Shown here: piece after piece, positions 1 through 64,000 of the stretch
Numbering within the stretch: the stretch's first letter is position 1
Layout: every line of letters starts with the position of its first letter
NCBI RefSeq assembly: GCF_000282655.1
Contig: NZ_AKIV01000148.1
Coordinates: 1-64,000, forward strand
DNA: 64,000 bases
Direction of reading: 5' to 3'
DNA from: Polaromonas sp. CF318
Lineage (GTDB): Bacteria; Pseudomonadota; Gammaproteobacteria; Burkholderiales; Burkholderiaceae_C
The notes under the pieces: generated by a model
The model's input: the letters and a program-made list of their open reading frames with translations, nothing else
Database searches by the model: none
Told to the model about the DNA's origin: nothing
Translations under genes and position numbers: made by a program

Positions 1-19
1 GCGAGCGCGCCCAGCCAGT

Positions 20-241
20 CTAGGACGGCCAGCCGCGCGAAACCAGCGTATACAGCTCGGGTTTGTTGTTGCGGAACTGTCCTGGCGGTACGTTGGTCAG
101 ATGCAAGCCGTTTTTTTGAATCGGGTCGTCCAGTGACCAGCCGTCGATCACTTGCTTGCAACCGAACTCCGCACGCAACTTGGCCTTGTTGCGCGTCTTG
201 CCCCATCCCTGTGGCGCGGAGAAAATGATGGTCTTTGTCAT
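20..241 (-). CDS. Small prophage protein with Walker A-like motif
   Basis: A 73-residue protein that I do not recognise. Near the N-terminus it carries APQGWGKT, which fits the Walker A pattern (A/G)x4GK(T/S), so it may bind a nucleotide; the rest is too short for a full P-loop fold. An AGGAG ribosome binding site precedes the ATG. It lies in the leftward early block behind the repressor region, probably in one transcript with the DUF1566-like gene at 327-1076. Function unknown. Confidence 0.55.
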   Translation of the reverse strand: MTKTIIFSAPQGWGKTRNKAKLRAEFGCKQVIDGWSLDDPIQKNGLHLTNVPPGQFRNNKPELYTLVSRGWPS

Positions 242-326
242 GGCAGGCTCCTGTGGTGGTTTTCATTGGAACTCCAAAAATTTCGTCGCTACGCGCTCAG
301 AGAGGAGGTATTGAAGTAATGAAGGG

Positions 327-1076
327 TTAAAGGGGAATCGCGCGGAAAGCACGAACCCGAAACTCGCTGGCCTTGAGGAGCCAGTCGCTGCAGCCGTACT
401 CGAAGTGCTGGACGAAGGCGTTGTAGCGCGAGCCCTGCGTGCTGCTCCAGTACCACCCGGTTTTTTCGAAGCACTCGGGTGCGACGGCATAAGCGTGTTG
501 CAGTTGGGTCTGGCTGGGGATGAAGAGGTCTTTAAGACCGTCGAAATCGAGATGCAGCACCTTGAGCGCTATCTCGCTGCCTGCCTCTGCCATTGCTATG
601 GTGTTGGCCACACCGTCCGTGCGGCTCTGTGCGCCGATGACGTTCTGGTCGTACTCGCCCCAACGGCCATTAAAGTTGTAGGCCGGCGCGGTCATTGCGA
701 CGAGGTGTGCGCCCTCATGGATGCCAAGGTAAATGCCACCCTGGCTGGCCCATGGTTGGCCTATTTCAGGCGGTGCATCGCCTGCGGTGGATTGGGTTTT
801 CCCGGCAAGGCATTCGGCCTGTGCAGGGTGGCGCCCATGGTGCGACCACAACTGAGGTGGTTGCGTGCTGACAAACCGACGAATGATTTCGCGGCCGACG
901 TGTTCAGCGAACTCGCAGGCCGCTAAATCGCCAAAGGGTGCCGGGTTGGCTTGGCTTATATGCCAGAGCTGGACGATGTATTCGTCCGTGTAGCCCTCAA
1001 GGTTGCGAGGGTCAACTTCGAAGGTGATGCGAGTGCATGCGTGTGCACTGGCTGAGGTAGGGGAACTGGTTTTCAT
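327..1076 (-). CDS. DUF1566-like (Lcl C-terminal) prophage protein
   Basis: A 249-residue protein. The C-terminal half (WYWSSTQ, AFVQHFEYG, RVRAFRAI) has the pattern of DUF1566/Lcl C-terminal domains, which resemble C-type-lectin or FGE-like folds and occur often in phage accessory genes. The N-terminal part is not recognised. GGAGG precedes the ATG. It is the first gene downstream of the leftward promoter and operators at 1130-1170, so it should be an early leftward (PL) product. A role in the host or in exclusion is possible but not shown by the sequence. Confidence 0.65.
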   Translation of the reverse strand: MKTSSPTSASAHACTRITFEVDPRNLEGYTDEYIVQLWHISQANPAPFGDLAACEFAEHVGREIIRRFVSTQPPQLWSHHGRHPAQAECLAGKTQSTAGDAPPEIGQPWASQGGIYLGIHEGAHLVAMTAPAYNFNGRWGEYDQNVIGAQSRTDGVANTIAMAEAGSEIALKVLHLDFDGLKDLFIPSQTQLQHAYAVAPECFEKTGWYWSSTQGSRYNAFVQHFEYGCSDWLLKASEFRVRAFRAIPL

Positions 1077-1129
1077 TCGGCCTCCATTGGGTTGGCGTCG
1101 CCACTTGCAAATGCGGCGACCGAGACCGA

Positions 1130-1170
1130 AGTTTAGTTATAACGAAACATAAGTCAAGCTAAAGCTAAAC
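1130..1170 (-). promoter_or_regulatory. Leftward early promoter PL with two operators (OL)
   Basis: On the minus strand, a TTGACT -35 (1152-1157) and a TAAACT -10 (1130-1135) are 16 bp apart. Two 18-bp operator-like sites overlap them, at 1131-1148 (GTTTAGTTATAACGAAAC) and 1153-1170. The first matches the reverse complement of the site at 1895-1912 with two mismatches. The second matches the reverse complement of 1872-1889 with three. The same promoter hexamers recur at PR. Confidence 0.8.
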
Positions 1171-1198
1171 TATTTTTCCGTGTTTATTTGCAATTGGC

Positions 1199-1222
1199 AA
1201 AAAAAATCCGCCTCATGGGCGG
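1199..1222 (-). terminator. Rho-independent terminator of the repressor transcript
   Basis: Read leftward, CCGCC-CATGA-GGCGG forms a 5-bp stem followed, after one A, by eight T residues. It lies between the repressor gene and PL, so it should stop the repressor transcript before the leftward early genes. Confidence 0.65.
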
Positions 1223-1342
1223 GTTCTGTATAAGCTAAAAAGTATTAAGTAGCTTCCATTACGTGTTTATAGGCTACCTAAAACTGATGAATCTATTAGA
1301 GTATCGGCCTGAATTGATAAATTCGAGCTGTTGCTGCCGGTT

Positions 1343-1846
1343 TTATCCAGCCTTTCTGTGATCCCCTGCTGACGCGACTCCCCCCACCAAGCGATCGAGC
1401 TTATCGCCCATCTCCTGCGCTTGAGTTGGATCTGCGGCAAGGTCGCGCAAGATAAGTCCCGCGATGGCCCTGTCGGTTGCGTCCAGTAGGCGAAGGGCCT
1501 CACCGAGTTGCACAAGTAGGCTGCCTGGTGTTTGTCGAACTGCACTTAGCTGGATCGGTGCCTTGGAAGTTGTCGCGGCCTCAGAGGAGGGATATGGCTC
1601 ACTCACCAAAACGCCCAACCGTTTTGCCTCCTTTGGGGTTGGCCAATTGTTGTTAAACCAGTCATCTGGTAGCCTTATTTTTTGCGCCAGGCTCCTCGCG
1701 GCCAATTCCCCGAAAGGGGCATTAGGTCCATACATCTGGGAGACGCGGCCTTTTGATTTTCCAGCGGCCACAGCGAACACCGCCGGCTTTCCATAGTCTT
1801 CGGCAATCAGGTGTTTGAGTCTCGCCTTTCGGTGTGCATCACTCAT
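1343..1846 (-). CDS. Prophage CI-type repressor
   Basis: About 167 residues from an ATG at 1846; a TTG three codons upstream (1855) is less likely. The N-terminus has a helix-turn-helix-like stretch (KPAVFAVAAGKSKGRVSQMYG), and residues near 60-80 (LPDDWF) are typical of phage-type Cro/CI regulators of this order. There is no recognisable LexA-type S24 peptidase domain, so induction may not use RecA-stimulated self-cleavage. It is divergent from a cro-like gene with three operators between them. No Shine-Dalgarno is visible, so the message is probably leaderless. Confidence 0.8.
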   Translation of the reverse strand: MSDAHRKARLKHLIAEDYGKPAVFAVAAGKSKGRVSQMYGPNAPFGELAARSLAQKIRLPDDWFNNNWPTPKEAKRLGVLVSEPYPSSEAATTSKAPIQLSAVRQTPGSLLVQLGEALRLLDATDRAIAGLILRDLAADPTQAQEMGDKLDRLVGGVASAGDHRKAG

Positions 1847-1913
1847 GTTTAGCAAAGCATAAACAAAAAGGGTTTAGGTATTGCTTGACTTTGAGTTTCG
1901 CTAAAACTAAACT
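1847..1913 (+). promoter_or_regulatory. Right operator region: three 18-bp operators, PR and PRM
   Basis: Three related 18-bp sites lie at 1847-1864, 1872-1889 and 1895-1912. PR has TTGACT (1885-1890), a 17-bp spacer and TAAACT (1908-1913), so one operator lies across the -10 and another across the -35. Transcription would begin at about 1920, the A of the cro ATG, making cro leaderless. On the other strand a TATGCT-like -10 for the repressor overlaps the site at 1847-1864. This is the logic of lambda OR. Confidence 0.8.
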
Positions 1914-1919
1914 TTTGGA

Positions 1920-2174
1920 ATGGAACTCAAAGCTTGGCTGGATGAAGAACGCGGGCGCGCCACCGCATTGAGGCGACATCTGGGTATCTCTCGAGGGCGA
2001 ATGAGCCAGATCGCTGAGGGTGGGGTGCCGGATAAGTTCAAGTTGGCGGTTCGCGACTTCACAGGAGGCGTAGTCACCTTGGAGTCCATGGTCCAAGCCA
2101 GGACGCCATGCACCGAGGGGCAACCATCGCGGTCTGAGCCAGCGCCACAGCCTGTTGCACCTGCGGGGGCGTGA
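1920..2174 (+). CDS. Cro-like regulator (YdaS family type)
   Basis: An 84-residue protein. Residues 1-55 contain a short HTH (ALRRHLGISRGRMSQIAEGG) of the YdaS/Cro type used by many Burkholderiales and enterobacterial prophages; the tail is Pro/Ala-rich. It is the first rightward gene after the operator region and divergent from the repressor, so it should be the anti-repressor arm of the switch. The ATG lies at the predicted PR start, suggesting leaderless translation. Confidence 0.8.
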   Translation: MELKAWLDEERGRATALRRHLGISRGRMSQIAEGGVPDKFKLAVRDFTGGVVTLESMVQARTPCTEGQPSRSEPAPQPVAPAGA

Positions 2175-2261
2175 TGGACTCCTTTTCATTCTGGCGCTAT
2201 GCCGCAGCGCGTCTACCCGGGGTCGCCTATGCGCTGCCCCTCTGAATTCTTCTACCCGTTT

Positions 2262-2501
2262 ATGAGTGGACCCCTCGTTTGGGGTGGCCGTGCTCGCACG
2301 CCACCCTCCATCCTTGGGGCTGCTCGCCATTTCCCCCGCCGCCATCACGCCTGGCGCGCCTGGTTTTTCTCCTCCCTTTCGGTTGTCGCCGCGCAGGCAA
2401 GTGCGGCGGCTTTGGTGCGTCAGGGCGGCGGGGTTCTTTGTCTTCATGGCCGCTACTTTCGCCCGAAATGGTGCGGTGCAACACATCCAAAAGTTGGCTG
2501 A
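2262..2501 (+). CDS. Doubtful small ORF between cro and cII
   Basis: The 333-bp gap between the cro-like gene and the next clear gene holds overlapping open frames in several phases. This one would give 79 residues rich in Arg, Trp, His and Ala, with no domain I recognise and no good ribosome binding site. A 23-codon frame (2173-2244) overlaps the cro stop as TGATG. Neither can be called with confidence; the gap may instead be leader or antisense RNA. Confidence 0.2.
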   Translation: MSGPLVWGGRARTPPSILGAARHFPRRHHAWRAWFFSSLSVVAAQASAAALVRQGGGVLCLHGRYFRPKWCGATHPKVG

Positions 2502-2507
2502 CTGGAT

Positions 2508-2990
2508 ATGAATACTTCTGATGCACTCAATTTAATGGTGAGTTCATTCCCCGGTGGGCGCGAGGTCGTCGCCATGCGCATCGGCAAGAACGCCGAGACG
2601 CTGCGCAAGGAGCTGTCTGGAAAGGACCCGAAATTCAAATTGGGCGACGCGACGGCGCAACTGATCTCCGAGCTGTGCGTGGCGGAGCAGTCGCCAAATT
2701 GCCATGCCTACGTGAACGCCGTGGCCGCGGCCGTGGGCGGGTTTGTGCCGCTGGAGGCGTGTGATGGCGAGCCCGGGCCGGGCAGCCTGATGGCGTCGAC
2801 GGTCGGCTTGGTCACTGGCGCGTCGCAGGTGCTGGCAGACGTGACGGCGGCGCGGGCTGACGGGAAGATCAGCGACAACGAGCGCCGCCTGATAGAGCGG
2901 CATGCCACGGGCGTGATTCGCGACATGCAGGCGCTGCTGCGCGAGGTGAAGCGTGAAAACGAATCAACGAAGCGCGGGCGGGCGAAATGA
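2508..2990 (+). CDS. Phage regulatory CII-family protein (CP76 type)
   Basis: A 160-residue protein. The N-terminal 60 residues (ALNLMVSSFPGGREVVAMRI, then GDATAQLISELC) match the layout of the CII/CP76 family of phage regulators (PF06892-like), with an HTH near residues 15-50. The C-terminal half is helical (DVTAARADGKISDNERRLIERH). Position after cro fits an early activator that decides lysogeny. It overlaps the next gene by ATGA. Confidence 0.75.
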   Translation: MNTSDALNLMVSSFPGGREVVAMRIGKNAETLRKELSGKDPKFKLGDATAQLISELCVAEQSPNCHAYVNAVAAAVGGFVPLEACDGEPGPGSLMASTVGLVTGASQVLADVTAARADGKISDNERRLIERHATGVIRDMQALLREVKRENESTKRGRAK

Positions 2991-3217
2991 CCCAGACGGC
3001 CATTTTGCTGTTCACCTTGCTGGCTATGGCGATGGCGCCGTTAGGTTATGGCGTTGCCTGGGTCTTTGACCCGAAGCATGAGTTCTGGCGCGTGCTCCGG
3101 GCGTATGGCGAGGTGACAGCCGGCGTTGTGAGCTTCACCATCGCGACCCAGGAACTCATAGCCGAATACGAGAGGCTCAACGCGGCGGCGTCTCCTCAAC
3201 ATGGCGGGGCCAACTGA
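2987..3217 (+). CDS. Small single-pass membrane protein, prophage early region
   Basis: A 76-residue protein with a hydrophobic segment at residues 4-26 (ILLFTLLAMAMAPLGYGVAW) and a charged C-terminal tail. Its ATG overlaps the stop of the CII-like gene (ATGA), so translation is probably coupled. Function is unknown. It sits directly before the primase gene in the same early transcript. Confidence 0.6.
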   Translation: MTQTAILLFTLLAMAMAPLGYGVAWVFDPKHEFWRVLRAYGEVTAGVVSFTIATQELIAEYERLNAAASPQHGGAN

Positions 3218-4207
3218 GTGGACAACATGGCCTCCGTCGTCCAACAAATGGAAGCCTTTGGCGTGGAGTTCCGCGACAAGGACCTGCCGCTGCATGTCGA
3301 CGCGCCCAGGCGCAAAACCTGCGGCAAAAAGGGCAAGTGGTGGTACTGGCTGCGCACCTTCCGCCCAGACGCCGGCGGCAGCTTTGTGGTTGGGGTGTTT
3401 GGCTCCTACAAATCGGGCGACAAGCAGAAGGTCGAGGTCGACTGGAAGCCGTTGGGCGATGCCGAGCGCGCACGTATGGCGGCAGAGCATGCCGCGGCCC
3501 GTGCGGCCAGGGATGAGGCCCGGCGCCATGAAGCCGAGTTGGCGGCCATGGGGGCGCTGGATCTGTGGAAGCGCGCGGACCGTAGCGGCCATTCCCCTTA
3601 TCTGGAGCGTAAAGGAGTGACGCCCGAGGCCTGCCGCTATTTTGCAGACGGCACGGTAGTGATACCGCTGCTGCGCTATGACATGCCGCGCTCGGACGCG
3701 CTACGTGCTGTCCAGCGCATCAAGCCCGATGGGGCGAAGTTTTACACCAAGGGTTTTGCCAAGCCCGGCTGCGCGCTGCGGCTGGGCGACCACGACACGG
3801 CGGCGCTCAATGTGCTGTTGGTTGTGGAGGGATATTGCACGGGCCTCACGGTGCGCATGGCGACGGGCCACCAGGTGCCGGTGTATGTGGCGTTGGACTC
3901 CGGGAACCTGCAGCACGTAGTGCGGCTGCTGCGTGAGATCTATCCCGAGGACAGGATTTTGATTTGCGCGGACGACGACTGGCGCACGCGCGATCAACAA
4001 ACGGGCGAACTTTGCAACCCTGGCCGCACCATGGCGCGCCGCGTGGCGAAAGAGGTGAGCAGTTGCGACTTTGTGTGGCCGGTGTTTGACCCGGCCACGC
4101 GTCAGGAAAAAGACACGGATTTCAACGATCTGCACCAGCGCCAGGGCCTTGACGCCGTGGCGCGCCAGATCGGTGGGGTGTTGCAGGCAATGAGCACAAG
4201 ACGGTGA
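3218..4207 (+). CDS. TOPRIM-domain phage primase
   Basis: A 329-residue protein starting at a GTG, with an in-frame ATG at 3227 as alternative. The TOPRIM domain occupies about residues 195-290: [10 protein letters not shown] carries the conserved Glu, and ILICADDDW the acidic DxD pair that binds Mg2+. A zinc finger is not evident. Such proteins make RNA primers for phage DNA replication, usually with a separate superfamily 3-like helicase, which is the next gene and overlaps this one. An Ala/Arg-rich helical linker is seen at residues 85-110. Confidence 0.85.
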
Positions 4208-5925
4208 TGGCAGAACAACCGCCAGAGGTGGACCCGCTTTACAGCCAGGCGCTGGACCTTGTGGTGAAAAACCAGAAGGCCTCAATCTCGCTGGTGCAAC
4301 GGCATTTGAAGATTGGCTACAACCGCGCCGCGGCGCTGATGGAGGCGCTGGAGGTGGGTGGCATCGTGAGCGCGATGTCATCCAGTGGCCAGCGCGCGGT
4401 GCTACAGATGCCGGCCGGCGAGGCGCCGCCACCGGATGATGCCGCGCCGGCCGGTAATGTGGTGCCGCTGTCATCGGCGAAGAAAGGTGCCGCCCCGCGT
4501 CCTGTATCTGGCGCGGCTGCGCCAGAACCGGGGGCCGGGGGGGATAGCCCTGCGGCTGGGCCGAAAGCCGCCAAAGCGCCGAAAAAGGAAAAGACGATCG
4601 ATTGGGGTAAGTACTCCTATCTGCTGGAGAACTTCACTCTGATCTACGGCACCGACACGGTGTGGGACGGCGGCAAACGGATGATCATGAAGCTGGCCAA
4701 CATGGCGCACGCGCATGGCGCGGATATGGTCAAGATATGGAAGGCGTCGGAGCGCCGGCGGACCGTGATGCAGGAGGATGTGGTGTTCGACCCCACGAAT
4801 ACCTGCGACCCCGAGCACTGCATCAACCTGTTTGACGGCTTCCGCATGGAACCGCAGAAGGGTGATGTGAAGCCCATCCTGGACCTGATCCGCTTCCTGT
4901 GTAGCCGCGCGGGTGAAGAGTCCGACGAGTGCGACCAGATCATGCATTGGCTGATGTGCTGGTTCGCCTACCCCCTGCAGCACCCGGGCGCCAAGCTGCG
5001 CACCAGCGTGGTCATGCACGGCGACGAGGGCGCCGGCAAAAATATGCTGTTCGACCTGGTGGCCAGCATCTACGGCAAATACGGCGCACTGGTGGGACAG
5101 GACGAGCTGGAAGACAAGTTCAATGACTGGCGCTCCTGCAAGCTCTTTGTGGTCGGCGATGAGGTCTCAAGCCGGCAGGAGCTGGTGCACAACAAGAACC
5201 GGCTCAAGGCGCTGATCACGTCGCCCACGGTGCAGATCAACCCAAAGAACCTGCCCAGGCGCGAGGAGGCCAACCACATGAACGTGGGCTTTCTCTCCAA
5301 CGAAATCACGCCGCTGGCGCTGGACAACAGCGACCGGCGTTACCTGGTGGTGTATACGCCCAGGGCCAAGCCCTTCGCCTACTACAAGGCCCTGGGCCAA
5401 TGGCGCGATACGGGGGGCACTGAGGCGTTCTACGCCTATCTGCTGGACTACCCCCTCGCGGACTTCGATCCCTACGCGCCAGCGCCCGCCACGGCCGCCA
5501 AACGCGACCTGATAGACATCAACCGCAAGAGCGCCGAGCGGTTCTGGCTGGAGTGGCACAGCGGCGAGATAGACCTTCCATACCACCCCTGCGCTGTCCA
5601 GCAGGCTTATCGGGCCTATCTCAAGTACGCCCAGAGAGTAGGGGACCGCTTCCCGGTCCAGCGCCCCACCTTCACGCGCATGGTGTTGCGGATGGCCGAG
5701 GCAGAAGACAGTTATGCACAGGAGAAGGTCATGACGCCGCCGACCTTGGAAGGTCGCAAGTCTGTGCGCATGTTTCTCACCCTTCCTCCGCCTGAAGAAG
5801 AGCAAGGCAAGTGGGCGGCTGAGTGTGTGGAGAGTTTTGAGAAAGCACTGATGAAGTACCTTGGAATCGGAAGTTATCCCCGGTCCCCTGGTGATGAAAG
5901 CAGCGGAAATGGCGGTGCGGAATGA
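4207..5925 (+). CDS. Phage replicative helicase (DUF5906/D5-like) with FtsK-gamma-like N-terminus
   Basis: 572 residues from the ATG that overlaps the primase stop (TGATG). Residues about 8-68 ([18 protein letters not shown], then [17 protein letters not shown]) look like the FtsK gamma winged helix, which in FtsK/SpoIIIE reads KOPS/SRS sequences. An Ala/Pro-rich linker follows. The ATPase half has Walker A GDEGAGKN (about residue 272) and Walker B LFVVGDEV (about 315), as in D5/DUF5906 phage helicases. It should unwind the origin together with the primase. The winged helix may recognise the repeats just downstream. Confidence 0.85.
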
Positions 5926-5936
5926 GCCTGTGGATT

Positions 5937-6173
5937 GTTACGGCGTTACAGGGATGCGTAACACGCAAACCCAATGCCGGTGCGGCTTGTTACGGTGTTA
6001 CGGCGTTACAGACGGCCCCTATACATGTGCGGGCGTGCGCATGCGTGCATGTGTGCGCGATGCCTCCGTAACACCGTAACACCGTAACAACACAGGCGGG
6101 GCGCGGGTTTGGGTGTTACGCGCGCCCGTAACAGCGTAACTATTTATTTTTAGAAAAGAAAAAGGAATGAGGA
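5937..6173. repeat. Iteron-like GTTAC repeat cluster, candidate phage replication origin
   Basis: Repeats built on GTTACGGYGTTAC occur at 5937-5949 and 5989-6009 (three tandem GTTAC units). Inverted copies occur at 6068-6088 and 6128-6140. The 21-bp arms at 5989 and 6068 are inverted with one mismatch. An A/T-rich stretch (6141-6173) follows. The cluster lies in the gap directly after the helicase gene, the usual place for a phage origin with initiator sites and an unwinding element. Confidence 0.6.
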
Positions 6174-6180
6174 AAGGCTG

Positions 6181-6744
6181 ATGCAGATCTCGATCAAGAC
6201 GAACTTCCCAGCGGTTGACCGTCGGCTCGGCCAACTTCGTGAGGATGTGGCGCTTAAGGCTGGTGTGCGCGCGGTTAATGGAACGCTGGCCCAGGCACAG
6301 ACGCGGATGAGCCGCGCCATCCGTAGCGAGTTCAACATCAAGGCCGACAAGGTCAAGGCGGCGCTGCGCATCGAGCGCGCGACCTATCGCGGTGGCGTCT
6401 ATCGCATCGAGGGGAAGCTCGAATCCCCAACAAAGCGTGGTCGCTCCATCAACGTCATCAACTTCGAGGCCCGCAAGACAGCCCAAGGGGTGAGCGTGAA
6501 GATCCTGCGCAATGGCGGGCGTAAGGTGATCAAGGGCGCCTTCATCGGCAACAGCGGGCGCACCGTGTTCAAGCGCGTCGACAAGGCCAGGCTGCCAATC
6601 GTCGCCGTGCAGACCATCGATGTGCAGCAGATGTTCAACACCAAGCGCATCAAAGAGCTGGTCCTCCGCATGATCAACGAAAAGTTTCCCGAGATCTTCG
6701 AGCGCGAGGCGCGCTTCTACACCCAGAAGTTCAACCGCTCATGA
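6181..6744 (+). CDS. Minor tail protein Z-like (lambda gpZ family)
   Basis: A 187-residue basic protein matching the pattern of prophage minor tail protein Z: an N-terminal helical part ending NGTLAQAQTRMSRAIRSEF, then a beta-rich middle and a Phe-rich end. In lambda gpZ acts at the head-proximal end of the tail. Here the gene sits alone upstream of terminase rather than with the tail genes, an arrangement also seen in other prophages of this group. A GAGGAAAGG purine stretch precedes the ATG. Confidence 0.75.
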   Translation: MQISIKTNFPAVDRRLGQLREDVALKAGVRAVNGTLAQAQTRMSRAIRSEFNIKADKVKAALRIERATYRGGVYRIEGKLESPTKRGRSINVINFEARKTAQGVSVKILRNGGRKVIKGAFIGNSGRTVFKRVDKARLPIVAVQTIDVQQMFNTKRIKELVLRMINEKFPEIFEREARFYTQKFNRS

Positions 6745-6861
6745 CCCACCACCCCACCCCCCGGTCTGGGTCCTTCCAGGCCCAAGCTTCACACGGGCCG
6801 AAACGAGCGCGAAAAAGCGCTAGCCGGCCACCTGTGGAAATGTTGACAACTAGGTTGACGC

Positions 6862-7476
6862 ATGGCGAAAAGTGACCCCAATTTGTTGACGCAGGCGGAG
6901 TACGCGCGCAGCCGGAAGGCGCGCGGACTCTCGGGTGGGAGCCGTGAGTCGGTTAGAAAAGCGGTTGACGAAAAACGCATCAGCGTCTTTGGTCCGGACA
7001 AACTGATTTCGGCGGAATTGGCGGACAGCCAATGGGAGCGCAACACGCGATCGCGCATGAGCCCGCAGGCCCAGGCAGGCGCCACGCCGGATATGCTGGC
7101 CGGCGCGTCGCCGGTGCAGACGGATGCACCAGCGGCACCCGCTCCAGTCGCGCCAGCAACGGCCTTGCCCGACGGCTATACCGCGGCCAGGGCCCGGCGC
7201 GAGATGGCCGACGCTGAAACGTCGGAGATCCAGCTCAAGAAACTGCGCGGCGAGATATTGATCACGGCCGATGTTGCCCGGGCTGGCTTCGAAGTCGGCC
7301 GCGATCTACGCGACGCCATGGAGTCCTCGGTCAACAGCCTGGCCGCCGAACTCGCATCGGTGAACAACGCCGACGCCTGCGCCGACATCCTGCGCCGACA
7401 TAACCGGGCATTGCAGGAACTGCTGTCCAAGAGCTTCCGCGAGAAAATCGGCGCCGCCGCGGTGACTGCGATATGA
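6862..7476 (+). CDS. Terminase small subunit (Nu1-like)
   Basis: A 204-residue protein. The N-terminal part (LLTQAEYARSRKARG, SRESVRKAVDEKRI) is the winged-helix-like DNA-binding head of Nu1-type small terminases. A Pro/Ala linker follows, then a helical C-terminal part that should bind the large subunit. It recognises cos or pac DNA and starts packaging. The stop overlaps the start of the large subunit (ATGA). Confidence 0.85.
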   Translation: MAKSDPNLLTQAEYARSRKARGLSGGSRESVRKAVDEKRISVFGPDKLISAELADSQWERNTRSRMSPQAQAGATPDMLAGASPVQTDAPAAPAPVAPATALPDGYTAARARREMADAETSEIQLKKLRGEILITADVARAGFEVGRDLRDAMESSVNSLAAELASVNNADACADILRRHNRALQELLSKSFREKIGAAAVTAI

Positions 7477-9521
7477 GCGACCTGAGCGACGGCTACCACG
7501 TCCTGCTGGATGCCATCGCTCGCGGGCTTGAGCCCGACCCTAATCTGTCGCCCGACGTATGGGCTGACACCTTCATGGTGGTACCGAAAGAGTCCGGCGC
7601 TTCGGAACCTGGCCCTTACAAGACATCGCGCACGCCTCACGCGCGGCAGGTGATGCAGGCGCTGGCACCGTCGAATCCATGCAAACGCGTGGTGGTGCAG
7701 GGGGCGTCGCAGATGCTCAAGACGCAGGTGGCGCTTAACTTCCTGGGGGAGACAGTCCACCAGCGCCCCAAGAATTTCCTGTGGCTGGTGCCAACGGGCA
7801 AGCTGCATAAACGCGCGGCTGCTCGGATCGACAAGACCGTGGCGGCCGTGCCGGTGCTGCGCGAACGCTTTGCCCGCCCAGGCTCGCGCGTATCGACCAA
7901 CAACAACGACATCAAGGCCTATGCCGGCGGCGCGCTCTACATCGCCACCGCCGGCGCAGCGGCCAACCTGTCGGAACTGTCCGTGACCTATGTGGTCTAC
8001 GACGAGGTCGACCGCAGCAAGGACAACGTGGGCGGCGAGGGTGACCCGAAGGAGTTGGCGGAAACCCGGCAGACCTCGCACGAGAAGGACCGCAAATCGT
8101 ATTACCCCAGTTCGCCCACCATTGAGGGCGAGTCAGCCATCAACTCGCTCTACCTGGCCGGCACCCAACGTGTCGCCTTGTTTGAATGCATCCATTGCGG
8201 TGCGGCCCAGCCGATGGAATTTTTCAACGCAGATGGCAATCCAACGCTGATCGTCAGCGACGACGGCAAGCGCGCCATGTACCCCTGCAGCGAATGCGGC
8301 GGCCTGCATGAGGAGGGCGACAAGTCGCGCATGTTCGCGCGTGGGCTTTGGAGTGAAGGCGTCCCTGGCGATGGCGAAACCGAAAGCTTCCTGATTTCCG
8401 CGATGTTCCTGCCTTACGGCTGGCTGCCATGGATATCGCTCATGAAGCAATACGAGGCGGCCAAGGCGAAGCTGGAAGACGGCAGCGAAGAGTCGATGAT
8501 CGTGTTCTACAACACACGGCTGGCGCAATGCTGGGCCCGCACGAAAGAGACGACTCGATACGATGCGCTGCTCAACCGCGCAGAGCCTTACAAGTTGGGG
8601 ACCGTGCCGGCCGGCGGGCTTGTGCTCACCGCGGCGATCGACTGCCAAGCCTACCGGCTGGAGATGAAGGTCAAGGCATGGGGCGAAGGCATGGAAAGCT
8701 GGGTTGTGGACTACCAGGTGATCCATGGCGCGCCATCGGAGCACAGCACATGGGATCGCGCTGATGAGTTGCTCAAGGGGAGATACCGGCACGCCAGTGG
8801 CCAGATGCTCAATATCTCCGCTGCGTTTATCAATGCTGACGGCAAGGCTGGCACCTCACAGGACGTTTACAACTTCACCGCCATCCGCCGCCGTCGGAAT
8901 ATCTTCTCGGTTAAAGGCGCAAGCCGCCCGGGCCGTCCCATCCTGAGCGCCAAACCGACGTTGGTGGACTACACGTGGCGCGGCAAGACGGAGAAAAAAG
9001 GTGCGCAACTTTGGTTCACGGGGGGCGACACGGCCAAGGATTACCTGCAGGCCCGCTGGGCGAAGACATCAGGCCCTGGCGCCGTGCACTTTTCCAACGA
9101 ATTGCCCGAGAGCTACTTCAAGGGCCTCGTCGCCGAGTACCGCACCTATGGCTACAAGCGCGGGCGCAAGGTCAGTTGGTGGGAGCAAAAGAAGGGCGAG
9201 GCCAATGAGCCGCTGGACCTAGAGGTCTACAACCTTGGTGCGGCCTACTTTCTCGGTCTGCATAAGAAGACCGAACACGGCTGGCAACTGCTGCGCGACC
9301 GCCTCACACCGATAAGCCAGGACCTCTTCGCTGCCGCTGATACACCTCCGCAGACCGAGGATCAGACTGGAGTGCAAACGCGTGCACTCCAGGGAACAAT
9401 AGAAGACGGTGCGCCACCGCGCCGCGCCACAGAGATCCCTGCAGCACCGGCCAAAGAGCCCTCAAAGGTTGTCGACGGCAAGATCACGTTGGGCTCTGGT
9501 AGCCGTCGGGGCGGCAGATGA
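7473..9521 (+). CDS. Terminase large subunit (GpA family)
   Basis: A 682-residue protein of the lambda gpA family. The ATPase motif VVQGASQMLKT (residues about 72-82) is the family's deviant Walker A. YVVYDEVDRSK is Walker B. A zinc-knuckle-like pair CIHCGAA and CSECGG follows near residues 235-275. The C-terminal half carries the nuclease domain with acidic residues (AAIDCQ, AFINADG). It cuts concatemeric DNA and pumps it through the portal. Full length for the family. Confidence 0.93.
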   Translation: MSDLSDGYHVLLDAIARGLEPDPNLSPDVWADTFMVVPKESGASEPGPYKTSRTPHARQVMQALAPSNPCKRVVVQGASQMLKTQVALNFLGETVHQRPKNFLWLVPTGKLHKRAAARIDKTVAAVPVLRERFARPGSRVSTNNNDIKAYAGGALYIATAGAAANLSELSVTYVVYDEVDRSKDNVGGEGDPKELAETRQTSHEKDRKSYYPSSPTIEGESAINSLYLAGTQRVALFECIHCGAAQPMEFFNADGNPTLIVSDDGKRAMYPCSECGGLHEEGDKSRMFARGLWSEGVPGDGETESFLISAMFLPYGWLPWISLMKQYEAAKAKLEDGSEESMIVFYNTRLAQCWARTKETTRYDALLNRAEPYKLGTVPAGGLVLTAAIDCQAYRLEMKVKAWGEGMESWVVDYQVIHGAPSEHSTWDRADELLKGRYRHASGQMLNISAAFINADGKAGTSQDVYNFTAIRRRRNIFSVKGASRPGRPILSAKPTLVDYTWRGKTEKKGAQLWFTGGDTAKDYLQARWAKTSGPGAVHFSNELPESYFKGLVAEYRTYGYKRGRKVSWWEQKKGEANEPLDLEVYNLGAAYFLGLHKKTEHGWQLLRDRLTPISQDLFAAADTPPQTEDQTGVQTRALQGTIEDGAPPRRATEIPAAPAKEPSKVVDGKITLGSGSRRGGR

Positions 9522-9832
9522 GTCGCCCGGAAGATATCGACCGGGACGTTGACATCGTTCTTGTCATCCTCAACCTGGTCGCAGAGACGACACCAGACCT
9601 CACACCGGAGCGACGCCGAGAGATCGAGCAGGTTGTTCGCATGAGATATGGCGGCCTGCGTGCACGCATTGCAAAACGCAAGCAGCACCCCACACCGGAG
9701 CAGCGCGAGAAGGTGGTACGCGAGGCGTTGTCAGTGGCGAACACCACCGTCTCCACTGATGTGCTTGCCGACGCCGGCGGCATTCATCGGGCAACCCTGT
9801 ACCGATACCTCAAGCGGCGCGCGCCTGAATAG
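9518..9832 (+). CDS. Small HTH protein, candidate late-gene activator (Mor/C-like)
   Basis: A 104-residue protein whose ATG overlaps the terminase stop. The N-terminal part is acidic and helical. RRREIEQVVRMRYGG and a C-terminal HTH (VSTDVLADAGGIHRATLYRY) recall Mor/C-type phage activators, though the similarity is judged by eye only. It ends three bases before the first of three identical late-promoter-like elements (9835), which makes it the best candidate for the factor that binds them. Confidence 0.6.
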   Translation: MSRPEDIDRDVDIVLVILNLVAETTPDLTPERRREIEQVVRMRYGGLRARIAKRKQHPTPEQREKVVREALSVANTTVSTDVLADAGGIHRATLYRYLKRRAPE

Positions 9833-9834
9833 TT

Positions 9835-9877
9835 GTCGCAATTTGGCCTATTTTTTCGTGACGCCAGTTTTTAGACT
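9835..9877 (+). promoter_or_regulatory. Late-promoter-like element, copy 1
   Basis: A 22-bp core (GTCGCAATTTGGCC then TATTTTTT, 9835-9856) is followed after exactly 15 bp by TAGACT (9872-9877), a plausible -10. No good -35 exists at the proper spacing, which suggests activator dependence. Transcription would begin about three bases before the ATG at 9887, so the first message would be leaderless or nearly so; no Shine-Dalgarno is present. Confidence 0.7.
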
Positions 9878-9886
9878 GCGTCAACT

Positions 9887-10114
9887 ATGGCAGGCATCAC
9901 ACTTGAAACGGCGCAAGCCCAACTTACCCTCTACTTGAGCGCGGAGGCCAAAGTCCTTTCGGGGCAATCCTATGAAATCGCCGGGCGCAAATGGACACGC
10001 GCCAACCTGGCCGAGATACAGGCAGGGATCGACCTCTGGAACAATCGCGTCAAGCAACTCACTGAACGCGCCGCCGGTCGCGGACGTGCGCGCACCGTGG
10101 TTGTTGCGGGTTGA
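9887..10114 (+). CDS. Head-tail joining/gpW-like protein (DUF6148 type)
   Basis: A 75-residue protein with a pattern (TLETAQAQLTLYLSAEAKVL, then AEIQAGIDLWNNRVKQL) like gpW and DUF6148 head-joining proteins, which lie between terminase and portal genes. gpW closes the packaged head and connects the tail. It is the first gene after late-promoter copy 1 and has no ribosome binding site, in line with leaderless translation. Its stop nearly touches the portal start. Confidence 0.75.
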   Translation: MAGITLETAQAQLTLYLSAEAKVLSGQSYEIAGRKWTRANLAEIQAGIDLWNNRVKQLTERAAGRGRARTVVVAG

Positions 10115-10116
10115 TC

Positions 10117-11775
10117 ATGGACGCATCCAAGCGCCCGAACCCACGCTTCGAGCCTACCGTTATCGAACGGGCGCTTTCCCTTATCGCTCCGAAAACTGCG
10201 CAACGCATGTTCCAGGGGCGAGTGCGCTTCGAAGCCACCGCGGCGGTGGGCCGTGGCATGGGCGGCTATATCGGTGCGAGGCGAGACAGGGCCGCCACCG
10301 CTGAATGGAATCCTGGCGGTGGTTCGCCGCAGGTCGACATCTCGCCAGACCTCCCCATGTTGCGCGACCGCAGCCGCGACCAGATGCGCAATGCGCCCGT
10401 TGCTCTGGGCGCGCTCACCACCGACGTGCTGCATGTCGTCGGCACTGGTCTGAGCTACACCCCCGCGATTGATGCCAAGCGCCTGGGCATTTCCGAGGAG
10501 CGCGCGCAGGAATGGATGGAGGACACGAAGTGGCGCTTCAAGGCGTGGGCCGACTCGCCGGACTGCGACTACCGCCGCCAACTCGATTTCTACAGCCAAG
10601 TAGAACTGGCGTATCGGTCATGGAAGGAAAGCGGTGATTGCTTCGTCCTCACGCCCATGCTCAAGCGCAACGGCGAGGACATGCTCGTCTTGCAATTGGT
10701 TGAGGCCGACCGGGTCTGCAATCCGCGCGGCCAGCAGGATAGCGACAAACTACAGGACGGCGTGGTGCTCGATCCCGAGACGGGCACGCCAACCGCGATT
10801 CACGTCTCCAAGAACCATCCTGGTGATTGGCGCGGCACCAATGAATGGACGGAAGTCCAACTTCGAGGGAAAGACACAGACCGCCGCAATGTGCTGCATC
10901 TCATGGACGTACTGCGGCCTGGCCAGGTGCGCGGCGTGCCATGGATCGCGCCCATCATCGAGCCGCTCAAGCAACTGCAGAAGTGGAGCGACGCGGAGCT
11001 CAACGCCGCCGTCGTCACCAGTATCTTTGCCATCTTCATGGAGATGGACGCCGAGGCGTTCGGCGACCTCTACGACGACACGGCAGCGTCCAAGCTGGTC
11101 AACTCAGCAGAGAAGTGGTCCGGCAAGATGGAGAGCGGCAAGGCCGTGAACCTGCTGCCCGGGGAAAAAGCCAACATGGTCACGCCAGGAAGGCCGAACC
11201 CGGAGTTCGATCCTTTCTGGAACGCGACGGTGCGTCAGATCGGTATGGCCTTGGGTATGCCGCATGAAGTACTCACCATGCACTTCCAGAGCAGCTACAC
11301 CGCCGCGCGCGGCGCGCTGCTGATGGCCTGGCGCGGTTTCAGCCAGCGCCGCGAGAAGCTCGCAAAGCTCATGTGCCAGCCTGTGCTGGAACTCTGGCTG
11401 GCCAACGAAGTGTCTGCCGGTCGTATCAGTTGCCCCGGCTTCTTTGCAGATCGGACGATTCGCGCCGCCTGGTGCGCTTCCATGTGGACCGGCGACGGCC
11501 CTGGGTCTGTCGATCCCGTGAAGGAGATCACCGCCGCCGAGAAGCGCGTAGCCATGGGGGTAAGCACCCTGCAGGCTGAGTCCATCGCCTACGACGGGCA
11601 GGACTTCGAAGCCAAACACCGCCAGCGCGCCAAGGAGGTTGCCATGCAAAAACGCGATGGCACGGCGCCCGCCGCGATGCCTGGGTCTGTGCCGGCAGCG
11701 GCAGCGCCTTCCGATCCAGGCAATGGCGACGACACCGACCTTGAGACCCAACCGCCACAGCGTCAGAAAAAGTAG
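10117..11775 (+). CDS. Phage portal protein (lambda gpB family)
   Basis: 552 residues from the ATG at 10117; a TTG at 10111 overlapping the previous stop is an alternative. The sequence fits lambda-type portal proteins (PF05136): early DISPDLPMLRDRSRDQMRN, GDCFVLTPML, and late GMALGMPHEVLTMHFQSSYT. Portal dodecamers form the DNA channel at one vertex of the capsid. The C-terminal tail is Pro/Gln-rich. The protein ends just before late-promoter copy 2. Confidence 0.93.
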   Translation: MDASKRPNPRFEPTVIERALSLIAPKTAQRMFQGRVRFEATAAVGRGMGGYIGARRDRAATAEWNPGGGSPQVDISPDLPMLRDRSRDQMRNAPVALGALTTDVLHVVGTGLSYTPAIDAKRLGISEERAQEWMEDTKWRFKAWADSPDCDYRRQLDFYSQVELAYRSWKESGDCFVLTPMLKRNGEDMLVLQLVEADRVCNPRGQQDSDKLQDGVVLDPETGTPTAIHVSKNHPGDWRGTNEWTEVQLRGKDTDRRNVLHLMDVLRPGQVRGVPWIAPIIEPLKQLQKWSDAELNAAVVTSIFAIFMEMDAEAFGDLYDDTAASKLVNSAEKWSGKMESGKAVNLLPGEKANMVTPGRPNPEFDPFWNATVRQIGMALGMPHEVLTMHFQSSYTAARGALLMAWRGFSQRREKLAKLMCQPVLELWLANEVSAGRISCPGFFADRTIRAAWCASMWTGDGPGSVDPVKEITAAEKRVAMGVSTLQAESIAYDGQDFEAKHRQRAKEVAMQKRDGTAPAAMPGSVPAAAAPSDPGNGDDTDLETQPPQRQKK

Positions 11776-11817
11776 TCGCAATTTGGCCTATTTTTTTCAG
11801 CCCTGAATTTCTACAGT
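11775..11817 (+). promoter_or_regulatory. Late-promoter-like element, copy 2
   Basis: The same 22-bp core as at 9835 (11775-11796), then exactly 15 bp to TACAGT (11812-11817). The ATG of the protease gene is at 11825, seven bases after the hexamer, so the transcript would start at or next to the initiation codon. No ribosome binding site is visible. Confidence 0.7.
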
Positions 11818-11824
11818 CACATCC

Positions 11825-13285
11825 ATGAAATTGCTCGACCTCATCACCGCACCTTGGGCCATCGCGCCGGAAAAGCTGCGCGAGATCCAGGCTATTTACG
11901 CCACACACCTGCGCGGCGAAAAGATCGACGTAGACGCCATTGAGGCGCGACTGGGCCGTCCGCTGGCCAACGAGCAGCAGGAATACCAGATCATGCAGGG
12001 CGGTGTCGCCGTGCTGAGCCTTGAAGGTGTCATGGCCCCCAAGGCCAACCTGTTCATGCGCATCAGCGGCGGCGTCTCCACGCAGTTGGCAAACACCCAG
12101 ATCGAAAGCGCGATTGCCGACCCGCGTGTTACCGCCATCGTGCTGTCTATCGATTCCCCTGGCGGCAGTGTCTTTGGCACGCCCGAACTCGCGGCAACCG
12201 TGCGCGAGCTGTCCGCCATCAAACCCATCGTGACCGTGACCGAAGCGACTCTGGCAAGCGCCGCCTACTGGGTTGGGGCTGCTGCAAATGCCGTCTACAT
12301 CAGCGGCCCCACCGTGCAAGTTGGTTCTATTGGCGTGGTGGCAAGCCACAGCTATGACCCCAGGTCAAACGGCACCGTCACCGAAATCACCGCGGGCAAA
12401 TACAAGCGCATCGCCAGCGCCAACGGCCCGCTTTCCGACGAGGGACGCGCCTACATGCAGGGGCACGTGGACCACCTGTATTCCGTGTTCGTTGATGCGG
12501 TGGCCGGTTACCGCGGCACCACTCCCGAGGCCGTGCTCGAAAACATGGCCGACGGTCGCGTCTTCATCGGTCAGCAAGCCATAGACCACGGCCTGGTGGA
12601 CGGCATGTCCACCGTCGACGCCATGGTCGAGCAACTCGCCGCCAACCCCGCAAAGTTTGCCCGCCGCCAGAAGGCTGTATTCGCACTGGGCGGCCTCCCA
12701 TCACCTTCCGCAGAAGCCGCCGGTGCGCAGGCGTCTGCACCACCCGCCGAGCCGGTGCAGCTCGAACACTCCGCAACCTCAACGCAAAGGACTCCAACCA
12801 TGGACCGCGCTACCCTTGAAAAAGACCACCCCGCTCTGTTTGCACAACTGCAAACCGAATTCCTCGCCACCGGCGCCTCCGCCGAGCGTGCCCGCATCCA
12901 GGCCGTTGAATCGGCCTTGATTCCCGGCCACGAAGCCCTGATCGCCGGGCTCAAGTTTGACGGCAAGACGACTGGTGGCGACGCCGCGATCGCCGTCAAC
13001 AAAGCCGAGCGCGACCTGCGCGTCAAGCAAGGCGCCGCCAGCAACACCGATGCACCGGCACCGGTAGCCAGCACCCCACCGCCGGCAGTTGATGCCTCGG
13101 CTTCCGCCAAGGAAGACGCCGAGAAGAAGCGCCTGGCAGGCCTGCCGGTCGAAGAGCGCTGCAAGGCCCAGTGGGAAGGCGACGCAAACCTGCGCGCTGA
13201 ATTCTCCAGCCTGAGCCACTACACCGCCCTGGTGAAGGCCGAAGAAAGCGGCAAGGTCCGCGTTCTGGGCAAGAAGGCCGCGTAA
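11825..13285 (+). CDS. S49-family capsid protease fused to scaffold (lambda gpC-like)
   Basis: A 486-residue protein. Residues about 55-270 form a ClpP/SppA-type S49 protease: IVLSIDSPGGSVFGTPE, the nucleophile region TLASAAYWVG, and VQVGSIGVVAS. The C-terminal part (from about 326) is charged and helical like a scaffold. This matches lambda gpC, whose 3' end also encodes the scaffold Nu3. It should mature the prohead and then be removed. It is the first gene after late-promoter copy 2 and probably leaderless. Confidence 0.9.
   Translation: MKLLDLITAPWAIAPEKLREIQAIYATHLRGEKIDVDAIEARLGRPLANEQQEYQIMQGGVAVLSLEGVMAPKANLFMRISGGVSTQLANTQIESAIADPRVTAIVLSIDSPGGSVFGTPELAATVRELSAIKPIVTVTEATLASAAYWVGAAANAVYISGPTVQVGSIGVVASHSYDPRSNGTVTEITAGKYKRIASANGPLSDEGRAYMQGHVDHLYSVFVDAVAGYRGTTPEAVLENMADGRVFIGQQAIDHGLVDGMSTVDAMVEQLAANPAKFARRQKAVFALGGLPSPSAEAAGAQASAPPAEPVQLEHSATSTQRTPTMDRATLEKDHPALFAQLQTEFLATGASAERARIQAVESALIPGHEALIAGLKFDGKTTGGDAAIAVNKAERDLRVKQGAASNTDAPAPVASTPPPAVDASASAKEDAEKKRLAGLPVEERCKAQWEGDANLRAEFSSLSHYTALVKAEESGKVRVLGKKAA
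12800..13285 (+). CDS. Internal in-frame scaffold protein (Nu3-like)
   Basis: An ATG at 12800 is in frame with the protease gene and is preceded by AAAGG at nine bases, a usable ribosome binding site. It would give a 161-residue protein equal to the C-terminus of the protease, starting MDRATLEKDHPALF, with charged helices and a Pro/Ala linker. In lambda, Nu3 is made in just this way from within gene C. Calling it here is inference from that arrangement and the start signal. Confidence 0.65.
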   Translation: MDRATLEKDHPALFAQLQTEFLATGASAERARIQAVESALIPGHEALIAGLKFDGKTTGGDAAIAVNKAERDLRVKQGAASNTDAPAPVASTPPPAVDASASAKEDAEKKRLAGLPVEERCKAQWEGDANLRAEFSSLSHYTALVKAEESGKVRVLGKKAA

Positions 13286-13326
13286 CCGCGCCGACTCAAA
13301 CCGAACAACTCCACAAGGAAACCATC

Positions 13327-14094
13327 ATGACCACCCTCGCAGTCAATGCTCCGCGCGCCTACGAAATCGGTACGCGCAACGAATTCCCCGTCATCGCCAG
13401 TGACATCGTCTACGAAGGCGCTGCCGTCGGCATCGTGCCTGGCACAGGCCACGCCCGCCCGCTGACCTCCGCCGACCGGTTCGGTGGCTTCGCCGAATCG
13501 AAGGCCGACAACTCGGCCGGCGCTGCTGCCGCCATCAACGTGCGCACGATCGAGAGCGGCAAGATCCAACTCTCCGTAACCGGCGCGGTCATCACCGACG
13601 GGGGCCAGCCCGTTTACGCGAGCGACGACGACACTTTCACCTTCTCCCCAGTCGGCACGGTCTTCGTCGGCTTCGTGCACCGCTTCGTCAGCGCCGGCGT
13701 GGTGGTGGTCGCGTTCGATGCCCTGAATTACCAGGACCCATGGCATGCCTACTCGGTGCGCGAGACCATCAGCGCCGACAAGACGCTGGACATCGAAGAC
13801 AACGGCAAGGCCTTCTTCGTCGACACCGACGCCAAGGTAGTCACCCTGCCGGCTGTTGCCACGCCTGTGAACTGCGCCATCGTGAACATCGCCGCCTTCG
13901 GCGCGGTATTCCTCAAGATCAGCCCGGCCGCAGCCGACAAGATCCAGGGCCCTGACCTCCCCGGCACGGACAACACCGCCCTGGGCAACACCAAGGCTAC
14001 CGCACGCCGCGGCGACTACGTGGTGCTCGGCACCGGCGACGCCAACGGCCCCATCGTCCGCTCGCTGCGCGGCACCTGGGCCACCGGCAACTGA
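13327..14094 (+). CDS. Capsid decoration/cement protein (DUF2190-like)
   Basis: A 255-residue protein between the protease/scaffold and the major capsid gene, where lambda has its decoration protein gpD. The N-terminal 130 residues (FPVIASDIVYEGAAVGIVPG, then VTGAVITDGGQPVYASDDDTF) fit the small beta-rich DUF2190 type. The C-terminal 110 residues form a second beta-rich domain. A clear AAGGAAACC motif precedes the ATG. Binding to the outside of the capsid is inferred from position. Confidence 0.7.
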   Translation: MTTLAVNAPRAYEIGTRNEFPVIASDIVYEGAAVGIVPGTGHARPLTSADRFGGFAESKADNSAGAAAAINVRTIESGKIQLSVTGAVITDGGQPVYASDDDTFTFSPVGTVFVGFVHRFVSAGVVVVAFDALNYQDPWHAYSVRETISADKTLDIEDNGKAFFVDTDAKVVTLPAVATPVNCAIVNIAAFGAVFLKISPAAADKIQGPDLPGTDNTALGNTKATARRGDYVVLGTGDANGPIVRSLRGTWATGN

Positions 14095-14145
14095 GCCGAC
14101 TGAACGCAGTTTCAAACATCCACTGAACAACACAGGAAAAAGATC

Positions 14146-15099
14146 ATGGACCAAAGCATCCTCTCCAGCCGCGCGATTCGCGGCATGTACTTCGCCCGGC
14201 TTGAAACCAATGCCGGCTTGCCCTGGGTGGCCGGCCTGTCGAACATGTTCGGCTCCGACCAGTCCAGCGAGACCTACGCCTTCCTGGGCCAGTCGCCTGG
14301 CTTCCGCGAATGGATCGGCGGCCGGCAGGCCAAGGGCCTGTCCAGCAACAGCATGGCCATCACGAACAAGCATTACGAGGCCACCCTCGAAATTGCCGTG
14401 AAGGACGCCCGGCGCGACAAGACGGGGCAGATTGAGGCCCGCGTGCAGGAATTCGCCGACCGTTCCATCACCCACTGGGCCAGCCTGCTGTCCACGCTGC
14501 TGCTCAATGGCGCCAGCACCGTGTGCTACGACGGCCAGTACTTCTTCGACACCGACCACGTCGAAGGACAGTCCGGGACGCAAAGCAACTCCATCACGGT
14601 GGACATCTCCACGCTGCCAGCGGCAGTGCATGGCGTTGTCACCGCGCCCTCGGTGGAAGAGTTCCAGCAGGCCATGCTCGCCGGCATTGCGCAGATCCTG
14701 TCTTTCAAGGACGACAAGGGTGAGCCGATGAACGAGAACGCCAAGGAGTTCATCGTCAAGGTGCCGGTGAGCCTCTTCCTCACGGCCTCCGCTGCCGTCA
14801 CGGCCATCACCACGGCCGCCCTGCAGCAGAACCTGAACCCCAACATGATCGCCGGTCTCAAGATCAGCGTGGTCATGAACCCCCGCCTGTCCAGCTGGAC
14901 CGACAAGTTCACCGTGCACCGTGTGGACAGCCCGATCAAGGGCCTGATCTGCCAGGAAGAAAAGGGCACCGAGCTGAAAGTCAAGGCCGAAGGCTCGGAG
15001 TTCGAGTTCGACAACGACGCATGGCAGTTCGGCCTGGATAGCTGGCGCAACGTCGGCTATGGCTACTGGCAGCGTGCCTGCCTGGTGACGATGATCTGA
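14146..15099 (+). CDS. Major capsid protein (Mu gpT-like)
   Basis: A 317-residue protein with features of the Mu-like major head subunit gpT: SSRAIRGMYFARLET at the start, the E-loop-like WIGGRQAKGLSSNSM, and a C-terminal QFGLDSWRNVGYGYWQ. It should have the HK97 fold and build the icosahedral shell. The gene is full length. Pairing a gpT-type capsid with lambda-type terminase and portal shows modular exchange. Confidence 0.88.
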   Translation: MDQSILSSRAIRGMYFARLETNAGLPWVAGLSNMFGSDQSSETYAFLGQSPGFREWIGGRQAKGLSSNSMAITNKHYEATLEIAVKDARRDKTGQIEARVQEFADRSITHWASLLSTLLLNGASTVCYDGQYFFDTDHVEGQSGTQSNSITVDISTLPAAVHGVVTAPSVEEFQQAMLAGIAQILSFKDDKGEPMNENAKEFIVKVPVSLFLTASAAVTAITTAALQQNLNPNMIAGLKISVVMNPRLSSWTDKFTVHRVDSPIKGLICQEEKGTELKVKAEGSEFEFDNDAWQFGLDSWRNVGYGYWQRACLVTMI

Positions 15100-15115
15100 C
15101 GCGGTCTATTTCGCC

Positions 15116-15517
15116 ATGAAATACACCGCTAAAACCGTCGTCCGCCTGCCCTCTGGCTCGGTCCTGGGGCTCAGCCCGACCCAGGTCGGCGCGCGCAAGC
15201 ACGCGCTCAAGGCCATTGAGCGCCAGAAGGGCTGGTACACGGCCCTTGAGCCTGTCGAGTTCAAGGTAGGGGAAGTCTTCCTCTGCAACGACGACTTGCC
15301 CAAAGGCCTGGCTGACTGCGCCGAGGCCGAAGCAAAGGCCAAAGCAGCGGCTGCACAAGCCGAGGCAAAGGCCCGCGCTGAAGCTGACGCCCTGCAGGAA
15401 GCCGCTGCCAAAGCCGAAGCCCATGCCCGCGAGGCGTGGGACAAGGACGGGGCCATGCGCGCGAAGTTCGGCGACGACTTCGACGCTTACTACAACTCGC
15501 TGGCAAAACAAAGCTGA
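15116..15517 (+). CDS. Hypothetical head protein with Ala/Glu-rich coiled coil
   Basis: A 133-residue protein. Residues 1-60 are compact (VRLPSGSVLGLSPTQVGARK). Residues 65-105 are almost pure Ala/Glu/Lys heptads, a likely single helix or coiled coil. It lies between the major capsid and head-tail joining genes, the place of lambda FI, which is also Ala/Glu-rich and helps DNA packaging. The analogy to FI is by position and composition only. Confidence 0.6.
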   Translation: MKYTAKTVVRLPSGSVLGLSPTQVGARKHALKAIERQKGWYTALEPVEFKVGEVFLCNDDLPKGLADCAEAEAKAKAAAAQAEAKARAEADALQEAAAKAEAHAREAWDKDGAMRAKFGDDFDAYYNSLAKQS

Positions 15518-15519
15518 CC

Positions 15520-15831
15520 ATGGCCTTTGAAGAGGACTTCGCCACATTTTTCGACACCGATGAGTTTGCAGTTGATGCAACGCTCAACGGGGTCGAGGTG
15601 CGGCTGATCTTCGACAGGGCCTATCAGTTTGGCGACGTGGGCGGGGCCGGCATGGCCTCCACGCAACCCGTCGCCACCATAGCCACCAGCGCTGTGCCTT
15701 CCTCGGTGGAGGGCAAAGCATTGGTCGTTCAGGGCAGTCAACCGGGCTTCCCAATCGCCCTCAGTTTCACCGTGGCGGCCCATGAACCAGACGGCACCGG
15801 CGTCAGCCAACTCTTCCTGGAGAAAGCATGA
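15520..15831 (+). CDS. Head-tail joining protein (gpFII/Gifsy-2 ATD-like)
   Basis: 103 residues from the ATG at 15520. The pattern EEDFATFFDTDEFAVDAT and the beta-rich end (PIALSFTVAA) fit the small FII-like joining proteins of prophages (PF13856-like). FII forms the ring to which tails attach. The stop overlaps the next ATG (ATGA), indicating coupled translation. Confidence 0.7.
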   Translation: MAFEEDFATFFDTDEFAVDATLNGVEVRLIFDRAYQFGDVGGAGMASTQPVATIATSAVPSSVEGKALVVQGSQPGFPIALSFTVAAHEPDGTGVSQLFLEKA

Positions 15832-16262
15832 CCGCCTTCGGCACCATCGTCGCGGCAATCGTCACGGCGCTGCAGGCGGCCACGGCTGTATCGGCCGTGG
15901 TGGATCGTGCCAGGCTGCGCCCGGTGACGGAAGACATGGCCGACGCTGTGGTGGTCCGCATCCAGGGCGCCAACAACATCGAGCGCTTCGCCATCCGCAA
16001 CGCGCCGGTTGACTGGGACACCGGCATCGCCATTGAGTGCTATGCCCGCCATACCAGCACCACCAGCGGCGACGCCGCCGTCGACGCGCTGCTGGCCAAG
16101 GTATACGCCCGCCTGGCTCAGGACCCGACGCTGGGCGGCTTGGTGATGGACCTCATGCCCACCGAACTCGAATACGACTTTGCCGCGGCTGCAGAAAACC
16201 TCTGCTGCGTCACCCTGACCCTGAAGGTCATGCACCGCACCAACAACCTCACTCTGGAGTAA
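15828..16262 (+). CDS. Minor tail/tail terminator protein (gpU-like)
   Basis: A 144-residue protein located between the joining protein and the tail tube, where lambda has gpZ and gpU. It has an N-terminal hydrophobic helix (GTIVAAIVTALQAATAVSAV) followed by a mixed alpha/beta part. gpU caps the tail tube and fixes its length. The assignment rests mainly on gene order. Confidence 0.6.
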   Translation: MTAFGTIVAAIVTALQAATAVSAVVDRARLRPVTEDMADAVVVRIQGANNIERFAIRNAPVDWDTGIAIECYARHTSTTSGDAAVDALLAKVYARLAQDPTLGGLVMDLMPTELEYDFAAAAENLCCVTLTLKVMHRTNNLTLE

Positions 16263-16265
16263 ATC

Positions 16266-17225
16266 ATGGGACGCTATACCCGCAACTCGGCCATTCTCGC
16301 CAAGATCGAAACCACCGAGGGCACCGACGCCGTGCCCACCGGCGCCGCCAATGCGTTGCTGGTTTCCGACCAGAACATCAATCCTCTGAATGCCCAGAAC
16401 GTGGACCGCGACCTGGTGCGGCCGTACTTCGGCGCATCCGAGCAGCTCGTCGGTTCCGCGTTCGTGGAGGTCAGCTTCACCGTCGAGTTGGCCGGTTCCG
16501 GCACCGCCGGCACCGCCGCGCCATGGGGCGAACTGCTGCGCGCCTGCGGCTTTGCCGAGACAGGCACCGTGACCTGGAAGGGCTACGCCCCCGATACCCC
16601 GGCAAGCCAGAAGAGCGCCACCATCTATTACTACGACGATGGCGCGCTGCACAAACTGCTCGGCGCCAAGGGCACGGTGAAACTCAGCATGTCCATCTCC
16701 GGCCGCCCGACGATGCAGTTCAGTTTCACGGGCAAGGATGGCGGCCTGACTGCCGCCGCCAACCCCAGCACCACGCTCACGGGCTGGAAGACTCCGTTGG
16801 TGATCACCGATCCCAACACCGCCGACGTGAAGTTCGGCGGCACCTACGCGTCCGGCATCGTCACCGGCGGCACCGCCTTCACCAGCCGTGGCCTGGAGGT
16901 CGACGTAGGCAACAACGTGCAATACACCCCTCTGCTGGGCGCCGAGTACATCGATATCACCGGCCGCTCCGTCAGCGGCAGCCTGGAGATGGACCTGACC
17001 GCCGCGCAGGAAGTCACCTACATGGCCAGCGTGAAGGCCAACACGCTGTCCTCCATCAGCCTGGAGCATGGCACCACCTCCGGCTACATCGTGGGTGTGT
17101 TTCTCTCGGCCGCCCAGCTCATCAACCCCAAGAAGACGGATGTCAATGGCCGCCGCCTGATCGGCTACGACCTGCGCAGCGTGCCCAGCACGGGCAACGA
17201 CGACATCATCATCTACTGCAAGTAA
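16266..17225 (+). CDS. Tail tube (major tail) protein
   Basis: A 319-residue, Gly/Thr-rich, beta-rich protein of the phage tail tube type: early AILAKIETTEGTDAVPTGA, middle SISGRPTMQFSFTGKDGG and late DITGRSVSGSLEMDLTAAQ. Hexamers should stack to form the non-contractile tail tube. Position directly before the frameshifting chaperone pair supports the call. Confidence 0.88.
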   Translation: MGRYTRNSAILAKIETTEGTDAVPTGAANALLVSDQNINPLNAQNVDRDLVRPYFGASEQLVGSAFVEVSFTVELAGSGTAGTAAPWGELLRACGFAETGTVTWKGYAPDTPASQKSATIYYYDDGALHKLLGAKGTVKLSMSISGRPTMQFSFTGKDGGLTAAANPSTTLTGWKTPLVITDPNTADVKFGGTYASGIVTGGTAFTSRGLEVDVGNNVQYTPLLGAEYIDITGRSVSGSLEMDLTAAQEVTYMASVKANTLSSISLEHGTTSGYIVGVFLSAAQLINPKKTDVNGRRLIGYDLRSVPSTGNDDIIIYCK

Positions 17226-17236
17226 GGCGGCTTCGC

Positions 17237-17569
17237 ATGTTCAAGATCGTAGCCGACCCGACCTTTGTTGCGCCCGTGCCGCTCAGCCGGCCCGGCCTCT
17301 CGGCGCCCATCGTCGTGCAGGTCACCTACCGCTATAAAAACCGAGACGAACTCAGGGCCTGGATCGCGAGGTCCGGGACTGTTGACGATGTCCAGTATCT
17401 GGACGAAGTCATCGAATCATGGACCGGGTTTCAGGACGAAAAAGGCGAAGCGGTGCCGTATTCGGTGACGGCCCTGTCTGACATCCTCGCCCGCTTCACG
17501 CCGTCGCGTGGCGAGTTTTTCAGAACCTATCTGAGCGAACTCACGGACTCCAAAAGAAAAAACTCCTAG
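17237..17569 (+). CDS. Tail assembly chaperone G
   Basis: 110 residues from ATG 17237. The product (FKIVADPTFVAPVPLSRPG, then SDILARFTPSRGEFFRTYL) has the size and place of lambda gpG-type chaperones, which coat the tape measure protein before tube assembly. It ends with the codons AGA AAA AAC TCC TAG, in which A AAA AAC is a perfect -1 slippery heptamer. Part of the product should be extended into the next frame. Confidence 0.85.
   Translation: MFKIVADPTFVAPVPLSRPGLSAPIVVQVTYRYKNRDELRAWIARSGTVDDVQYLDEVIESWTGFQDEKGEAVPYSVTALSDILARFTPSRGEFFRTYLSELTDSKRKNS
17557..17563 (+). promoter_or_regulatory. Programmed -1 ribosomal frameshift site (A AAA AAC)
   Basis: The heptamer AAAAAAC is in the X XXY YYZ phase relative to the G frame, two codons before its stop. 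After a -1 slip, reading continues from CTC at 17563 in the frame of the downstream T part without a stop. This conserved arrangement in long-tailed phages makes a G-T fusion in a fixed ratio. Confidence 0.85.
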
Positions 17570-17904
17570 AGGCTGTCAGCAGACTGATTAACGGATGGGA
17601 AGATACCTCAACTACCTCCGCAGCGCTGGCAGCCATGGGTCTCAAGCTCGAGGCGCCACCTGCACCCCATGTGCACGGCATATGGCCGGAGAACGTGTAC
17701 GCGTTCAATGTGTTCGGGCGCATGCGCAAGACCCAGTGGCGCGTGGCTGGCATGGGCGGCCTGCTCGGGCTGGATTACACGTCTTTGCCGTTCTTTCTGG
17801 ATCTGGAGGGTGTGCCCCCATCGCAGCGCGTAGAGGTAGTCGACATGGTGCAGGCCATGGAGTCCGAGGCAATGCGTCTCTTCGACGAGGCGAAGGCTAA
17901 ATAA
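17563..17904 (+). CDS. Tail assembly chaperone T part (made as G-T fusion)
   Basis: The open frame after the slip reads LLEAVSRLINGWEDTSTTSA and continues for 113 codons. The fusion protein would be about 222 residues. An ATG at 17635 exists but lacks a good ribosome binding site. In lambda the T domain binds tail tube subunits and brings them to the tape measure. Its stop overlaps the tape measure start (TAATG). Confidence 0.82.
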   Translation, partial: LLEAVSRLINGWEDTSTTSAALAAMGLKLEAPPAPHVHGIWPENVYAFNVFGRMRKTQWRVAGMGGLLGLDYTSLPFFLDLEGVPPSQRVEVVDMVQAMESEAMRLFDEAKAK

Positions 17905-20201
17905 TGGCCAAAGCAGAAATTGCCCTCTCAGCGGTTGACCAGACCAAGGCAGCGTTTGACTCGGCCAAGAAGAACCTGCAGGGCCTGGGCGCTCAGGCGC
18001 AGGCGCTCCCGGCGAAATTCGGCTCCATAGGCCTGGCCATCGCCGGTGTATTCAGCGCGGCCACGCTCAAGGGTGCAATCGATGTGCTGGACAGGCTGGA
18101 TGACCTGAGCGAAAAGAGCGGCATCACTGTCGAGAATCTGAGCGCATTGCGCTATGCCGGTGAAGTGACCGGCACTTCCTTCGAGTCCCTCGGCGGCGGG
18201 TTGACTAAGCTGTCCAAAAACATGGCGGAAGCCGCGGGCGGCGGTAAGGAGGCCGCAGCGGCATTCAAGGCGGTTGGCATCGAAGTGACCAATGGCGCCG
18301 GCGGCCTGCGCAGTCAGGATGAGATCCTGGGAGAGTTGGCAGACCGCTTTGCCGGCTATGAGGATGGTGCGGCCAAGGCGGCGCTGGCGCAGAAGATATT
18401 CGGCAAGTCCGGCGAGGAGATGATTCCGCTGCTCAATCTGGGCAGCGAGGGCATCGCCAGGCTGCGCAAAGAGGCTGCCGGCCTGGGCGCGGTGTACGGC
18501 TCAGAGGTGGCAAAGCAAGCCGCTGAATTCAACGACAACCTGAAAAAGCTGGAGCTCAATGCCGAAGCCACCAAGGTCTCGCTTGCTAGCGGTCTGTTGC
18601 CGACACTCAACGATCTTTTGGAAACGTTCCTGAAGCTCAAGTCTGCCGGACAGGTATGGACGGTTATCGAGGAGGGCATCAAGCGCGTTGTTTCGCTGGT
18701 GCCTGGGCTTTCCGCCCTGCAAATGGCAGCGGAAAAGCTTGGGCTCATGCGCGGCGCAAGCCTCACGGGCAACCCTGGCCAGGACATCAACAAGCTGCTG
18801 GGAGAACGAAGCGCGCTGCAAGACAAGCAGCGCGAGGCGCAGGCCTTCGCCTCCAGGGTCGAAAGCCAAAAGTTCGTGAGCCAACTGGACAGGCGCCTGG
18901 CGGCAAACAAGCGCGGGGAATCTGACTCCATTCAGCGAGACATTTTCAAGATTGATGACTTGCTAGAGGTTTCGCGTATTCGGCAAGCGACGGATGCACT
19001 GCGCGACAACGGCGACACCAGCGACGCCCTCACGCGCCGGCGCCGCCTGGCCACCGCAAAGACGCAGGCTCCTGTAGTGTCAGACGGCTCAGGCGCCGCG
19101 GCGGCCAACAAGGAACTCAAGGAGCAGGCCAAGCTGGTACTGGAGCTTGCAGGCCTCACCGGCACCTTCACCGAGGACTGGAACCGCCTCAACACGATGT
19201 ATGCCAAGGGCACCATCAACCTCAAGACCTTGACGGCAGAGCAGGCCAAGCTGCTGAGCCTTCAGCCCGCCATCAAAGCCCAGCTTGAGCTGGAGCAGAA
19301 GATCGGCGAGGCCCGCGCCAAGAACGCCGAAATTACCCAGAAGCACCTGGAGGCCCTGGCGGCCGACAACGAGCAACTCGTCAAGAGCAACCAGGCCCTG
19401 CGCGAACAAAATGAGGAAATCGGCCTCAGCGCCGAAGCGATCAACCTGCTGCGCATGGCCCGTCTGGACGCCAACATCGCCCGCGAGGAAGAGCTGTTGC
19501 TTATCGCCCAGGGCGTCGAGGGCAACGAGGCCGAAGTCGCGCAACTGGAGCGCAAGATCAACCTTCTGCGGCAGGAGCGCCTGATCAATGGCGATTCCGC
19601 ACAGAAGGAGATCCTCGCCACCGAGGCCGAAGACGCAAAGCGTCGTACCCAGACCATCAGCGAAAGCATCAGCGACGGCGTGCTGGACGGTTTCCGCAAC
19701 AGCAAGAGCTTCAGCGATGTCTTCCTGAGCGAACTCAAGGCCCAGTTTTCCAAGGCCATCCTGCAGCCCGTCATCAGTCCAATCGTCCAGATGGGCCAGG
19801 ACGCCATGTCCGGCGCGATGAAGGGCCTCGGCGGTGGCCCCAGCATCGCCGACCTGTTCGGCCTTGCTGGGAGTTTTTTCGGTGCCGGCGACACCACGGC
19901 ACTGGCCACAGGCGACTTCGCCCGTATGGACCGCCTGATGAGCTTTGACGGCGGCGGCAGCACCGGCCCAGGCCTGCGCGCTGGCGGCATTGACGGCAAG
20001 GGCGGCTTCATGGCCATCCTGCACCCCGACGAAACCGTCACTGACCACACCAAGGGCCAGAAGGTCGGCGGCACCGTCATCAACAACTACAGCTTCGGCG
20101 CCGGCGTAAGCCGCGCGGAGGCCTATGAAGGCTACCGCCGCGCCCGTGCCGAGGCTGTTGGCGACGTGGTCGAGGGCAACCGCCGGAGGCGCTTCGGATG
20201 A
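17904..20201 (+). CDS. Tail tape measure protein
   Basis: A 765-residue, mostly helical protein. The N-terminal part (VDQTKAAFDSAKKNLQGLG; then a hydrophobic stretch IGLAIAGVFSAATLKGAIDV) and the long Ala/Glu/Lys/Gln-rich coiled-coil middle (residues 390-580) are typical. The C-terminal end (NSKSFSDVFLSELKAQFSKAI, then GGSTGPGLRAGGIDGKGG) matches lambda gpH-type tape measures. It sets tail length and reaches the host membrane during DNA entry. Confidence 0.92.
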   Translation: MAKAEIALSAVDQTKAAFDSAKKNLQGLGAQAQALPAKFGSIGLAIAGVFSAATLKGAIDVLDRLDDLSEKSGITVENLSALRYAGEVTGTSFESLGGGLTKLSKNMAEAAGGGKEAAAAFKAVGIEVTNGAGGLRSQDEILGELADRFAGYEDGAAKAALAQKIFGKSGEEMIPLLNLGSEGIARLRKEAAGLGAVYGSEVAKQAAEFNDNLKKLELNAEATKVSLASGLLPTLNDLLETFLKLKSAGQVWTVIEEGIKRVVSLVPGLSALQMAAEKLGLMRGASLTGNPGQDINKLLGERSALQDKQREAQAFASRVESQKFVSQLDRRLAANKRGESDSIQRDIFKIDDLLEVSRIRQATDALRDNGDTSDALTRRRRLATAKTQAPVVSDGSGAAAANKELKEQAKLVLELAGLTGTFTEDWNRLNTMYAKGTINLKTLTAEQAKLLSLQPAIKAQLELEQKIGEARAKNAEITQKHLEALAADNEQLVKSNQALREQNEEIGLSAEAINLLRMARLDANIAREEELLLIAQGVEGNEAEVAQLERKINLLRQERLINGDSAQKEILATEAEDAKRRTQTISESISDGVLDGFRNSKSFSDVFLSELKAQFSKAILQPVISPIVQMGQDAMSGAMKGLGGGPSIADLFGLAGSFFGAGDTTALATGDFARMDRLMSFDGGGSTGPGLRAGGIDGKGGFMAILHPDETVTDHTKGQKVGGTVINNYSFGAGVSRAEAYEGYRRARAEAVGDVVEGNRRRRFG

Positions 20202-20824
20202 CCACCTACGCATGGCCCAGCACTCGGGCCTTTGTGCCGCAGCAGGCCGACCTATGGCTGCAAAACACCGACATCGTCGAGCGCTCGGTGCTCGGCGGCG
20301 GCCAGCAAACCAGCGGCCAGCCTGGCGCCCATTGGCAGATGGCCATGATGTTTCCTGAGGACAAGTCCGTCAACCGGCAGTTGCTGCTCGGCTTCCTGCG
20401 CAAGCTCAATGGTAAAGAGCACCGCGTCAGCCTATGGGACATGCGCAAGTTTGGCGTGGCCGATGCCCAGGGCGTGCCCGCCGGCACCATCACCACCACC
20501 GGCGTGGCTGTTAAAACTACCGTGGCCCAGTTCGGCATCAGTGTTGTGTTCAAGGGCTGCGGCGCCGGCGCCACGCTGCTGGCTGGCGACATGTTTTCCA
20601 TCAACGGCCAGTTGATTGAAAACTGCGAACTTGCCACCGCCAACGGCTCCGGCGAAATGACGGTGCTCATTCCCTCACGGCTGCGTGCCCAGGCGCTGGC
20701 AGACGCTCCCGTCACGCTTATCAAGCCCACGGCACTGTTTGTCCTGTCCGACGTCTTCCACGCCCCGCGCAGCAGCGCCATGTACGAGCCCTTCACCATC
20801 GAGTTTGAGGAGGTCTTCGCATGA
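20198..20824 (+). CDS. Distal tail protein, lambda gpM position
   Basis: A 208-residue beta-rich protein, overlapping the tape measure stop and the next start by ATGA. In siphoviruses of this type, genes here make the tail tip base (gpM-like distal tail proteins). I recognise no specific motif; late SDVFHAPRSSAMYEPFTIEF is a conserved-looking end. Assigned by position. Confidence 0.6.
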   Translation: MTTYAWPSTRAFVPQQADLWLQNTDIVERSVLGGGQQTSGQPGAHWQMAMMFPEDKSVNRQLLLGFLRKLNGKEHRVSLWDMRKFGVADAQGVPAGTITTTGVAVKTTVAQFGISVVFKGCGAGATLLAGDMFSINGQLIENCELATANGSGEMTVLIPSRLRAQALADAPVTLIKPTALFVLSDVFHAPRSSAMYEPFTIEFEEVFA

Positions 20825-21390
20825 GCGCGCGCGGCTTGGCCTCCGATGTTGTCGACGCCGTCCAGCGCGAGCATGTGCCGTGCTTCCCGCTGCTCAAGCT
20901 GGAGTTTGATTCCGAAACCGTTTACCTCGCCGGCACTGACTTCAACATCGAGTACGACGGTCACACCTGGCTGGCCGCCCGCGGTATCGGCACCATCGAA
21001 AAAACCATCGAAACGCCCGACCAGGTGGAAGGCCTGACCTTCACCCTATCCGGCGTCACCGACGAGGCCCTGGCCCAGGCCCAGCAGGAGGAGTATCAGG
21101 GCCGGCCCGTAACCGTGCTGTGGGCCTTCCTGGACGGCGCCACGCTGTGCGTGGACCCCATGGCATGGCAGGGCCACCTTGACGTGCCCACGATCATGCT
21201 GGGCCGCCAGACGGCCACCATCAAGGTCACCGCCGAAAACCGCATGGCCGATTGGCAGCGCCCCCGCAAGCTGCTTTTCAACCACCCCGACCAACTGACC
21301 ATCGATCCCACCGACAACTTCTTCCTGGGCATCGAGGCGATGGAGAACGCCGAAATCGTCATCTTCTCCAAAGAAAGCCAGATGCGATGA
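20821..21390 (+). CDS. Tail tip protein, lambda gpL position (DUF2163-like)
   Basis: A 189-residue protein. The pattern TVYLAGTDFNIEYDGHTWLA and GHLDVPTIMLGRQTATIKVT recalls DUF2163/gpL-type proteins at the tail tip. It is coupled by ATGA overlaps to both neighbours. It probably forms part of the hub that holds protein J; a bound metal cluster like that of lambda gpL is not evident. Confidence 0.6.
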   Translation: MSARGLASDVVDAVQREHVPCFPLLKLEFDSETVYLAGTDFNIEYDGHTWLAARGIGTIEKTIETPDQVEGLTFTLSGVTDEALAQAQQEEYQGRPVTVLWAFLDGATLCVDPMAWQGHLDVPTIMLGRQTATIKVTAENRMADWQRPRKLLFNHPDQLTIDPTDNFFLGIEAMENAEIVIFSKESQMR

Positions 21391-21800
21391 CCCGCTACCC
21401 AGACTGGCCCCGCCGCCTGACCGAGCACCTGGCCGCCGTCAAGCGCACGCCGTTCATATGGGGGCAGCACGACTGCTGCACTTTCGCCGCCGGCGCGGTG
21501 ATTGCCATGACGGGCACAGACGCCATCGCGCCCTGGCGCGGCAAATACACCAGCCAGCGCGGAGCCGCGCGCTTCATCGCCGCCGCTGGAGGCCTGCATG
21601 CCTTGACCTGTACCGTGATGGGCGAGCCGATGCAAACGCCTGCACTCGCCGGCCGTGGCGATCTGGTCATGTTTGAGATGGTCGAGCCCTACGGCCCCCA
21701 GGCCCTGGGCATCTGCGTAGGCGCCCAGATCGCGGCCCCTGGCCCGCAGGGCATGGTTCTGCTCCCCATCTCGGTGGCCAGCGCCGCCTGGAAGGTCTGA
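21387..21800 (+). CDS. NlpC/P60-like tail tip protein (gpK-like; DUF6950 type)
   Basis: 137 residues from the ATG that overlaps the previous stop. FIWGQHDCCTFAAGAV has the Cys placement of NlpC/P60-type peptidases (the Cys that begins the central helix), and GRGDLVMFE follows as in that fold. A clear catalytic His is not obvious in such a short domain. Lambda gpK at this position has a peptidase domain thought to help DNA entry through the wall. Confidence 0.65.
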   Translation: MTRYPDWPRRLTEHLAAVKRTPFIWGQHDCCTFAAGAVIAMTGTDAIAPWRGKYTSQRGAARFIAAAGGLHALTCTVMGEPMQTPALAGRGDLVMFEMVEPYGPQALGICVGAQIAAPGPQGMVLLPISVASAAWKV

Positions 21801-21801
21801 C

Positions 21802-24800
21802 ATGCCAGCAGCCATAGGCACCGCCATCGCCACCTGGCTCGCCAGCATCACCGTCACCCAGGTGGTGTTCACTATTGCCTCTCTGGCCATCAGCAGCGCC
21901 ATGTCCAGCCGCGCGCAAAAGAAGGCAGAGGCCGCCCAACGCGCCGCCGCCGAACAGCAGCGCGCCGCCTATAACGCCGGGCTGGTTGACCGCACCAGCG
22001 TTCTGCGCACCGGCATCCAGCCGCGCAATATGATCCTGGGCCGCGACGAGGCCAGCGGCCCGCTGGTGTGCTGGTTCACCTACGGCCCGCTGCGCAACTT
22101 CCACGCCTTTGCCGTCGTGCTGGCTGGGCATGAGTGCGATGAAGTCGAGACCGTCATGTTCAACCATGAGCCCGTCACCCTCGACGGCAGTGGTGCGGTC
22201 GTTGCTCCAGACAAATATTTGCGAGTCGTCAGCCACAACTTCACCACGGCCTTCCCAGGTGGGCCAGCCGGAACCACTTGCGTATTGATCGACGCGCCCG
22301 CGCGGGTAGACTCTGTCCGCAGCTACCGCGATGGCGTTTACCTCAACACCATTGGCTACACCGTCGTCGGCAATGTACTCACCACCACGCAAGACGTTGA
22401 CCCGGACCCCGATGGCAACATCCTGGATCTGCAGGTCACATATACCGTCGTCGTTCGGCAGCCGCTTTTCTACATCAAGAAATACCTTGGTGCCCCAGGC
22501 CAGACCGCAGCGCCCGAGCTCATCGCTGCGGCGGCTCAGGCAGGTATCCCCACTGCATGGGACGCCACCCGCAAGGGAACCGGCATTTGCTACCTGACCT
22601 GCGTGGTCGAGGCCGACTTCAACGTCCTGGGCCAGATCGGCATTCCCAACCTTAGCGCGGTCACGCGCGGCGCCAAGGCCTACGACCCGCGTACCGGTCT
22701 GACAGCCTGGACGCAGAACCCCCCAGTCCTGGCCAGGTGGTTCAACGTCGACAGCGGCTTCGCGCCCAAGACGCTCTCCAGCGAGATCAACGCCGACGAG
22801 CTGCTGGCGAGCGCCAATGTGTCCGACGAGGCGGTTTCTTTCAGCGCCACTGAGGTCGGCGCCCGCTACACCTGCAATGGGCAACTCACATGCGCTGCCA
22901 CCCCGCTCGACAACTTCAACCACATCCTCGACGCCATGGACGGCGACGCCGTCTGGATCAGCGGCCAGTGGCAGATCGTTGCCGGCTACTACAAAGAGCC
23001 CACCCTCGACATTGACGAAGATACCCTGGACTCCGCCGCAATTTCGATCCTGCCGCGCACCGCCAAGCGCGACCTGTTCAACGGCATCAAGGGGCAGTTT
23101 GTCGACGCCTCGAACGGCTACATCCGCACGGGCTACGGCCTGATCACCAGTGACTTCTATAAGGCCCAGGACGGCGACGAATCGCTGCCGGCGGAAGCCA
23201 ACTTTGAGCTGGTAAACGACTCGCGCCGCTGTCAGATGATCGCCTGGCAGCGCCTCACGCGCGCCCGCCAGCCGCTGACGCTGCAGCTAGGCACCACGCT
23301 CAAGGGCTACGACAGCGCACCGCTGCAAACAATCAATGTCAACCTGCGCCGGCCTGGCTACGTCAACAAGGTCTTCACCAACCTGCGCCGTGAGCATGAC
23401 AAAAACACTCTGACATACACCCTGCAGGAGACCGGCCCCGAGGTGTGGGAGTGGGATTATTCCAAGGCAAGCGCGGCGGTGGACCTGCCGAACAGCAGTT
23501 TGCCTGACGCCATAACCATCCCCGTGGTGACCGACGTGGTAGCCGAGAGCGGCACAAACGTGCTGCAGCGTCTTGGAGATGGCACCATCATCAGCCGCGT
23601 GCGCCTGAGCTGGGCGGCCGTGACCAACATATATGTACTCAACGGCGGCAAGATCGAGTGGCAGCACAAGAGCGCCGCCGACACTTCAGACGACTGGGAA
23701 GTCTTGCCGCCGTCCCGTGGTGAAGATGTCGAGGCATTCACTGGCGCTCTGGTCGACGGCGATGTGAGGCTCTTCCGTGGCCGCTGCGTCACCATGCTGG
23801 GGCGCAAGGGCGACTGGTGCCCGCTGGTCGTGCATCGGGTGGTCGGCAAGACGGCACCACCGTCGGACGTTCTTTTTTTCACCATCAACGGAACGTCGCT
23901 AGCGTGGTCGGCTGTTACGGATGTCGATCTGGCCGGCTACCAGGTGCGCTTCAACTATTCGCAAAACAGGGCCTGGGGCACCGCCACGCCGTTGCACATT
24001 GGCCTCGTCACGGAATCCCCTTGGACCCCCGAGATTCTGCCGCCTGGTCAGGTCACGCTTTTGATAAAGGCGATAGACACGTCTGGCAACGAGAGCGCCA
24101 ATGCTGCCCCCATAGTTACTAATCTTGGCGATCCTATCGTTATTAACTTGATTGACGAGTATGACGACAAGGCCGCGGGCTTTCCTGGCGTCAAGGTTAA
24201 CGGCACCGTGAGTGGTGGCGACCTGGTAGCGGATGATTCCGGTGGACTGTTTTGGGGGCAAGACACCGGGAATTACTGGAAAGAGGACGCCGCTCTGGTC
24301 TGGCCTGGATCGACGTATCTGCAAATGGTCTACACGACCACCTACCGCGTGGGCGCAGATCAACGCGGCGCTCGTTTGACTCTACAGGTCGAAGTCGAAG
24401 GTGAGTCTTACACCATCGAGTACTGCTACACGACGCAAGGCCTCTACTGGGGGCCAGACGACGCCTATGCGTGGGGTGCAGATTCTGATCTGTATTGGCC
24501 CGCTGCTACCGATCGGGCAACCTGGCCAGGCGCAATCGAGAACATCTCCGAGGGAGATATCGAGCTGCGAATCACCACGCAGGCTGGCTCCGTTCGTGGC
24601 GCGATTCGTGAGCTGACTTTGCAGATCGATGTCGAGGACGAACTCGAATATGTGAACGATGCGGTCATTGCTGCGATCGGCACGCGCCTGCCCCTCACGA
24701 AGTCATTCCGTTCAATAAAAAACGTTCTGGTGACCTTGCAGGCGGCCCCTGGCGGAGCCGATAGCTACAAGGTGTTGGACAAGGTGGTGGCCGGCTCCTC

Positions 24801-24885
24801 CGGCCCTCTTATCGGGGTGTACGCCGCTGGCGTGGGCACCACAGGATTAATCGATGCCCAGATCCAGGGCGTGAAAGGAAACTAA
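21802..24885 (+). CDS. Tail tip attachment protein J (host specificity)
   Basis: A 1027-residue protein of the gpJ/central tail hub type. It begins with a hydrophobic stretch and an Ala/Gln-rich helix, then DRTSVLRTGIQPRNMILGRD, a motif typical of J-like hubs. The middle has fibronectin-like beta parts (VDLAGYQVRFNYSQNR), and the C-terminus is variable. It should form the tail needle and bind the receptor together with the fibre proteins that follow. Confidence 0.9.
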   Translation: MPAAIGTAIATWLASITVTQVVFTIASLAISSAMSSRAQKKAEAAQRAAAEQQRAAYNAGLVDRTSVLRTGIQPRNMILGRDEASGPLVCWFTYGPLRNFHAFAVVLAGHECDEVETVMFNHEPVTLDGSGAVVAPDKYLRVVSHNFTTAFPGGPAGTTCVLIDAPARVDSVRSYRDGVYLNTIGYTVVGNVLTTTQDVDPDPDGNILDLQVTYTVVVRQPLFYIKKYLGAPGQTAAPELIAAAAQAGIPTAWDATRKGTGICYLTCVVEADFNVLGQIGIPNLSAVTRGAKAYDPRTGLTAWTQNPPVLARWFNVDSGFAPKTLSSEINADELLASANVSDEAVSFSATEVGARYTCNGQLTCAATPLDNFNHILDAMDGDAVWISGQWQIVAGYYKEPTLDIDEDTLDSAAISILPRTAKRDLFNGIKGQFVDASNGYIRTGYGLITSDFYKAQDGDESLPAEANFELVNDSRRCQMIAWQRLTRARQPLTLQLGTTLKGYDSAPLQTINVNLRRPGYVNKVFTNLRREHDKNTLTYTLQETGPEVWEWDYSKASAAVDLPNSSLPDAITIPVVTDVVAESGTNVLQRLGDGTIISRVRLSWAAVTNIYVLNGGKIEWQHKSAADTSDDWEVLPPSRGEDVEAFTGALVDGDVRLFRGRCVTMLGRKGDWCPLVVHRVVGKTAPPSDVLFFTINGTSLAWSAVTDVDLAGYQVRFNYSQNRAWGTATPLHIGLVTESPWTPEILPPGQVTLLIKAIDTSGNESANAAPIVTNLGDPIVINLIDEYDDKAAGFPGVKVNGTVSGGDLVADDSGGLFWGQDTGNYWKEDAALVWPGSTYLQMVYTTTYRVGADQRGARLTLQVEVEGESYTIEYCYTTQGLYWGPDDAYAWGADSDLYWPAATDRATWPGAIENISEGDIELRITTQAGSVRGAIRELTLQIDVEDELEYVNDAVIAAIGTRLPLTKSFRSIKNVLVTLQAAPGGADSYKVLDKVVAGSSGPLIGVYAAGVGTTGLIDAQIQGVKGN

Positions 24886-24887
24886 AA

Positions 24888-26024
24888 ATGGCAGCAGTAC
24901 TTCCGACCTCGGCCGAAGTCACATCCGGCACTCAAACCAACGCGGAGCAGAAGGTTGACTTCGCCTCGATGCTTGATTTTCTTAAGGAGAATATCAACAA
25001 AGGAACCACCGGCGGCACCACGACGGCATACACCCTTACTTTGGTCCCGGCTCTAACGGTGCTTGAAGCGGGTCAGCGGTTCCGCGTCAAATTCAATGCG
25101 GCAAATTCCTCGACCACCCCGACGCTGAATGTTAACGGGCTCGGGGCTGTGTCGCTCAAGGTCTATGGTCCGAGTGGCGCGAAGGAGTTGCCCGCCGTGG
25201 GCGCATTCGCTGCCAGCATGCTCTGTAACGTCGAATACGACGGGACAGACTTCGTGGTGTTGAACCAATTGCCGCCTCCGGTGTTGCGGTCTTACCTGGC
25301 AGGGCTCACGTTGTCAAACAACGTGTCTGACGCCACCAACGACATCGACATCGCCTCCGGGATGGCTGCGGACAGTACCAACGCATACATGCTGTCGCTG
25401 ACAGGTCCATTCACTAAGCGGCTTGACGCGACCTTTGCCGCCGGCTCTGGGAATGGTGGACTTGACACCGGCTCACTGACAAACGCCATTTACCACGCGT
25501 TCCCGGTCCGTAAAGATTCAGACGGTTCTGTTGACGTCGTATTTTCGCTTTCGTCCACAGCTCCGACGATGCCGGCTGGATACACCCCGAAGCGTCGAAT
25601 TGGTTCGGTGTTGCGTGTTGGGGGGGTGATCCGCCCATTCATACAGGTCGGCGATAGGTTTTACTTCAAAACACCGACGCTTGACTATGAAACTACCTCT
25701 TTGGGGACGACGCCGGCAACGCCAACTCTTAACGTCCCACCGAATACGATTGCAATTTGCAATATCTACATCGAGCGCACGAGTGCCGCGATAGGTGTGT
25801 ACATCAATCCAACTGCTGCCACGTCGATGGCTGCAAGTGATACTGCCGCTCCTCTCACCACGCTGGAGACAGGTGCTCAGGGGGCTGGGTTAGTTCTAGC
25901 TTCCACTCAGATAGAGGTTCTCGTTGACGCGAGCAGCCAGATTCGGGTGGTCTCCAACGCCGGCTCCACTACCTTACGAATTGTTCCTATCGGGTATATC
26001 GACACACGCGGAAAGGACGCATAA
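24888..26024 (+). CDS. Tail fibre protein
   Basis: A 378-residue protein two bases after gene J. The N-terminal 50 residues (TSAEVTSGTQTNAEQKVDFA) are a likely tail-attachment segment. Repeated small beta units rich in Thr/Ala/Asn follow (NAANSSTTPTLNVNGLG), as in trimeric fibres. Base composition is less GC-rich than the head genes, which suggests recent exchange, as is usual for receptor-binding genes. Confidence 0.75.
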   Translation: MAAVLPTSAEVTSGTQTNAEQKVDFASMLDFLKENINKGTTGGTTTAYTLTLVPALTVLEAGQRFRVKFNAANSSTTPTLNVNGLGAVSLKVYGPSGAKELPAVGAFAASMLCNVEYDGTDFVVLNQLPPPVLRSYLAGLTLSNNVSDATNDIDIASGMAADSTNAYMLSLTGPFTKRLDATFAAGSGNGGLDTGSLTNAIYHAFPVRKDSDGSVDVVFSLSSTAPTMPAGYTPKRRIGSVLRVGGVIRPFIQVGDRFYFKTPTLDYETTSLGTTPATPTLNVPPNTIAICNIYIERTSAAIGVYINPTAATSMAASDTAAPLTTLETGAQGAGLVLASTQIEVLVDASSQIRVVSNAGSTTLRIVPIGYIDTRGKDA

Positions 26025-26026
26025 GA

Positions 26027-27139
26027 ATGATCGTCGCAAATATCTCCACCCTAAAATCTCTCACCGTAACGCCCAACTGCGAGGTGGATTTGCTCGGCTA
26101 TTTCACTCCGGGCGATGGCGGCGGAGGGCGCTTTTATTTTGATAGCGCAAGTGCTGCGGCAGACGACGGCGGAACGGTCATTGCCCCTACTTCAGGTTCG
26201 GGCCGCTGGAAGCGGATCTACTCCGGGGCGGTAAGTGTGGACTGGTTCGGCGCGACTGGCTCGGGTGATGTGTCAGCGGCTTTCGTCGCTGCATCAGTCT
26301 TTCCTGTTGTCGAATGTTCCGCCCGCACGTACCGTATGGACGGAACCATTGCCATCAAGGCAAACCAGCTTTGGGACTTCAAGGGCGCCACGATCACCCA
26401 CACCGACCCTAGCAAGAAGATGTTCACCGCCACCACTGTGGACGGCTGGACATTCCGTGGCCCTGTCGTCCTGAAGGGGTTGCTTGTCAGCTCTGGCGAC
26501 ACGGGCGCAGAGGAGGGGCTGGTTATCTCTGGCTGCAACAAATACCGCGTTTCCGAGGTCGGTGCCACCCTGTTTCAGACTGCCGGCATTCACATCGCCG
26601 CTGGACTGTTCGCCGGCTCAAAAGGAGACCAAGGACAGATCACCGACTGCTGGGGCACGGAAAACCGTGTGGGCCTGCTGATTGACAACGATTCGGCCGC
26701 CGAATACAACACGGTGAGCAACTTCAACGCATCGTGGAACATCACGGGCGTGCAAATAGGCGCCGGGAATACTATCTTCACTGGCGGCACGATCATCCAA
26801 AACACCTACGGCGTGAAGCTGGTTGGCGGCGGTAATAACGGCCACGGCATTTTTTCGGGCGTCAATATCAACCATAACGGAAACCACAACATCCTCGCTG
26901 ACGCCGTGACGAATGGCCACACCTTCATTGGTTGCCACATCTATGGCGACAGCTCATCGGCTGGGCTGGTGCGGTTTCAGAACGGATCGACAGACATCAG
27001 CATCACGGGCGGCGTGCTGGATGCGGCTGTTTACAACGACTCTGGCACAAACCGAGTCAGCAACAACAAGACTTACTCGCAGTTCTCTGTTGGTGGGGCG
27101 AACGCGGCAGGGCTGATCCAGTCCCCTGTCAATTTCTAA
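26027..27139 (+). CDS. Tailspike, parallel beta-helix, likely receptor-binding or depolymerase
   Basis: A 370-residue protein. The N-terminus has the short head-binding pattern GYFTPGDGGGGRFYFDSAS and GSGRWKRIYSG that many spikes share. From residue 70 on, short repeating beta strands (GLVISGCNKYRVSEV, GVQIGAGNTIFTGGTI, NGHTFIGCHIYGD) indicate a right-handed beta-helix like pectate lyase-type spikes. It may bind or cleave surface polysaccharide; active-site acids cannot be assigned by eye. Confidence 0.8.
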   Translation: MIVANISTLKSLTVTPNCEVDLLGYFTPGDGGGGRFYFDSASAAADDGGTVIAPTSGSGRWKRIYSGAVSVDWFGATGSGDVSAAFVAASVFPVVECSARTYRMDGTIAIKANQLWDFKGATITHTDPSKKMFTATTVDGWTFRGPVVLKGLLVSSGDTGAEEGLVISGCNKYRVSEVGATLFQTAGIHIAAGLFAGSKGDQGQITDCWGTENRVGLLIDNDSAAEYNTVSNFNASWNITGVQIGAGNTIFTGGTIIQNTYGVKLVGGGNNGHGIFSGVNINHNGNHNILADAVTNGHTFIGCHIYGDSSSAGLVRFQNGSTDISITGGVLDAAVYNDSGTNRVSNNKTYSQFSVGGANAAGLIQSPVNF

Positions 27140-27177
27140 GCCTCAGCGAAAGTGATCATTCTGCTTTTGGCGAATCT

Positions 27178-27387
27178 TCACCGGCAGGGCCTATCCAGTC
27201 CGTAAACCTCTGAGGGCCAGCCGTACAGCCTGTTGCGCACGTAAACTTTCTCGATTTTTCCATCGACAACTTTTTCGAAGCATTCACCGCGGCGGTTGAT
27301 GGTGACGGAGAAGGCAAAGAGACCGCCAACGCAAAAGGCGGCAATGACTAACCATTCAAAGACCTTGAGTTTGCGGTTTTTATCCAT
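27178..27387 (-). CDS. Small membrane protein on the opposite strand, possible moron
   Basis: A 69-residue protein: positive N-terminus (MDKNRKLKVFEW), one membrane helix (about residues 11-29), then a 40-residue domain with two Cys outside. It is the only leftward gene in the late region and lies between the spike and lysis genes, a common site for genes expressed by the lysogen. No family recognised. No strong Shine-Dalgarno precedes the ATG. Confidence 0.55.
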   Translation of the reverse strand: MDKNRKLKVFEWLVIAAFCVGGLFAFSVTINRRGECFEKVVDGKIEKVYVRNRLYGWPSEVYGLDRPCR

Positions 27388-27442
27388 GGCCGCATTTTAT
27401 GTCGAGCTGGCCAACGGCCGGGCGGTAGCCTAAAATAGCGGC

Positions 27443-27580
27443 ATGAAGCCCCTGATCCTGCCCGCCATCTTGTTCGTTGCCGCTGTGGCCGCCTTCATGT
27501 TCTGGCCCAACCCGACAGAACCCGAATGCATAACGAAGGGTAGTATCACCTCGCTACCCTGGCTCGAATGTAAGAAGTAA
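27443..27580 (+). CDS. 45-residue membrane-anchored small protein
   Basis: A short frame from ATG 27443 to TAA: a membrane helix (PLILPAILFVAAVAAFMFW) followed by a 24-residue tail with two Cys (PECITKGSITS). A TAAAAT hexamer lies 10 bp upstream. It is followed by a strong terminator at 27601-27623, which supports it as a real small transcript. Divergent from the gene at 27178-27387. Confidence 0.5.
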   Translation: MKPLILPAILFVAAVAAFMFWPNPTEPECITKGSITSLPWLECKK

Positions 27581-27600
27581 CCTGCTCCCGCCTCATTGAA

Positions 27601-27623
27601 GCCCGCCGCACGCGGGCTTTTTT
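27601..27623 (+). terminator. Rho-independent terminator
   Basis: GCCCGC (27601-27606) and GCGGGC (27612-27617) form a stem followed by six T residues. It separates the spike and small-gene region from the lysis block, which then starts from late-promoter copy 3. Confidence 0.8.
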
Positions 27624-27748
27624 ACGCTCATGGCGGCCGTGGCGGGCATTCCGCCTAGCCTCCCTGAAATCGTCTCAGTTTTCCTTAACTTGAGACGGGC
27701 AGCGGCGCAAAGTGTGGTCAGCCGCCACCGCATTGGCTGAAAGAAGTA

Positions 27749-27791
27749 GTCGCAATTTGGCCTATTTTTTGGCCGGCATGCTGAATAAAGT
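27749..27791 (+). promoter_or_regulatory. Late-promoter-like element, copy 3 (lysis block)
   Basis: The same 22-bp core (27749-27770) and again exactly 15 bp to a TA-N-A-N-T hexamer, TAAAGT (27786-27791). The holin-like ATG follows 30 bp later, so this copy would give a leader, unlike copies 1 and 2. It lies just after a terminator, as expected for a promoter starting a new unit. Confidence 0.7.
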
Positions 27792-27821
27792 GGGGCTGTA
27801 ACCAAGCGCAACGCCCAGCCC

Positions 27822-28220
27822 ATGAACCAAACAGATCTCACGCCGGTCGCCGTCATCACGATGCTGGCGTCTTTGATCTTCAGCGCATCCGTCGCGGCCG
27901 TTGTCGGGCCTTATGTGGTGATCGGCATAGGTGCCATGGGTGGCGCCGCGGTGGCGCTGATGCAGGCGGAAACCCGTGGCCGGCTCGGGGCCTTCCTCTT
28001 CTTCTTCGGCTACGCCACGTTGGCGGTGATGCTGACGGTGCCGGTCTCCATGCTGGTCACCGCCTATTTCACCAGCGTCCAGCAGCATTGGCTCTTTACC
28101 CCGTTGTCCTTTGGCCTCGGGTTTGTGGCCGACAAATGGCCCGCTGTGCTCTCCGCAATCGGCCGCAAGGTCGGCACCTTCATTGACCTGCTCATCCAGC
28201 TCAGGGGGCCCAAACCATGA
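27822..28220 (+). CDS. Holin-like membrane protein
   Basis: A 132-residue protein with about three membrane segments (residues 10-30, 33-50, 58-83) and a charged C-terminal tail. It is the first gene of the lysis block, directly before a second membrane protein, an M15-type endolysin and spanins. By position it should open the inner membrane to release endolysin. Confidence 0.7.
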   Translation: MNQTDLTPVAVITMLASLIFSASVAAVVGPYVVIGIGAMGGAAVALMQAETRGRLGAFLFFFGYATLAVMLTVPVSMLVTAYFTSVQQHWLFTPLSFGLGFVADKWPAVLSAIGRKVGTFIDLLIQLRGPKP

Positions 28221-28519
28221 ACGCAGCCCACCTGCCTGCCGGCATCACATTCCTGATCTGCGTGGCCATCGTGTCGGTATGCATCTGCCGGCTCGACAAG
28301 ATCGACAAGCAGGTGCGCCTCAGGGTTGGCATCCAGTACGTGATGCTGCTGATGGCGGCCAGCGGCCTGGCCTTGGCTCCGCTGCTCGGGCAGTTCCCTG
28401 ACTGGGCTGTCACGCTGTTTGCCGCGGCCGTGCTCTTCATGCTCTGCGCCGATTCCTTCCAGTGGCGCCACGGCCCACCCGAAAGCGCGAGCGCGCCGGC
28501 TCCCCTCAGTGAGTTTTGA
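28217..28519 (+). CDS. Second small membrane protein of the lysis block
   Basis: A 100-residue protein with membrane helices at about residues 8-25, 38-57 and 64-82. It overlaps the holin-like gene by ATGA. It may be a second holin or an antiholin; the sequence does not decide which. Confidence 0.65.
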   Translation: MNAAHLPAGITFLICVAIVSVCICRLDKIDKQVRLRVGIQYVMLLMAASGLALAPLLGQFPDWAVTLFAAAVLFMLCADSFQWRHGPPESASAPAPLSEF

Positions 28520-28532
28520 CCAAGGACGCACC

Positions 28533-28946
28533 ATGATCACCCTGAACCAATACGTCGGTCCGCACCGCAACTCTCCCGATTGGACCCCCACCCGCGAACA
28601 GAACGCCACCAAGCTGCTGGCCGCCTGCGCAGCCCTGGAGGTGGAAATGTCCGATGCCGGCGTGGCCTTCCCCGACAACCCCGCCACTGGCAGCGGCGTG
28701 AGTGGCCAGACTTTCGGCGGCTTCCGGCCGCAAGACTGCCCCCAGGGTGCCGCCAATAGCAGCCACAAGCAGGGCCAGGCCGTCGACCGCTACGACCCTG
28801 ACGGCGAGATCGACGCCTGGCTCATGGCCAACCAGGACCGCCTGGTGTTCCATGGCCTGTACATCGAGCACCCCAGCGCCACGCCGCGGTGGAGCCACTG
28901 GACCACCCGCGCGCCTGGCTCCGGCAACCGGGTTTTTTACCCATGA
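28533..28946 (+). CDS. Endolysin, M15-type D-Ala-D-Ala/L-Ala-D-Glu peptidase
   Basis: 137 residues from ATG 28533, preceded by AAGGA. SSHKQGQAVDRYD supplies the His and Asp zinc ligands of M15 peptidases, and WSHWTT the later His. Early GGFRPQDCP resembles the substrate loop of this family. It should cut peptidoglycan cross-links or stem peptides during lysis. There is no signal peptide, so it depends on a holin. Confidence 0.8.
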   Translation: MITLNQYVGPHRNSPDWTPTREQNATKLLAACAALEVEMSDAGVAFPDNPATGSGVSGQTFGGFRPQDCPQGAANSSHKQGQAVDRYDPDGEIDAWLMANQDRLVFHGLYIEHPSATPRWSHWTTRAPGSGNRVFYP

Positions 28947-29353
28947 GCCTTGCTCTGCAACTGGTGCTGGCCGGCTTGCTGCTGGTCGTTGGTGCCGCTG
29001 GCGGCTGGAAGGCGCACGTGGGCGTGATCGCCCAGCGCGACCTGGCTGCCGCTAAGGAAAACTTCCGCGTTGGCGAGCGCCGGCAGGAGGCGTCCGCCCA
29101 AATCACGAAAGCCAAAGATGAAAAAATCAATGCCATTAACGCTCGCCTCGTTGTTGCTCTTGGTGAGCTGCGCAAGCGTCCCGAACGCCGGCCCGCCGAT
29201 ACCCCCGCTTGTCAAGGCGCCACTGGGGCCGAGCTTTCAGGACCGGATTCAGGATTTCTTGAAGGGGAAGCTGCCCGAGCCGACACCCTCCGCGCCGAAC
29301 TCGGCGCCTGCTACGACAAGTACGACTCTTTGAGGGTGGTGCCAGCCAAGTAG
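28943..29353 (+). CDS. i-spanin (Rz-like)
   Basis: 136 residues from the ATG overlapping the endolysin stop. An N-terminal signal anchor (residues 4-22, LALQLVLAGLLLVVGAAGGW) is followed by a long charged helix, the usual form of inner-membrane spanins. It should pair with the Rz1 lipoprotein encoded inside it and fuse the two membranes in the last step of lysis. Confidence 0.8.
   Translation: MSLALQLVLAGLLLVVGAAGGWKAHVGVIAQRDLAAAKENFRVGERRQEASAQITKAKDEKINAINARLVVALGELRKRPERRPADTPACQGATGAELSGPDSGFLEGEAARADTLRAELGACYDKYDSLRVVPAK
29118..29333 (+). CDS. o-spanin lipoprotein (Rz1-like), embedded in Rz in another frame
   Basis: 71 residues from ATG 29118, read in the +1 frame inside the Rz gene. 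MKKSMPLTLASLLLLVSC is a signal peptide with lipobox LVSC, and the mature part is Pro-rich (NAGPPIPPLVKAPLG), as in lambda Rz1. It would be anchored in the outer membrane. Full embedding in Rz is known from lambda. Confidence 0.85.
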   Translation: MKKSMPLTLASLLLLVSCASVPNAGPPIPPLVKAPLGPSFQDRIQDFLKGKLPEPTPSAPNSAPATTSTTL

Positions 29354-29420
29354 TGTTTCCGGTTTCGCCGGCTCACCACGATTAAGAAGCTGGCACATCA
29401 ACTTTTTTGAAAGCACCACC

Positions 29421-29687
29421 ATGCGAACCATGCGCGCAAAACTCCAAGTCGGCTTCGTTCAGGAGCACTTCTACGGCCCCGACAAGGCCAAATCGCAAGA
29501 GACGCTGACCATGCACGCCGTCGCCGCGTCCAAATATCCGGACGACGGCAGCGACGAGGACAACACCTTTGCCAAGTTCTCCCCCGGTGCCAACCTGTCG
29601 ATCAACATTGCCAACCCGGCGTTGTTTGGCAAGTTCACGGTGGGCCAGAAGTTTTATGTGGATTTCACAGAGGCGCCAACCGCCTAA
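29421..29687 (+). CDS. Hypothetical phage protein
   Basis: An 88-residue soluble protein (KLQVGFVQEHFYGPDKAKS at the start, SINIANPALFGKFTVGQKFY near the end). The beta-rich pattern looks like a small single-domain protein. It is the last gene before the prophage right end and ends just before a terminator. I do not recognise the family. Confidence 0.65.
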   Translation: MRTMRAKLQVGFVQEHFYGPDKAKSQETLTMHAVAASKYPDDGSDEDNTFAKFSPGANLSINIANPALFGKFTVGQKFYVDFTEAPTA

Positions 29688-29731
29688 ACAGCTTCGCAGT
29701 TGTCTCCTCCCGGCCTGACCTACCGGGATTA

Positions 29732-29763
29732 CCCTGCTGGCTTCACGGTCAGCGGGGTTTTTT
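29732..29763 (+). terminator. Rho-independent terminator at the end of the late genes
   Basis: CCCTGCTG (29732-29739) pairs with CAGCGGGG (29750-29757), followed by six T residues. It ends the phage late transcript before the attachment site. Confidence 0.8.
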
Positions 29764-29898
29764 ATGAGTGGCGCGGGCATCAGGCGCTGCGTGACTTTTG
29801 CGTGAGTTGTCCCTGCTCTATGGGGATCGATGCTGACTGCGTGAACGTGTGGGCGTCCGTAAGTCGTTGATTTAATTACAAGCTATCTCAATTTTTCG

Positions 29899-29945
29899 GG
29901 CTACGAACCAAGGGGTCGTGGGTTCAATTCCTGCCAGCCGCACCA
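29899..29945 (+). other. attR: 3' fragment of tRNA-Arg(ACG)
   Basis: From the anticodon loop (CTACGAA) onward the sequence reads as the 3' half of a tRNA: anticodon stem CCAAG, variable loop, T arm with TTCAATT loop, acceptor strand CAGCCGC, discriminator A and CCA. The DNA upstream does not form the 5' half. This is the mark left when a phage integrates into a tRNA gene and rebuilds the intact gene at the other end. The core likely includes at least part of this stretch. Confidence 0.8.
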
Positions 29946-30103
29946 CTTTTATAAGTGATTTCAATAGCTTAGAGGCTCACCCCTCTAGGCTATTTTTCTT
30001 TCTGCCTGGGTTTTAGTGGTTTTCCTGGGGCCGGGCGGTGCTGTATGGGCTGTACGGCCGGCGGGTGCTCCGTTATTCTGGATGCTCATTCCGGAGGAGA
30101 GAC

Positions 30104-30355
30104 ATGGAAGCACTGAAGGTCGAGGACCACGGCGAGTGGCTCAGTTTTGGGATTTCGCACGCGGGCCAGGCGATTCCCGTGAAGATTTCACGCGAGGTGA
30201 TGCAGGAATTTTTCGGCGCTGCGCCGGGAGATCCCCTGAAAAAAGCCTATGAGCTGGATGCCGAGATGATCCACGCCCGGGCCGCCGATCTGGTCGTGGC
30301 GGGCGTGAACTACACGCCTGACAATCCCCTGGTCCTGAGGATGGAAGATTTTTAG
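30104..30355 (+). CDS. Conserved hypothetical protein (DUF1488-like)
   Basis: 83 residues from the ATG preceded by GGAGGAGAG. WLSFGISHAGQAIPVKISRE and the acidic/aromatic end (PLVLRMEDF) recall small DUF1488-type proteins, whose role is unknown. It is the first chromosomal gene beyond the prophage end and stands 43 bp before greB in the same direction, so the two may be cotranscribed. Confidence 0.6.
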   Translation: MEALKVEDHGEWLSFGISHAGQAIPVKISREVMQEFFGAAPGDPLKKAYELDAEMIHARAADLVVAGVNYTPDNPLVLRMEDF

Positions 30356-30398
30356 GGGCATTCGCGGTTGGCGGCCATGAATGCTAAGGTGGCCGAGC

Positions 30399-30968
30399 AT
30401 GAACAAAGCCTTTACCAAAGAAACCGATGAGTCCGAGGACGACGAGCCCGCGCTCGCACCCTTGCCCGGCGGCGGCAAAAACTACATCACGCCGCAGGGC
30501 TACGAGCGCCTGCGCGGTGAGTTGCTGGACCTGATAGACAACGAGCGACCCAAGATGGTCGAGATCGTCCACTGGGCCGCCAGCAACGGCGACCGCTCGG
30601 AGAACGGCGACTACCACTATGGCAAAAAGCGCCTGCGCGAAATCGACAGGCGCATCCGCTTCCTGACAAAAAGGCTGGAAATCGCGGAAGTCAGCAATCC
30701 CTCCATCCATCACGGCAGCGACCAGGCCTTCTTCGGCGCCACCGTGACCTATGCCGATGACGATGGCGTCGAGCGCGTCGTGACCATACTCGGAATCGAC
30801 GAGGCCAACAGCGCCCTGGGGCAGATCAGCTGGATCTCGCCCGTGGCCAGGGCGCTGCTCAAGTCGCGCGTGGGGGATGAGGTGAGCCTGCAGACGCCGC
30901 AAGGCCTGCAGACACTGGAAGTGCTCAAGGTGGACTACCCGGCGCCCGATGAGCGGGCGGCGGGCTAG
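30399..30968 (+). CDS. greB: Transcription elongation factor GreB
   Basis: 189 residues from ATG 30399. The N-terminal coiled coil contains ITPQGYERLRGELLDL and the acidic tip region NGDRSENGDYHYGKKRLREID that distinguishes GreB; the C-terminal FKBP-like domain follows (GATVTYADDDGVERVVTILG). It enters the RNA polymerase secondary channel and stimulates cleavage of backtracked RNA. Convergent with spoT, with only 8 bp between the stops. Confidence 0.95.
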   Translation: MNKAFTKETDESEDDEPALAPLPGGGKNYITPQGYERLRGELLDLIDNERPKMVEIVHWAASNGDRSENGDYHYGKKRLREIDRRIRFLTKRLEIAEVSNPSIHHGSDQAFFGATVTYADDDGVERVVTILGIDEANSALGQISWISPVARALLKSRVGDEVSLQTPQGLQTLEVLKVDYPAPDERAAG

Positions 30969-30976
30969 TCGGCGAC

Positions 30977-33223
30977 TCAGCCTGTTGACTTGGCGCGCTG
31001 TACCCGCAGGACCGAGGGCGTGCGCTTGACGCTGCGCAGGGCCGAGGCCAGGTGAACGCGGTCGCGCACCGCCACGCCAAAGCGCAGGTCGGTCGCGTCG
31101 TGTGAAGGCTCCTGCTCCATGTCGACGTGGGTGATGTCGGCCTCGGCGCTGGCCAGCGCGGCCGCCACCCTGGCCAGCACGCCCTTGCCGTTGGACACCG
31201 TGACCAGCAGGTTGGTCTCGAAGGTGCGCACCGGCTCGTCCGACCAGTCGACCGCGATGAAGCGCTCGCTGTCGCGGTGCTGCAGGCGCTTGGCGACGGC
31301 GCAGTCGTCGGTGTGGATGACCAAGCCCTCGCCGCGGCCCAGGTAGCCGACGATGCCGTCGCCCGGGATGGGCCGGCAGCAGGGCGCGAACTGCACCGAG
31401 GCGCCTTCGCTGCCGTCTATCACCAGGCCGCCTTGCGACACCGACTCGTGGGCCGTGTAGCGCTCGCGGCTCATCAAGAGCGCATTGGGTTTTTCGCCGG
31501 TCTCGGCCAGCAGGGTCACGATGCGCTTGGCGACCATGCTGGCGATCCGTTTGCCCAGGCCGATATCGGTCAGCAGGTCGGCGCGCGAGCGGTTGCCGGT
31601 AAAGCGCAGGATTTTTTCCCAGGTGGCGTGGTGGGCCTCGTCGTCCTCGGGCAGGCGCTCGCGCTCTATGCCCTCGGCGCGCAGCGCCTGGGCCAGCATT
31701 TTTTCGCCCAGATCCTGCGATTCAGACAGCGCCATGGTCTTGAGGTGGTGGCGAATCTTGGAACGCGCCTTGCCCGTGCGCACAAAGCCCAGCCAGCCCG
31801 GATTCGGGCTGGAGACGGAAGCCGTGATGATCTCGATCACGTCGCCGTTGTGCAGTTCGGAGCGTAGCGGCACCTGCTCGCCGTTGACTTTGGCGGCCAC
31901 GGCGCGGTGGCCCACGTCGCTGTGGATGGCGTAGGCGAAGTCGACGATGGTCGCGCCGCGCGGCATGGCCATGATCTGGCTTTTCGGCGTGAAAACATAC
32001 ACCGCCTCGGGGAACAGGTCGATCTTGACGTGGTCCCAGAACTCGGCCGCGTCGCGCGTTTCCTGCTGTATGTCGAGCAGCGACTGCAGCCACTGCGTGC
32101 CCAGGCGCTGCGAGGCGTCGCTGTCCGGGTCGGTGGCCTTGTAGAGCCAGTGGGCCGCCACGCCGGACTCGGCCACCACATGCATGGCCTCGGTGCGCAT
32201 CTGGAACTCGATGTTGGTGCCGAAGGGGCCGACCAGCGTGGTGTGCAGCGACTGGTAGCCGTTGATCTTGGGTATCGCGATGTAGTCCTTGAACTTGCCC
32301 GGCAGCGGCTTGTAGAGCTGGTGCAGCACCCCCATGGCCGTGTAGCAGGCGGTCAGGTCCTTCACGATCACCCGAAAGCCGTAGAGGTCGGTGACCTGGG
32401 CGAAGGACAGGTGCTTTTCGTCCATCTTGCGGTAGATGGAGTACAGCGTCTTTTCGCGCCCCGAGATGACCACGGGCACTTGCGCATTGGAAAAAGCCGA
32501 CTCGACCTCGCCCTGGACCCGCTTGATCACATCGCGCCGGCGGCCGCGGGCCTTTTGCAGCGCCTTGGTCAGGGTGGCGTAACGCCAGGGGTGCAGGTGC
32601 TGGAAGGAGAGATCCTGCAGTTCGCGATAGGTCGTGTTCAGGCCCAGGCGGTGGGCAATAGGCGCGTAGATGTCCAGGGTTTCGCGCGAGATGCGCGTCC
32701 ACTTGGCGCGCGGTACGTCGCCCAGTGTGCGCATGTTGTGGGTGCGGTCGGCCAGCTTGATCAGGATGACCCGCACGTCACGCGCCATGGCCAGCAGCAT
32801 CTTGCGAAAGGACTCGGCCTGGTTTTCCTCGCGGGTGTTGAATTCCAGTTTTTCGAGCTTGGTCAGCCCGTCCACCAGCTCGGCCACCGGGGCGCCGAAG
32901 CGGTCTATCAACTCGGGTTTGGTGACGCCGCAGTCTTCAATCGCATCGTGCAGCAGGGCCGCCATCAGGGCTTGCGCATCGAGCTTCCATTCGGCGCACT
33001 GCTGCGCCACGGCAATCGGGTGGGTGATGTAGGGCTCGCCGCTGTTGCGCAGTTGGCCCAGGTGGGCCTCGTCGGCAAAGCGGTAAGCGCGGCGGACATT
33101 ATCGATGTCGGCGGCGCTCATGTAGTCCAGCCTGGCCGTGAGCGCGGCAAAACTCGCGGCAGCGGCATTGGCGGCGGCCGGGGTCGATTTGCTGGCAACA
33201 ACAGGCGAAAGCATGGCGCTCAT
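30977..33223 (-). CDS. spoT: Bifunctional (p)ppGpp synthetase/hydrolase (SpoT/RSH)
   Basis: A 748-residue RSH protein. The HD hydrolase motif LLHDAIED is at about residues 90-97. Synthetase motifs include GREKTLYSIYRKM, DLYGFRVIV and NGYQSLHTT, followed by TGS (PRGATIVDFAYAIHSDVG) and a C-terminal ACT domain. All hydrolase motifs are present, so this is the bifunctional form. It lies downstream of rpoZ and gmk, as in E. coli, with a terminator between rpoZ and spoT. Confidence 0.96.
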   Translation of the reverse strand: MSAMLSPVVASKSTPAAANAAAASFAALTARLDYMSAADIDNVRRAYRFADEAHLGQLRNSGEPYITHPIAVAQQCAEWKLDAQALMAALLHDAIEDCGVTKPELIDRFGAPVAELVDGLTKLEKLEFNTREENQAESFRKMLLAMARDVRVILIKLADRTHNMRTLGDVPRAKWTRISRETLDIYAPIAHRLGLNTTYRELQDLSFQHLHPWRYATLTKALQKARGRRRDVIKRVQGEVESAFSNAQVPVVISGREKTLYSIYRKMDEKHLSFAQVTDLYGFRVIVKDLTACYTAMGVLHQLYKPLPGKFKDYIAIPKINGYQSLHTTLVGPFGTNIEFQMRTEAMHVVAESGVAAHWLYKATDPDSDASQRLGTQWLQSLLDIQQETRDAAEFWDHVKIDLFPEAVYVFTPKSQIMAMPRGATIVDFAYAIHSDVGHRAVAAKVNGEQVPLRSELHNGDVIEIITASVSSPNPGWLGFVRTGKARSKIRHHLKTMALSESQDLGEKMLAQALRAEGIERERLPEDDEAHHATWEKILRFTGNRSRADLLTDIGLGKRIASMVAKRIVTLLAETGEKPNALLMSRERYTAHESVSQGGLVIDGSEGASVQFAPCCRPIPGDGIVGYLGRGEGLVIHTDDCAVAKRLQHRDSERFIAVDWSDEPVRTFETNLLVTVSNGKGVLARVAAALASAEADITHVDMEQEPSHDATDLRFGVAVRDRVHLASALRSVKRTPSVLRVQRAKSTG

Positions 33224-33286
33224 GCCTTAAATGTATCGCGGCATGAATAAAACGTGAAAAAAATGGACTTTAGAGGGTGGAAATGA

Positions 33287-33313
33287 AAAAAGCACCGATA
33301 TTCGGTGCTTTTT
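33287..33313 (-). terminator. Terminator-like hairpin between rpoZ and spoT
   Basis: AAAAAGCACCGA (33287-33298), loop TAT, then TCGGTGCTTTTT (33302-33313): a perfect 12-bp hairpin with T runs on both strands. Read leftward it would end or reduce gmk-rpoZ transcripts before spoT, so spoT may need its own promoter or depend on readthrough. Confidence 0.8.
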
Positions 33314-33331
33314 GCGAAGCTGAACGGTGTC

Positions 33332-33535
33332 TCAGGTGGGGACTTTTTTCAGCATTTCGAGGCCGATTTTGCCTTCGGCGATTTCGCGCAGGGCGGTCAC
33401 GCCGGGCTTGTTCTTGCTTTCGATCTTGGGGGCATGGCCCTGGCTGAGCATGCGTGCGCGATAGGTGGCGGCCAGCACCAACTGGAAGCGGTTCGGGATT
33501 TTCTCGAGGCAATCTTCGACGGTAATGCGGGCCAT
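33332..33535 (-). CDS. rpoZ: RNA polymerase omega subunit
   Basis: 67 residues, the normal length. [20 protein letters not shown] and the conserved RARMLSQGH / [10 protein letters not shown] parts identify omega, which helps assemble the beta' subunit and forms one of the ppGpp sites. Located between gmk and spoT, as in most proteobacteria. Confidence 0.97.
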
Positions 33536-33576
33536 GGTGATCTCCGGTGTGATCGATAAGGAAAAAAGCGCTGAAA

Positions 33577-34197
33577 TCAGGGAATTTGAAGGGCCTGGAA
33601 GGTCTCGGCACGGGCACGCCGCTGGGCCGAAAACTTGAGCCGCTGGGCATGCACAATGGTTTTCAGGTCGAAAACCGCCCGCTCAAACAACTCGTTGATT
33701 ATAACGAAGTCGAATTCCCGGGCCTGGGCCATCTCCAGGGCGGCATTTTTGAGCCGCAACTCGATGACCTCGGGGCTGTCCTCGCCACGCCGCTGCAGGC
33801 GGGAGCGTAATTCCTCCCAGCTGGGCGGCAGGATGAAGACCAGCACCGCATTGGAAAAAATCCGCTTGATGTTGATGGCGCCCTGGAAGTCGATTTCCAG
33901 GATCACGTCGGCGCCGTGGGCTACCCGCTCTTCAATGGTCTGGCGCGAGGTGCCGTAGCGGTGGCCGTGCACGTGGGCCCATTCCAGGAAGGCGTCGCGC
34001 GCCACCATGCCGTCGAACTCCTCGGGGGACAGGAAAAAGTACTCCCTGCCGTGTTTTTCCTGGCCGCGCGGGGGCCGGGTGGTGTGCGATACCGAGGGCT
34101 GGATGCGGGAATCCAGCTCCATGAGGGCCTTGACCAGGCTGGATTTGCCCGCCCCGCTGGGGGCGGCCACGACAAATAGGTTTCCGGGATAGTCCAT
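33577..34197 (-). CDS. gmk: Guanylate kinase
   Basis: 206 residues. P-loop [17 protein letters not shown] at the start; GMP-binding [13 protein letters not shown]; Walker B-like [10 protein letters not shown]. It converts GMP and ATP to GDP and ADP, supplying precursors for GTP and (p)ppGpp. The gene is followed by rpoZ 42 bp downstream, probably in one operon. Confidence 0.97.
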
Positions 34198-34245
34198 GCG
34201 TTCGGGGCGGTGAGTGCTTATATATATGAGAGGGTGGCCGAGGGG

Positions 34246-35163
34246 CTATTCGATGTTCTGGACCTGCTCGCGGATCTGCTCGATCAGCACCTTCATGTCC
34301 ACTGAGATGCGGGTCAGTTCCAGGGACGCGGATTTGGAGCCCAGTGTATTGGCTTCGCGGTGCAGCTCCTGGATCAGGAAATCCAGGCGCTTGCCGAGTT
34401 CCCCGCCGCTGGCCAGCAGGCGGTCGATTTCGTCGAGGTGGGACGACAGCCGGGTGATTTCTTCCGCGACGTCTATGCGTATGGCGAAGGCCGTGGCCTC
34501 GGTCAGGGCCCGGTCCTGGGCGATTTCCGGCAGCGTGCTGCCGTCGGACAGGGCCATGGCCTCTTTCCAGCGCTCCAGGAAGCGGTTTTTCTGCTGCTCC
34601 ACCAGCTTGGGAACCATGGGCACCGCCAGCGCGGCCAGGGCGCGCAGCTGTGCCGTGCGGTCCAGCAGCATCTCGGCCAGGCGGGCGCCCTCGCGTTCAC
34701 GGGCCGCCATCAGCTCTTTCAGGGCTTTTTTGGCCAGCTTGAGCAGCTCTTCGCTGTAGTCGTGTGGTTTTTTGTCTTCATTCGTCGCAATTCTGAGAAT
34801 ATCTGCGACGCTCAGCGCCCCGGCCTGCGGCAGCCAGGATTTGATGCTGTCCTCCAGCGAGCCCAGGCGCTGCAAGGTGGCCGAGGAGGGCGCGCGCAGG
34901 TTGCCCGACGACGCGCTTTCCAGCGAGACCCGCATTTCGACCTTGCCGCGCTTGAGTTTGCCGGTCAGCAGTTCGCGCAGCGCCGGTTCGGCCTGCCGCA
35001 GCTCGTCGGGCAGGCGGAAGGCCAGGTCCAGGAAGCGGCTGTTGACGGAGCGTATTTCGACGCCCAGACGGGAGCTGGCGTCCGGGCCCGATTCAGTTTC
35101 CGGGGCGGATTGCGCCATGCTTGATTGCACGGTTGCATAACCCGTCATGCTGTAAACTGACAT
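34246..35163 (-). CDS. yicC: YicC family protein (RNA-associated endoribonuclease family)
   Basis: 305 residues. Starts SVYSMTGYATVQ and keeps the signature EIRSVNSRFLDLAFRLP and the C-terminal LDFLIQELHREANTLGSKS. YicC proteins are helical hexameric RNA-binding proteins; E. coli YicC affects sRNA stability. It lies 48 bp upstream of gmk in the same direction and is divergent from the kinase gene at 35241. Confidence 0.93.
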   Translation of the reverse strand: MSVYSMTGYATVQSSMAQSAPETESGPDASSRLGVEIRSVNSRFLDLAFRLPDELRQAEPALRELLTGKLKRGKVEMRVSLESASSGNLRAPSSATLQRLGSLEDSIKSWLPQAGALSVADILRIATNEDKKPHDYSEELLKLAKKALKELMAAREREGARLAEMLLDRTAQLRALAALAVPMVPKLVEQQKNRFLERWKEAMALSDGSTLPEIAQDRALTEATAFAIRIDVAEEITRLSSHLDEIDRLLASGGELGKRLDFLIQELHREANTLGSKSASLELTRISVDMKVLIEQIREQVQNIE

Positions 35164-35240
35164 TTTTAGATACGCTTTACTAGACTAGAGAGAGAAACAA
35201 GACCCAGCTTGACATTGTCACGTCTGGGCAACCCCAAATT

Positions 35241-36248
35241 ATGTCAAAGGTCAAGCCTGCACCATTGCCGCCCGACACCGTGATTGGTGGCTATCGTGTT
35301 GTGCGAAAGCTTTCGGCCGGGGGCTTCGGGGTAGTTTACTTGGCCGTCGACAACGAGGGCCAGCAGGTCGCCATCAAGGAATACCTGCCCTCATCTCTCG
35401 CCAGCCGCTCCCCGGGTGAACTGCTTCCCCAGGTCCAGCCCGAAAAACTCTCGCTCTACCGGCTGGGGCTCAAGAGCTTCTTCGAGGAAGGCCGCTCCCT
35501 CGCCCAGATTTCGCACGGCTCCGTGGTCAGCGTGCTGAACTTCTTCCGTGAGAACGAAACCGTCTACATGGTGATGAACTACCTGGAGGGCGGCACCCTG
35601 CAGGACTTCATCATCACGGCCCGCGAGCTCAAAAAGCAGAAGGTCTTTCGCGAATCGACCATACGCTCGCTGTTCGACGAAATCCTGCGCGGCCTGCGCA
35701 TCGTGCACCAGCACAAGATGCTGCACCTGGACATCAAGCCCGCCAACATCTTCATCACCGACGACAACCGCGCCGTCATGATCGATTTCGGCGCCGCCCG
35801 TGAGGTGCTGAGCAAGGAAGGCAACTTCATCCGCCCCATGTACACGCCCGGGTTCGCCGCGCCCGAGATGTACCGCCGCGACTCCTCCATGGGCCCCTGG
35901 ACCGATATTTACGCGATTGGCGCCTGCATTTACGCCACCATGCAGGGCTATCCGCCCAACGACGCGCCCCAGCGCCTCGAAAAAGACCGTCTGTCGCTTG
36001 CCCTGTCGCGGCTGCGCGGCGTCTATTCCGATAACCTCATTGAGGTTGTAGAGTGGTGCATGTCCCTCGATCCGCTGTCACGGCCCCAGTCGGTCTTCGC
36101 CCTGCAAAAAGAGCTGAGCCGGGAAGGCGAGCGCCGCTACACCAAGCTTACCGTCAGCGAAAAAGTTCGTCTGCAGTTTGACAACATGGTGTCCGACACC
36201 AAAAAATCCGCGCGCAAGGCCACCGGCTACGCGACCAAATTCAAATGA
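35241..36248 (+). CDS. Cytoplasmic Ser/Thr protein kinase
   Basis: A 335-residue Hanks-type kinase without a membrane segment or sensor domain. Gly loop KLSAGGFGVVYLA, catalytic Lys in VAIKEYL, catalytic loop MLHLDIKPANIF (Leu in place of Arg in HRD, so a non-RD kinase) and metal-binding IDFGAAREV. The C-terminal 50 residues are basic. It overlaps the PP2C gene by ATGA, so kinase and phosphatase form a coupled pair. Substrates are unknown. Confidence 0.92.
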   Translation: MSKVKPAPLPPDTVIGGYRVVRKLSAGGFGVVYLAVDNEGQQVAIKEYLPSSLASRSPGELLPQVQPEKLSLYRLGLKSFFEEGRSLAQISHGSVVSVLNFFRENETVYMVMNYLEGGTLQDFIITARELKKQKVFRESTIRSLFDEILRGLRIVHQHKMLHLDIKPANIFITDDNRAVMIDFGAAREVLSKEGNFIRPMYTPGFAAPEMYRRDSSMGPWTDIYAIGACIYATMQGYPPNDAPQRLEKDRLSLALSRLRGVYSDNLIEVVEWCMSLDPLSRPQSVFALQKELSREGERRYTKLTVSEKVRLQFDNMVSDTKKSARKATGYATKFK

Positions 36249-37147
36249 AATTCTCAGTCTTTCAGGTCAGCCGCAAAGGCGGGCGCGAGAAGAACGAAGA
36301 CCGCATGGGCTATTGCTACACGCGTGAATCGGGCCTCTTCGTGCTGGCCGACGGCATGGGCGGCCACCCTGAAGGCGAAGTGGCGGCCCAGCTCGCCCTG
36401 CAGACTATCTCGGCGCTCTACCAGAAGGAAGCGCGCCCCGTCATTGAGGACACCACCGAATTCCTCTCCACCGCCCTGATGGCGGCGCACCACCAGATCA
36501 TCCGCTACGCCAGCGAAAAAGGCATGCTGGACACCCCGCGCACCACGCTGGTGGCCGCCATCCTGCAGGGCACGGGCGCCACCTGGGTGCACTGCGGCGA
36601 TTCGCGCCTGTACGTCGTGCGCGACGGCGAACTGCTCACGCGCACCCGCGACCATTCTTACCTTGAACAACAAAGCGCCGGCGTCATCAAGCTCGAGCGC
36701 ATCAACCGCAACATCCTCTTTACCTGCCTGGGCTCGCCCACCAAGCCCGTCTTCGACGTTGCCGGCCCCGTCACCCTGCAGCAAGGCGACAAGCTGCTGC
36801 TGTGCTCCGACGGCCTCTGGGGTAGCCTCAGCGACGCCGAGATCGTGCGCCAGCTGGCCAGCAAAGGCGTGTCCGACGCGGTGCCCGACCTGGTCGAGAA
36901 CGCCCTGCGCACCGGCGGCGAGCACAGCGACAACGTCACCGTGCTGGCCATGGAATGGGAAACGCCTGACGCTTTTGAATCCACCCGCGGGGTTTCCACC
37001 GACAGCATCATGGACGGCGTGTTCGCCTCCACCATCCAGGCCGGCGTGCTCGACTCGGTGGTCGATGACCTCGACGAGGCCACCATTGAGCGCTCGATCG
37101 CCGAGATCAACGAAGCCATACGCCGCTCGGCCGCCAGAAAAGCCTGA
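36245..37147 (+). CDS. PP2C-type protein phosphatase
   Basis: A 300-residue PPM phosphatase: [41 protein letters not shown] and [10 protein letters not shown] carry the metal-binding Asp residues. The C-terminal 60 residues after the domain are helical. Translational coupling to the kinase at 35241 indicates that it reverses that kinase's phosphorylation. It is followed by rph. Confidence 0.93.
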
Positions 37148-37245
37148 TACCGGCGGCCTTTTTGCAGGTGCCGGCCGGCCTCCCGCTTTTTCCTTACCTT
37201 TTCACTTCGCTGATCCCCCGGCGTTTTTGCCAGAAAGCCATTCCC

Positions 37246-37974
37246 ATGAGCCAGTTTGAACGAAGCGGTGCGCGCGCCGCCGATGCCCTGCGCAGCGTGC
37301 GCATCACCCGCCACTACACCGCTTACGCCGAAGGCTCGGTGCTGATCGAGTTCGGCGGCACCAAGGTGCTGTGCACCGCCTCTGTCGAGGAAAAAGTCCC
37401 CGGCCACAAGAAAGGCAGTGGCGAAGGCTGGGTCACCGCCGAATACGGCATGCTGCCCCGCGCCACCCACACCCGCAGCGACCGCGAAGCCGCCCGCGGC
37501 AAACAAAGCGGCCGCACGCAGGAGATACAGCGCCTGATAGGCCGCTCCATGCGTTCGGTGTTCGACTTGAAGAAACTCGGCGAGCGCACCCTACACCTGG
37601 ACTGCGACGTCATCCAGGCCGACGGCGGCACCCGTACCGCCAGCATCACCGGTGCTTTTGTCGCTGCGCAGGACGCGGTCAACACCCTCATCGCCGGCGG
37701 CAAGCTCACGCAAAGCCCCATCATTGACCACGTCGCCGCCATCTCCGTCGGCATCGTGCAGGGCACGCCGCTGCTGGACCTCGAATACACCGAGGACTCC
37801 GCCTGCGACACCGACATGAACGTCGTCATGACCGGCGCCGGCAACTACGTCGAAGTGCAGGGCACGGCCGAAGGCGCGGCGTTTTCGCGCAAGGAAATGG
37901 ACGCGCTGCTGGTGCTCGCCGAAAAAGGCATCGCCGAGCTGGTGGGCCTGCAAAAGCAGGTGCTGGCTGCTTGA
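37246..37974 (+). CDS. rph: Ribonuclease PH
   Basis: 242 residues from ATG 37246. RNase PH motifs: [18 protein letters not shown], phosphate-binding [16 protein letters not shown], and [19 protein letters not shown]. It trims tRNA 3' ends by phosphorolysis. Immediately followed by rdgB (13 bp), a common pairing. Confidence 0.97.
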
Positions 37975-37987
37975 TTGCCCGCCGCCC

Positions 37988-38608
37988 ATGAAAAAAATCG
38001 TACTGGCCTCCAACAACCCGGGCAAGCTCGCCGAGCTCAAGGCCATGTTCGCGCCCCTGGGGCTGGAGCTCGTCAGCCAGACCGAGCTGGGCCTGCCCGA
38101 GGCTGAAGAGCCTTTCCGCACCTTTGTCGAAAACGCGCTTGCCAAAGCCCGCCAGGCCTCGCGCCTCAGCGGCCTGCCCGCGCTGGCCGACGACGCGGGC
38201 CTGTGCGTCGACGCCTTCGGCGGCCTGCCCGGCGTCGACACCGCTTTTTACGCCACACGCTTCGGTTACACCAAAGGCGACGACAACAACGTCAAGGCCC
38301 TGCTCGAGCAGATGGCCCACCTGGCCGACCCCGCCCAGCGCCGCGCCGCGCTGGTCAGCACGCTGGTGGCCGTGCGCTCCGACAAAGACCCCGAGCCCTT
38401 GATCGCCTCCGGCCGTGTCGCAGGGCAGATCGCGACGGCGCCCGTGGGCGACAACGGTTTCGGCTTCGACCCCGTGATGTTCATCCCCGAGTTCGGCAAA
38501 ACCTTTGCGCAACTCCCCGTTGACGTCAAAAACGCCAACAGCCACCGCGGCAAGGCTGCGCGCCAGATGCTGGAACTGATCCGCGAGCGCTGGCTGCCCG
38601 CAGCCTGA
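37988..38608 (+). CDS. rdgB: dITP/XTP pyrophosphatase (Ham1)
   Basis: 206 residues. Begins VLASNNPGKLAELKAMF (substrate-binding motif), then ALADDAGLCVDAFGG and a C-terminal SHRGKAARQM. It removes non-canonical purine triphosphates from the pool. Lies between rph and hemW in the same direction. Confidence 0.97.
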   Translation: MKKIVLASNNPGKLAELKAMFAPLGLELVSQTELGLPEAEEPFRTFVENALAKARQASRLSGLPALADDAGLCVDAFGGLPGVDTAFYATRFGYTKGDDNNVKALLEQMAHLADPAQRRAALVSTLVAVRSDKDPEPLIASGRVAGQIATAPVGDNGFGFDPVMFIPEFGKTFAQLPVDVKNANSHRGKAARQMLELIRERWLPAA

Positions 38609-38616
38609 GACACGCC

Positions 38617-39810
38617 ATGGCCGCGCAGCAAGACATCCAGCACTACATGCGTAGCGGCACGCTGCAGCTGGCCGCGCTGCCGCCGCTGTCGCTCTATGTG
38701 CACCTGCCCTGGTGCATACGCAAGTGCCCCTATTGCGACTTCAATTCGCACGAGGCCGTCGGCGAAATGCCCGAGCAGCGCTACATAGACGCCGTGATCG
38801 CCGACCTCGAGGCCGCGCTGCCCCTGGTCTGGGGCCGCACCGTGCACAGCATCTTCATAGGCGGCGGAACGCCCAGCCTGTTTTCGCCGCAGGCCATAGA
38901 CCGCCTGCTGGGCGACATACGCGCGCGCTTGAGGCTCGAGGCCGATTGCGAAATCACGCTCGAAGCCAATCCCGGCACCTTTGAGAAAGACCGCTTCAAG
39001 GCCTTCCGCGCGGCGGGCGTCACGCGCCTGTCCGTCGGGGTGCAAAGCTTTGACGACCAGCACCTCAAGGCCCTGGGCCGCGTGCACGACCGTGCCCAGG
39101 CCATCGCCGCGGTCGAAGAGGCCGCGCAGGCCTTTGACACCTTCAACCTCGACATCATGTACGCGCTGCCCGGCCAGACCATGGAAAGCCTGGAGCGGGA
39201 CATGCGCCAGGCCCTGGCCCTGCAGCCTCCCCACATTTCGATTTACCACCTCACGATAGAGCCCAACACCTACTTCGCCAAATTCCCGCCCGTGGTGCCC
39301 GAGGAAGACACGGCCTACGCCATGCTCGACAAAATCACCGAGCTGACTGAGGCCGCCGGCCTGCGGCGCTATGAAGTCTCGGCTTATGCCAAAGCCGGCC
39401 ACCAGTGCTTTCACAACCTCAACTACTGGCAGTTCGGCGACTACTTGGGGCTTGGCGCGGGCGCCCACAGCAAGCTCAGCTTCGCCCACCGCGTGGTGCG
39501 CCAGGTGCGCTTTCGCGAACCCAAGCTCTACATGGAAAAAGCCCTGGCCGGCGAAGCCGTCACGCAGGAAACCGAAGTCAGCCGCGCCGACCTGCCGTTT
39601 GAGTTCATGCTCAACGCCCTGCGTTTGCGCGAGGGTTTCAAACTGCAGGACTTCACGGAAAAAACCGGCCTGCCCGTCACTGCCATCCGGCAGGGCCTCG
39701 AAGAAGCCGAACGCAAAGGCCTGATTGAGCGCGACTTCGCGCGTGTCAAACCGACCGAGCGCGGCTTTGATTTTTTGAACGACTTGCAGTCACTGTTCCT
39801 GGCCGGCTGA
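38617..39810 (+). CDS. hemW: Radical SAM heme chaperone HemW
   Basis: 397 residues. The motif CIRKCPYCDFNSH has the CxxxCxxC iron-sulfur site of the radical SAM family followed by the HemW pattern, and IGGGTPSLF and EANPGTFE follow. The C-terminal HemN-like domain is present. HemW lacks the coproporphyrinogen oxidase activity of HemN and delivers heme. Eight bp after rdgB. Confidence 0.94.
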   Translation: MAAQQDIQHYMRSGTLQLAALPPLSLYVHLPWCIRKCPYCDFNSHEAVGEMPEQRYIDAVIADLEAALPLVWGRTVHSIFIGGGTPSLFSPQAIDRLLGDIRARLRLEADCEITLEANPGTFEKDRFKAFRAAGVTRLSVGVQSFDDQHLKALGRVHDRAQAIAAVEEAAQAFDTFNLDIMYALPGQTMESLERDMRQALALQPPHISIYHLTIEPNTYFAKFPPVVPEEDTAYAMLDKITELTEAAGLRRYEVSAYAKAGHQCFHNLNYWQFGDYLGLGAGAHSKLSFAHRVVRQVRFREPKLYMEKALAGEAVTQETEVSRADLPFEFMLNALRLREGFKLQDFTEKTGLPVTAIRQGLEEAERKGLIERDFARVKPTERGFDFLNDLQSLFLAG

Positions 39811-39829
39811 GCCGCGCGGCCCTTTACGC

Positions 39830-40042
39830 ATGGAAACTCCCGCCCTTATCTTTCTGGTTGTCAGTTGCGCCATCAGTTTCGGCCTGGGCCGGCTGTTTGT
39901 TCACTTCCGCGACAAGAAACGCAAAAAGGCGGCCGAAGAGCGCGAGGCCCAGGCGCTGCGCAACCGCCCGCCCGAGCCCGAATCCCTCAACAAGGCCAAA
40001 CGCAAACGGCAGCTTCAGCAAGCCGCCAAAGGCAAGCGCTGA
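39830..40042 (+). CDS. Small membrane protein after hemW
   Basis: 70 residues: N-terminal membrane helix (ALIFLVVSCAISFGLGRLF) and a strongly basic cytoplasmic tail (KKRKKAAEEREAQALRN). Twenty bp after hemW, so it is likely in the same transcript. No family recognised. Confidence 0.6.
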   Translation: METPALIFLVVSCAISFGLGRLFVHFRDKKRKKAAEEREAQALRNRPPEPESLNKAKRKRQLQQAAKGKR

Positions 40043-40069
40043 TTCAGCGCATGGATTGCGCAGGGCCCA

Positions 40070-40381
40070 TCAACCGCAGTTGACCCGCGTCACACGGCCC
40101 GCGTCATCGACCGTGAGGTTGAGCCGCTCGGCATTGAACTCCATGGTCACGACCTGGTTGGGCCTGAGCACCCGCACCGCCTTCGCGCCAGCGCGCGTGC
40201 GCGCCTCATTCTCGAGCGCGGCATCCGCATTGCGGCCCACGGCGAACTGGGCCGGTGCGGCGTTGCAGCGGCTTGACACGGGGGCGGGGTCGGTACCCTG
40301 GCCAGTAGCGGGGGCGCTGCCGCAGGCGGACAGCAGAAGGGCGGCGGTGGTGGCAAAGGTTGTGAGGATCGGCAAACGCAT
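40070..40381 (-). CDS. Peptidase inhibitor I78-type lipoprotein
   Basis: 103 residues from ATG 40381. A lipoprotein signal peptide ends LLLSACG. The mature domain has the I78 pattern: Cys pair, FAVGRNADAALENEARTRAG, VRVLRPNQVVTMEFNAERLN and a final NCG. This family resembles small serine protease inhibitors. Convergent with the small gene at 39830. Confidence 0.8.
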   Translation of the reverse strand: MRLPILTTFATTAALLLSACGSAPATGQGTDPAPVSSRCNAAPAQFAVGRNADAALENEARTRAGAKAVRVLRPNQVVTMEFNAERLNLTVDDAGRVTRVNCG

Positions 40382-40607
40382 GGTGAGTCCTTTCAGGATG
40401 TGGCGGCTGGTTTTGGTGCCACATAGGCAGCTTATGTTCAGAATATGTTGTCGAGAGCTTGGCGCTTTCCGAGCGGACTGCAAATAGGCCGACGGTCGAT
40501 ACTTTTGTAGGCGCGGGCCCCAGGAGCGCGAAATGAACGTTTCGCGATTCCAGTCAATGCGGCATGTAGTCGACTGAGGAGGCGGTCGCTTTGAACGACG
40601 CAGAGCG

Positions 40608-41666
40608 CTAACGCGAACACGAGGTCGGGTCGGTTCCACGAATCCACGCTTGAGGCCTTATCTCTTGTGCGCCGATGCGTTGCATGGAAACTTTGTAATA
40701 AGCCGAGTCACCATGGGCACATGCCAGTGCAGCGGCCCAGTTTTTATGCACGGGGTCGGGGTAGCGCTTGATAAGGTCATCAAGACTTCTTTTCATGCGT
40801 GGCCAATCAAGACGCGTTTCACTAGGGGCTGCACCGCTGAAAACAACGCTTGCATACAGCCGAGCGTAAAGCGACTCGCCCTCACTGGCCTGAAGTTGCT
40901 TGGCCCAGCCGACGATGAATGCATCAACAACTTCCCAACTGCCTCCCCATTTGGGAACCAAACGCGTCAAAGCGACTTCATAAAAATCGTAGTAGTTTGG
41001 CCAGCGCTTGGCCCCTTCTTCGAAGATGCTGTTCGGATCTGATTTTCCTTCCGCCGCGTCAAGGCTGACCGCAAGCAGCAGGTTTTGCCAGATAGGCGTT
41101 TGCTGAAATTCTTTGCGGGCTTCAAGAAGCGACTTTTCGGTCTGAAGCAAACCTTGCTGGAATGACTGCATACCGCCACCCGGAACATCTTTCGCATAAC
41201 TGGATCCGCGTGCGTTCCAGGCGAGTGCGTATTGGAGCCGGAGATTCGCAAATGCCGGAAATATCGAGTCGGGCTTTTGCTTTTGCCATTCTTTAACCCG
41301 TGCACCTTGGCCCGCCTCCACGCCGGGCGCGGGCATTTCACGCCGGAAGAACCAATATGCGGCGCTGGCGCCGGTCTTGCCGGACTGAAATCGCTTGGAA
41401 TCACGCAACAGGCATGTGAGAGTGGCATCCAGATCCCCGAAGTTTGAGGTCTGGTATAGCTGGCGAAGGTATGAAACGGCTTCGTCATGATTGTTGTAAT
41501 TGATTTCACTCAGAAGCGAGCAGTCTTTCTGAGAGCCGGGGGACGGTTTCGGTTCAGGGGGATTCGCACTCGCATCGCCGGCGAACAGCAGGAAAGCGCT
41601 TGCCAGGATGGCCAGCAAGCGGCTGATTGGTTTGTTCAATCTTATTCCGGCATTGTGCGTGGGCAT
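40608..41666 (-). CDS. Exported protein of unknown function (DUF4034-like)
   Basis: 352 residues from ATG 41666, chosen because TTTAGGAG lies just upstream. A signal peptide (LLAILASAFLLFAGDASA) precedes a mainly helical domain with patterns as in TPR-like/DUF4034 proteins (EAVSYLRQLYQTSNFGDLDA, RWPNYYDFYEVALTRLVPKW). Probably periplasmic. The local base composition is lower in GC than the neighbours, which may mean a transferred gene. Confidence 0.65.
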   Translation of the reverse strand: MPTHNAGIRLNKPISRLLAILASAFLLFAGDASANPPEPKPSPGSQKDCSLLSEINYNNHDEAVSYLRQLYQTSNFGDLDATLTCLLRDSKRFQSGKTGASAAYWFFRREMPAPGVEAGQGARVKEWQKQKPDSIFPAFANLRLQYALAWNARGSSYAKDVPGGGMQSFQQGLLQTEKSLLEARKEFQQTPIWQNLLLAVSLDAAEGKSDPNSIFEEGAKRWPNYYDFYEVALTRLVPKWGGSWEVVDAFIVGWAKQLQASEGESLYARLYASVVFSGAAPSETRLDWPRMKRSLDDLIKRYPDPVHKNWAAALACAHGDSAYYKVSMQRIGAQEIRPQAWIRGTDPTSCSR

Positions 41667-41883
41667 GGATACTCCTAAAGGCTGGTGCTGGCGATAGTGC
41701 AAGACGATGTACTGATGGCTTTGAGGGAACTCAATCCCTGTCTAATGTAGCTTCCGATGGATAGATGCCTGCCCCGCTTCCTGCGGTCTGGAATACCGAG
41801 TACCGCCGACTCTGTGGTCTGGGCTCTGTGTCTGGCATACGCTCGGCTGTCACCGCAATCCATGCGGTTAAACTACCCGACTC

Positions 41884-41973
41884 GGAAGCGTGGCAGAGCG
41901 GTTGAATGCAGCAGTCTTGAAAACTGCCGAGGATGCAAGTCCTCCGTGAGTTCGAATCTCACCGCTTCCGCCA
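41884..41973 (+). tRNA. tRNA-Ser(UGA)
   Basis: Acceptor GGAAGCG pairs with CGCTTCC; the anticodon loop CTTGAAA gives TGA; a long variable arm typical of tRNA-Ser is present; CCA is encoded. The T loop is TTCGAAT. No other gene overlaps it. Confidence 0.97.
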
Positions 41974-42412
41974 CTTTCAAATAAGTGGCACCGGCTTTAA
42001 CGCCAAGCTCATCGCCACTCCGGTTCGGTCTCTCATGGCTGCAACCGCACCCCTCTGTCCGGAGATTCCCTCGTTTGATAGCAGGCTTGCAGCCCGCGCG
42101 GCGGCTGTCTTTGCCTGAGCCTGGTGGCTTGTGAGGCCATTTCGGGTGCTTTCATCCTCATTTGCGTGGTTTTTTTGCAGGACTGCGCCCAACGGACGAT
42201 TTGCAACCAAAAAGCCTCACCAGACCGGGCTTGGGGCAGGCAAAGTTACGCCTTACGTTCGCATTGCAACAAACAGACCCGAAAAAACGGAATTATTTCC
42301 CGGAACTATTCCCGCCCAATTCTGAAAACCTTTTTCAGGACAGTGACGAGAAGCGTGGGCGAGGCCATCATAGAAACATCCAGTTACAGCGTAGAAGGGC
42401 GCCTTAAATCCT
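41974..42412. other. 439-bp intergenic region, no gene supported
   Basis: Several short open frames exist on both strands but none has a ribosome binding site, a recognisable domain or convincing codon use. I see no clear terminator after tRNA-Ser and no repeat. It may hold the promoter of the gene at 42413. Confidence 0.4.
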
Positions 42413-42721
42413 ATGACAGTTCCTGCTTTCCACCCCGAAGTCGCCGAGAAGGTGGCAACCGCTTTTGTCAAGGCTACCGGAGCCCGCTGGTCGTTCCCGC
42501 GGGTCGATATGCAGGACAAGGGCACTTTCATGTTGATCAGCGTCGATGCGGTATCGCCGGAGGTCCGGGAGGTGGCGCTCCCGGTCAAAGAGTCGATCAC
42601 GCTGGCGCTCAACGAGGTCATTCCCTCTCATCCGTCGCAAAAATTCGGCAACTGGATGGTGGTGTTTTTCCACGAAGGCAAGATGTACGAAACCGTGCAT
42701 CCCAGCGAATTCCACACCTGA
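42413..42721 (+). CDS. Conserved hypothetical protein
   Basis: 102 residues with alternating helices and strands (EVAEKVATAFVKATGARWSF, KFGNWMVVFFHEGKMYETVH). It looks like a small soluble alpha/beta protein. I do not recognise the family. It is convergent with the urease operon end. Confidence 0.55.
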   Translation: MTVPAFHPEVAEKVATAFVKATGARWSFPRVDMQDKGTFMLISVDAVSPEVREVALPVKESITLALNEVIPSHPSQKFGNWMVVFFHEGKMYETVHPSEFHT

Positions 42722-42777
42722 ATTCGTTGGCGTGAGCCTTCAAGCCGCCCAGCGGCACTGCGGCGGCCGCCCCCGCT

Positions 42778-43449
42778 TCAAGCGGTCTCGGGCTGGCTTT
42801 GCTGCAACATTCCCCGGGTTTCAATAAAGCTGATCACTTCGGCCAGGCCGGCCTGGGTTTTAAGGTTTGTCATTACAAATGGTTTCAAACCCTTGGCCGT
42901 AGTGCGCATGCGGATGGTGTCTTTTTTCATGACCTCGAGGTCGGCACCCACATAAGGTGCCAGGTCGGTCTTGTTGATCACAAACAAGTCGCTTTTTGTG
43001 ATACCGGGGCCGCCCTTGCGCGGAATCTTCTCGCCGGCCGCCACGTCGATCACATAAATCGTCAAATCGCTCAATTCGGGGCTGAAGGTGGCGGCCAGGT
43101 TGTCGCCGCCGGATTCAACGAATACGACGTCGGCATCGGGGAAATCCACCAGCATGCGGTCTATGGCCTCCAGGTTGATGGAAGCGTCTTCGCGGATCGC
43201 GGTATGCGGGCAGCCGCCGGTTTCCACGCCCATGATGCGTTCGGCCGCCAGCGCGCCGCTCACGGTCAGCAGGCGCTGGTCTTCCTTGGTGTAGATGTCG
43301 TTGGTGATCGCGACCAGGTCGTACCTGGCCTTCATGCTTTTGCACAGCATCTCGAGCAGCGTGGTCTTGCCGGAACCCACCGGGCCGCCTATGCCCACGC
43401 GCAGGGGCGGAAGTTTTTTGCTGCGGTTGGCGATGTGGTGCAAGCTCAT
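42778..43449 (-). CDS. ureG: Urease accessory GTPase UreG
   Basis: 223 residues from ATG 43449. P-loop [19 protein letters not shown], the nickel-binding Cys-Pro-His of [13 protein letters not shown], and guanine motif VINKTDLAP. UreG hydrolyses GTP to drive nickel insertion into urease together with UreE, UreF and UreD. It is the last gene of the leftward urease operon. Confidence 0.96.
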
Positions 43450-43483
43450 GGGCGTACCTTGAAAGAGGATGGTGTAAAGAGAG

Positions 43484-44200
43484 TCAGGAGCGGAACAGCC
43501 GCGAATACTGGGTTTCATGCCGGGCCGACAAAATCGCCAGCATGGGGGAAAAAGCCTGCCGCTCGCCGTCCGGCAGGCGCAACGCCGCTTCCACCGCGGG
43601 CGGTATGTCCCGGCTCAGCCGGGCCAGTATGCGCTGGCCGGCGCTCTGGCCCAGGGGCACGGACTTGATCGCGGCCTGCATCATGTTTTCGGCCCAGCCA
43701 AAAGCGTAGGCCAGCAGGCAGTCGCGCACACCGGCGGCGGTCTGCGAGGCCGCCAGCGCAAAGGCCACGGGGTAGGTGGGTTGCAGCGCGGCGCAGGCGT
43801 CGATGTGCATGGCGCTGGCCCCTTCATGGTTACGCAGCCATTCGAGCAGAGAGCGGCCCATCTGCTCGGTTTGGGCGCGCAGTTCGCTGGTCTCACGGGT
43901 TTGCAGCACCCAGGTGTTCAGGCCGGCGATGCGCTCCAGCTTGCCTTCGCGCCAGGCTGGAATGGCCTGGGCAATCACCGCCAGGTCGCCGCGGGCCAGG
44001 GCCAAATGGAGCTGGTCGCTGAGCCAGCTGGCGGCCTGGCTTTCCGTCGTGACTTCATCGCCCTCAACGGCGGCCTCCAGGCCCTCCGAATACGAGAAGC
44101 CGCCCACCGGCAGGGCAGGCGAGGCCAGCCAGATCAGCTGCAGCAGGCTGGATGCCGCAAGCTGTTCCAGAGGGGCTGCGGGCGTTGTCGGCGCGTCCAC
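43484..44200 (-). CDS. ureF: Urease accessory protein UreF
   Basis: 238 residues from a GTG at 44200, eight bp after the ureE stop. A longer in-frame extension would run through the ureE hexamer repeat and is an artefact. [18 protein letters not shown] and the helical middle ([23 protein letters not shown]) are typical. UreF binds UreD on apo-urease and controls UreG GTPase. Confidence 0.92.
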
Positions 44201-44207
44201 GGCGTGC

Positions 44208-44915
44208 CTAGTGGCTGTGGGGCTTGTGCTTGTGGACCTGGATGGCCACGGGCTTGGCTTCGTGCGCGTGGTCATGGTCATGGTCATGGTCATGGTCATG
44301 GTCATGGTCATGGTCATGGTCATGGTCATGGTCGTCATGGCCATGGTTGCAGCCTGGCCCGTGCACATGCGCTACCGGCGCGGCGGCTACGGCAGCAGGC
44401 GCATGGCTGTGTCCATGTCCGCCGTGGTCATGGCCATGGTCGTGAGCATGCCCATGGCCGCCCGAGCTGTAAGCGCCGCCCTCGGGTTCAAAGGCTTCTT
44501 CGGCCTCATTCACGATCAGGTGCATGGCGCGCAGCATGTCGGCCAGCACATGGTCGGGTTCTATCTTGAGGTGGTCGGGCTTGAGCTCTATGGGTACATG
44601 GCGGTTGCCCAGGTGGTAGGCCGCGCGCGTCAGGTCAAAAGGCGAGCCGTGCGAGGTGCAGGCGGTGATGCGCAGCACCGCCTGCGGCGCGGCGATCACC
44701 CTGACCATGGAACCATCTTCGGCCACCAGCACGTCGCCGCCGCGCACCAGCGTGCCGCGCGGCAGGAACACACCCAATTGGCGTCCCTGCGAGTCGGTCG
44801 CGTCAAAGCGGCTTTTCTGGCGCACGTCCCAGTCGAGCTCGACGGTGGCGGCGCGTTTGACGAGGACAGAGGCCAGGCCCGTGCCCTGGGAAATGACTTT
44901 GGAAACCTGAAGCAT
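44208..44915 (-). CDS. ureE: Urease nickel chaperone UreE with long His/Asp tail
   Basis: 235 residues. The N-terminal peptide-binding domain and middle metal-binding domain (LYNLG-type [14 protein letters not shown]) are normal. The C-terminal 90 residues are rich in His, Asp and Gly, including an (HD) run encoded by ten exact GTCATG repeats (44271-44330). Such tails store or buffer nickel. The length of the HD run may differ between strains. Confidence 0.94.
44271..44330. repeat. Perfect hexanucleotide repeat (GTCATG)x10 in ureE
   Basis: Ten uninterrupted copies of GTCATG on the plus strand; on the coding strand they read alternating His and Asp. Slippage by whole units changes tail length without a frameshift. 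Confidence 0.95.
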
Positions 44916-44949
44916 GAGGCCTTAAAAAAAGCAAAACCTGGAACAAGGT

Positions 44950-46668
44950 TTAAAAAAGGAAATAACGCTGCGTCATCGGCAGGCTGGTGGCCGGCTCGCA
45001 GCCCAGCAGCTGGCCGTCGGCCCGCACCAGGTAGGTCTGGGCATCGACTTCCATTTTGGGCAGGTAGGCATTGTGGACCATGTGCTGCTTGCGCACGCCG
45101 CGCACGTTTTTTACCGCGCTCAGGGTCTTGGCCAGGCCGAAGCGCTCCTTGATGCCGGCATTCAGGCCGGCCTGCGAGACAAAGGTCAGCGAGCCCCTGG
45201 CGATGGCACCGCCGAAGCCGCCGAACTGCGGGCGGTAGTGCACCGGCTGCGGCGTGGGGATGGAGGCGTTCGGGTCGCCCATGGCCGCCATGGCGATAAA
45301 ACCGCCCTTGAGGATGACCGAAGGCTTGATGCCGAAAAAGGCCGGTTTCCAGACCACCAGGTCGGCCCACTTGCCGGGTTCGACCGAGCCGACCTCGTGC
45401 GAGATGCCGTGGGCGATCGCCGGGTTGATGGTGTATTTGCTGATGTAGCGCTTGGCGCGGAAGTTGTCGTGGCGGTCCGTGTCGCCGGGCAGCTTGCCGC
45501 GCTGCAGTTTCATCTTGTGCGCAGTCTGCCAGGTGCGGATGATGACTTCGCCGACTCGGCCCATGGCCTGGCTGTCGGAGCTGAACATGCTGATCGCGCC
45601 CAGGTCGTGCAGCACGTCCTCGGCCGCGATGGTTTCCTTGCGGATACGGCTTTCGGCAAAAGCCAGGTCCTCGGCAATGCCGGCGTCCAGGTGGTGGCAC
45701 ACCATCAGCATGTCGACGTGCTCGTCCAGCGTGTTGACGGTGTAGGGCATGGTCGGGTTGGTGGAGGAGGGCAGGAAGTTCTCCTCGCCCACCACGCGCA
45801 GGATGTCGGGCGCATGGCCGCCGCCCGCGCCCTCGGTGTGGAAGGCGCAGAGGCTGCGGCCCTTGGTCGCGGCAATCGTGTTCTCGACGAATCCGGATTC
45901 ATTGAGCGTGTCGCTGTGGATGGCAACCTGGGTGTCGGTGGCTTCGGCCACGTCCAGGCAATTGCTGATGGCCGCCGGCGTGGTGCCCCAGTCCTCGTGC
46001 AACTTCAGGCCTATGACGCCGGCGTTGATCTGCTCGTGCAGCGCGGCGGGCAGGCTGGCATTGCCCTTGCCGAGGAAGCCCAGGTTCATGGGGAAGGCGT
46101 CTGCCGCCTGCAGCATGCGTTCGATGTTCCAGGGGCCGGGCGTGCAGGTGGTGGCGAAGGTGCCGGTGGCCGGGCCGGTGCCTCCGCCCAGCATGGTGGT
46201 GATGCCCGAGGTCAGCGCTTCCTCGATCTGCTGCGGGCAGATGAAATGGATGTGCGAGTCGATGCCGCCGGCGGTGACGATCATGCCTTCGCAGCTGATG
46301 ATCTCGGTGCCGGGACCAATGATCATGTCGACGCCGGGCTGGGTATCGGGGTTGCCGGCCTTGCCGATGGCCGCGATGCGCCCGCCCTTGAGGCCTATGT
46401 CGGCCTTGACGATGCCCCAGTGGTCGATGATGAGGGCGTTCGTCATCACGCAGTCCATGGCGCCTTCGGCCCGCGTCTTTTGCGACTGGGCCATGCCGTC
46501 GCGAATCGTCTTGCCGCCGCCGAACTTGACTTCCTCGCCGTAGCTGCCGGCGCGCAAGGTGTAGTCGGCCTCGACTTCGACCAGCAGCTCGGTGTCGGCC
46601 AGGCGCAGGCGGTCCCCAACCGTGGGGCCGAACATTTCCGCGTAGGCGCGGCGTCCTATGGTTGCCAT
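44950..46668 (-). CDS. ureC: Urease alpha subunit UreC
   Basis: 572 residues, full length. Nickel-binding [14 protein letters not shown], carbamylated Lys in [14 protein letters not shown], flap and active-site [10 protein letters not shown]. It forms the active site that splits urea into ammonia and carbamate. The start directly abuts the ureB stop. Confidence 0.98.
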
Positions 46669-46974
46669 TTAGAGTTTTCCTTGGATCAGGCCGCGAAAGC
46701 CATAGACGTTTCGTTCACCCGCGAATTCCACGAGTTCCACCGTCCGCTGCTGGCCCGGCTCAAAACGCACGGCCGTGCCCGAAGCGATGTTCAGCCGCAT
46801 GCCGCGCGCCGCGTCGCGGTCAAATCCGAGCGCGCCGTTGGTTTCGGCAAAGTGGTAATGCGAGCCGACTTGAATAGGGCGGTCTGCCGTGTTTTGCACA
46901 ACGACAGTCAGCGTGCGCCGGCCCGCGTTGAGCACATGGTCGGGTCCGTCGGTGATCAGTTCTCCCGGAATCAT
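46669..46974 (-). CDS. ureB: Urease beta subunit UreB
   Basis: 101 residues. [19 protein letters not shown] at the start, then [11 protein letters not shown] and [16 protein letters not shown]. Normal length and sequence for the separate beta subunit of bacterial urease. It stands between hupE/ureJ and ureC. Confidence 0.97.
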
Positions 46975-46983
46975 GGTGCCTCC

Positions 46984-47601
46984 TCAGGCCAGCCGGGCCA
47001 GCAGGGTCACGCCAAAGACGGCGACGGCTGCACCGGCCGCGCGCGGCAGCCAGGCGCTTGCGCCGCGCAGCGCCCAGCCGGCACCCAGTCCCACCAGGTG
47101 CAGCAGCGCGGTGGCGGCCAGCATGCCCGACAAGGTCGCCCAGGCGCTGGGGGACCCGGCCAGTTCACCACCGTGGGCCAGGCCGTGGAAGACGGCGAAC
47201 GCGCCGACGATGAGTGCGGCCGCGATGCCGGGCACATGCCAGCGCGTCACGACCAGCAGGCCGGTGACCAGCAGCGAGGCCGCAATCATGGGCTCGACCG
47301 CCGGGGTCTGCACACCTTGCAGGCCCAGCAGCGCGCCCGCCAGCAACATGCCGGCAAAGCCCAGCGGGCCCCATAGGAGCTCAGGGCCGGCGCGGCGCGC
47401 GGCCAGCGCGCTCCACAGGCCCACGGCCACCATGGCCGCCAGGTGGTCCATACCGGTCAGCGGGTGCACAAAGCCGCTGAAAAAATCCAGGTGCGTGTGC
47501 CCGTCCACGCCGGTGTGCGCGAAGGCCGCCGCGGGCAGCAAGGCCGCCAGGGCCAGCAGGGCGCGCAGGCTCCGGGATGAAGGCAGGGTGGAAAAACTCA
47601 C
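46984..47601 (-). CDS. ureJ: HupE/UreJ nickel transporter
   Basis: 205 residues from a GTG at 47601, preceded by AGGAGATC. Signal-like N-terminus ending PAAAFAHTGVDGHTH, then FVHPLTGMDHLAAMVAVGLW, the HupE/UreJ motif with His and Asp, and about six membrane helices. It should bring nickel into the cell for urease. Between ureA and ureB, as in other Comamonadaceae. Confidence 0.9.
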   Translation of the reverse strand: MSFSTLPSSRSLRALLALAALLPAAAFAHTGVDGHTHLDFFSGFVHPLTGMDHLAAMVAVGLWSALAARRAGPELLWGPLGFAGMLLAGALLGLQGVQTPAVEPMIAASLLVTGLLVVTRWHVPGIAAALIVGAFAVFHGLAHGGELAGSPSAWATLSGMLAATALLHLVGLGAGWALRGASAWLPRAAGAAVAVFGVTLLARLA

Positions 47602-47655
47602 GGCGATCTCCTGTTGGGCGGGTGTTGTTGTACTTAAACGGAAAGCGGGCGGCAC

Positions 47656-47958
47656 TCAGACAATGGGCTGGTGCACGGTGACCAGCTTGGTTCCGTCGGG
47701 AAAGGTCGCTTCGACCTGGATGTCGGGGATCAGCTCGGGAATGCCGTCCATCACGTCGGCGCGGGTCAGCACGGTGCGGCCCTCGCTCATCAGCTGGGCG
47801 ACGGACTTGCCGTCGCGCGCGCCTTCCATGACGGCGGCGCTGATCAGCGCCACGGACTCGGGGTAGTTGAGCTTGAGGCCGCGGGCGCGGCGCCTTTCGG
47901 CCAGCAGGGCAGCCGTAAAAATAAGCAGCTTGTCTTTTTCGCGGGGCGTCAATTCCAT
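47656..47958 (-). CDS. ureA: Urease gamma subunit UreA
   Basis: 100 residues, normal length. [38 protein letters not shown] and [18 protein letters not shown] are conserved. It is the first gene of the operon here; ureD, which usually lies upstream, is not present. A perfect sigma-54 promoter lies 47-62 bp upstream. Confidence 0.98.
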
Positions 47959-48004
47959 GGGGCTCTCTCAGGGCAGGCTGCCGGCTTGGGGATGCTTGCC
48001 GGGG

Positions 48005-48020
48005 TGCAAGAATGGTGCCA
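48005..48020 (-). promoter_or_regulatory. Sigma-54 promoter of the urease operon
   Basis: On the minus strand TGGCAC-CATTC-TTGCA matches the -24/-12 consensus (TGGCAC-N5-TTGCW) at every fixed base. The expected start is near 47994, giving a leader of about 36 bases before ureA. It implies RpoN and an enhancer-binding protein such as NtrC. Confidence 0.82.
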
Positions 48021-48066
48021 TAAGACGCTGTCCACGGTCCAGCCTGGGGCGGGCCACCGGGGCGCA

Positions 48067-48082
48067 TGGCACAGAACATGCA
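48067..48082 (+). promoter_or_regulatory. Near-consensus sigma-54 promoter of the transporter-kinase gene
   Basis: TGGCAC-AGAAC-ATGCA has one mismatch to the -24/-12 consensus. The expected start is near 48093, 35 bases before the ATG at 48128. It is divergent from the ureA promoter, with 46 bp between the two elements; no clear NtrC dyad is seen there. Confidence 0.65.
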
Positions 48083-48127
48083 CCTGAAGACGCTCAATCA
48101 CTACGCGCCCGGCGCATCTGCCCCCCC

Positions 48128-51100
48128 ATGGACGCCCCGCCCACGCCCCTGCAGCCGCCCTTGCCGCCCGAAGCGGCAGTGGCCGCGCCTGTGGCGGCCG
48201 AAGCACCGCCGCTGCAGCGCATCATCAAGGTCAGGCGCGACTACAACAGCTGGGTCGCCAGCGAAACCATGGAAGACTACGCGCTGCGCTTTACGCCGCA
48301 GCGTTTTCGCAAGTGGTCGGAATGGCGGGTCGCCAACACCGCCTTTGGCGCGGCCTCTTTTTTGATCCTCGAGGCGGTGGGCGCCACCTTGCTGGTCAAG
48401 TACGGCTTCACCAATGCTTTCTGGGCCATCGTCGCCACCGGCCTCATCATTTTCCTGGCCGGCCTGCCCATCAGCATTTACGCGGCGCGCTACGGCGTGG
48501 ACATGGACCTGCTCACGCGCGGCGCTGGCTTCGGCTACATAGGCTCGACGCTGACCTCGCTGATCTACGCCTCGTTCACCTTCATCTTTTTTGCGCTGGA
48601 GGCGGCCGTCATGGCCTATGCGCTGGACCTGGCCCTTGGCATCCCGCCCAGCTGGGGCTATCTGGTCTGCGCGCTGGTGGTGATTCCCCTGGTCACCCAC
48701 GGCGTGTCCGTGATCTCGCGCCTGCAGGTCTGGACCCAGCCCTTGTGGCTGGTCATGCTGGTCGTGCCCTTTGTGTTTGTGCTGCTGCGCGATCCTGGTG
48801 CTTTTTCAGGTGTTCTGCACTATGGCGGTGAGAAGGGTGTGGGCGGCGAGTTTGATCTGCACCTGTTTGGTGCCGCCTTGACCGTGGGCATTGCGCTGAT
48901 TACCCAGATGGGCGAGCAGGCCGACTATTTGCGCTTCATGCCGGTGCAGACGCCGGCCAGGCGCTGGCGCTGGTGGGGCGGCGTGCTGGCCGGCGGGCCG
49001 GGCTGGGTCTTCCTGGGTGTGGTGAAGATGCTGGGTGGCGCCTTCCTGGCCTACCTGGCGATTTCCAACATGGTGCCGCTGGACCGCGCGGTGGACCCGA
49101 ACCAGATGTACCTCGCGGCCTATGAGTACGTGTTCCCGCACTACGGCATGGCCGTGGCTGCGACCGCGCTTTTCGTCGTGGTGTCGCAGCTCAAGATCAA
49201 CGTCACCAACGCCTATGCCGGCTCGCTGGCCTGGTCGAATTTTTTCTCGCGCATCACGCACAGCCATCCGGGCCGTGTGGTGTGGGTCGTGTTCAACACG
49301 CTGATCGCCTTCATGCTGATGGAGATGAACGTCTTCCAGGCGCTGGGCGACGTGCTGGGCCTGTACTCCAACATCGCCATCGCCTGGGTCATGGCCGTGG
49401 TGGCCGACCTGGTCATCAACAAGCCGCTGGGCCTGAGCCCGCCGGGCATAGAGTTCAAGCGCGCGCACCTCTACGACATCAACCCGGTCGGCGTGGGCGC
49501 CATGGCCCTGGCCTCGGCGCTGTCGATCACGGCGCACCTGGGGCTGTACGGTGAAATGGCGCAGGCCTTCTCGGCCGTGATCGCCATGGGCACGGCCTTT
49601 GTCACGGCGCCCTTGATCGCCTGGGCCACCAAGGGCCGCTACTACATAGCCCGCGGCCCGGCCGTGGCGGCCGGCGAGGGCGCCTACAAACCTTATGCGC
49701 TGCAGCAGTGCGTGATCTGCGAGCGCGCCTACGAAGGCCCGGACATGGCCCACTGCCCGGCCTACCAGGGGCCCATCTGCTCGCTGTGCTGCACGCTGGA
49801 TGCGCGCTGCGGCGACCTGTGCAAGCCGCACGCGAGCCTGTCGGCGCAATGGTCGGGCGCGCTGCGCTGGCTGCTGCCGCGCCGCGCCTGGCCTTACCTG
49901 GACACCGGCCTGGGCCACTTCCTGCTGCTGATGCTGATCATCGTGCCGCTGCTGGCCAGTGTGTTCGGCCTGCTTTACCACCAGGAGATCAGCGCGCTGT
50001 CGGACTTCACGCCCTCGGAGCCGGCCTTGAAGTCGGGCTTTCTGAAGGCCTATATGGCGCTGCTGGTGATCGCCGGCCTGGTTGCCTGGTGGCTGGTGCT
50101 GGCGCACAAGAGCCGGCAGGTGGCGCAGGAGGAATCGAACCGCCAGACACATTTGCTGATGCGCGAGATCGAGTCGCACCGCCAGACCGACGAGGCGCTG
50201 CAACAGGCCAAGCGTGTGGCCGAAGAGGCGCGCCACCATGCCGACCAGGCCAACCAGGCCAAGAGCCGCTACATCAGCGCCATCAGCCACGAACTGCGCA
50301 CGCCGCTCAACAGCATCCTGGGTTATGCGCAGCTCATGGGCGAAGACAGCGCGATACCGCCGCACCGCAAGCAGGCCGTCAGCGTCATCAAGCGCGGCGG
50401 CGAGCACCTGCTGTCGCTGATCGAAGGCACGCTGGACATCGCCCGCATCGAGGCCGGCAAGCTCACGCTCAACGTCAAGCCCATGCATTTCGCCGATTGT
50501 GTGCACGAGATGGCCGGCATGTTTGAGCTGCAGGCCGCGGCCAAGGGCCTGGCCTTTCACTTCGAGGCCAGCGGCAACCTGCCCGAGCTGGTGCGCGCCG
50601 ACGAAAAACGCGTGCGCCAGATACTCATCAACCTGCTGGGCAATGCCATCAAGTTCACGGTGCAGGGGCAGGTGACTTTCCGGCTGCGCCATGCGCGCGA
50701 GATGGCCTACATCGACATCGAGGACACCGGCCCCGGCATGCGCGAAGCCGAGCTCGCGCGCATCTTCGAGCCCTTCGCGCGCGGTGCCGCGGCGGGCCAG
50801 AGCGCCGAAGGCACGCCGGGCGCCGGCCTGGGCCTGACGATTGCCAAGATGCTGACCGACCTGATGGGCGGCGAGATGACGGTGGTCAGCACGCCGGGCC
50901 AGGGTTCCATCTTCCGCATACGGCTGTTCCTGCCCGAGGTGCACCTGCCGGCGGGCGCCGCCAAAGAGGCCGCCGTCGTGCCGGCGCGGCGCCGGCCGCG
51001 CGGCTACGAGGGCCCGCGCCGCAAGCTACTGGTGGTCGACAACGAGGAGCCCGACCGCGAACTGCTGGTGCAGCTATTGCAGCCCATGGGTTTTGAGCTG

Positions 51101-51655
51101 CGCACCGCCGCCAGCGGCCACGACTGCCTGGACCTGCTGGCCGCCGGCTATCAGCCCGACGTGATCTTCATGGACCTGGCCATGCCGGGCATAGACGGCT
51201 GGGAAACGCTGCGCCGTGTGCGCGGCTCCGGGCATGGGGACATCCACCTGGCCATCGTCTCGGCCAACGCCTTTGACAAGGGCATGGAGAACGACGCCGG
51301 CATTCTTCCCGAAGACTTCATCTTGAAGCCCGTGCGCCACACCGAGCTGATCGCCTGGCTGGAGCGGCGCCTGTCGCTCACCTGGCGCTATGACGAGCCG
51401 GCCGAGGAGGCTTCGCCCGCGGCCGTACCCCCGCGGCGCGTGCTGCCGGACGCTTCACAGCTGGCCGCGCTGCAGGAGGTGGTCAGCCTGGGCTTTTACC
51501 GGGGCATCATGAACATGCTGGCGGAGATAGAACGGCAGCAGCCCGACACCGCCGCCTTTGTCGAAGACATGCGCGTGCTGGCGCGGCAGTTCCAGTTCGA
51601 GGCCATGGGCCGCCAGCTCGCCAACCAGGAGGCCAGCCATGAGCAGCGTGCTTGA
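48128..51655 (+). CDS. Transporter-histidine kinase-receiver fusion (NCS1-permease-like sensor)
   Basis: 1175 residues. Residues about 50-510 form a 12-helix permease resembling NCS1 purine/cytosine carriers (GVDMDLLTRGAGFGYIGSTL, KINVTNAYAGSLAWSNFF). A Cys-rich cluster follows at 528-570 (CVICERAYEG, ICSLCCTLDARCGDLCKP), probably zinc-binding. Two more helices and a coiled coil lead to the kinase (SHELRTPLNSI, His about 721; NLLGNAIKF; DTGPGM) and a receiver domain (FMDLAMPG, Asp about 1016). It may sense a nitrogen compound while carrying it. Divergent from urease genes; coupled to the next response regulator. Confidence 0.88.
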   Translation: MDAPPTPLQPPLPPEAAVAAPVAAEAPPLQRIIKVRRDYNSWVASETMEDYALRFTPQRFRKWSEWRVANTAFGAASFLILEAVGATLLVKYGFTNAFWAIVATGLIIFLAGLPISIYAARYGVDMDLLTRGAGFGYIGSTLTSLIYASFTFIFFALEAAVMAYALDLALGIPPSWGYLVCALVVIPLVTHGVSVISRLQVWTQPLWLVMLVVPFVFVLLRDPGAFSGVLHYGGEKGVGGEFDLHLFGAALTVGIALITQMGEQADYLRFMPVQTPARRWRWWGGVLAGGPGWVFLGVVKMLGGAFLAYLAISNMVPLDRAVDPNQMYLAAYEYVFPHYGMAVAATALFVVVSQLKINVTNAYAGSLAWSNFFSRITHSHPGRVVWVVFNTLIAFMLMEMNVFQALGDVLGLYSNIAIAWVMAVVADLVINKPLGLSPPGIEFKRAHLYDINPVGVGAMALASALSITAHLGLYGEMAQAFSAVIAMGTAFVTAPLIAWATKGRYYIARGPAVAAGEGAYKPYALQQCVICERAYEGPDMAHCPAYQGPICSLCCTLDARCGDLCKPHASLSAQWSGALRWLLPRRAWPYLDTGLGHFLLLMLIIVPLLASVFGLLYHQEISALSDFTPSEPALKSGFLKAYMALLVIAGLVAWWLVLAHKSRQVAQEESNRQTHLLMREIESHRQTDEALQQAKRVAEEARHHADQANQAKSRYISAISHELRTPLNSILGYAQLMGEDSAIPPHRKQAVSVIKRGGEHLLSLIEGTLDIARIEAGKLTLNVKPMHFADCVHEMAGMFELQAAAKGLAFHFEASGNLPELVRADEKRVRQILINLLGNAIKFTVQGQVTFRLRHAREMAYIDIEDTGPGMREAELARIFEPFARGAAAGQSAEGTPGAGLGLTIAKMLTDLMGGEMTVVSTPGQGSIFRIRLFLPEVHLPAGAAKEAAVVPARRRPRGYEGPRRKLLVVDNEEPDRELLVQLLQPMGFELRTAASGHDCLDLLAAGYQPDVIFMDLAMPGIDGWETLRRVRGSGHGDIHLAIVSANAFDKGMENDAGILPEDFILKPVRHTELIAWLERRLSLTWRYDEPAEEASPAAVPPRRVLPDASQLAALQEVVSLGFYRGIMNMLAEIERQQPDTAAFVEDMRVLARQFQFEAMGRQLANQEASHEQRA

Positions 51656-52688
51656 AGAATCTCCCCTGCTCAATCGCAGCCTGGACCGCACGCTGGACCG
51701 GGCCAACAGCGACGTCGTGCTCATCGTGGATGACGTGCCAGACAACCTCTCGGTGCTGCACGACGCGCTCGATGAATCGGGCTATACCGTGCTGGTGGCC
51801 ACCAGCGGCGAGGCCGCCCTGCAGCGCGCACTGCAGGCCAGGCCCGACATCGTGCTGCTGGATGCGATGATGCCGGGCATGGACGGTTTTGAAGTCGCCA
51901 AGCGCCTCAAGGCCATGGCCGAGACCGCCCACATCCCCATTATCTTCATGACGGGCCTGACCGAAACCGAGCACCTGGTGGCCGCGCTGGAGGCCGGCGG
52001 CGTCGACTATGTGACCAAGCCCATCAAACCCAAGGAAGTCATGGCGCGCATGGGCGTGCATCTGCAGGGCGCGCGTCGCGCCCGCCAGGAGGCGCGCCAG
52101 GCCGGCCAGGCGCGCAACGCGCTGGACGCCTTCGGTTATGCCAGCATCACGGTGCGCATGGGCGGCGCGGCCGACGGCCGGCTGATCTGGCAGACGCCGC
52201 TGGCGCGCGAGCTCTTGATGCGCTACTACGGCACGTCGGCGCCGCAAACACCCGAGCCGGTGCTGGCCTGGCTGCGCAGCCACCTGGCGGACGCCGAGCG
52301 CCAGGTCGAGCCGCCGCGCCTGGCGGTGGAAATGGGGCCGCGCCGGCTGACCTTCCGGCTGCACCAGCAGACCGGCGACGGCGGCGAAAGCGGCGACGCC
52401 GCCGGCCGGGGCGACTGGCTGATCGTGATGCGCGAGATTTCCGACGATGCGGTGGTCGAGGCCATGAGCCTGAGCTTCAAACTCACCGCCCGCGAGGCCG
52501 AGGTGCTGTACTGGGTGGTCAAGGGCAAGACCAATCGCGACATCGGCGATATCCTGGGCTCCAGCCCGGCCACCGTCAAAAAGCACCTGGAACGGGTCTA
52601 TGCCAAGCTGGGCGTGGAAACCCGCACCGCCGCCGCGGGCATGGCCATGAACCGCATCCGCCAGCTGCACCCTCAGTTTGAGGGCTGA
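51639..52688 (+). CDS. LuxR-type response regulator
   Basis: 349 residues from ATG 51639, which lies inside the end of the kinase gene and is preceded by AGGAGG. Receiver domain at 25-145 with VLIVDDVPDN, LLDAMMPGMDGF (phospho-Asp) and TKPIKP; a 110-residue middle part; C-terminal LuxR HTH (LTAREAEVLYWVVKGKTNRD, ATVKKHLERVYAKLGV). It should be the output of the transporter-kinase and control transcription, possibly of the urease operon next door. Confidence 0.92.
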   Translation: MSSVLEESPLLNRSLDRTLDRANSDVVLIVDDVPDNLSVLHDALDESGYTVLVATSGEAALQRALQARPDIVLLDAMMPGMDGFEVAKRLKAMAETAHIPIIFMTGLTETEHLVAALEAGGVDYVTKPIKPKEVMARMGVHLQGARRARQEARQAGQARNALDAFGYASITVRMGGAADGRLIWQTPLARELLMRYYGTSAPQTPEPVLAWLRSHLADAERQVEPPRLAVEMGPRRLTFRLHQQTGDGGESGDAAGRGDWLIVMREISDDAVVEAMSLSFKLTAREAEVLYWVVKGKTNRDIGDILGSSPATVKKHLERVYAKLGVETRTAAAGMAMNRIRQLHPQFEG

Positions 52689-52689
52689 G

Positions 52690-52985
52690 CATATGGCCCC
52701 CACGGTCGCTCACTGCGTGTAGCTCCCTGCCCCCCCGAGGGGGCCGCTGCGCCTGCGGCCCGGCAAAGCCGGTTCCGCGGCCCCGGCTGGATTTAAGAGT
52801 TCAGGGGATTCAATCAGCGGGGGGCCGAGGGTCCGGCTTGCCGGCCCGAGGCGCCGCCCCCTTGAGGGGGAGCAGGCTACACGAAGTGAGACTGGACAGG
52901 GGTGAGCCTGTTCTGCCCGGCAAAGCCGGTTCCGCGGCCCCTGCTTGCAAGAAGAGAAGGCTGGCCTTGCGCTGTACCGGGCTTT
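52690..52985. repeat. Comamonadaceae-type intergenic repeats
   Basis: The stretch contains an exact 27-bp direct repeat (GCCCGGCAAAGCCGGTTCCG and onward) at 52758-52784 and 52915-52941, C-run/G-run palindromes (CCCCCCCGAGGGGG, CCCCCTTGAGGGGG) and CACTGCGTGTAGC/CTACACGAAGTGAG arms. Sequences like this are scattered between genes in this family. No gene is seen in it. Confidence 0.75.
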
Positions 52986-53315
52986 ATGCAAGCTAATGCG
53001 TCAGCGGTTACAATGGCAGCTTCGGTAAAGCATCAGCTTTTTACATCGAAGCCTTTTCCCAACAGGTTTCCTTCTCAAGCGGCGCTTCCCAGAGCCCGAA
53101 TCCACAGTGTTTTCAGTGCCCATACAGCCCTGAACCCTCTCAGCACTGTTCCGTTTTTCCGGCGAGCACTCTTCCCGACAGTGCCCACGCATGGCTCAAC
53201 CAGCCCAGCCCCTGACAAGGGCCAGGCGGGTGGACACCGAACACCCGCCGGCTTGCTCGCAAGCCGATTCTCCTTATTTATCAAGCCGGGATACATAACC
53301 CGGCACGGACTTTTT
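52986..53315 (+). other. Long leader or gap before the gene at 53316
   Basis: An open frame is continuous with the following gene but has no good start or recognisable content. Just before the ATG, GCCGGG (53285-53290) and CCCGGC (53299-53304) form a hairpin, followed by TTTTT at 53311-53315. It may be an untranslated leader with an attenuator-like hairpin, but this is uncertain. Confidence 0.35.
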
Positions 53316-53552
53316 ATGAACGTAGATCACACCAAAATCGCGGTGGGCAAGTACCTTGTCTCACCACTGGCCAAGCAGCAAGGCGAAGGCTACGCTGCAT
53401 CGGTCTCCATCCGCTCCGGCCGCGGTAGCGCCACGCACGACCGCGTGCTGCGCTTCAGCGGCCTCTTCGACAGCGCGGCCTCGGCCCTGCAGTACGCGAC
53501 GGAACACGCCCTGCGCTGGATCCATGAGCGCTCAACGCCGGCCTGCGCATAA
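53316..53552 (+). CDS. Conserved hypothetical protein upstream of infA
   Basis: 78 residues from ATG 53316: [40 protein letters not shown] and an amphipathic C-terminal helix. The pattern looks like a small beta-sheet protein seen in related genomes; I do not know a function. It lies 62 bp before infA in the same direction. Confidence 0.6.
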
Positions 53553-53614
53553 GCATTGCCAGCCCTGCCAATAGACATCACGGACAACTTTTTCAATTCC
53601 CTAGGAGTTACATC

Positions 53615-53872
53615 ATGGCCAAAGAAGAACTGATTGAAATGCATGGGCTGGTCGACGAAGTGTTGCCGGATTCGCGCTTTCGCGTCACGCTCGAGAACGG
53701 CCACAAGCTTGTGGCTTACACCTCGGGCAAGATGCGCAAAAACCATATCCGCATCCTCGCCGGCGACCAGGTGTCGCTGGAGCTCTCGCCCTATGACCTG
53801 AGCAAGGGCCGGATCACCTTCCGCCACATCGCAGGCCGCGGCCCGGGCCCGGCGCCGCGCCAGGCCCGCTAA
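53615..53872 (+). CDS. infA: Translation initiation factor IF-1
   Basis: 85 residues, single S1/OB-fold domain: [40 protein letters not shown], and a C-terminal Pro/Arg tail longer than in E. coli. The ATG is preceded by AGGAG. It is not in the ribosomal protein operon here, and betaproteobacteria often have a second copy there, so this may be the paralog. Confidence 0.93.
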
Positions 53873-53901
53873 ATCACCGGCGTTCGCCGGCGAAAAAACA
53901 C

Positions 53902-53943
53902 AAAGCCCGGCAGGTGGAGAGGAATCTCCGCCTGCCGGGCTTT
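53902..53943. terminator. Strong bidirectional terminator between infA and dctA
   Basis: A 19-bp stem (53902-53920 and 53925-53943) starting AAAGCCCGGCAGG and ending CCTGCCGGGCTTT, with one G-T pair. It lies between convergent genes and can end both transcripts. Confidence 0.92.
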
Positions 53944-53961
53944 GTTATTGGTGGTGTGTTT

Positions 53962-55317
53962 TCAGCGGCGGCCGGTTGCCATGTGCTCGGTCTTCTTGTT
54001 GATCAGCACCTCGGGCTCCTGGGCCTCGACCCAGCTCTCGTTGTTGAGCCCGGCCTTGAGCCTTTCGGTGTCCAGGTCATTCGTCCATTTGGCGACCACG
54101 ATGGTGGCCACGCCGTTGCCGATCAGGTTGGTCAGCGCACGCGCCTCCGACATGAAGCGGTCTATGCCCAGGATCAGCGCCAGCCCCGCCACGGGCACGG
54201 TGCCCACGGCCGACAGCGTGGCGGCCAGCACGATGAAGCCGCTGCCGGTGATGCCGGCCGCACCCTTGGAGGTCAGCAGCAGCACCGCCAGCAACGTGAG
54301 CTCCTGCGTGAGCGTCATCGGCGTGTTGGTGGCCTGTGCGATAAACATCGCCGCCATCGTGAGGTAGATGGAGGTGCCGTCCAGGTTGAAGGAGTAGCCG
54401 GTCGGGATCACCAGGCCCACGGTGGTCTTTTTCGCGCCCAGGTTCTCCATCTTTTCCATCATGCGCGGCAGCACCGATTCGGATGAGGACGTGCCCAGCA
54501 CGATCAGCAGCTCTTCCTTGATGTATTTGATGAACTTCCAGATGCTGAAGCCGTGCGCGCGCGCGATGGCGCCCAGCACCACGAAGATGAAGATCAGGCA
54601 GGTCGCGTAGAAGGCGGCCATCAGCTTGCCCAGCGACACCAGGCTGTCCACGCCGTAAGCGCCTATGGTGAAGGCCATGGCGCCGAACGCGCCTATGGGC
54701 GCCACCTTCATGATGAAACCGACGATGGTGAACAGCACGTGCGAGGTTTTTTCGACGAAGTCGAACACCAGCGTGCCGCGCCCGCCGAAGCGGTGCAGCG
54801 CGAAGCCGAACATCACCGCGATCAGCAGCACCTGCAAAATCTCGCCCTTGGCGAAGGCGTCCACCACGGTGGACGGGATGATGTTCATGATGAAGTCGGT
54901 GGTGCCGACCATCTTGCCGGGGCCGGTATAGGCCGCGATGGCCTTGGTGTCCAGCGTGGACACGTCGACATTCATGCCCTGGCCCGGCTTGAACACATTG
55001 ACCAGCACCAATCCGATGATCAGCGCGAAGGTGCTGACGATCTCAAAGTAAAGCAGCGCCAGGCCGCCGGTCTTGCCGACCTTCTTCATGTCCTCCATGC
55101 CGGCGATGCCGATCACGACGGTGCAGAAGATGATGGGTGCGATCATCATCTTGATGAGCTTGATGAAGCCGTCGCCCAGCGGCTTCATGAGCTTGCCGGC
55201 CTCGGGGTAGAAATGCCCCAGCAGCACGCCGGCGATGACCGCGCAGATCACCTGGAAGTACAGCGATTTGTAAAGGGGCGGCTTGCGCTTGCTTGTCTCT
55301 GTTGTCGTTGTTGTCAT
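53962..55317 (-). CDS. dctA: C4-dicarboxylate:cation symporter DctA
   Basis: 451 residues from ATG 55317. DAACS-family motifs: [31 protein letters not shown] (serine-rich hairpin), [21 protein letters not shown] and [19 protein letters not shown]. It takes up succinate, fumarate and malate with cations. No adjacent dctBD genes are seen in this window. Confidence 0.95.
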
Positions 55318-55366
55318 GGCCGGGAGGCGCCAGGTTGCGCGCTGTGGTGTGGTGATCGGGTCATCA

Positions 55367-55394
55367 AATATAGTCCCGCCACACGATTTGTCCA
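55367..55394 (-). promoter_or_regulatory. Sigma-70-type promoter of dctA
   Basis: On the minus strand TGGACA (55389-55394), a 16-bp spacer and TATATT (55367-55372), giving a leader of about 45 bases. No -24/-12 element is seen, unlike rhizobial dctA genes. Confidence 0.55.
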
Positions 55395-55450
55395 TGTGGG
55401 AAACCACAGATCACAAACCTTTACGCGGCCGCCGTGCGCGGCCCGAAAAC

Positions 55451-56068
55451 TCAGCCGGCCGGCGTACCGCCGCCATCGCCCGCAGCCGGAGGGCGCGCCA
55501 TCCAGGCGATCAGCGAGGAGCGCATGGCTTCCTCCACCGACATGTCTATGGGCTGCACCCAGTCGGCCGGCACGAACACCGTGTAGCCACCGATCATGTA
55601 GCCCATGGGCAGGTAGACCGCCACACGCTCGCCGGGCAGAAAGCCGGCGGGCAGGTCGGCAAAGCTGCGGCGCGTGATCAGGCCCACGATTTCCATCGCA
55701 TGGCCCGGCATGCGCAGTATCACCACGCTTTGCTCGCCCTGCTTGCCCGAAGGCGAGAAGTAGTCGGCGAAGCTTTTGAGCGAGGAATAAATGCTTTTGA
55801 CGACCGGCAGGTTGGTGAAGGGCATTTCCGCGAAAGACAGCAGCTTGCGCACGCTGCGCTTGGACACCAGGTAGCCGATCACCAGGATGCTGAGCACGCC
55901 GAACACCAGGCCCAGGCCCGGGATGTAAAAGCTGCCAATCAGCGGGCGCAGTATCCACAGCGCCGCGGTTTCCATCCAGGCCAGGAAGATGTAAAGCAGG
56001 TAGACCGTCAGGGCCACCGGCAAGATGGTGATGAGGCCGCGAAAGAAATATTTGTAAAGGCTTTTCAT
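55451..56068 (-). CDS. DUF502 family membrane protein
   Basis: 205 residues from ATG 56068. Two membrane helices (FRGLITILPVALTVYLLYIF; LGLVFGVLSILVIGYLV), then a cytoplasmic part with PFTNLPVVKSIYSSLKSFAD, VVILRMPGHAMEIVGLITR and LPMGYMIGGYTVFVP, all typical of DUF502. Function unknown; in some plants related proteins act in trafficking. Confidence 0.9.
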   Translation of the reverse strand: MKSLYKYFFRGLITILPVALTVYLLYIFLAWMETAALWILRPLIGSFYIPGLGLVFGVLSILVIGYLVSKRSVRKLLSFAEMPFTNLPVVKSIYSSLKSFADYFSPSGKQGEQSVVILRMPGHAMEIVGLITRRSFADLPAGFLPGERVAVYLPMGYMIGGYTVFVPADWVQPIDMSVEEAMRSSLIAWMARPPAAGDGGGTPAG

Positions 56069-56215
56069 GGGTTTTTTATTCGTGCCTCCGCGCACGATGC
56101 GGGCCTGGCGATGCCTGCAATATAACCATTTCAGTTGACGCTCCACCCCGCTGGGCGCCTGTCGGCCTTTTCCTACATTTTTCGGGTACTAATCACCGCA
56201 GCTTGTCATATTTCC

Positions 56216-56461
56216 ATGCTTAAACTGGCGTCATTGCGAACACCTGATATGAAAGCCCACGCAGTTGCAGAGACGACACCGGACACGGACCGGCGCGCCC
56301 TTGCCCTTGTGCTTGATTCATGCTGGCCGCTTCAGCAGCCTTCGGCCCCTGTGCTGAAAGTTACGTTTGCACCCCTTGATATTTTTTTGCGGCGCTCCAA
56401 GCTGCGTCTGCAAGGTCACGTCCGGCCTGTCCGGATATTTTTGAGGATCCCTGTTTCATGA
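56216..56461 (+). CDS. Doubtful 81-residue ORF overlapping the next gene
   Basis: An open frame whose stop overlaps the next ATG (ATGA). It is basic and hydrophobic at the C-terminus and has no recognised domain or clear ribosome binding site. The 389-bp gap between the DUF502 gene and 56458 may simply be a regulatory region. Confidence 0.25.
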   Translation: MLKLASLRTPDMKAHAVAETTPDTDRRALALVLDSCWPLQQPSAPVLKVTFAPLDIFLRRSKLRLQGHVRPVRIFLRIPVS

Positions 56462-56817
56462 GCCACTCCACATTGGTCAACGCACAACTCAAAGTCCCTC
56501 TCCGTTCTTTAGCCCTCACCGTCGAGGAGCCCGCCCCCGGCGAATTCTGCTGGCGCATTCTTGAAAGCCGCGAAGACCCGCGGGTATTTGAATCGATCTC
56601 CTGCTCCGACATCACCTTCGCGGCCTACGACACGGCCCTGGCCACCGGCTACGGCGAACTGCAGCGCCTGGTCGGCCCCGACCTTCAATACGGGCCGCGC
56701 AGCGAGGAAGACTTGCAGGCCGAACTCTTCAGCGCGCCTTCGCCCAAGCCCGCCGCGGACGGCCCGGACAAGCGCGCCTCCATCAACGGTTTCAAGCCCG
56801 GTCCGGTGGCGGCATGA
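56458..56817 (+). CDS. Hypothetical protein
   Basis: 119 residues: a beta-rich start (RSLALTVEEPAPGEFCWRIL, then ISCSDITFAAYDTALATGY) and a Pro/Ala-rich tail. I do not recognise the family. It overlaps the next small gene by ATGA, which supports both as real. Confidence 0.6.
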   Translation: MSHSTLVNAQLKVPLRSLALTVEEPAPGEFCWRILESREDPRVFESISCSDITFAAYDTALATGYGELQRLVGPDLQYGPRSEEDLQAELFSAPSPKPAADGPDKRASINGFKPGPVAA

Positions 56818-56987
56818 AACCCGACCTGGAGGCTGACTATGCGCGCCTTCGCGCGCAGCTGCAGGCCTTGCAGGCGGCCCCGACCAAGGATTTCGCGAAG
56901 ATAGACCAGCTCATCGACGAGCTTGAAAGACTCCAGCTCGCGATCAAGGCCGAACACGGCCTTCAGGGCAACAACCCTCTCGAATAA
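56814..56987 (+). CDS. 57-residue helical protein
   Basis: A short gene overlapping the previous stop: MKPDLEADYARLRAQLQALQ, then KIDQLIDELERLQLAIKAE. Nearly all of it can form an amphipathic helix or coiled coil. It is likely cotranslated with the gene before it and may be its partner. Confidence 0.55.
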   Translation: MKPDLEADYARLRAQLQALQAAPTKDFAKIDQLIDELERLQLAIKAEHGLQGNNPLE

Positions 56988-57209
56988 GGGCGTCCGCTCC
57001 AGGGGATGAATGCGTGTTCGCGCATGTGCCATCCTGCATGCGTCTGTGAGGCACGTAGCATTTTGTGACCTCGCTTGTCCTACACGGCGCGCTGTACCAG
57101 GCCGACGAAACAGGCCTTGCTCCCTACCGTAAATTGAACCCAGTCGGCAATACGGCCGGCGATTTACCAACCCGATTGCCTGTGATGGGCATGACCTTAG
57201 GAGTACACC

Positions 57210-57431
57210 ATGAGAGCATCGAAAACCCTGGCTTCCGCCGTTGCCGCAGCCGCCGTGGTTGGCGCCATTGGCTTGGCTTATGCCCAGGACACCAGCACCA
57301 CCACGCCCAGCACGCCGGCAGACCAGACCCTGCAGAACCAGGGCAGCACCAGCCCCAGCACCTCGCCTTCGACCAGCACGGACATGGCCGTTACGCCGAC
57401 CGAGCGTCCCGCACAGGCTGACCGCAACTAA
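57210..57431 (+). CDS. Small secreted Thr/Ser/Pro-rich protein
   Basis: 73 residues: signal peptide (TLASAVAAAAVVGAIGLAYAQ), then a 50-residue low-complexity tail of Thr, Ser, Pro and Gln. TAGGAG precedes the ATG and a terminator follows, so it is a single-gene unit. The disordered tail gives no clue to function. Confidence 0.65.
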   Translation: MRASKTLASAVAAAAVVGAIGLAYAQDTSTTTPSTPADQTLQNQGSTSPSTSPSTSTDMAVTPTERPAQADRN

Positions 57432-57462
57432 GCCAGGCCGCTCATGCATCTGCGCATGAAAG

Positions 57463-57496
57463 CGCTCCGGATCGCCTTGGCGGCCCGGAGCGTTTT
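57463..57496 (+). terminator. Rho-independent terminator
   Basis: CGCTCCGG (57463-57470) and CCGGAGCG (57485-57492) form an 8-bp stem followed by TTTT. It ends the small secreted protein transcript. Confidence 0.75.
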
Positions 57497-57528
57497 ATGT
57501 GGGGTGTGGCATTTTTTTATTCCTGTCC

Positions 57529-58344
57529 ATGGCTGCCTCCCTGCCTGATGTTCAGCAGCGGCCTGCCGGTGAAGGACCGACCCCGGCGCCGGTGAACACG
57601 CGGCATTCCGATATTCTTGACGGCATCAAGCAGGGCGTTCTCTGGGGCGCCGCAGTCGCGGTACTGGTCCTGCCGCTCTTCAGGCCCCACCCCGTGGCCC
57701 CGTCGGCGGCCGCCGGCCTTCAAGCCACGGCACCCCGGCCCATCACACCGCGCGTAGCGGATTTCGGCGGCGAGGAGGCTTCGAACGAAGCGCGCGAAGT
57801 CGCCAACTGGGTCGTCAGCTCCGGCGACAACCGCAAACTCTTTTTTGTCATCCTCGACAAGATCAACACCAAGGTGTTTGTCTTCGAGCCCTCCGGCAAG
57901 CTGCGCAGCGCCACGCCGGTGCTGATAGGCGCGGCGCGCGGCGACGATTCGGTGGACGGCATAGGCGGGCGGCCCATCGCCCAGGTGCAGCCGCAGGAGC
58001 GCACCACGCCCGCGGGCCGTTTCGTCGCCGAGCCCGGGCGCAACGCCACGGGTGAGGACGTGGTCTGGGTCGACTACGACGCGGCCGTGTCCATGCATCG
58101 CGTGCGCACGCTGGAGCCCAAGGAGCGCCGGCTGGAGCGCCTCGCCTCGCCGACCACCGAGGACAACCGCATCTCCTACGGCTGCATCAACATGCCGGTG
58201 GAGTTTTATGAAAACGTGCTCAAGCCGGCTTTCAATGCGAGTTACGGTGTGGTTTATGTATTGCCCGAAGTCAAGCCGCTGGCCGAGGTGTTTCCGGCCG
58301 CGCATGAACTCGCGCTCAAGCAGGCACAGGCACGCGCGGGCTAG
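57529..58344 (+). CDS. L,D-transpeptidase (YkuD) family protein, copy 1
   Basis: 271 residues from ATG 57529. N-terminal membrane anchor (QGVLWGAAVAVLVLPLF) and a catalytic domain with TTPAGRFVAEPG, SMHRVRT and NRISYGCINMP, where the Cys would attack tetrapeptides in peptidoglycan. The usual His before Gly-Cys is Tyr here. Convergent with the HNH gene. A clear paralog lies at 61680-62387. Confidence 0.8.
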   Translation: MAASLPDVQQRPAGEGPTPAPVNTRHSDILDGIKQGVLWGAAVAVLVLPLFRPHPVAPSAAAGLQATAPRPITPRVADFGGEEASNEAREVANWVVSSGDNRKLFFVILDKINTKVFVFEPSGKLRSATPVLIGAARGDDSVDGIGGRPIAQVQPQERTTPAGRFVAEPGRNATGEDVVWVDYDAAVSMHRVRTLEPKERRLERLASPTTEDNRISYGCINMPVEFYENVLKPAFNASYGVVYVLPEVKPLAEVFPAAHELALKQAQARAG

Positions 58345-58375
58345 CCGGCCCTCGAAAATCCTCCGTTCGCAGGGC

Positions 58376-58410
58376 AAAAAAAAACGGCGCACTGCTTTCG
58401 CAATGCGCCG
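58376..58410 (-). terminator. Terminator of the HNH/tRNA-array transcript
   Basis: Read leftward, CGGCGCA-C-TGC-TTTC-GCA-A-TGCGCCG-type pairing (58385-58410) is followed by eight or more T residues. It lies 18 bp after the HNH stop. Confidence 0.75.
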
Positions 58411-58428
58411 CTTTGGCTTCTGCCAGAA

Positions 58429-58989
58429 TCAATTGAGCCGGGACCCTTTCGGCAGCCGTGCCGACAGCCATTCGTGCACGTCGGCCCGCACGTTGCGCCC
58501 GCGCAGCAGGAAGTCCTCATACCGGCTGGGCACATAGGGAAGGTAGACCAGCGGCATTCCGGCTTGCTCGGGCGTGCGGTCCTTCTTTCTGCCGTTGCAA
58601 TGGCGGCAGGCGCTGACCAGGTTGGTCCACGCGTAAGGCCCGCCCTTGCTTGCCGGAACGATGTGCTCGGCTTCGAGGTCCTTTTCCGGGAAGACCTGGG
58701 CGCAATACGCGCAGGTGCAGCGGTCGCGGCGCAACAGCTTGGGTTTGGTGACCGCCGGTACCACCTCGTGGAGGTTGCGGCGCGGTGCACCCCGCAGCGC
58801 GATGATGGGGTGGATGACCAGCGTGGATTGCCGGCCGCGCGCGACGTTCCAGCCGCCGCGCAGCGTCACCAGGGGGCTTTCGCCTTGCTCCCATGCGACG
58901 GTATTCGTGGCGTAGTGCAGGGCCGCCTCTTCAGCCGTGATCCAGGCCTGGGGCGTTCCCTGGATATCGAGCTGAAGAACATGGTGCAT
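58429..58989 (-). CDS. HNH endonuclease at the end of the tRNA array
   Basis: 186 residues from ATG 58989, preceded by AGGAGG. The HNH domain is at about 95-150: CAYCAQVFPEKDLEAEHIVP, NLVSACRHCNGRKKDR, with two CxxC pairs for zinc. Residues 1-90 are a separate domain. The start is only 26 bp after tRNA-Lys, so it is probably on the tRNA-array transcript. Proteins of this type are widespread in bacteria with unknown roles. Confidence 0.85.
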   Translation of the reverse strand: MHHVLQLDIQGTPQAWITAEEAALHYATNTVAWEQGESPLVTLRGGWNVARGRQSTLVIHPIIALRGAPRRNLHEVVPAVTKPKLLRRDRCTCAYCAQVFPEKDLEAEHIVPASKGGPYAWTNLVSACRHCNGRKKDRTPEQAGMPLVYLPYVPSRYEDFLLRGRNVRADVHEWLSARLPKGSRLN

Positions 58990-59015
58990 CAGAGCCTCCT
59001 GAGTTGAATGAATGG

Positions 59016-59090
59016 TGGTGCGGGCAGGGAATTTCGAAATCCCGGCCTGCCGGTTAAAAGCCGGCTGCTCTTTCGCTGAGCTATACCCGC
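59016..59090 (-). tRNA. tRNA-Lys(UUU), unusual D loop
   Basis: Acceptor GCGGGTA/TGCCCGC, discriminator A, CCA encoded; anticodon loop CTTTTAA. The D loop AGCGAAA lacks the conserved G18-G19 pair, so tertiary folding may be poor. The sequence differs from the usual GGGTCGT-type tRNA-Lys. It may be degenerate or specialised. Confidence 0.8.
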
Positions 59091-59099
59091 GTATGAAAA

Positions 59100-59176
59100 T
59101 GGGGTGCAAGACCGGACTCGAACCGGTGACCCGCGGGGTCACATCCCGCTGCGCTGCCAACTGCGCCACATGCACC
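59100..59176 (-). tRNA. tRNA-His(GUG)
   Basis: Anticodon loop ATGTGAC; extra G at -1 opposite discriminator C73, the mark of tRNA-His; T arm ACCGG-TTCGAGT-CCGGT; CCA encoded. One mismatch in the acceptor stem. Confidence 0.92.
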
Positions 59177-59190
59177 AGAAAAAAGAAAAA

Positions 59191-59266
59191 TGGCTCCACA
59201 GCCTGGGATCGAACCAGGGACGACGCGATTAACAGTCGCGCGCTCTACCCGCTGAGCTACCGTGGA
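59191..59266 (-). tRNA. tRNA-Asn(GUU)
   Basis: Acceptor TCCACGG/CTGTGGA, anticodon loop CTGTTAA, D loop with GG, discriminator G and encoded CCA. Confidence 0.94.
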
Positions 59267-59281
59267 ATGGAAAGGAAACGC

Positions 59282-59467
59282 TCACCACTCGCCGCATTCA
59301 CGCACGCGCTGGTCCAGCTCGCGGTCGTCGCGCGTTTGCCCGCGTTGGGGCCGGGCATGGCTGAGCCGGGCGCTGCCGGTGGCGATGATGCCGCCCAGGA
59401 GCGCGCGAACAATGCGCTTGCGGAGCTTCTCCGGCCTTCTGGAGGCCGCTGTGTTTCTGGCTGTCAT
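59282..59467 (-). CDS. Small basic protein encoded inside the tRNA array
   Basis: 61 residues from ATG 59467, preceded by AAGGAGG at good spacing. Arg-rich (TARNTAASRRPEKLRKRIVR), with a short hydrophobic stretch LLGGIIATGSA, then many charged residues. It fills the gap between tRNA-Trp and tRNA-Asn. No family recognised; could bind nucleic acid by composition. Confidence 0.55.
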   Translation of the reverse strand: MTARNTAASRRPEKLRKRIVRALLGGIIATGSARLSHARPQRGQTRDDRELDQRVRECGEW

Positions 59468-59520
59468 GGCAAACCTCCTTGGCTTGGGTGGATAAAAGTG
59501 GCGCACCTGGGTCAAATCAT

Positions 59521-59597
59521 TGGCTGGCGCGGGAAGAATCGAACTTCCAACCTTCGGTTTTGGAGACCGCTGCTCTGCCTGCTTGAGCTACGCACCA
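59521..59597 (-). tRNA. tRNA-Trp(CCA)
   Basis: Acceptor TGGTGCG/CGCGCCA, anticodon loop CTCCAAA, T arm GGAAG-TTCGATT-CTTCC, discriminator G, CCA encoded. Confidence 0.93.
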
Positions 59598-59634
59598 ATG
59601 GAAAAAGCACCCGGCGGCATCCCGGCGTGCAAAC

Positions 59635-59710
59635 TGGCGGCCTGTACGGGAATCGAACCCGTGACTTCATCCTGGACAGGGAAGTGCTCTACCAGCTGAG
59701 CTAACAGACC
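59635..59710 (-). tRNA. tRNA-Asp(GUC)
   Basis: Acceptor GGTCTGT/ACAGGCC, anticodon loop CTGTCCA, discriminator G, CCA encoded. One T-T mismatch in the anticodon stem. Confidence 0.92.
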
Positions 59711-59724
59711 AGAAAAAAATTGAG

Positions 59725-59804
59725 TGGCCTCGCGTGAAAGATTTGAACTTCCGACCCTCTGCTTCGTAGGCAGATGCTCTGATTCCGGACTGAGCTAACG
59801 CGAG
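59725..59804 (-). tRNA. tRNA-Arg(ACG)
   Basis: Acceptor CTCGCGT/ACGCGAG, anticodon loop CTACGAA, long D loop with GG, discriminator G, CCA encoded. It is not the gene from which the attR fragment at 29899 derives: arms differ. Confidence 0.92.
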
Positions 59805-59854
59805 AAAAAAGATGCGCCTGGTGCGCGCAGGCAGGTTCGACTACTGAAACAAAC

Positions 59855-59945
59855 TGGCGGAAGATAAGGGATTCGAACCCATGAGCCCGCTTTCGCGGGC
59901 TCTCGCTTAGCAAGCGAGTGCCTTGAACCTCTCGGCCAATCTTCC
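59855..59945 (-). tRNA. tRNA-Ser(GCU)
   Basis: Acceptor GGAAGAT/ATCTTCC, anticodon GCT in loop TTGCTAA, long variable arm AGCCCGC-GAAA-GCGGGCT, CCA encoded. Confidence 0.95.
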
Positions 59946-60078
59946 AAAAAAATCTCCGGTTACGAGTTCCGGTGCCCCCCTATCTTTGAGGCCGGTTTCC
60001 GCACTACACCCTTTCGGGCGCTGCGCTTCTTTGATCAATAGCGGGAAGTGAACATGCTTCGACTTCTCGCCCTGGAAT

Positions 60079-60156
60079 TGGCGTCACGTAGGGGATTCGA
60101 ACCCCTGTCTACAAGAATGAAAATCTTGTGTCCTGAGCCAGCTAGACGAACGTGAC
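60079..60156 (-). tRNA. tRNA-Glu(UUC)
   Basis: Acceptor GTCACGT/ACGTGAC, anticodon loop TTTTCAT, T arm AGGGG-TTCGAAT-CCCCT, discriminator G, CCA encoded. Confidence 0.93.
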
Positions 60157-60363
60157 AAATATTGAGTTCCTGTCGTGATGACGCGGGCTCAAAAAACAAA
60201 ATCCATTTCGGCTGTACCCGTATGCGGGCGGCCGGCATCAAGCCGGACCGGGATCTCCCACTGCACTGCTCTTCCGGGGCCATGAACCCCGGCTGCTGGC
60301 ACACACGCCGCCAGATCGTCTCCTCGATCTCGCGCAGGCGGCATGAAACAGACACACCCGAAA

Positions 60364-60439
60364 TGGAGCGGACAGCCGGCATCGAACCGGCGACATTGAC
60401 CTTGGAAGGCTCGCGCTCTACCTGCTGAGCTATGTCCGC
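60364..60439 (-). tRNA. tRNA-Gly(UCC)
   Basis: Acceptor GCGGACA/TGTCCGC, anticodon loop CTTCCAA, discriminator T, CCA encoded. It is the first tRNA of the leftward array. Confidence 0.93.
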
Positions 60440-60490
60440 AATTTTTTGCGGGATCGCTGCCATCCAGTGTGTGGCCGCTGTCCCGCTGCT

Positions 60491-60507
60491 GAATTTTTAA
60501 AGAGCCC
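60491..60507 (-). promoter_or_regulatory. boxA-like antitermination signal in the tRNA-array leader
   Basis: On the minus strand GGGCTCTTTAAAAATTC matches the boxA core GCTCTTTA found in rRNA operon leaders, where Nus factors bind to stop Rho termination. It lies about 52 bp upstream of tRNA-Gly. Confidence 0.6.
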
Positions 60508-60556
60508 CGCGCCTGGGCGCACAGACGGCACGATCACCGCCAGGGGAAAACAAAAA

Positions 60557-60583
60557 GGCCCGGTTCCTTGCGGATACCGGGCC
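60557..60583 (-). terminator. Terminator upstream of the tRNA array
   Basis: GGCCCGGT (60557-60564) and ACCGGGCC (60576-60583), with five T residues on the minus-strand side. It would stop leftward transcription coming from beyond 60600 and so insulate the array. Confidence 0.7.
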
Positions 60584-60612
60584 TCTGGATGTCAGAGATT
60601 CAGAAGGTACGC

Positions 60613-60795
60613 TCAGGCGTCTCCTCCTCCCGGTGGTGTGCAATCCTCATGGTTCTGTTTGGACATGGCCGTCGGCAGAACGGATGCCGCATAGGAACTC
60701 AGCCCCCATGAGCCCAGATAAACGTCAAGGCGACGCACGCCGGCACCGCCCCAAGCGGGGGTGCTGTTTCTGGCGATGGCGGCTATCGGTTTCAT
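60613..60795 (-). CDS. Possible 60-residue ORF
   Basis: An open frame ending 30 bp before the terminator at 60583-60557, which suggests a transcript here. It has no ribosome binding site I can accept and no recognisable domain (MKPIAAIARNSTPAWGG at the start). The coding potential is doubtful. Confidence 0.25.
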   Translation of the reverse strand: MKPIAAIARNSTPAWGGAGVRRLDVYLGSWGLSSYAASVLPTAMSKQNHEDCTPPGGGDA

Positions 60796-60900
60796 GATGG
60801 GCTGCGTGGAAAGCGTTAAAGGGTTGATGTCAAAAGTAGCAATGGAAGGTAATGTAAAATCTTTTTACGTCACCGTCAACGCATCGCTGAAAAATAATTT

Positions 60901-60915
60901 TGATTGTTGCAATCA
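60901..60915 (+). promoter_or_regulatory. Palindromic operator candidate before the regulator gene
   Basis: TGATTG-TTG-CAATCA is a perfect 6-3-6 inverted repeat six bp before the ATG at 60922. A/T-rich sequence with TGTAAAAT lies 45-60 bp upstream. Autoregulation by the HTH protein is inferred. Confidence 0.5.
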
Positions 60916-60921
60916 CGTCAC

Positions 60922-61326
60922 ATGGATTCACCGGACATCAACCGAACCAGGCGCAACAACCTGCTGATCATCATTCGCGAATTCAGCGAAAGGGAATTGG
61001 CGGCCGGTGAATCGCCGGTAGGCATGCTGGGCAGGCTGGCGAAAGAGCTGGGCCTGAGCGCCGGCGGGCTGAGCCAGTTCAAGGGAGACGCCAGCGGTTC
61101 AGGCCGCAACATCGGCGACGCCGCCGCCGCCCAGATCGAGAGCAGGTCGGGCAAGCCGAAAGGCTGGATGGATGAGGACCATGGCGGCGATGCTTTCAAC
61201 CCCGCCGAGAACGCCTTCATCGAAATGGCCCGTACCGCATGGCGCACAACGGATGCCAAGGGCCGCCGGCATCTGATGCAGCTTGCGAAGCGGGGCTTTG
61301 GCGGCGCCAAGCCCGGCGATCAATAA
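60922..61326 (+). CDS. Phage-repressor-like HTH regulator
   Basis: 134 residues. The HTH is at about 36-60 (LAKELGLSAGGLSQFKGD), followed by IGDAAAAQIESRSGKPKGWM, the pattern of CI-type regulators common in Comamonadaceae. The C-terminal part is a short helical domain without a protease. It lies between the tRNA array and the second L,D-transpeptidase and may be a relic of a mobile element or control its neighbours. Confidence 0.75.
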   Translation: MDSPDINRTRRNNLLIIIREFSERELAAGESPVGMLGRLAKELGLSAGGLSQFKGDASGSGRNIGDAAAAQIESRSGKPKGWMDEDHGGDAFNPAENAFIEMARTAWRTTDAKGRRHLMQLAKRGFGGAKPGDQ

Positions 61327-61679
61327 GCCTGTTTCCCCTGCCGTGATTTGTAACTTGTAACGGCAGTGGTTCGCCTTTGTGCGCAGCTGTTGCGCATAGG
61401 CATCTGTCGCGCGAAAAAATGCCGTCTCCCGCGACTGTTACATGCCCGGACGGGCGTTTTCGTCGCCCTACCAAAACTGCTCCATCGCTTTGCCTGAAAA
61501 GGACACGTTGCTATACAAGTCATAGCGAGTATCCGAGGCGGTTCGGGGTTTCTCCGTTGAGAACAATTGCTTGCATCGCTAACATGGTGCAACCGTGCCG
61601 GGGCGCCTCCACAGACAGCGATTCCGGTTTTTTTGGATGTGCGTTCGCGCACTTTTTCAGCGCCACGCACAGGACCCGG

Positions 61680-62387
61680 ATGTTGTTCGCAGGCAGGAAA
61701 CACGCAGCAAAAATCGCCCTCGCGACGGCCTTTGCCGTTCTTGCCGCGAGCCCTTTGTTTTCCGTTGCCGCGCCGCTGGCGCCCTACACCGACACCGCCG
61801 CCACGCCTGCCGCAAGTCCCGACACCGGCATGGTGCTGGTTTCCGCCTCTCCTGATGCACGCCAGGCTTTGCGTTGGGTGGTGGATGCGCGCGACAACGA
61901 AGGCCTGCCCTTTGTGATCGTCGACAAAAAAGGCGGTCGCATCTTTGTGTTCGAGGCGGGCGGCCAGCTGCGCGGTACGTCGCCCGCGTTGACGGGCCTG
62001 GCGCCCGGCGACCACAGCGTGCCCGGCATGGCGCAGCGCAGCGTGGCCAGCCTGCGCGAGGATGAACGCACCACGCCCGCGGGCCGTTTTGTCTCCGAGC
62101 CCGGCCATAACCTGCAGGGTGAGGCCATTGTCTGGATCGATTACGCGGCCAAGCTCGCCATACACCGCCTGCGCCCCGCGCCGCCGGCCGAGCGCCGCGC
62201 GGAGCGCCTGGCCTCGGAAACACCCGACGACAACCGCATTTCCATGGGCTGCGTGGTGGTGCCGGTCCGCTTTTACGAAACCGTGGTCGGCCCCGTCCTG
62301 GGAAAAAGCCGCGGCATCGTTTACGTGCTGCCCGACACCCAGCCTCTGGCCAGCATGCTGGGTGCGCTGCAGCTCAGCCAGCGCTAG
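61680..62387 (+). CDS. L,D-transpeptidase (YkuD) family protein, copy 2
   Basis: 235 residues from ATG 61680. Signal peptide ending FSVAAPLAP. The catalytic domain is a clear paralog of the protein at 57529: ERTTPAGRFVSEPG, AIHRLRP, NRISMGCVVVP, YVLPDTQPLA. Met replaces the usual His before Gly-Cys. Secreted to the periplasm, whereas copy 1 looks membrane-anchored. Confidence 0.8.
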   Translation: MLFAGRKHAAKIALATAFAVLAASPLFSVAAPLAPYTDTAATPAASPDTGMVLVSASPDARQALRWVVDARDNEGLPFVIVDKKGGRIFVFEAGGQLRGTSPALTGLAPGDHSVPGMAQRSVASLREDERTTPAGRFVSEPGHNLQGEAIVWIDYAAKLAIHRLRPAPPAERRAERLASETPDDNRISMGCVVVPVRFYETVVGPVLGKSRGIVYVLPDTQPLASMLGALQLSQR

Positions 62388-62572
62388 TCCTTTTCGGGCC
62401 GCAACCTTCCTGGCTGCTTTTGTAAGGCCCCTGCCTGCAAGCGGCTGCTTGCACAACTACACGCGCGTCAGCCATGCCCTACTTGCAGCGGGCCTTCAGG
62501 CTGGCATGGGCGGCACAGCGCGCTGTCTACATTGGAGTTGTCTTTCAACCATGACTCTTTAGGAGAAACAGC

Positions 62573-62647
62573 ATGCCCATCATTGCCTGGCTACTTGGTG
62601 TCCCCCTCAGCGTGATCCTGATCCTGATGCTGCTGGGCGTGTTTTAG
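62573..62647 (+). CDS. 24-residue single-helix membrane peptide
   Basis: A very short gene with a strong start signal (TTTAGGAGAAACAGC before ATG). The product is almost all membrane helix (MPIIAWLLGVPLSVILILML). A strong terminator follows at 62680-62713. The combination of ribosome binding site, helix and terminator supports it as a real small protein. Confidence 0.6.
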   Translation: MPIIAWLLGVPLSVILILMLLGVF

Positions 62648-62679
62648 GCGCCACACGCTGAGCGGCCTCGCGGCCGTTC

Positions 62680-62713
62680 AAACAAAAAGCCCGCATTGGC
62701 GGGCTTTTTGTTT
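62680..62713. terminator. Strong bidirectional terminator
   Basis: A 15-bp perfect stem (62680-62694 and 62699-62713) with GCCCGC-ATTG-GCGGGC at the top and A/T runs on both sides. It serves the small membrane gene and the convergent helicase gene. It overlaps the last codon or stop region of the helicase by two bases. Confidence 0.9.
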
Positions 62714-64000
62714 ACAGCGCGGCGGCGGTCTCCCTGCGCCGTGCGTGCACACGCGCCACCTTCCACCAGCCCGGCAGCAGGCTTTGTATTTCGGGCCGGG
62801 TAAAGCGGTCGTCTATCAGGTAGACCACGCCGCGGTCGGAGGTCGTGCGTATCACCCGGCCGGCGGCCTGCACCACTTTCTGCAGGCCGGGGTAGAGGTA
62901 GGTGTAGTCATAACTCTGGGCCGCGCCGAAGTTGGCGCCCATGCGCTCGCGGATCTGCTCGTTCACCGCGTTGACCTGCGGCAGGCCCAGGGTGGCGATG
63001 AAAGCGCCTATCAGGCGCTCGCCCGGCAGGTCTATGCCTTCGGCGAAGGAGCCGCCCAGCACGGCAAAACCTATGCCTTGCGAGGCCGGTGTGAAGCGCG
63101 CGAGGAAGGCGTCGCGCGCGGCTTCCTCCATGCCGCGCGTCTGCTCCCACACCGGAATGTGCGGATAACGTTGGCGAAACAGCGCCAGGAGTTGCTGCAG
63201 GTAGTCGTAGCTGCTCAAAAACGCCAGGTAGTTGCCGGGCCGGCCCTCGTACTGCCGCGCCATCAGGTCGATGATGGGCGAGAGCGAATCGCCCCGGTGC
63301 TGCAAGCGTGTGGAGACGTCGCTGACCACCGAGACCTGCAGCTGTTCGGCCAGGAAGGGTGACTCCACCTCGGCCCACACCGTGCCGGCCGGCAGGCCCA
63401 GCGTGTCGGCGTAATAGTTCTGCGGGCTCAGCGTGGCCGAAAACAGCGCCGCCGACTGCGCAGCCGCAAAGCGCGGCGCCAGAAAGGGCGCCGGCACCAC
63501 GTTGCGGATGTTGAGCAGCGCGAGCGGCTGGCCCAGCGCCTGCCCGAATGCGCCCGGACCGGTGTCAACCTGCAGCGTCACGTCAAACAGCGAATGCTCG
63601 CCAAAGGCCTCGGCCATGCGCGAGAAATGCAGGGCCTCGAAATAAAAATCCTGCAGCTCGCCGTCCATGCGCGTCGGGTTGGCCAGCAGGAAGTCGGTGA
63701 CTTGCGTCAGCGCCTGGCCCAGGGTTTTGAGGAAAGGCGCGGGCAGCTCGGCATGGACCTGGTAGGGCTCGTCCTGTGCCTGCTGCAGCTCCTGCAGGCC
63801 GCGGTTGAGCCGCTCCAGCGCGCCGCGCACGGCGCGTGGCGCGCCGGCATGCACCTGCTGCAGCTGCGCCTGGCTCAGCGTGGCCGAATACATTTTTCGC
63901 GCGCGTTCCACCAGGTTGTGCGCCTCGTCCACCAGCACGGCCACGCGCCACTGGTTGCCCTGGGCCTGGCCGTGCAGCAGCGCGCTGGTGTCGAAGTAAT
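62712..64000 (-). CDS. DinG/XPD-family ATP-dependent DNA helicase (partial)
   Basis: The open frame continues past the right edge of the window, so the N-terminus is missing; a GTG at 63944 is internal, not the start. Visible parts are the DEAH box (VLVDEAHNLVE), LFSATLSPQNY and the C-terminal helicase motifs (GSFAEGIDLPGERLIGAFI, QAAGRVIRTTSDRG). XPD/DinG enzymes unwind DNA 5' to 3' and usually have an iron-sulfur cluster in the part not seen here. Convergent with the small membrane gene. Confidence 0.9.
   Translation of the reverse strand, partial: YFDTSALLHGQAQGNQWRVAVLVDEAHNLVERARKMYSATLSQAQLQQVHAGAPRAVRGALERLNRGLQELQQAQDEPYQVHAELPAPFLKTLGQALTQVTDFLLANPTRMDGELQDFYFEALHFSRMAEAFGEHSLFDVTLQVDTGPGAFGQALGQPLALLNIRNVVPAPFLAPRFAAAQSAALFSATLSPQNYYADTLGLPAGTVWAEVESPFLAEQLQVSVVSDVSTRLQHRGDSLSPIIDLMARQYEGRPGNYLAFLSSYDYLQQLLALFRQRYPHIPVWEQTRGMEEAARDAFLARFTPASQGIGFAVLGGSFAEGIDLPGERLIGAFIATLGLPQVNAVNEQIRERMGANFGAAQSYDYTYLYPGLQKVVQAAGRVIRTTSDRGVVYLIDDRFTRPEIQSLLPGWWKVARVHARRRETAAAL

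Follow-up and report, generated by a model that had tools for sequence, protein, structure and literature searches.

Architecture of the locus

The window (the whole 64,000-nucleotide stretch of Polaromonas sp. CF318 DNA that we analysed) carries a gene whose product joins a membrane carrier, a cysteine-rich domain, two further membrane helices and a hybrid histidine kinase in one chain (Table 1). Its open frame runs from an ATG at 48128 to a stop at 51655; mechanical extension reaches a TTG at 47867. The protein is a hybrid histidine kinase with HisKA, HATPase and receiver domains; it has the H-box with His721, the N-box, both G boxes (G1 and G2) and the Asp motif of the receiver. The fusion of carrier, cysteine cluster, two helices and hybrid kinase, proposed in the initial annotation, is real: the open frame, the Pfam domains, a 70-member alignment and hydropathy all bear it out, and since it is conserved over its full length across Proteobacteria it is not a chance product. 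It also occurs in rhizobia and on Klebsiella plasmids, among many Proteobacteria, and is annotated elsewhere under generic names ('ATP-binding protein', 'hybrid sensor histidine kinase').

Table 1. Features of the urease and carrier-kinase locus.
Feature	Coordinates	Strand	Basis
Rest of urease operon	42778..47655	-	UreG TIGR00101, HupE_UreJ, remainder by order and similarity
ureG	42778-43518	-	TIGR00101
ureF	about 43484-44368	-	order and similarity
ureE	44208-44915	-	order and similarity
ureC	44950-46668	-	order and similarity
ureB	46669-46974	-	order and similarity
HupE/UreJ	46984-47655	-	HupE_UreJ match
ureA, divergent neighbour	47656..47958	-	relative in 72/80 loci; same order annotated in Mitsuaria
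Sigma54-type promoter towards ureA, TGGCAC-N5-TTGCA	48005..48020	-	62/75 family loci vs 3.8 expected
Sigma54-type -24/-12 promoter towards fusion, TGGCAC-N5-ATGCA	48067..48082	+	67/75 family loci vs 3.7 expected (shuffles)
Carrier - 8-Cys domain - 2 TM - HisKA - HATPase - receiver fusion, 1175 aa	48128..51655	+	open frame, Pfam
NCS1-like carrier domain (putative assignment), about aa 28-511	48209..49660	+	hhalign profile comparison, invariant residues
8-Cys domain: Cys 528, 531, 543, 551, 554, 555, 561, 565	49709..49822	+	invariant in 70/70 members
Two more membrane helices, near aa 599-615 and aa 636-654	49922..50089	+	hydropathy averaged over 70 sequences
HisKA, phospho-acceptor His721	50258..50458	+	Pfam PF00512, E 9e-17; motif position
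HATPase_c	50600..50932	+	Pfam PF02518, E 1.5e-26
C-terminal receiver of hybrid kinase	51029..51358	+	Pfam PF00072, E 1.7e-15
LuxR/NarL-type response regulator, 349 aa	51639..52688	+	Pfam Response_reg and GerE

Hydropathy makes twelve carrier helices plausible, though segments merge. With respect to the LeuT-type fold of NCS1 carriers, an AlphaFold model of the carrier and cysteine part was poor (pLDDT 45.7). The cysteine-rich cluster expected after the carrier proved to consist of eight cysteines, every one invariant among the aligned members. A 183-residue stretch covering the cysteines and the two helices was modelled at pLDDT 79.2; Foldseek returned no match for it at E<0.001, with RING/FYVE-like chains among the weak matches. 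A cross-brace zinc domain of that kind would have eight metal ligands arranged as two interleaved sites, a number that the invariant cysteines could supply.

The downstream protein is a NarL/LuxR-type response regulator with a receiver and a GerE helix-turn-helix. As anticipated, its gene overlaps the end of the kinase gene, by 17 nucleotides from its likely ATG at 51639. In 76 of 90 diverse loci, drawn from the order and the phylum, a relative of this regulator directly follows the fusion, and the regulator was found at 75 of 80 related loci.

Gene neighbourhood and promoter elements

Upstream lies a divergent urease operon. It lacks ureD, and no match to UreD was found in this draft genome. 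The expected urease neighbourhood is conserved among close relatives (ureA at 72/80 related loci). With neighbours labelled by sequence clustering and one member of each cluster checked against NCBIfam, urea or amide genes (urt-type, fmdA, amiE or urease) lie within about 10 kb of the fusion in 79 of the 90 diverse loci: urt-type ABC genes in 67, fmdA in 56, amiE in 27 and urease in 21. Six of the 11 loci that have no such neighbours within that distance belong to the window's own 18-row clade. A second copy of the fusion in the same genome faces urtABCDE-fmdA-amiE. No uricase or allantoin (purine-catabolic) genes were recognised among the annotated neighbour clusters, a subset of all clusters.

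Gene context supports well a sensor of a nitrogen compound, as the initial annotation had suggested, and makes urea a good candidate for the signal; a purine breakdown product, which had also been proposed, is not supported by the annotated neighbour clusters. Because fmdA is near 56/90 loci and urease near 21/90, we widened the candidate ligands to urea and short-chain amides (formamide, acetamide).

Promoter regions were compared in a set of 171 (80 + 90 + the window), of which 148 were used after dropping 21 that had no anchor motif and two with fewer than 450 bases upstream. Both the fusion and ureA have sigma54-type promoters (Table 1), which suggests nitrogen control. At the kinase-facing promoters of formamidase-type loci we found an 18-bp palindrome, ATACGTC-N4-GACGTAT. 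It scored at least 11/14 in 31 of 48 such loci and in none of 240 shuffles, the consensus having been built from the very loci that were then scored, and related loci not being independent of one another. Across five selected genomes (Polaromonas sp. CF318 and four with fmd-type loci), 8 of the 16 sites with up to one mismatch lay at the cluster, as did all five exact sites; one site lies 58 bases before an amiE. Sites away from the cluster made up 6 of 7 in genome G138 and 2 of 4 in genome G283. In the ureA/fusion region of the window the palindrome was not recognisable (best 8/14; relaxed core 9/12). A variant palindrome occurs on the urease side in 32/81 loci against 8/405 shuffles.

These results bear on whether the urease link is merely one of neighbourhood, the kinase of the window's clade having some other target and sharing a promoter region with ureA by chance or ancestry. 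The want of a clear palindrome in the window and the separate sigma54-type promoter of ureA would fit such an arrangement. However, ureA is retained beside the fusion in most close loci, urease linkage turns up again in other clades with different gene orders, and the variant palindrome far exceeds its shuffled background; we therefore regard mere neighbourhood as distinctly improbable.

The carrier and its kinase-less relatives

The carrier of the window had no NCBIfam match and a single chance-level Pfam match, with PF02133 not matched; for 70 members (E up to 1), the 25 Pfam families listed out of 30 did not include PF02133 either. Searching the PDB with the sequence and with a 70-row profile (the window plus 69 of the 90 diverse loci) found no carrier. 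Comparison with a single NCS1 sequence gave nothing, and a seven-row NCS1 profile was used instead. With hhalign the carrier profile matched it at 97.9% over 352 columns (E 4e-13), while SSF reached 15.7% and NCS2 0.1%; the SSF and NCS1 profiles matched each other at 81.3%. These profiles comprised 7/7 NCS1 loci, 15 of 21 SSF loci (after a length filter) and 18 of 25 NCS2 loci. A 497-residue kinase-less relative, 29% identical, matches PF02133 at 36.4 bits (cut-off 23.5). The carrier therefore appears to be a divergent NCS1-like protein outside Pfam recognition, with SSF and NCS2 scoring far lower, and its predicted resemblance to NCS1 permeases stands on profile comparison.

Sites were mapped by a two-step alignment, from the fusion to L229 and from L229 to Mhp1. 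Seven residues of the putative pocket (E158, Q260, E263, Q264, K356, N358 and N361) are identical in 70/70 fusions and in 12/12 stand-alone relatives compared. The aromatic sandwich of Mhp1 (Trp117/Trp220) is not kept: position 154 is Phe in 61/70 or Leu in 9/70, and the second place is Gln260 as aligned, less surely, with an alignment gap nearby. Loss of the substrate-site residues from all homologues, which would have spoken against a nitrogen-compound sensor, was not what we found; the polar residues are invariant, although the sandwich is gone. The sodium-site residues of Mhp1, which we take to be Ala309, Ser312 and Thr313, include the Na2-site Ser/Thr of TM8, and this pair is not kept, Ser312 and Thr313 corresponding to Lys356 and Ile or Val357 in 70/70. 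For CodB, sodium ligands were taken from passages of PMC9379551. A comparison of urea and formamide clades left a single site that passed the filter (80, Val vs Ala), so separate specificities cannot be read from the sequence.

Relatives without a kinase, which share 41-54% identity with the carrier of the window, lie at the head or the end of urease operons (Acinetobacter, Klebsiella and one further genome) or adjoin fmdA/amiE, with formamidase beside them in Moraxella, Tsukamurella, Methylovirgula and one further genome. Of 535 records with plasmid matches to the stand-alone permease 25 were listed, and some were examined (A. lwoffii, A. johnsonii, A. baumannii, Klebsiella, Moraxella, Streptomyces, Arthrobacter, Tsukamurella and Methylovirgula). 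In one genome (G1032) the ABC genes are replaced by a stand-alone permease gene, which is oriented divergently to the kinase gene; the space between the two holds an exact palindrome. 'Allantoin permease' and 'cytosine permease' are database labels on such genes beside urease or formamidase. The stand-alone proteins of Acinetobacter, Klebsiella and Moraxella retain only Cys 528, 531, 551 and 554. In TM1 the fusions have Phe78 (68/70) and Glu82 (70/70), and the stand-alone proteins Tyr78 and Phe or Gln82 (12/12).

Homology to NCS1 carriers and names such as allantoin permease on the stand-alone relatives might suggest that, as in classical NCS1 carriers, a product of purine or pyrimidine breakdown is recognised (allantoin, hydantoin or a nucleobase). 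With the base-stacking sandwich replaced by Phe/Leu154 and, as aligned, Gln260, and with purine-catabolic genes not recognised among the annotated neighbour clusters, we hold this to be most improbable.

One pocket for two classes of locus could also mean that the signal is their common product, ammonia or ammonium, or the general nitrogen state, the carrier being a modified ammonium pocket or a mere anchor. Ammonia is released by urease and by formamidase/amidase alike, the locus is linked to nitrogen control by its sigma54-type promoters, and the pocket positions are identical in both tree clades, as a shared ligand would require. The same pocket, however, is found in stand-alone permeases of urease and formamidase clusters, where it makes sense in substrate importers, and urea and formamide are similar enough in shape to share it; product sensing seems to us quite unlikely.

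Substrate binding by the fusion is the reading we prefer. More tentatively, and at somewhat less than even odds, this unnamed NCS1-like subfamily may, to judge by gene context and pocket conservation, comprise secondary permeases for urea and short amides, one branch of which was converted into a direct amide sensor, so that importer and receptor of one regulon share an origin. The conversion would have consisted in gaining the kinase and four further cysteines (543, 555, 561 and 565) and in exchanging two TM1 residues adjacent to the pocket, Tyr for Phe78 and Phe or Gln for Glu82, with metal sites perhaps forming a mechanical or metal-sensitive link.

Comparison with known systems and proposed mechanism

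In CbrA of Pseudomonas (PMC13022988) a complete carrier is likewise joined to a histidine kinase, the Na2 position is occupied by Lys, the candidate signal is a nutrient and a dedicated importer (HutT) is encoded elsewhere; its trigger is still called elusive there. In these respects it resembles the fusion. CbrA, however, has an SLC5 carrier of 13 helices followed by STAC and PAS domains and a sigma54-dependent partner, CbrB (same source), whereas here an NCS1-like carrier precedes the 8-Cys domain, two extra helices, a receiver and a LuxR-type partner. The SLC5/SSF carrier of the CbrA/CrbS kinases was not found in the fusion (SSF profile 15.7%), and the stretch between carrier and kinase, where they have a four-helix STAC domain, here holds the eight cysteines and a pair of hydrophobic helices.

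CrbS/CrbR (PMC5715377) likewise pairs a carrier-kinase hybrid with a LuxR-family regulator, which works by way of an inverted repeat located upstream of the utilisation genes, but is an acetate system with an SLC5-STAC sensor and an ACTU motif. The carrier shares with Mhp1 and CodB (PMC9379551 and PMC4195764) homology at profile level over 352 columns and the TM8 Asn, and differs in having no PF02133 recognition, no aromatic sandwich, Lys/Ile for the Na2 Ser/Thr, and a fused kinase.

For the amide genes, the part of a review covering the Fmd system of Methylophilus methylotrophus (fmdCABDEF) mentions a putative positive regulator and names no sensor kinase. Other papers propose a urt-like cluster by fmdA/amiE in B. 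japonicum as an amide carrier (PMC3098086), mention a two-component regulator of the LuxR family alongside a separate urtABCDE operon, with a kinase given in a figure legend and no function assigned (PMC13296017), and describe an amiE-fmdA-fmdB-urtABCDE cluster in P. veronii that has no amiC or amiR (PMC13209695). In a literature search that reached few subscription journals, we recognised no description of the fusion as a urea or amide sensor.

We propose, with a probability of about 0.72, that the fusion senses urea and short-chain amides at the membrane, that it arose from a urea/amide permease belonging to a divergent NCS1-like subfamily, and that it acts through the regulator on uptake and hydrolysis genes. 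Binding of urea or a short amide in the carrier pocket would cause a conformational change, which the 8-Cys domain and the two added helices would pass on to the kinase and receiver. The LuxR-type product of the overlapping gene would then receive the phosphate, bind the palindrome in the divergent promoter region and activate uptake genes (urt-type ABC or stand-alone permease) and hydrolysis genes (urease, formamidase, amidase). As LuxR-type regulators do not themselves serve as sigma54 activators, the model does not account for the way in which this one would act at the sigma54-type ureA promoter. In the window's lineage nitrogen limitation may be a second condition for the kinase and ureA, as both have sigma54-type promoters. 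The sequence establishes the architecture, the invariance of the pocket positions and cysteines, the linkage of the genes, the palindrome with its placement, and the sigma54-type sites; from these we infer the ligand, the phosphotransfer partner, regulator binding to the palindrome and the coupling route, and likewise whether the fusion still transports.

On that last point, the fusion might mainly transport urea and amides, with flux rather than binding setting kinase activity. In sequence the carrier is complete, positions that correspond to the Mhp1 substrate and Na2 sites (Lys356) hold invariant residues, and a Na2-site Lys is also reported for CbrA and other proton-coupled carriers (PMC13022988). 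Yet uptake genes adjoin in 67/90 loci, TM1 residues 78 and 82 differ from those of the stand-alone permeases, as expected if the transport cycle were altered, and CbrA signalling was judged independent of substrate transport by the authors of a CrbS/CbrA chimera study, in which, on their reading, the chimera signalled without cognate transport (PMC5715377). We consider transport sensing unlikely.

The studied carrier-kinase fusions that we met in the literature (CbrA, CrbS) use SLC5 carriers; here the carrier family and the coupling region are both different, and kinase-less counterparts with the same pocket residues make transport and sensing directly comparable. For the urea, formamidase and amidase genes of many Proteobacteria the proposal would name a regulator, a class of ligand and a DNA site, and it offers a testable answer to how urease and formamidase nitrogen genes may be switched on.

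The fusion gene and its surroundings

By motif inspection, the fusion protein carries the kinase motifs, with His721 in its HisKA domain. The window is close to Polaromonas sp. JS666, with the carrier stretch of the JS666 locus (L002) matching at 99%. A search of the whole CF318 draft genome returned no UreD match; in JS666 a UreD match lies on contig C7, apparently apart from the urease locus. ureD seems to be unlinked to the urease locus (42778-47958 in the window), and that of CF318 probably falls within an assembly gap. In the overlapping ORF in the ureF frame, the bases encoding the UreE tail spell out Met-Thr repeats, so ureF probably starts later than listed. A relative of the DctA-type carrier is present in 5/80 close loci.

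Features of the window around the fusion gene
Feature	Coordinates	Strand	Remarks
Four ORFs (765, 1027, 378 and 370 aa)	17904-27139	plus	No NCBIfam match at 0.001
ureA-HupE/UreJ-ureB-ureC-ureE-ureF-ureG		minus	Divergent from fusion
UreE C-terminal tail	44208-44368	minus	Long His/Asp-rich repeat
Fusion protein, 1175 aa	48128-51655	plus	169 bases from ureA; NCS1-like carrier, eight cysteines (528-565), two further helices, HisKA, HATPase, receiver
LuxR-type response regulator	51639-52688	plus	Next after fusion; likely ATG 51639, 17 nt overlap with kinase stop
DctA-type C4-dicarboxylate carrier	53962-55407	minus	Past the regulator

Distribution and gene neighborhoods

Relatives are encoded by at least 579 of 594 pattern matches in genome contigs, and the best 80 of them form the close set. 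In drawn samples, which have some genomes in common, relatives occur in 66/399 genomes of the order and 53/398 of the phylum; the CF318 genome itself holds a second copy. The carrier is matched in 539 of 72,556 plasmid records (342 of them Klebsiella), and 25 Klebsiella rows in the spread list match the full query at about 46.5%; the stand-alone form is present in at least two other Klebsiella records. One conjugative Klebsiella plasmid (L302, IncFIB/IncFII) carries a 46.5% identical fusion and regulator facing urtABCDE-amiF. By eye, other transmitter types also follow the carrier-8Cys-2TM block (loci L182, L185, L221, L222, L181 and L184): shorter kinases of about 885-945 aa that lack a receiver, and longer ones of about 1400 aa that contain receivers and end in a phosphotransfer-like part.

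Among the close loci, ureA was found in 72/80 and the regulator in 75/80; two of the eight lacking ureA start at a contig edge (L015, L018). Within about 10 kb, urea/amide genes were found in 79 of the 90 diverse loci, sampled across the order and the phylum, and not in the other 11: urt-type ABC in 67, fmdA in 56, amiE in 27 and urease in 21. These labels rest on sequence clusters; representatives taken from the second CF318 locus exceed the NCBIfam thresholds for UrtA-E, for the formamidase FmdA and for aliphatic amidase, so that some remoter members of a cluster could be transporters of a related type. The usual order in the diverse loci is amiE-fmdA-urtEDCBA followed by the divergent kinase and the regulator. 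In the tree, the clade with the window (18 rows) has urease, urt, none of these or some fmd, and the other, larger clade (52 rows) has mostly fmd. Annotated plasmid loci from Burkholderia, Mitsuaria (urease), Klebsiella and Sinorhizobium agree.

Kinase-less, stand-alone permeases are 41-54% identical to the window carrier. They adjoin ureEFGJDABC in Acinetobacter lwoffii and A. johnsonii, follow the urease genes in Klebsiella, lie inside a urease cluster in genome G1046, and sit beside fmdA in Moraxella and Tsukamurella. Elsewhere the permease is placed between a kinase-regulator pair and an amidase (Methylovirgula), between a kinase and fmdA-amiE (genome G1032; a tblastn search of the 20 kb there gave no urt genes), or divergent from a kinase fusion (A. 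baumannii). Counting two Acinetobacter plasmid copies as one, 8 of the 11 loci examined had urease, formamidase/amidase or kinase genes; none of these was found beside the relatives from Streptomyces (L308), Arthrobacter (L309) and a short contig (L318). We take as the strongest argument for urea or an amide as the ligand class that the same carrier accompanies the same enzymes in two forms, a free permease and a putative sensor.

Carrier family, pocket and cysteines

The carrier has no NCBIfam match and only a chance-level Pfam match. For the 70 aligned fusions, 25 of 30 matching Pfam families were listed; PF02133 is not one of these, and DUF6526 is the most frequent (14 members, best E 0.0044). 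Profile-profile comparison of these fusions with seven NCS1 proteins gave 97.9% probability (E 4e-13, 352 columns), against 15.7% for the SSF and 0.1% for the NCS2 control; SSF and NCS1 profiles score 81.3% with each other. L224, a remote relative that lacks the kinase, does score above the PF02133 cut-off. By sequence, the carrier is best described as belonging to a divergent NCS1-like subfamily. In a 25% identical Streptomyces relative (L305:3938-5920), the carrier is followed by an SCP2 domain and the gene lies beside those for nitrohydrolase and molybdopterin enzymes, so that the subfamily at large may extend beyond urea.

At positions aligned with the substrate and sodium sites of Mhp1, the fusion has E158 at Gln121, N361 at Asn318, K356 at Ser312 and Phe/Leu154 at Trp117; Q260 falls close to Trp220, at a gap in the alignment. 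E158, Q260, E263, Q264, K356, N358 and N361 are invariant in 70/70 fusions, from both clades, and in 12/12 stand-alone proteins compared. Since the Trp pair is lost and the polar positions remain, base stacking appears not to be kept, and such a pocket would suit a small amide. The Na2-site lysine of CbrA and proton-coupled carriers probably comes from another helix. K356, aligned with the Na2 site, recalls this lysine (Lys196 in CbrA), as described in an excerpt of PMC13022988.

In TM1, fusions have Phe78 (68/70) and Glu82 (70/70), versus Tyr78 and Phe or Gln82 in 12/12 stand-alone proteins. All 70 fusions have the eight cysteines, as does the Methylovirgula stand-alone protein; those of Acinetobacter, Klebsiella and Moraxella have only Cys 528, 531, 551 and 554, and those of Arthrobacter and Tsukamurella keep one. 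This pattern fits a putative cross-brace metal domain, whose second site would accompany the kinase form.

Promoters, palindrome and a proposed mechanism

The region between ureA and the fusion has back-to-back sigma54-type promoters. Such sites point towards the fusion in 67/75 and towards ureA in 62/75 close loci (shuffles 3.7 and 3.8), and in 42/73 and 9/73 of the diverse set (shuffles about 3.4).

A dyad count in formamidase-type loci found an 18-bp palindrome, ATACGTC-N4-GACGTAT; the dyad TACG-N8-CGTA occurs in 35/48 loci, the best shuffled dyad in 13. Although related loci are not independent, the palindrome reaches at least 11/14 in 31/48 loci versus 0/240 shuffles, and at least 10/14 in 40/48 versus 25/240. 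Across five chosen genomes, each scanned in full, 8 of 16 sites with at most one mismatch lie at the cluster (1/1 in CF318, 2/2 in G025, 2/2 in G559, 2/4 in G283, 1/7 in G138), as do 5/5 exact sites, none of them in the CF318 genome; a reversed control pattern gave 4 to 13 per genome. Exact palindromes lie 58 bases before an amiE gene that is about 10 kb from the kinase (G283), directly before the aligned fmdA start (G559), and facing the kinase on Burkholderia plasmid pBVIE02 and in G1032. In Sinorhizobium a 12/14 site lies by urtA, despite three genes between it and the kinase. In urease-side loci, a variant core at 11 or 12 of 12 occurs in 32/81 versus 8/405 shuffles; the urease-side search did not find it in the window's own region.

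On the simplest reading of these sequences, the ligand would bind in the carrier domain, the signal would be relayed via the 8-Cys domain and helices to a phosphorelay through His721, and the LuxR-type regulator would activate palindrome-bearing promoters, with nitrogen limitation via sigma54 as a second input. An excerpt of PMC13209695 describes P. veronii Yu15 as growing on acetamide and formamide and as having an amiE-fmdA-fmdB-urtABCDE cluster without amiC/amiR; the proposed mechanism would agree with this behavior, although the strain also has a second amidase operon. Carrier-kinase fusions are a known kind, represented by CbrA and CrbS, and in the literature searched we recognized no paper on the present family. 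It is set apart from CbrA and CrbS by the carrier family, the coupling region and, by inference, the ligand.
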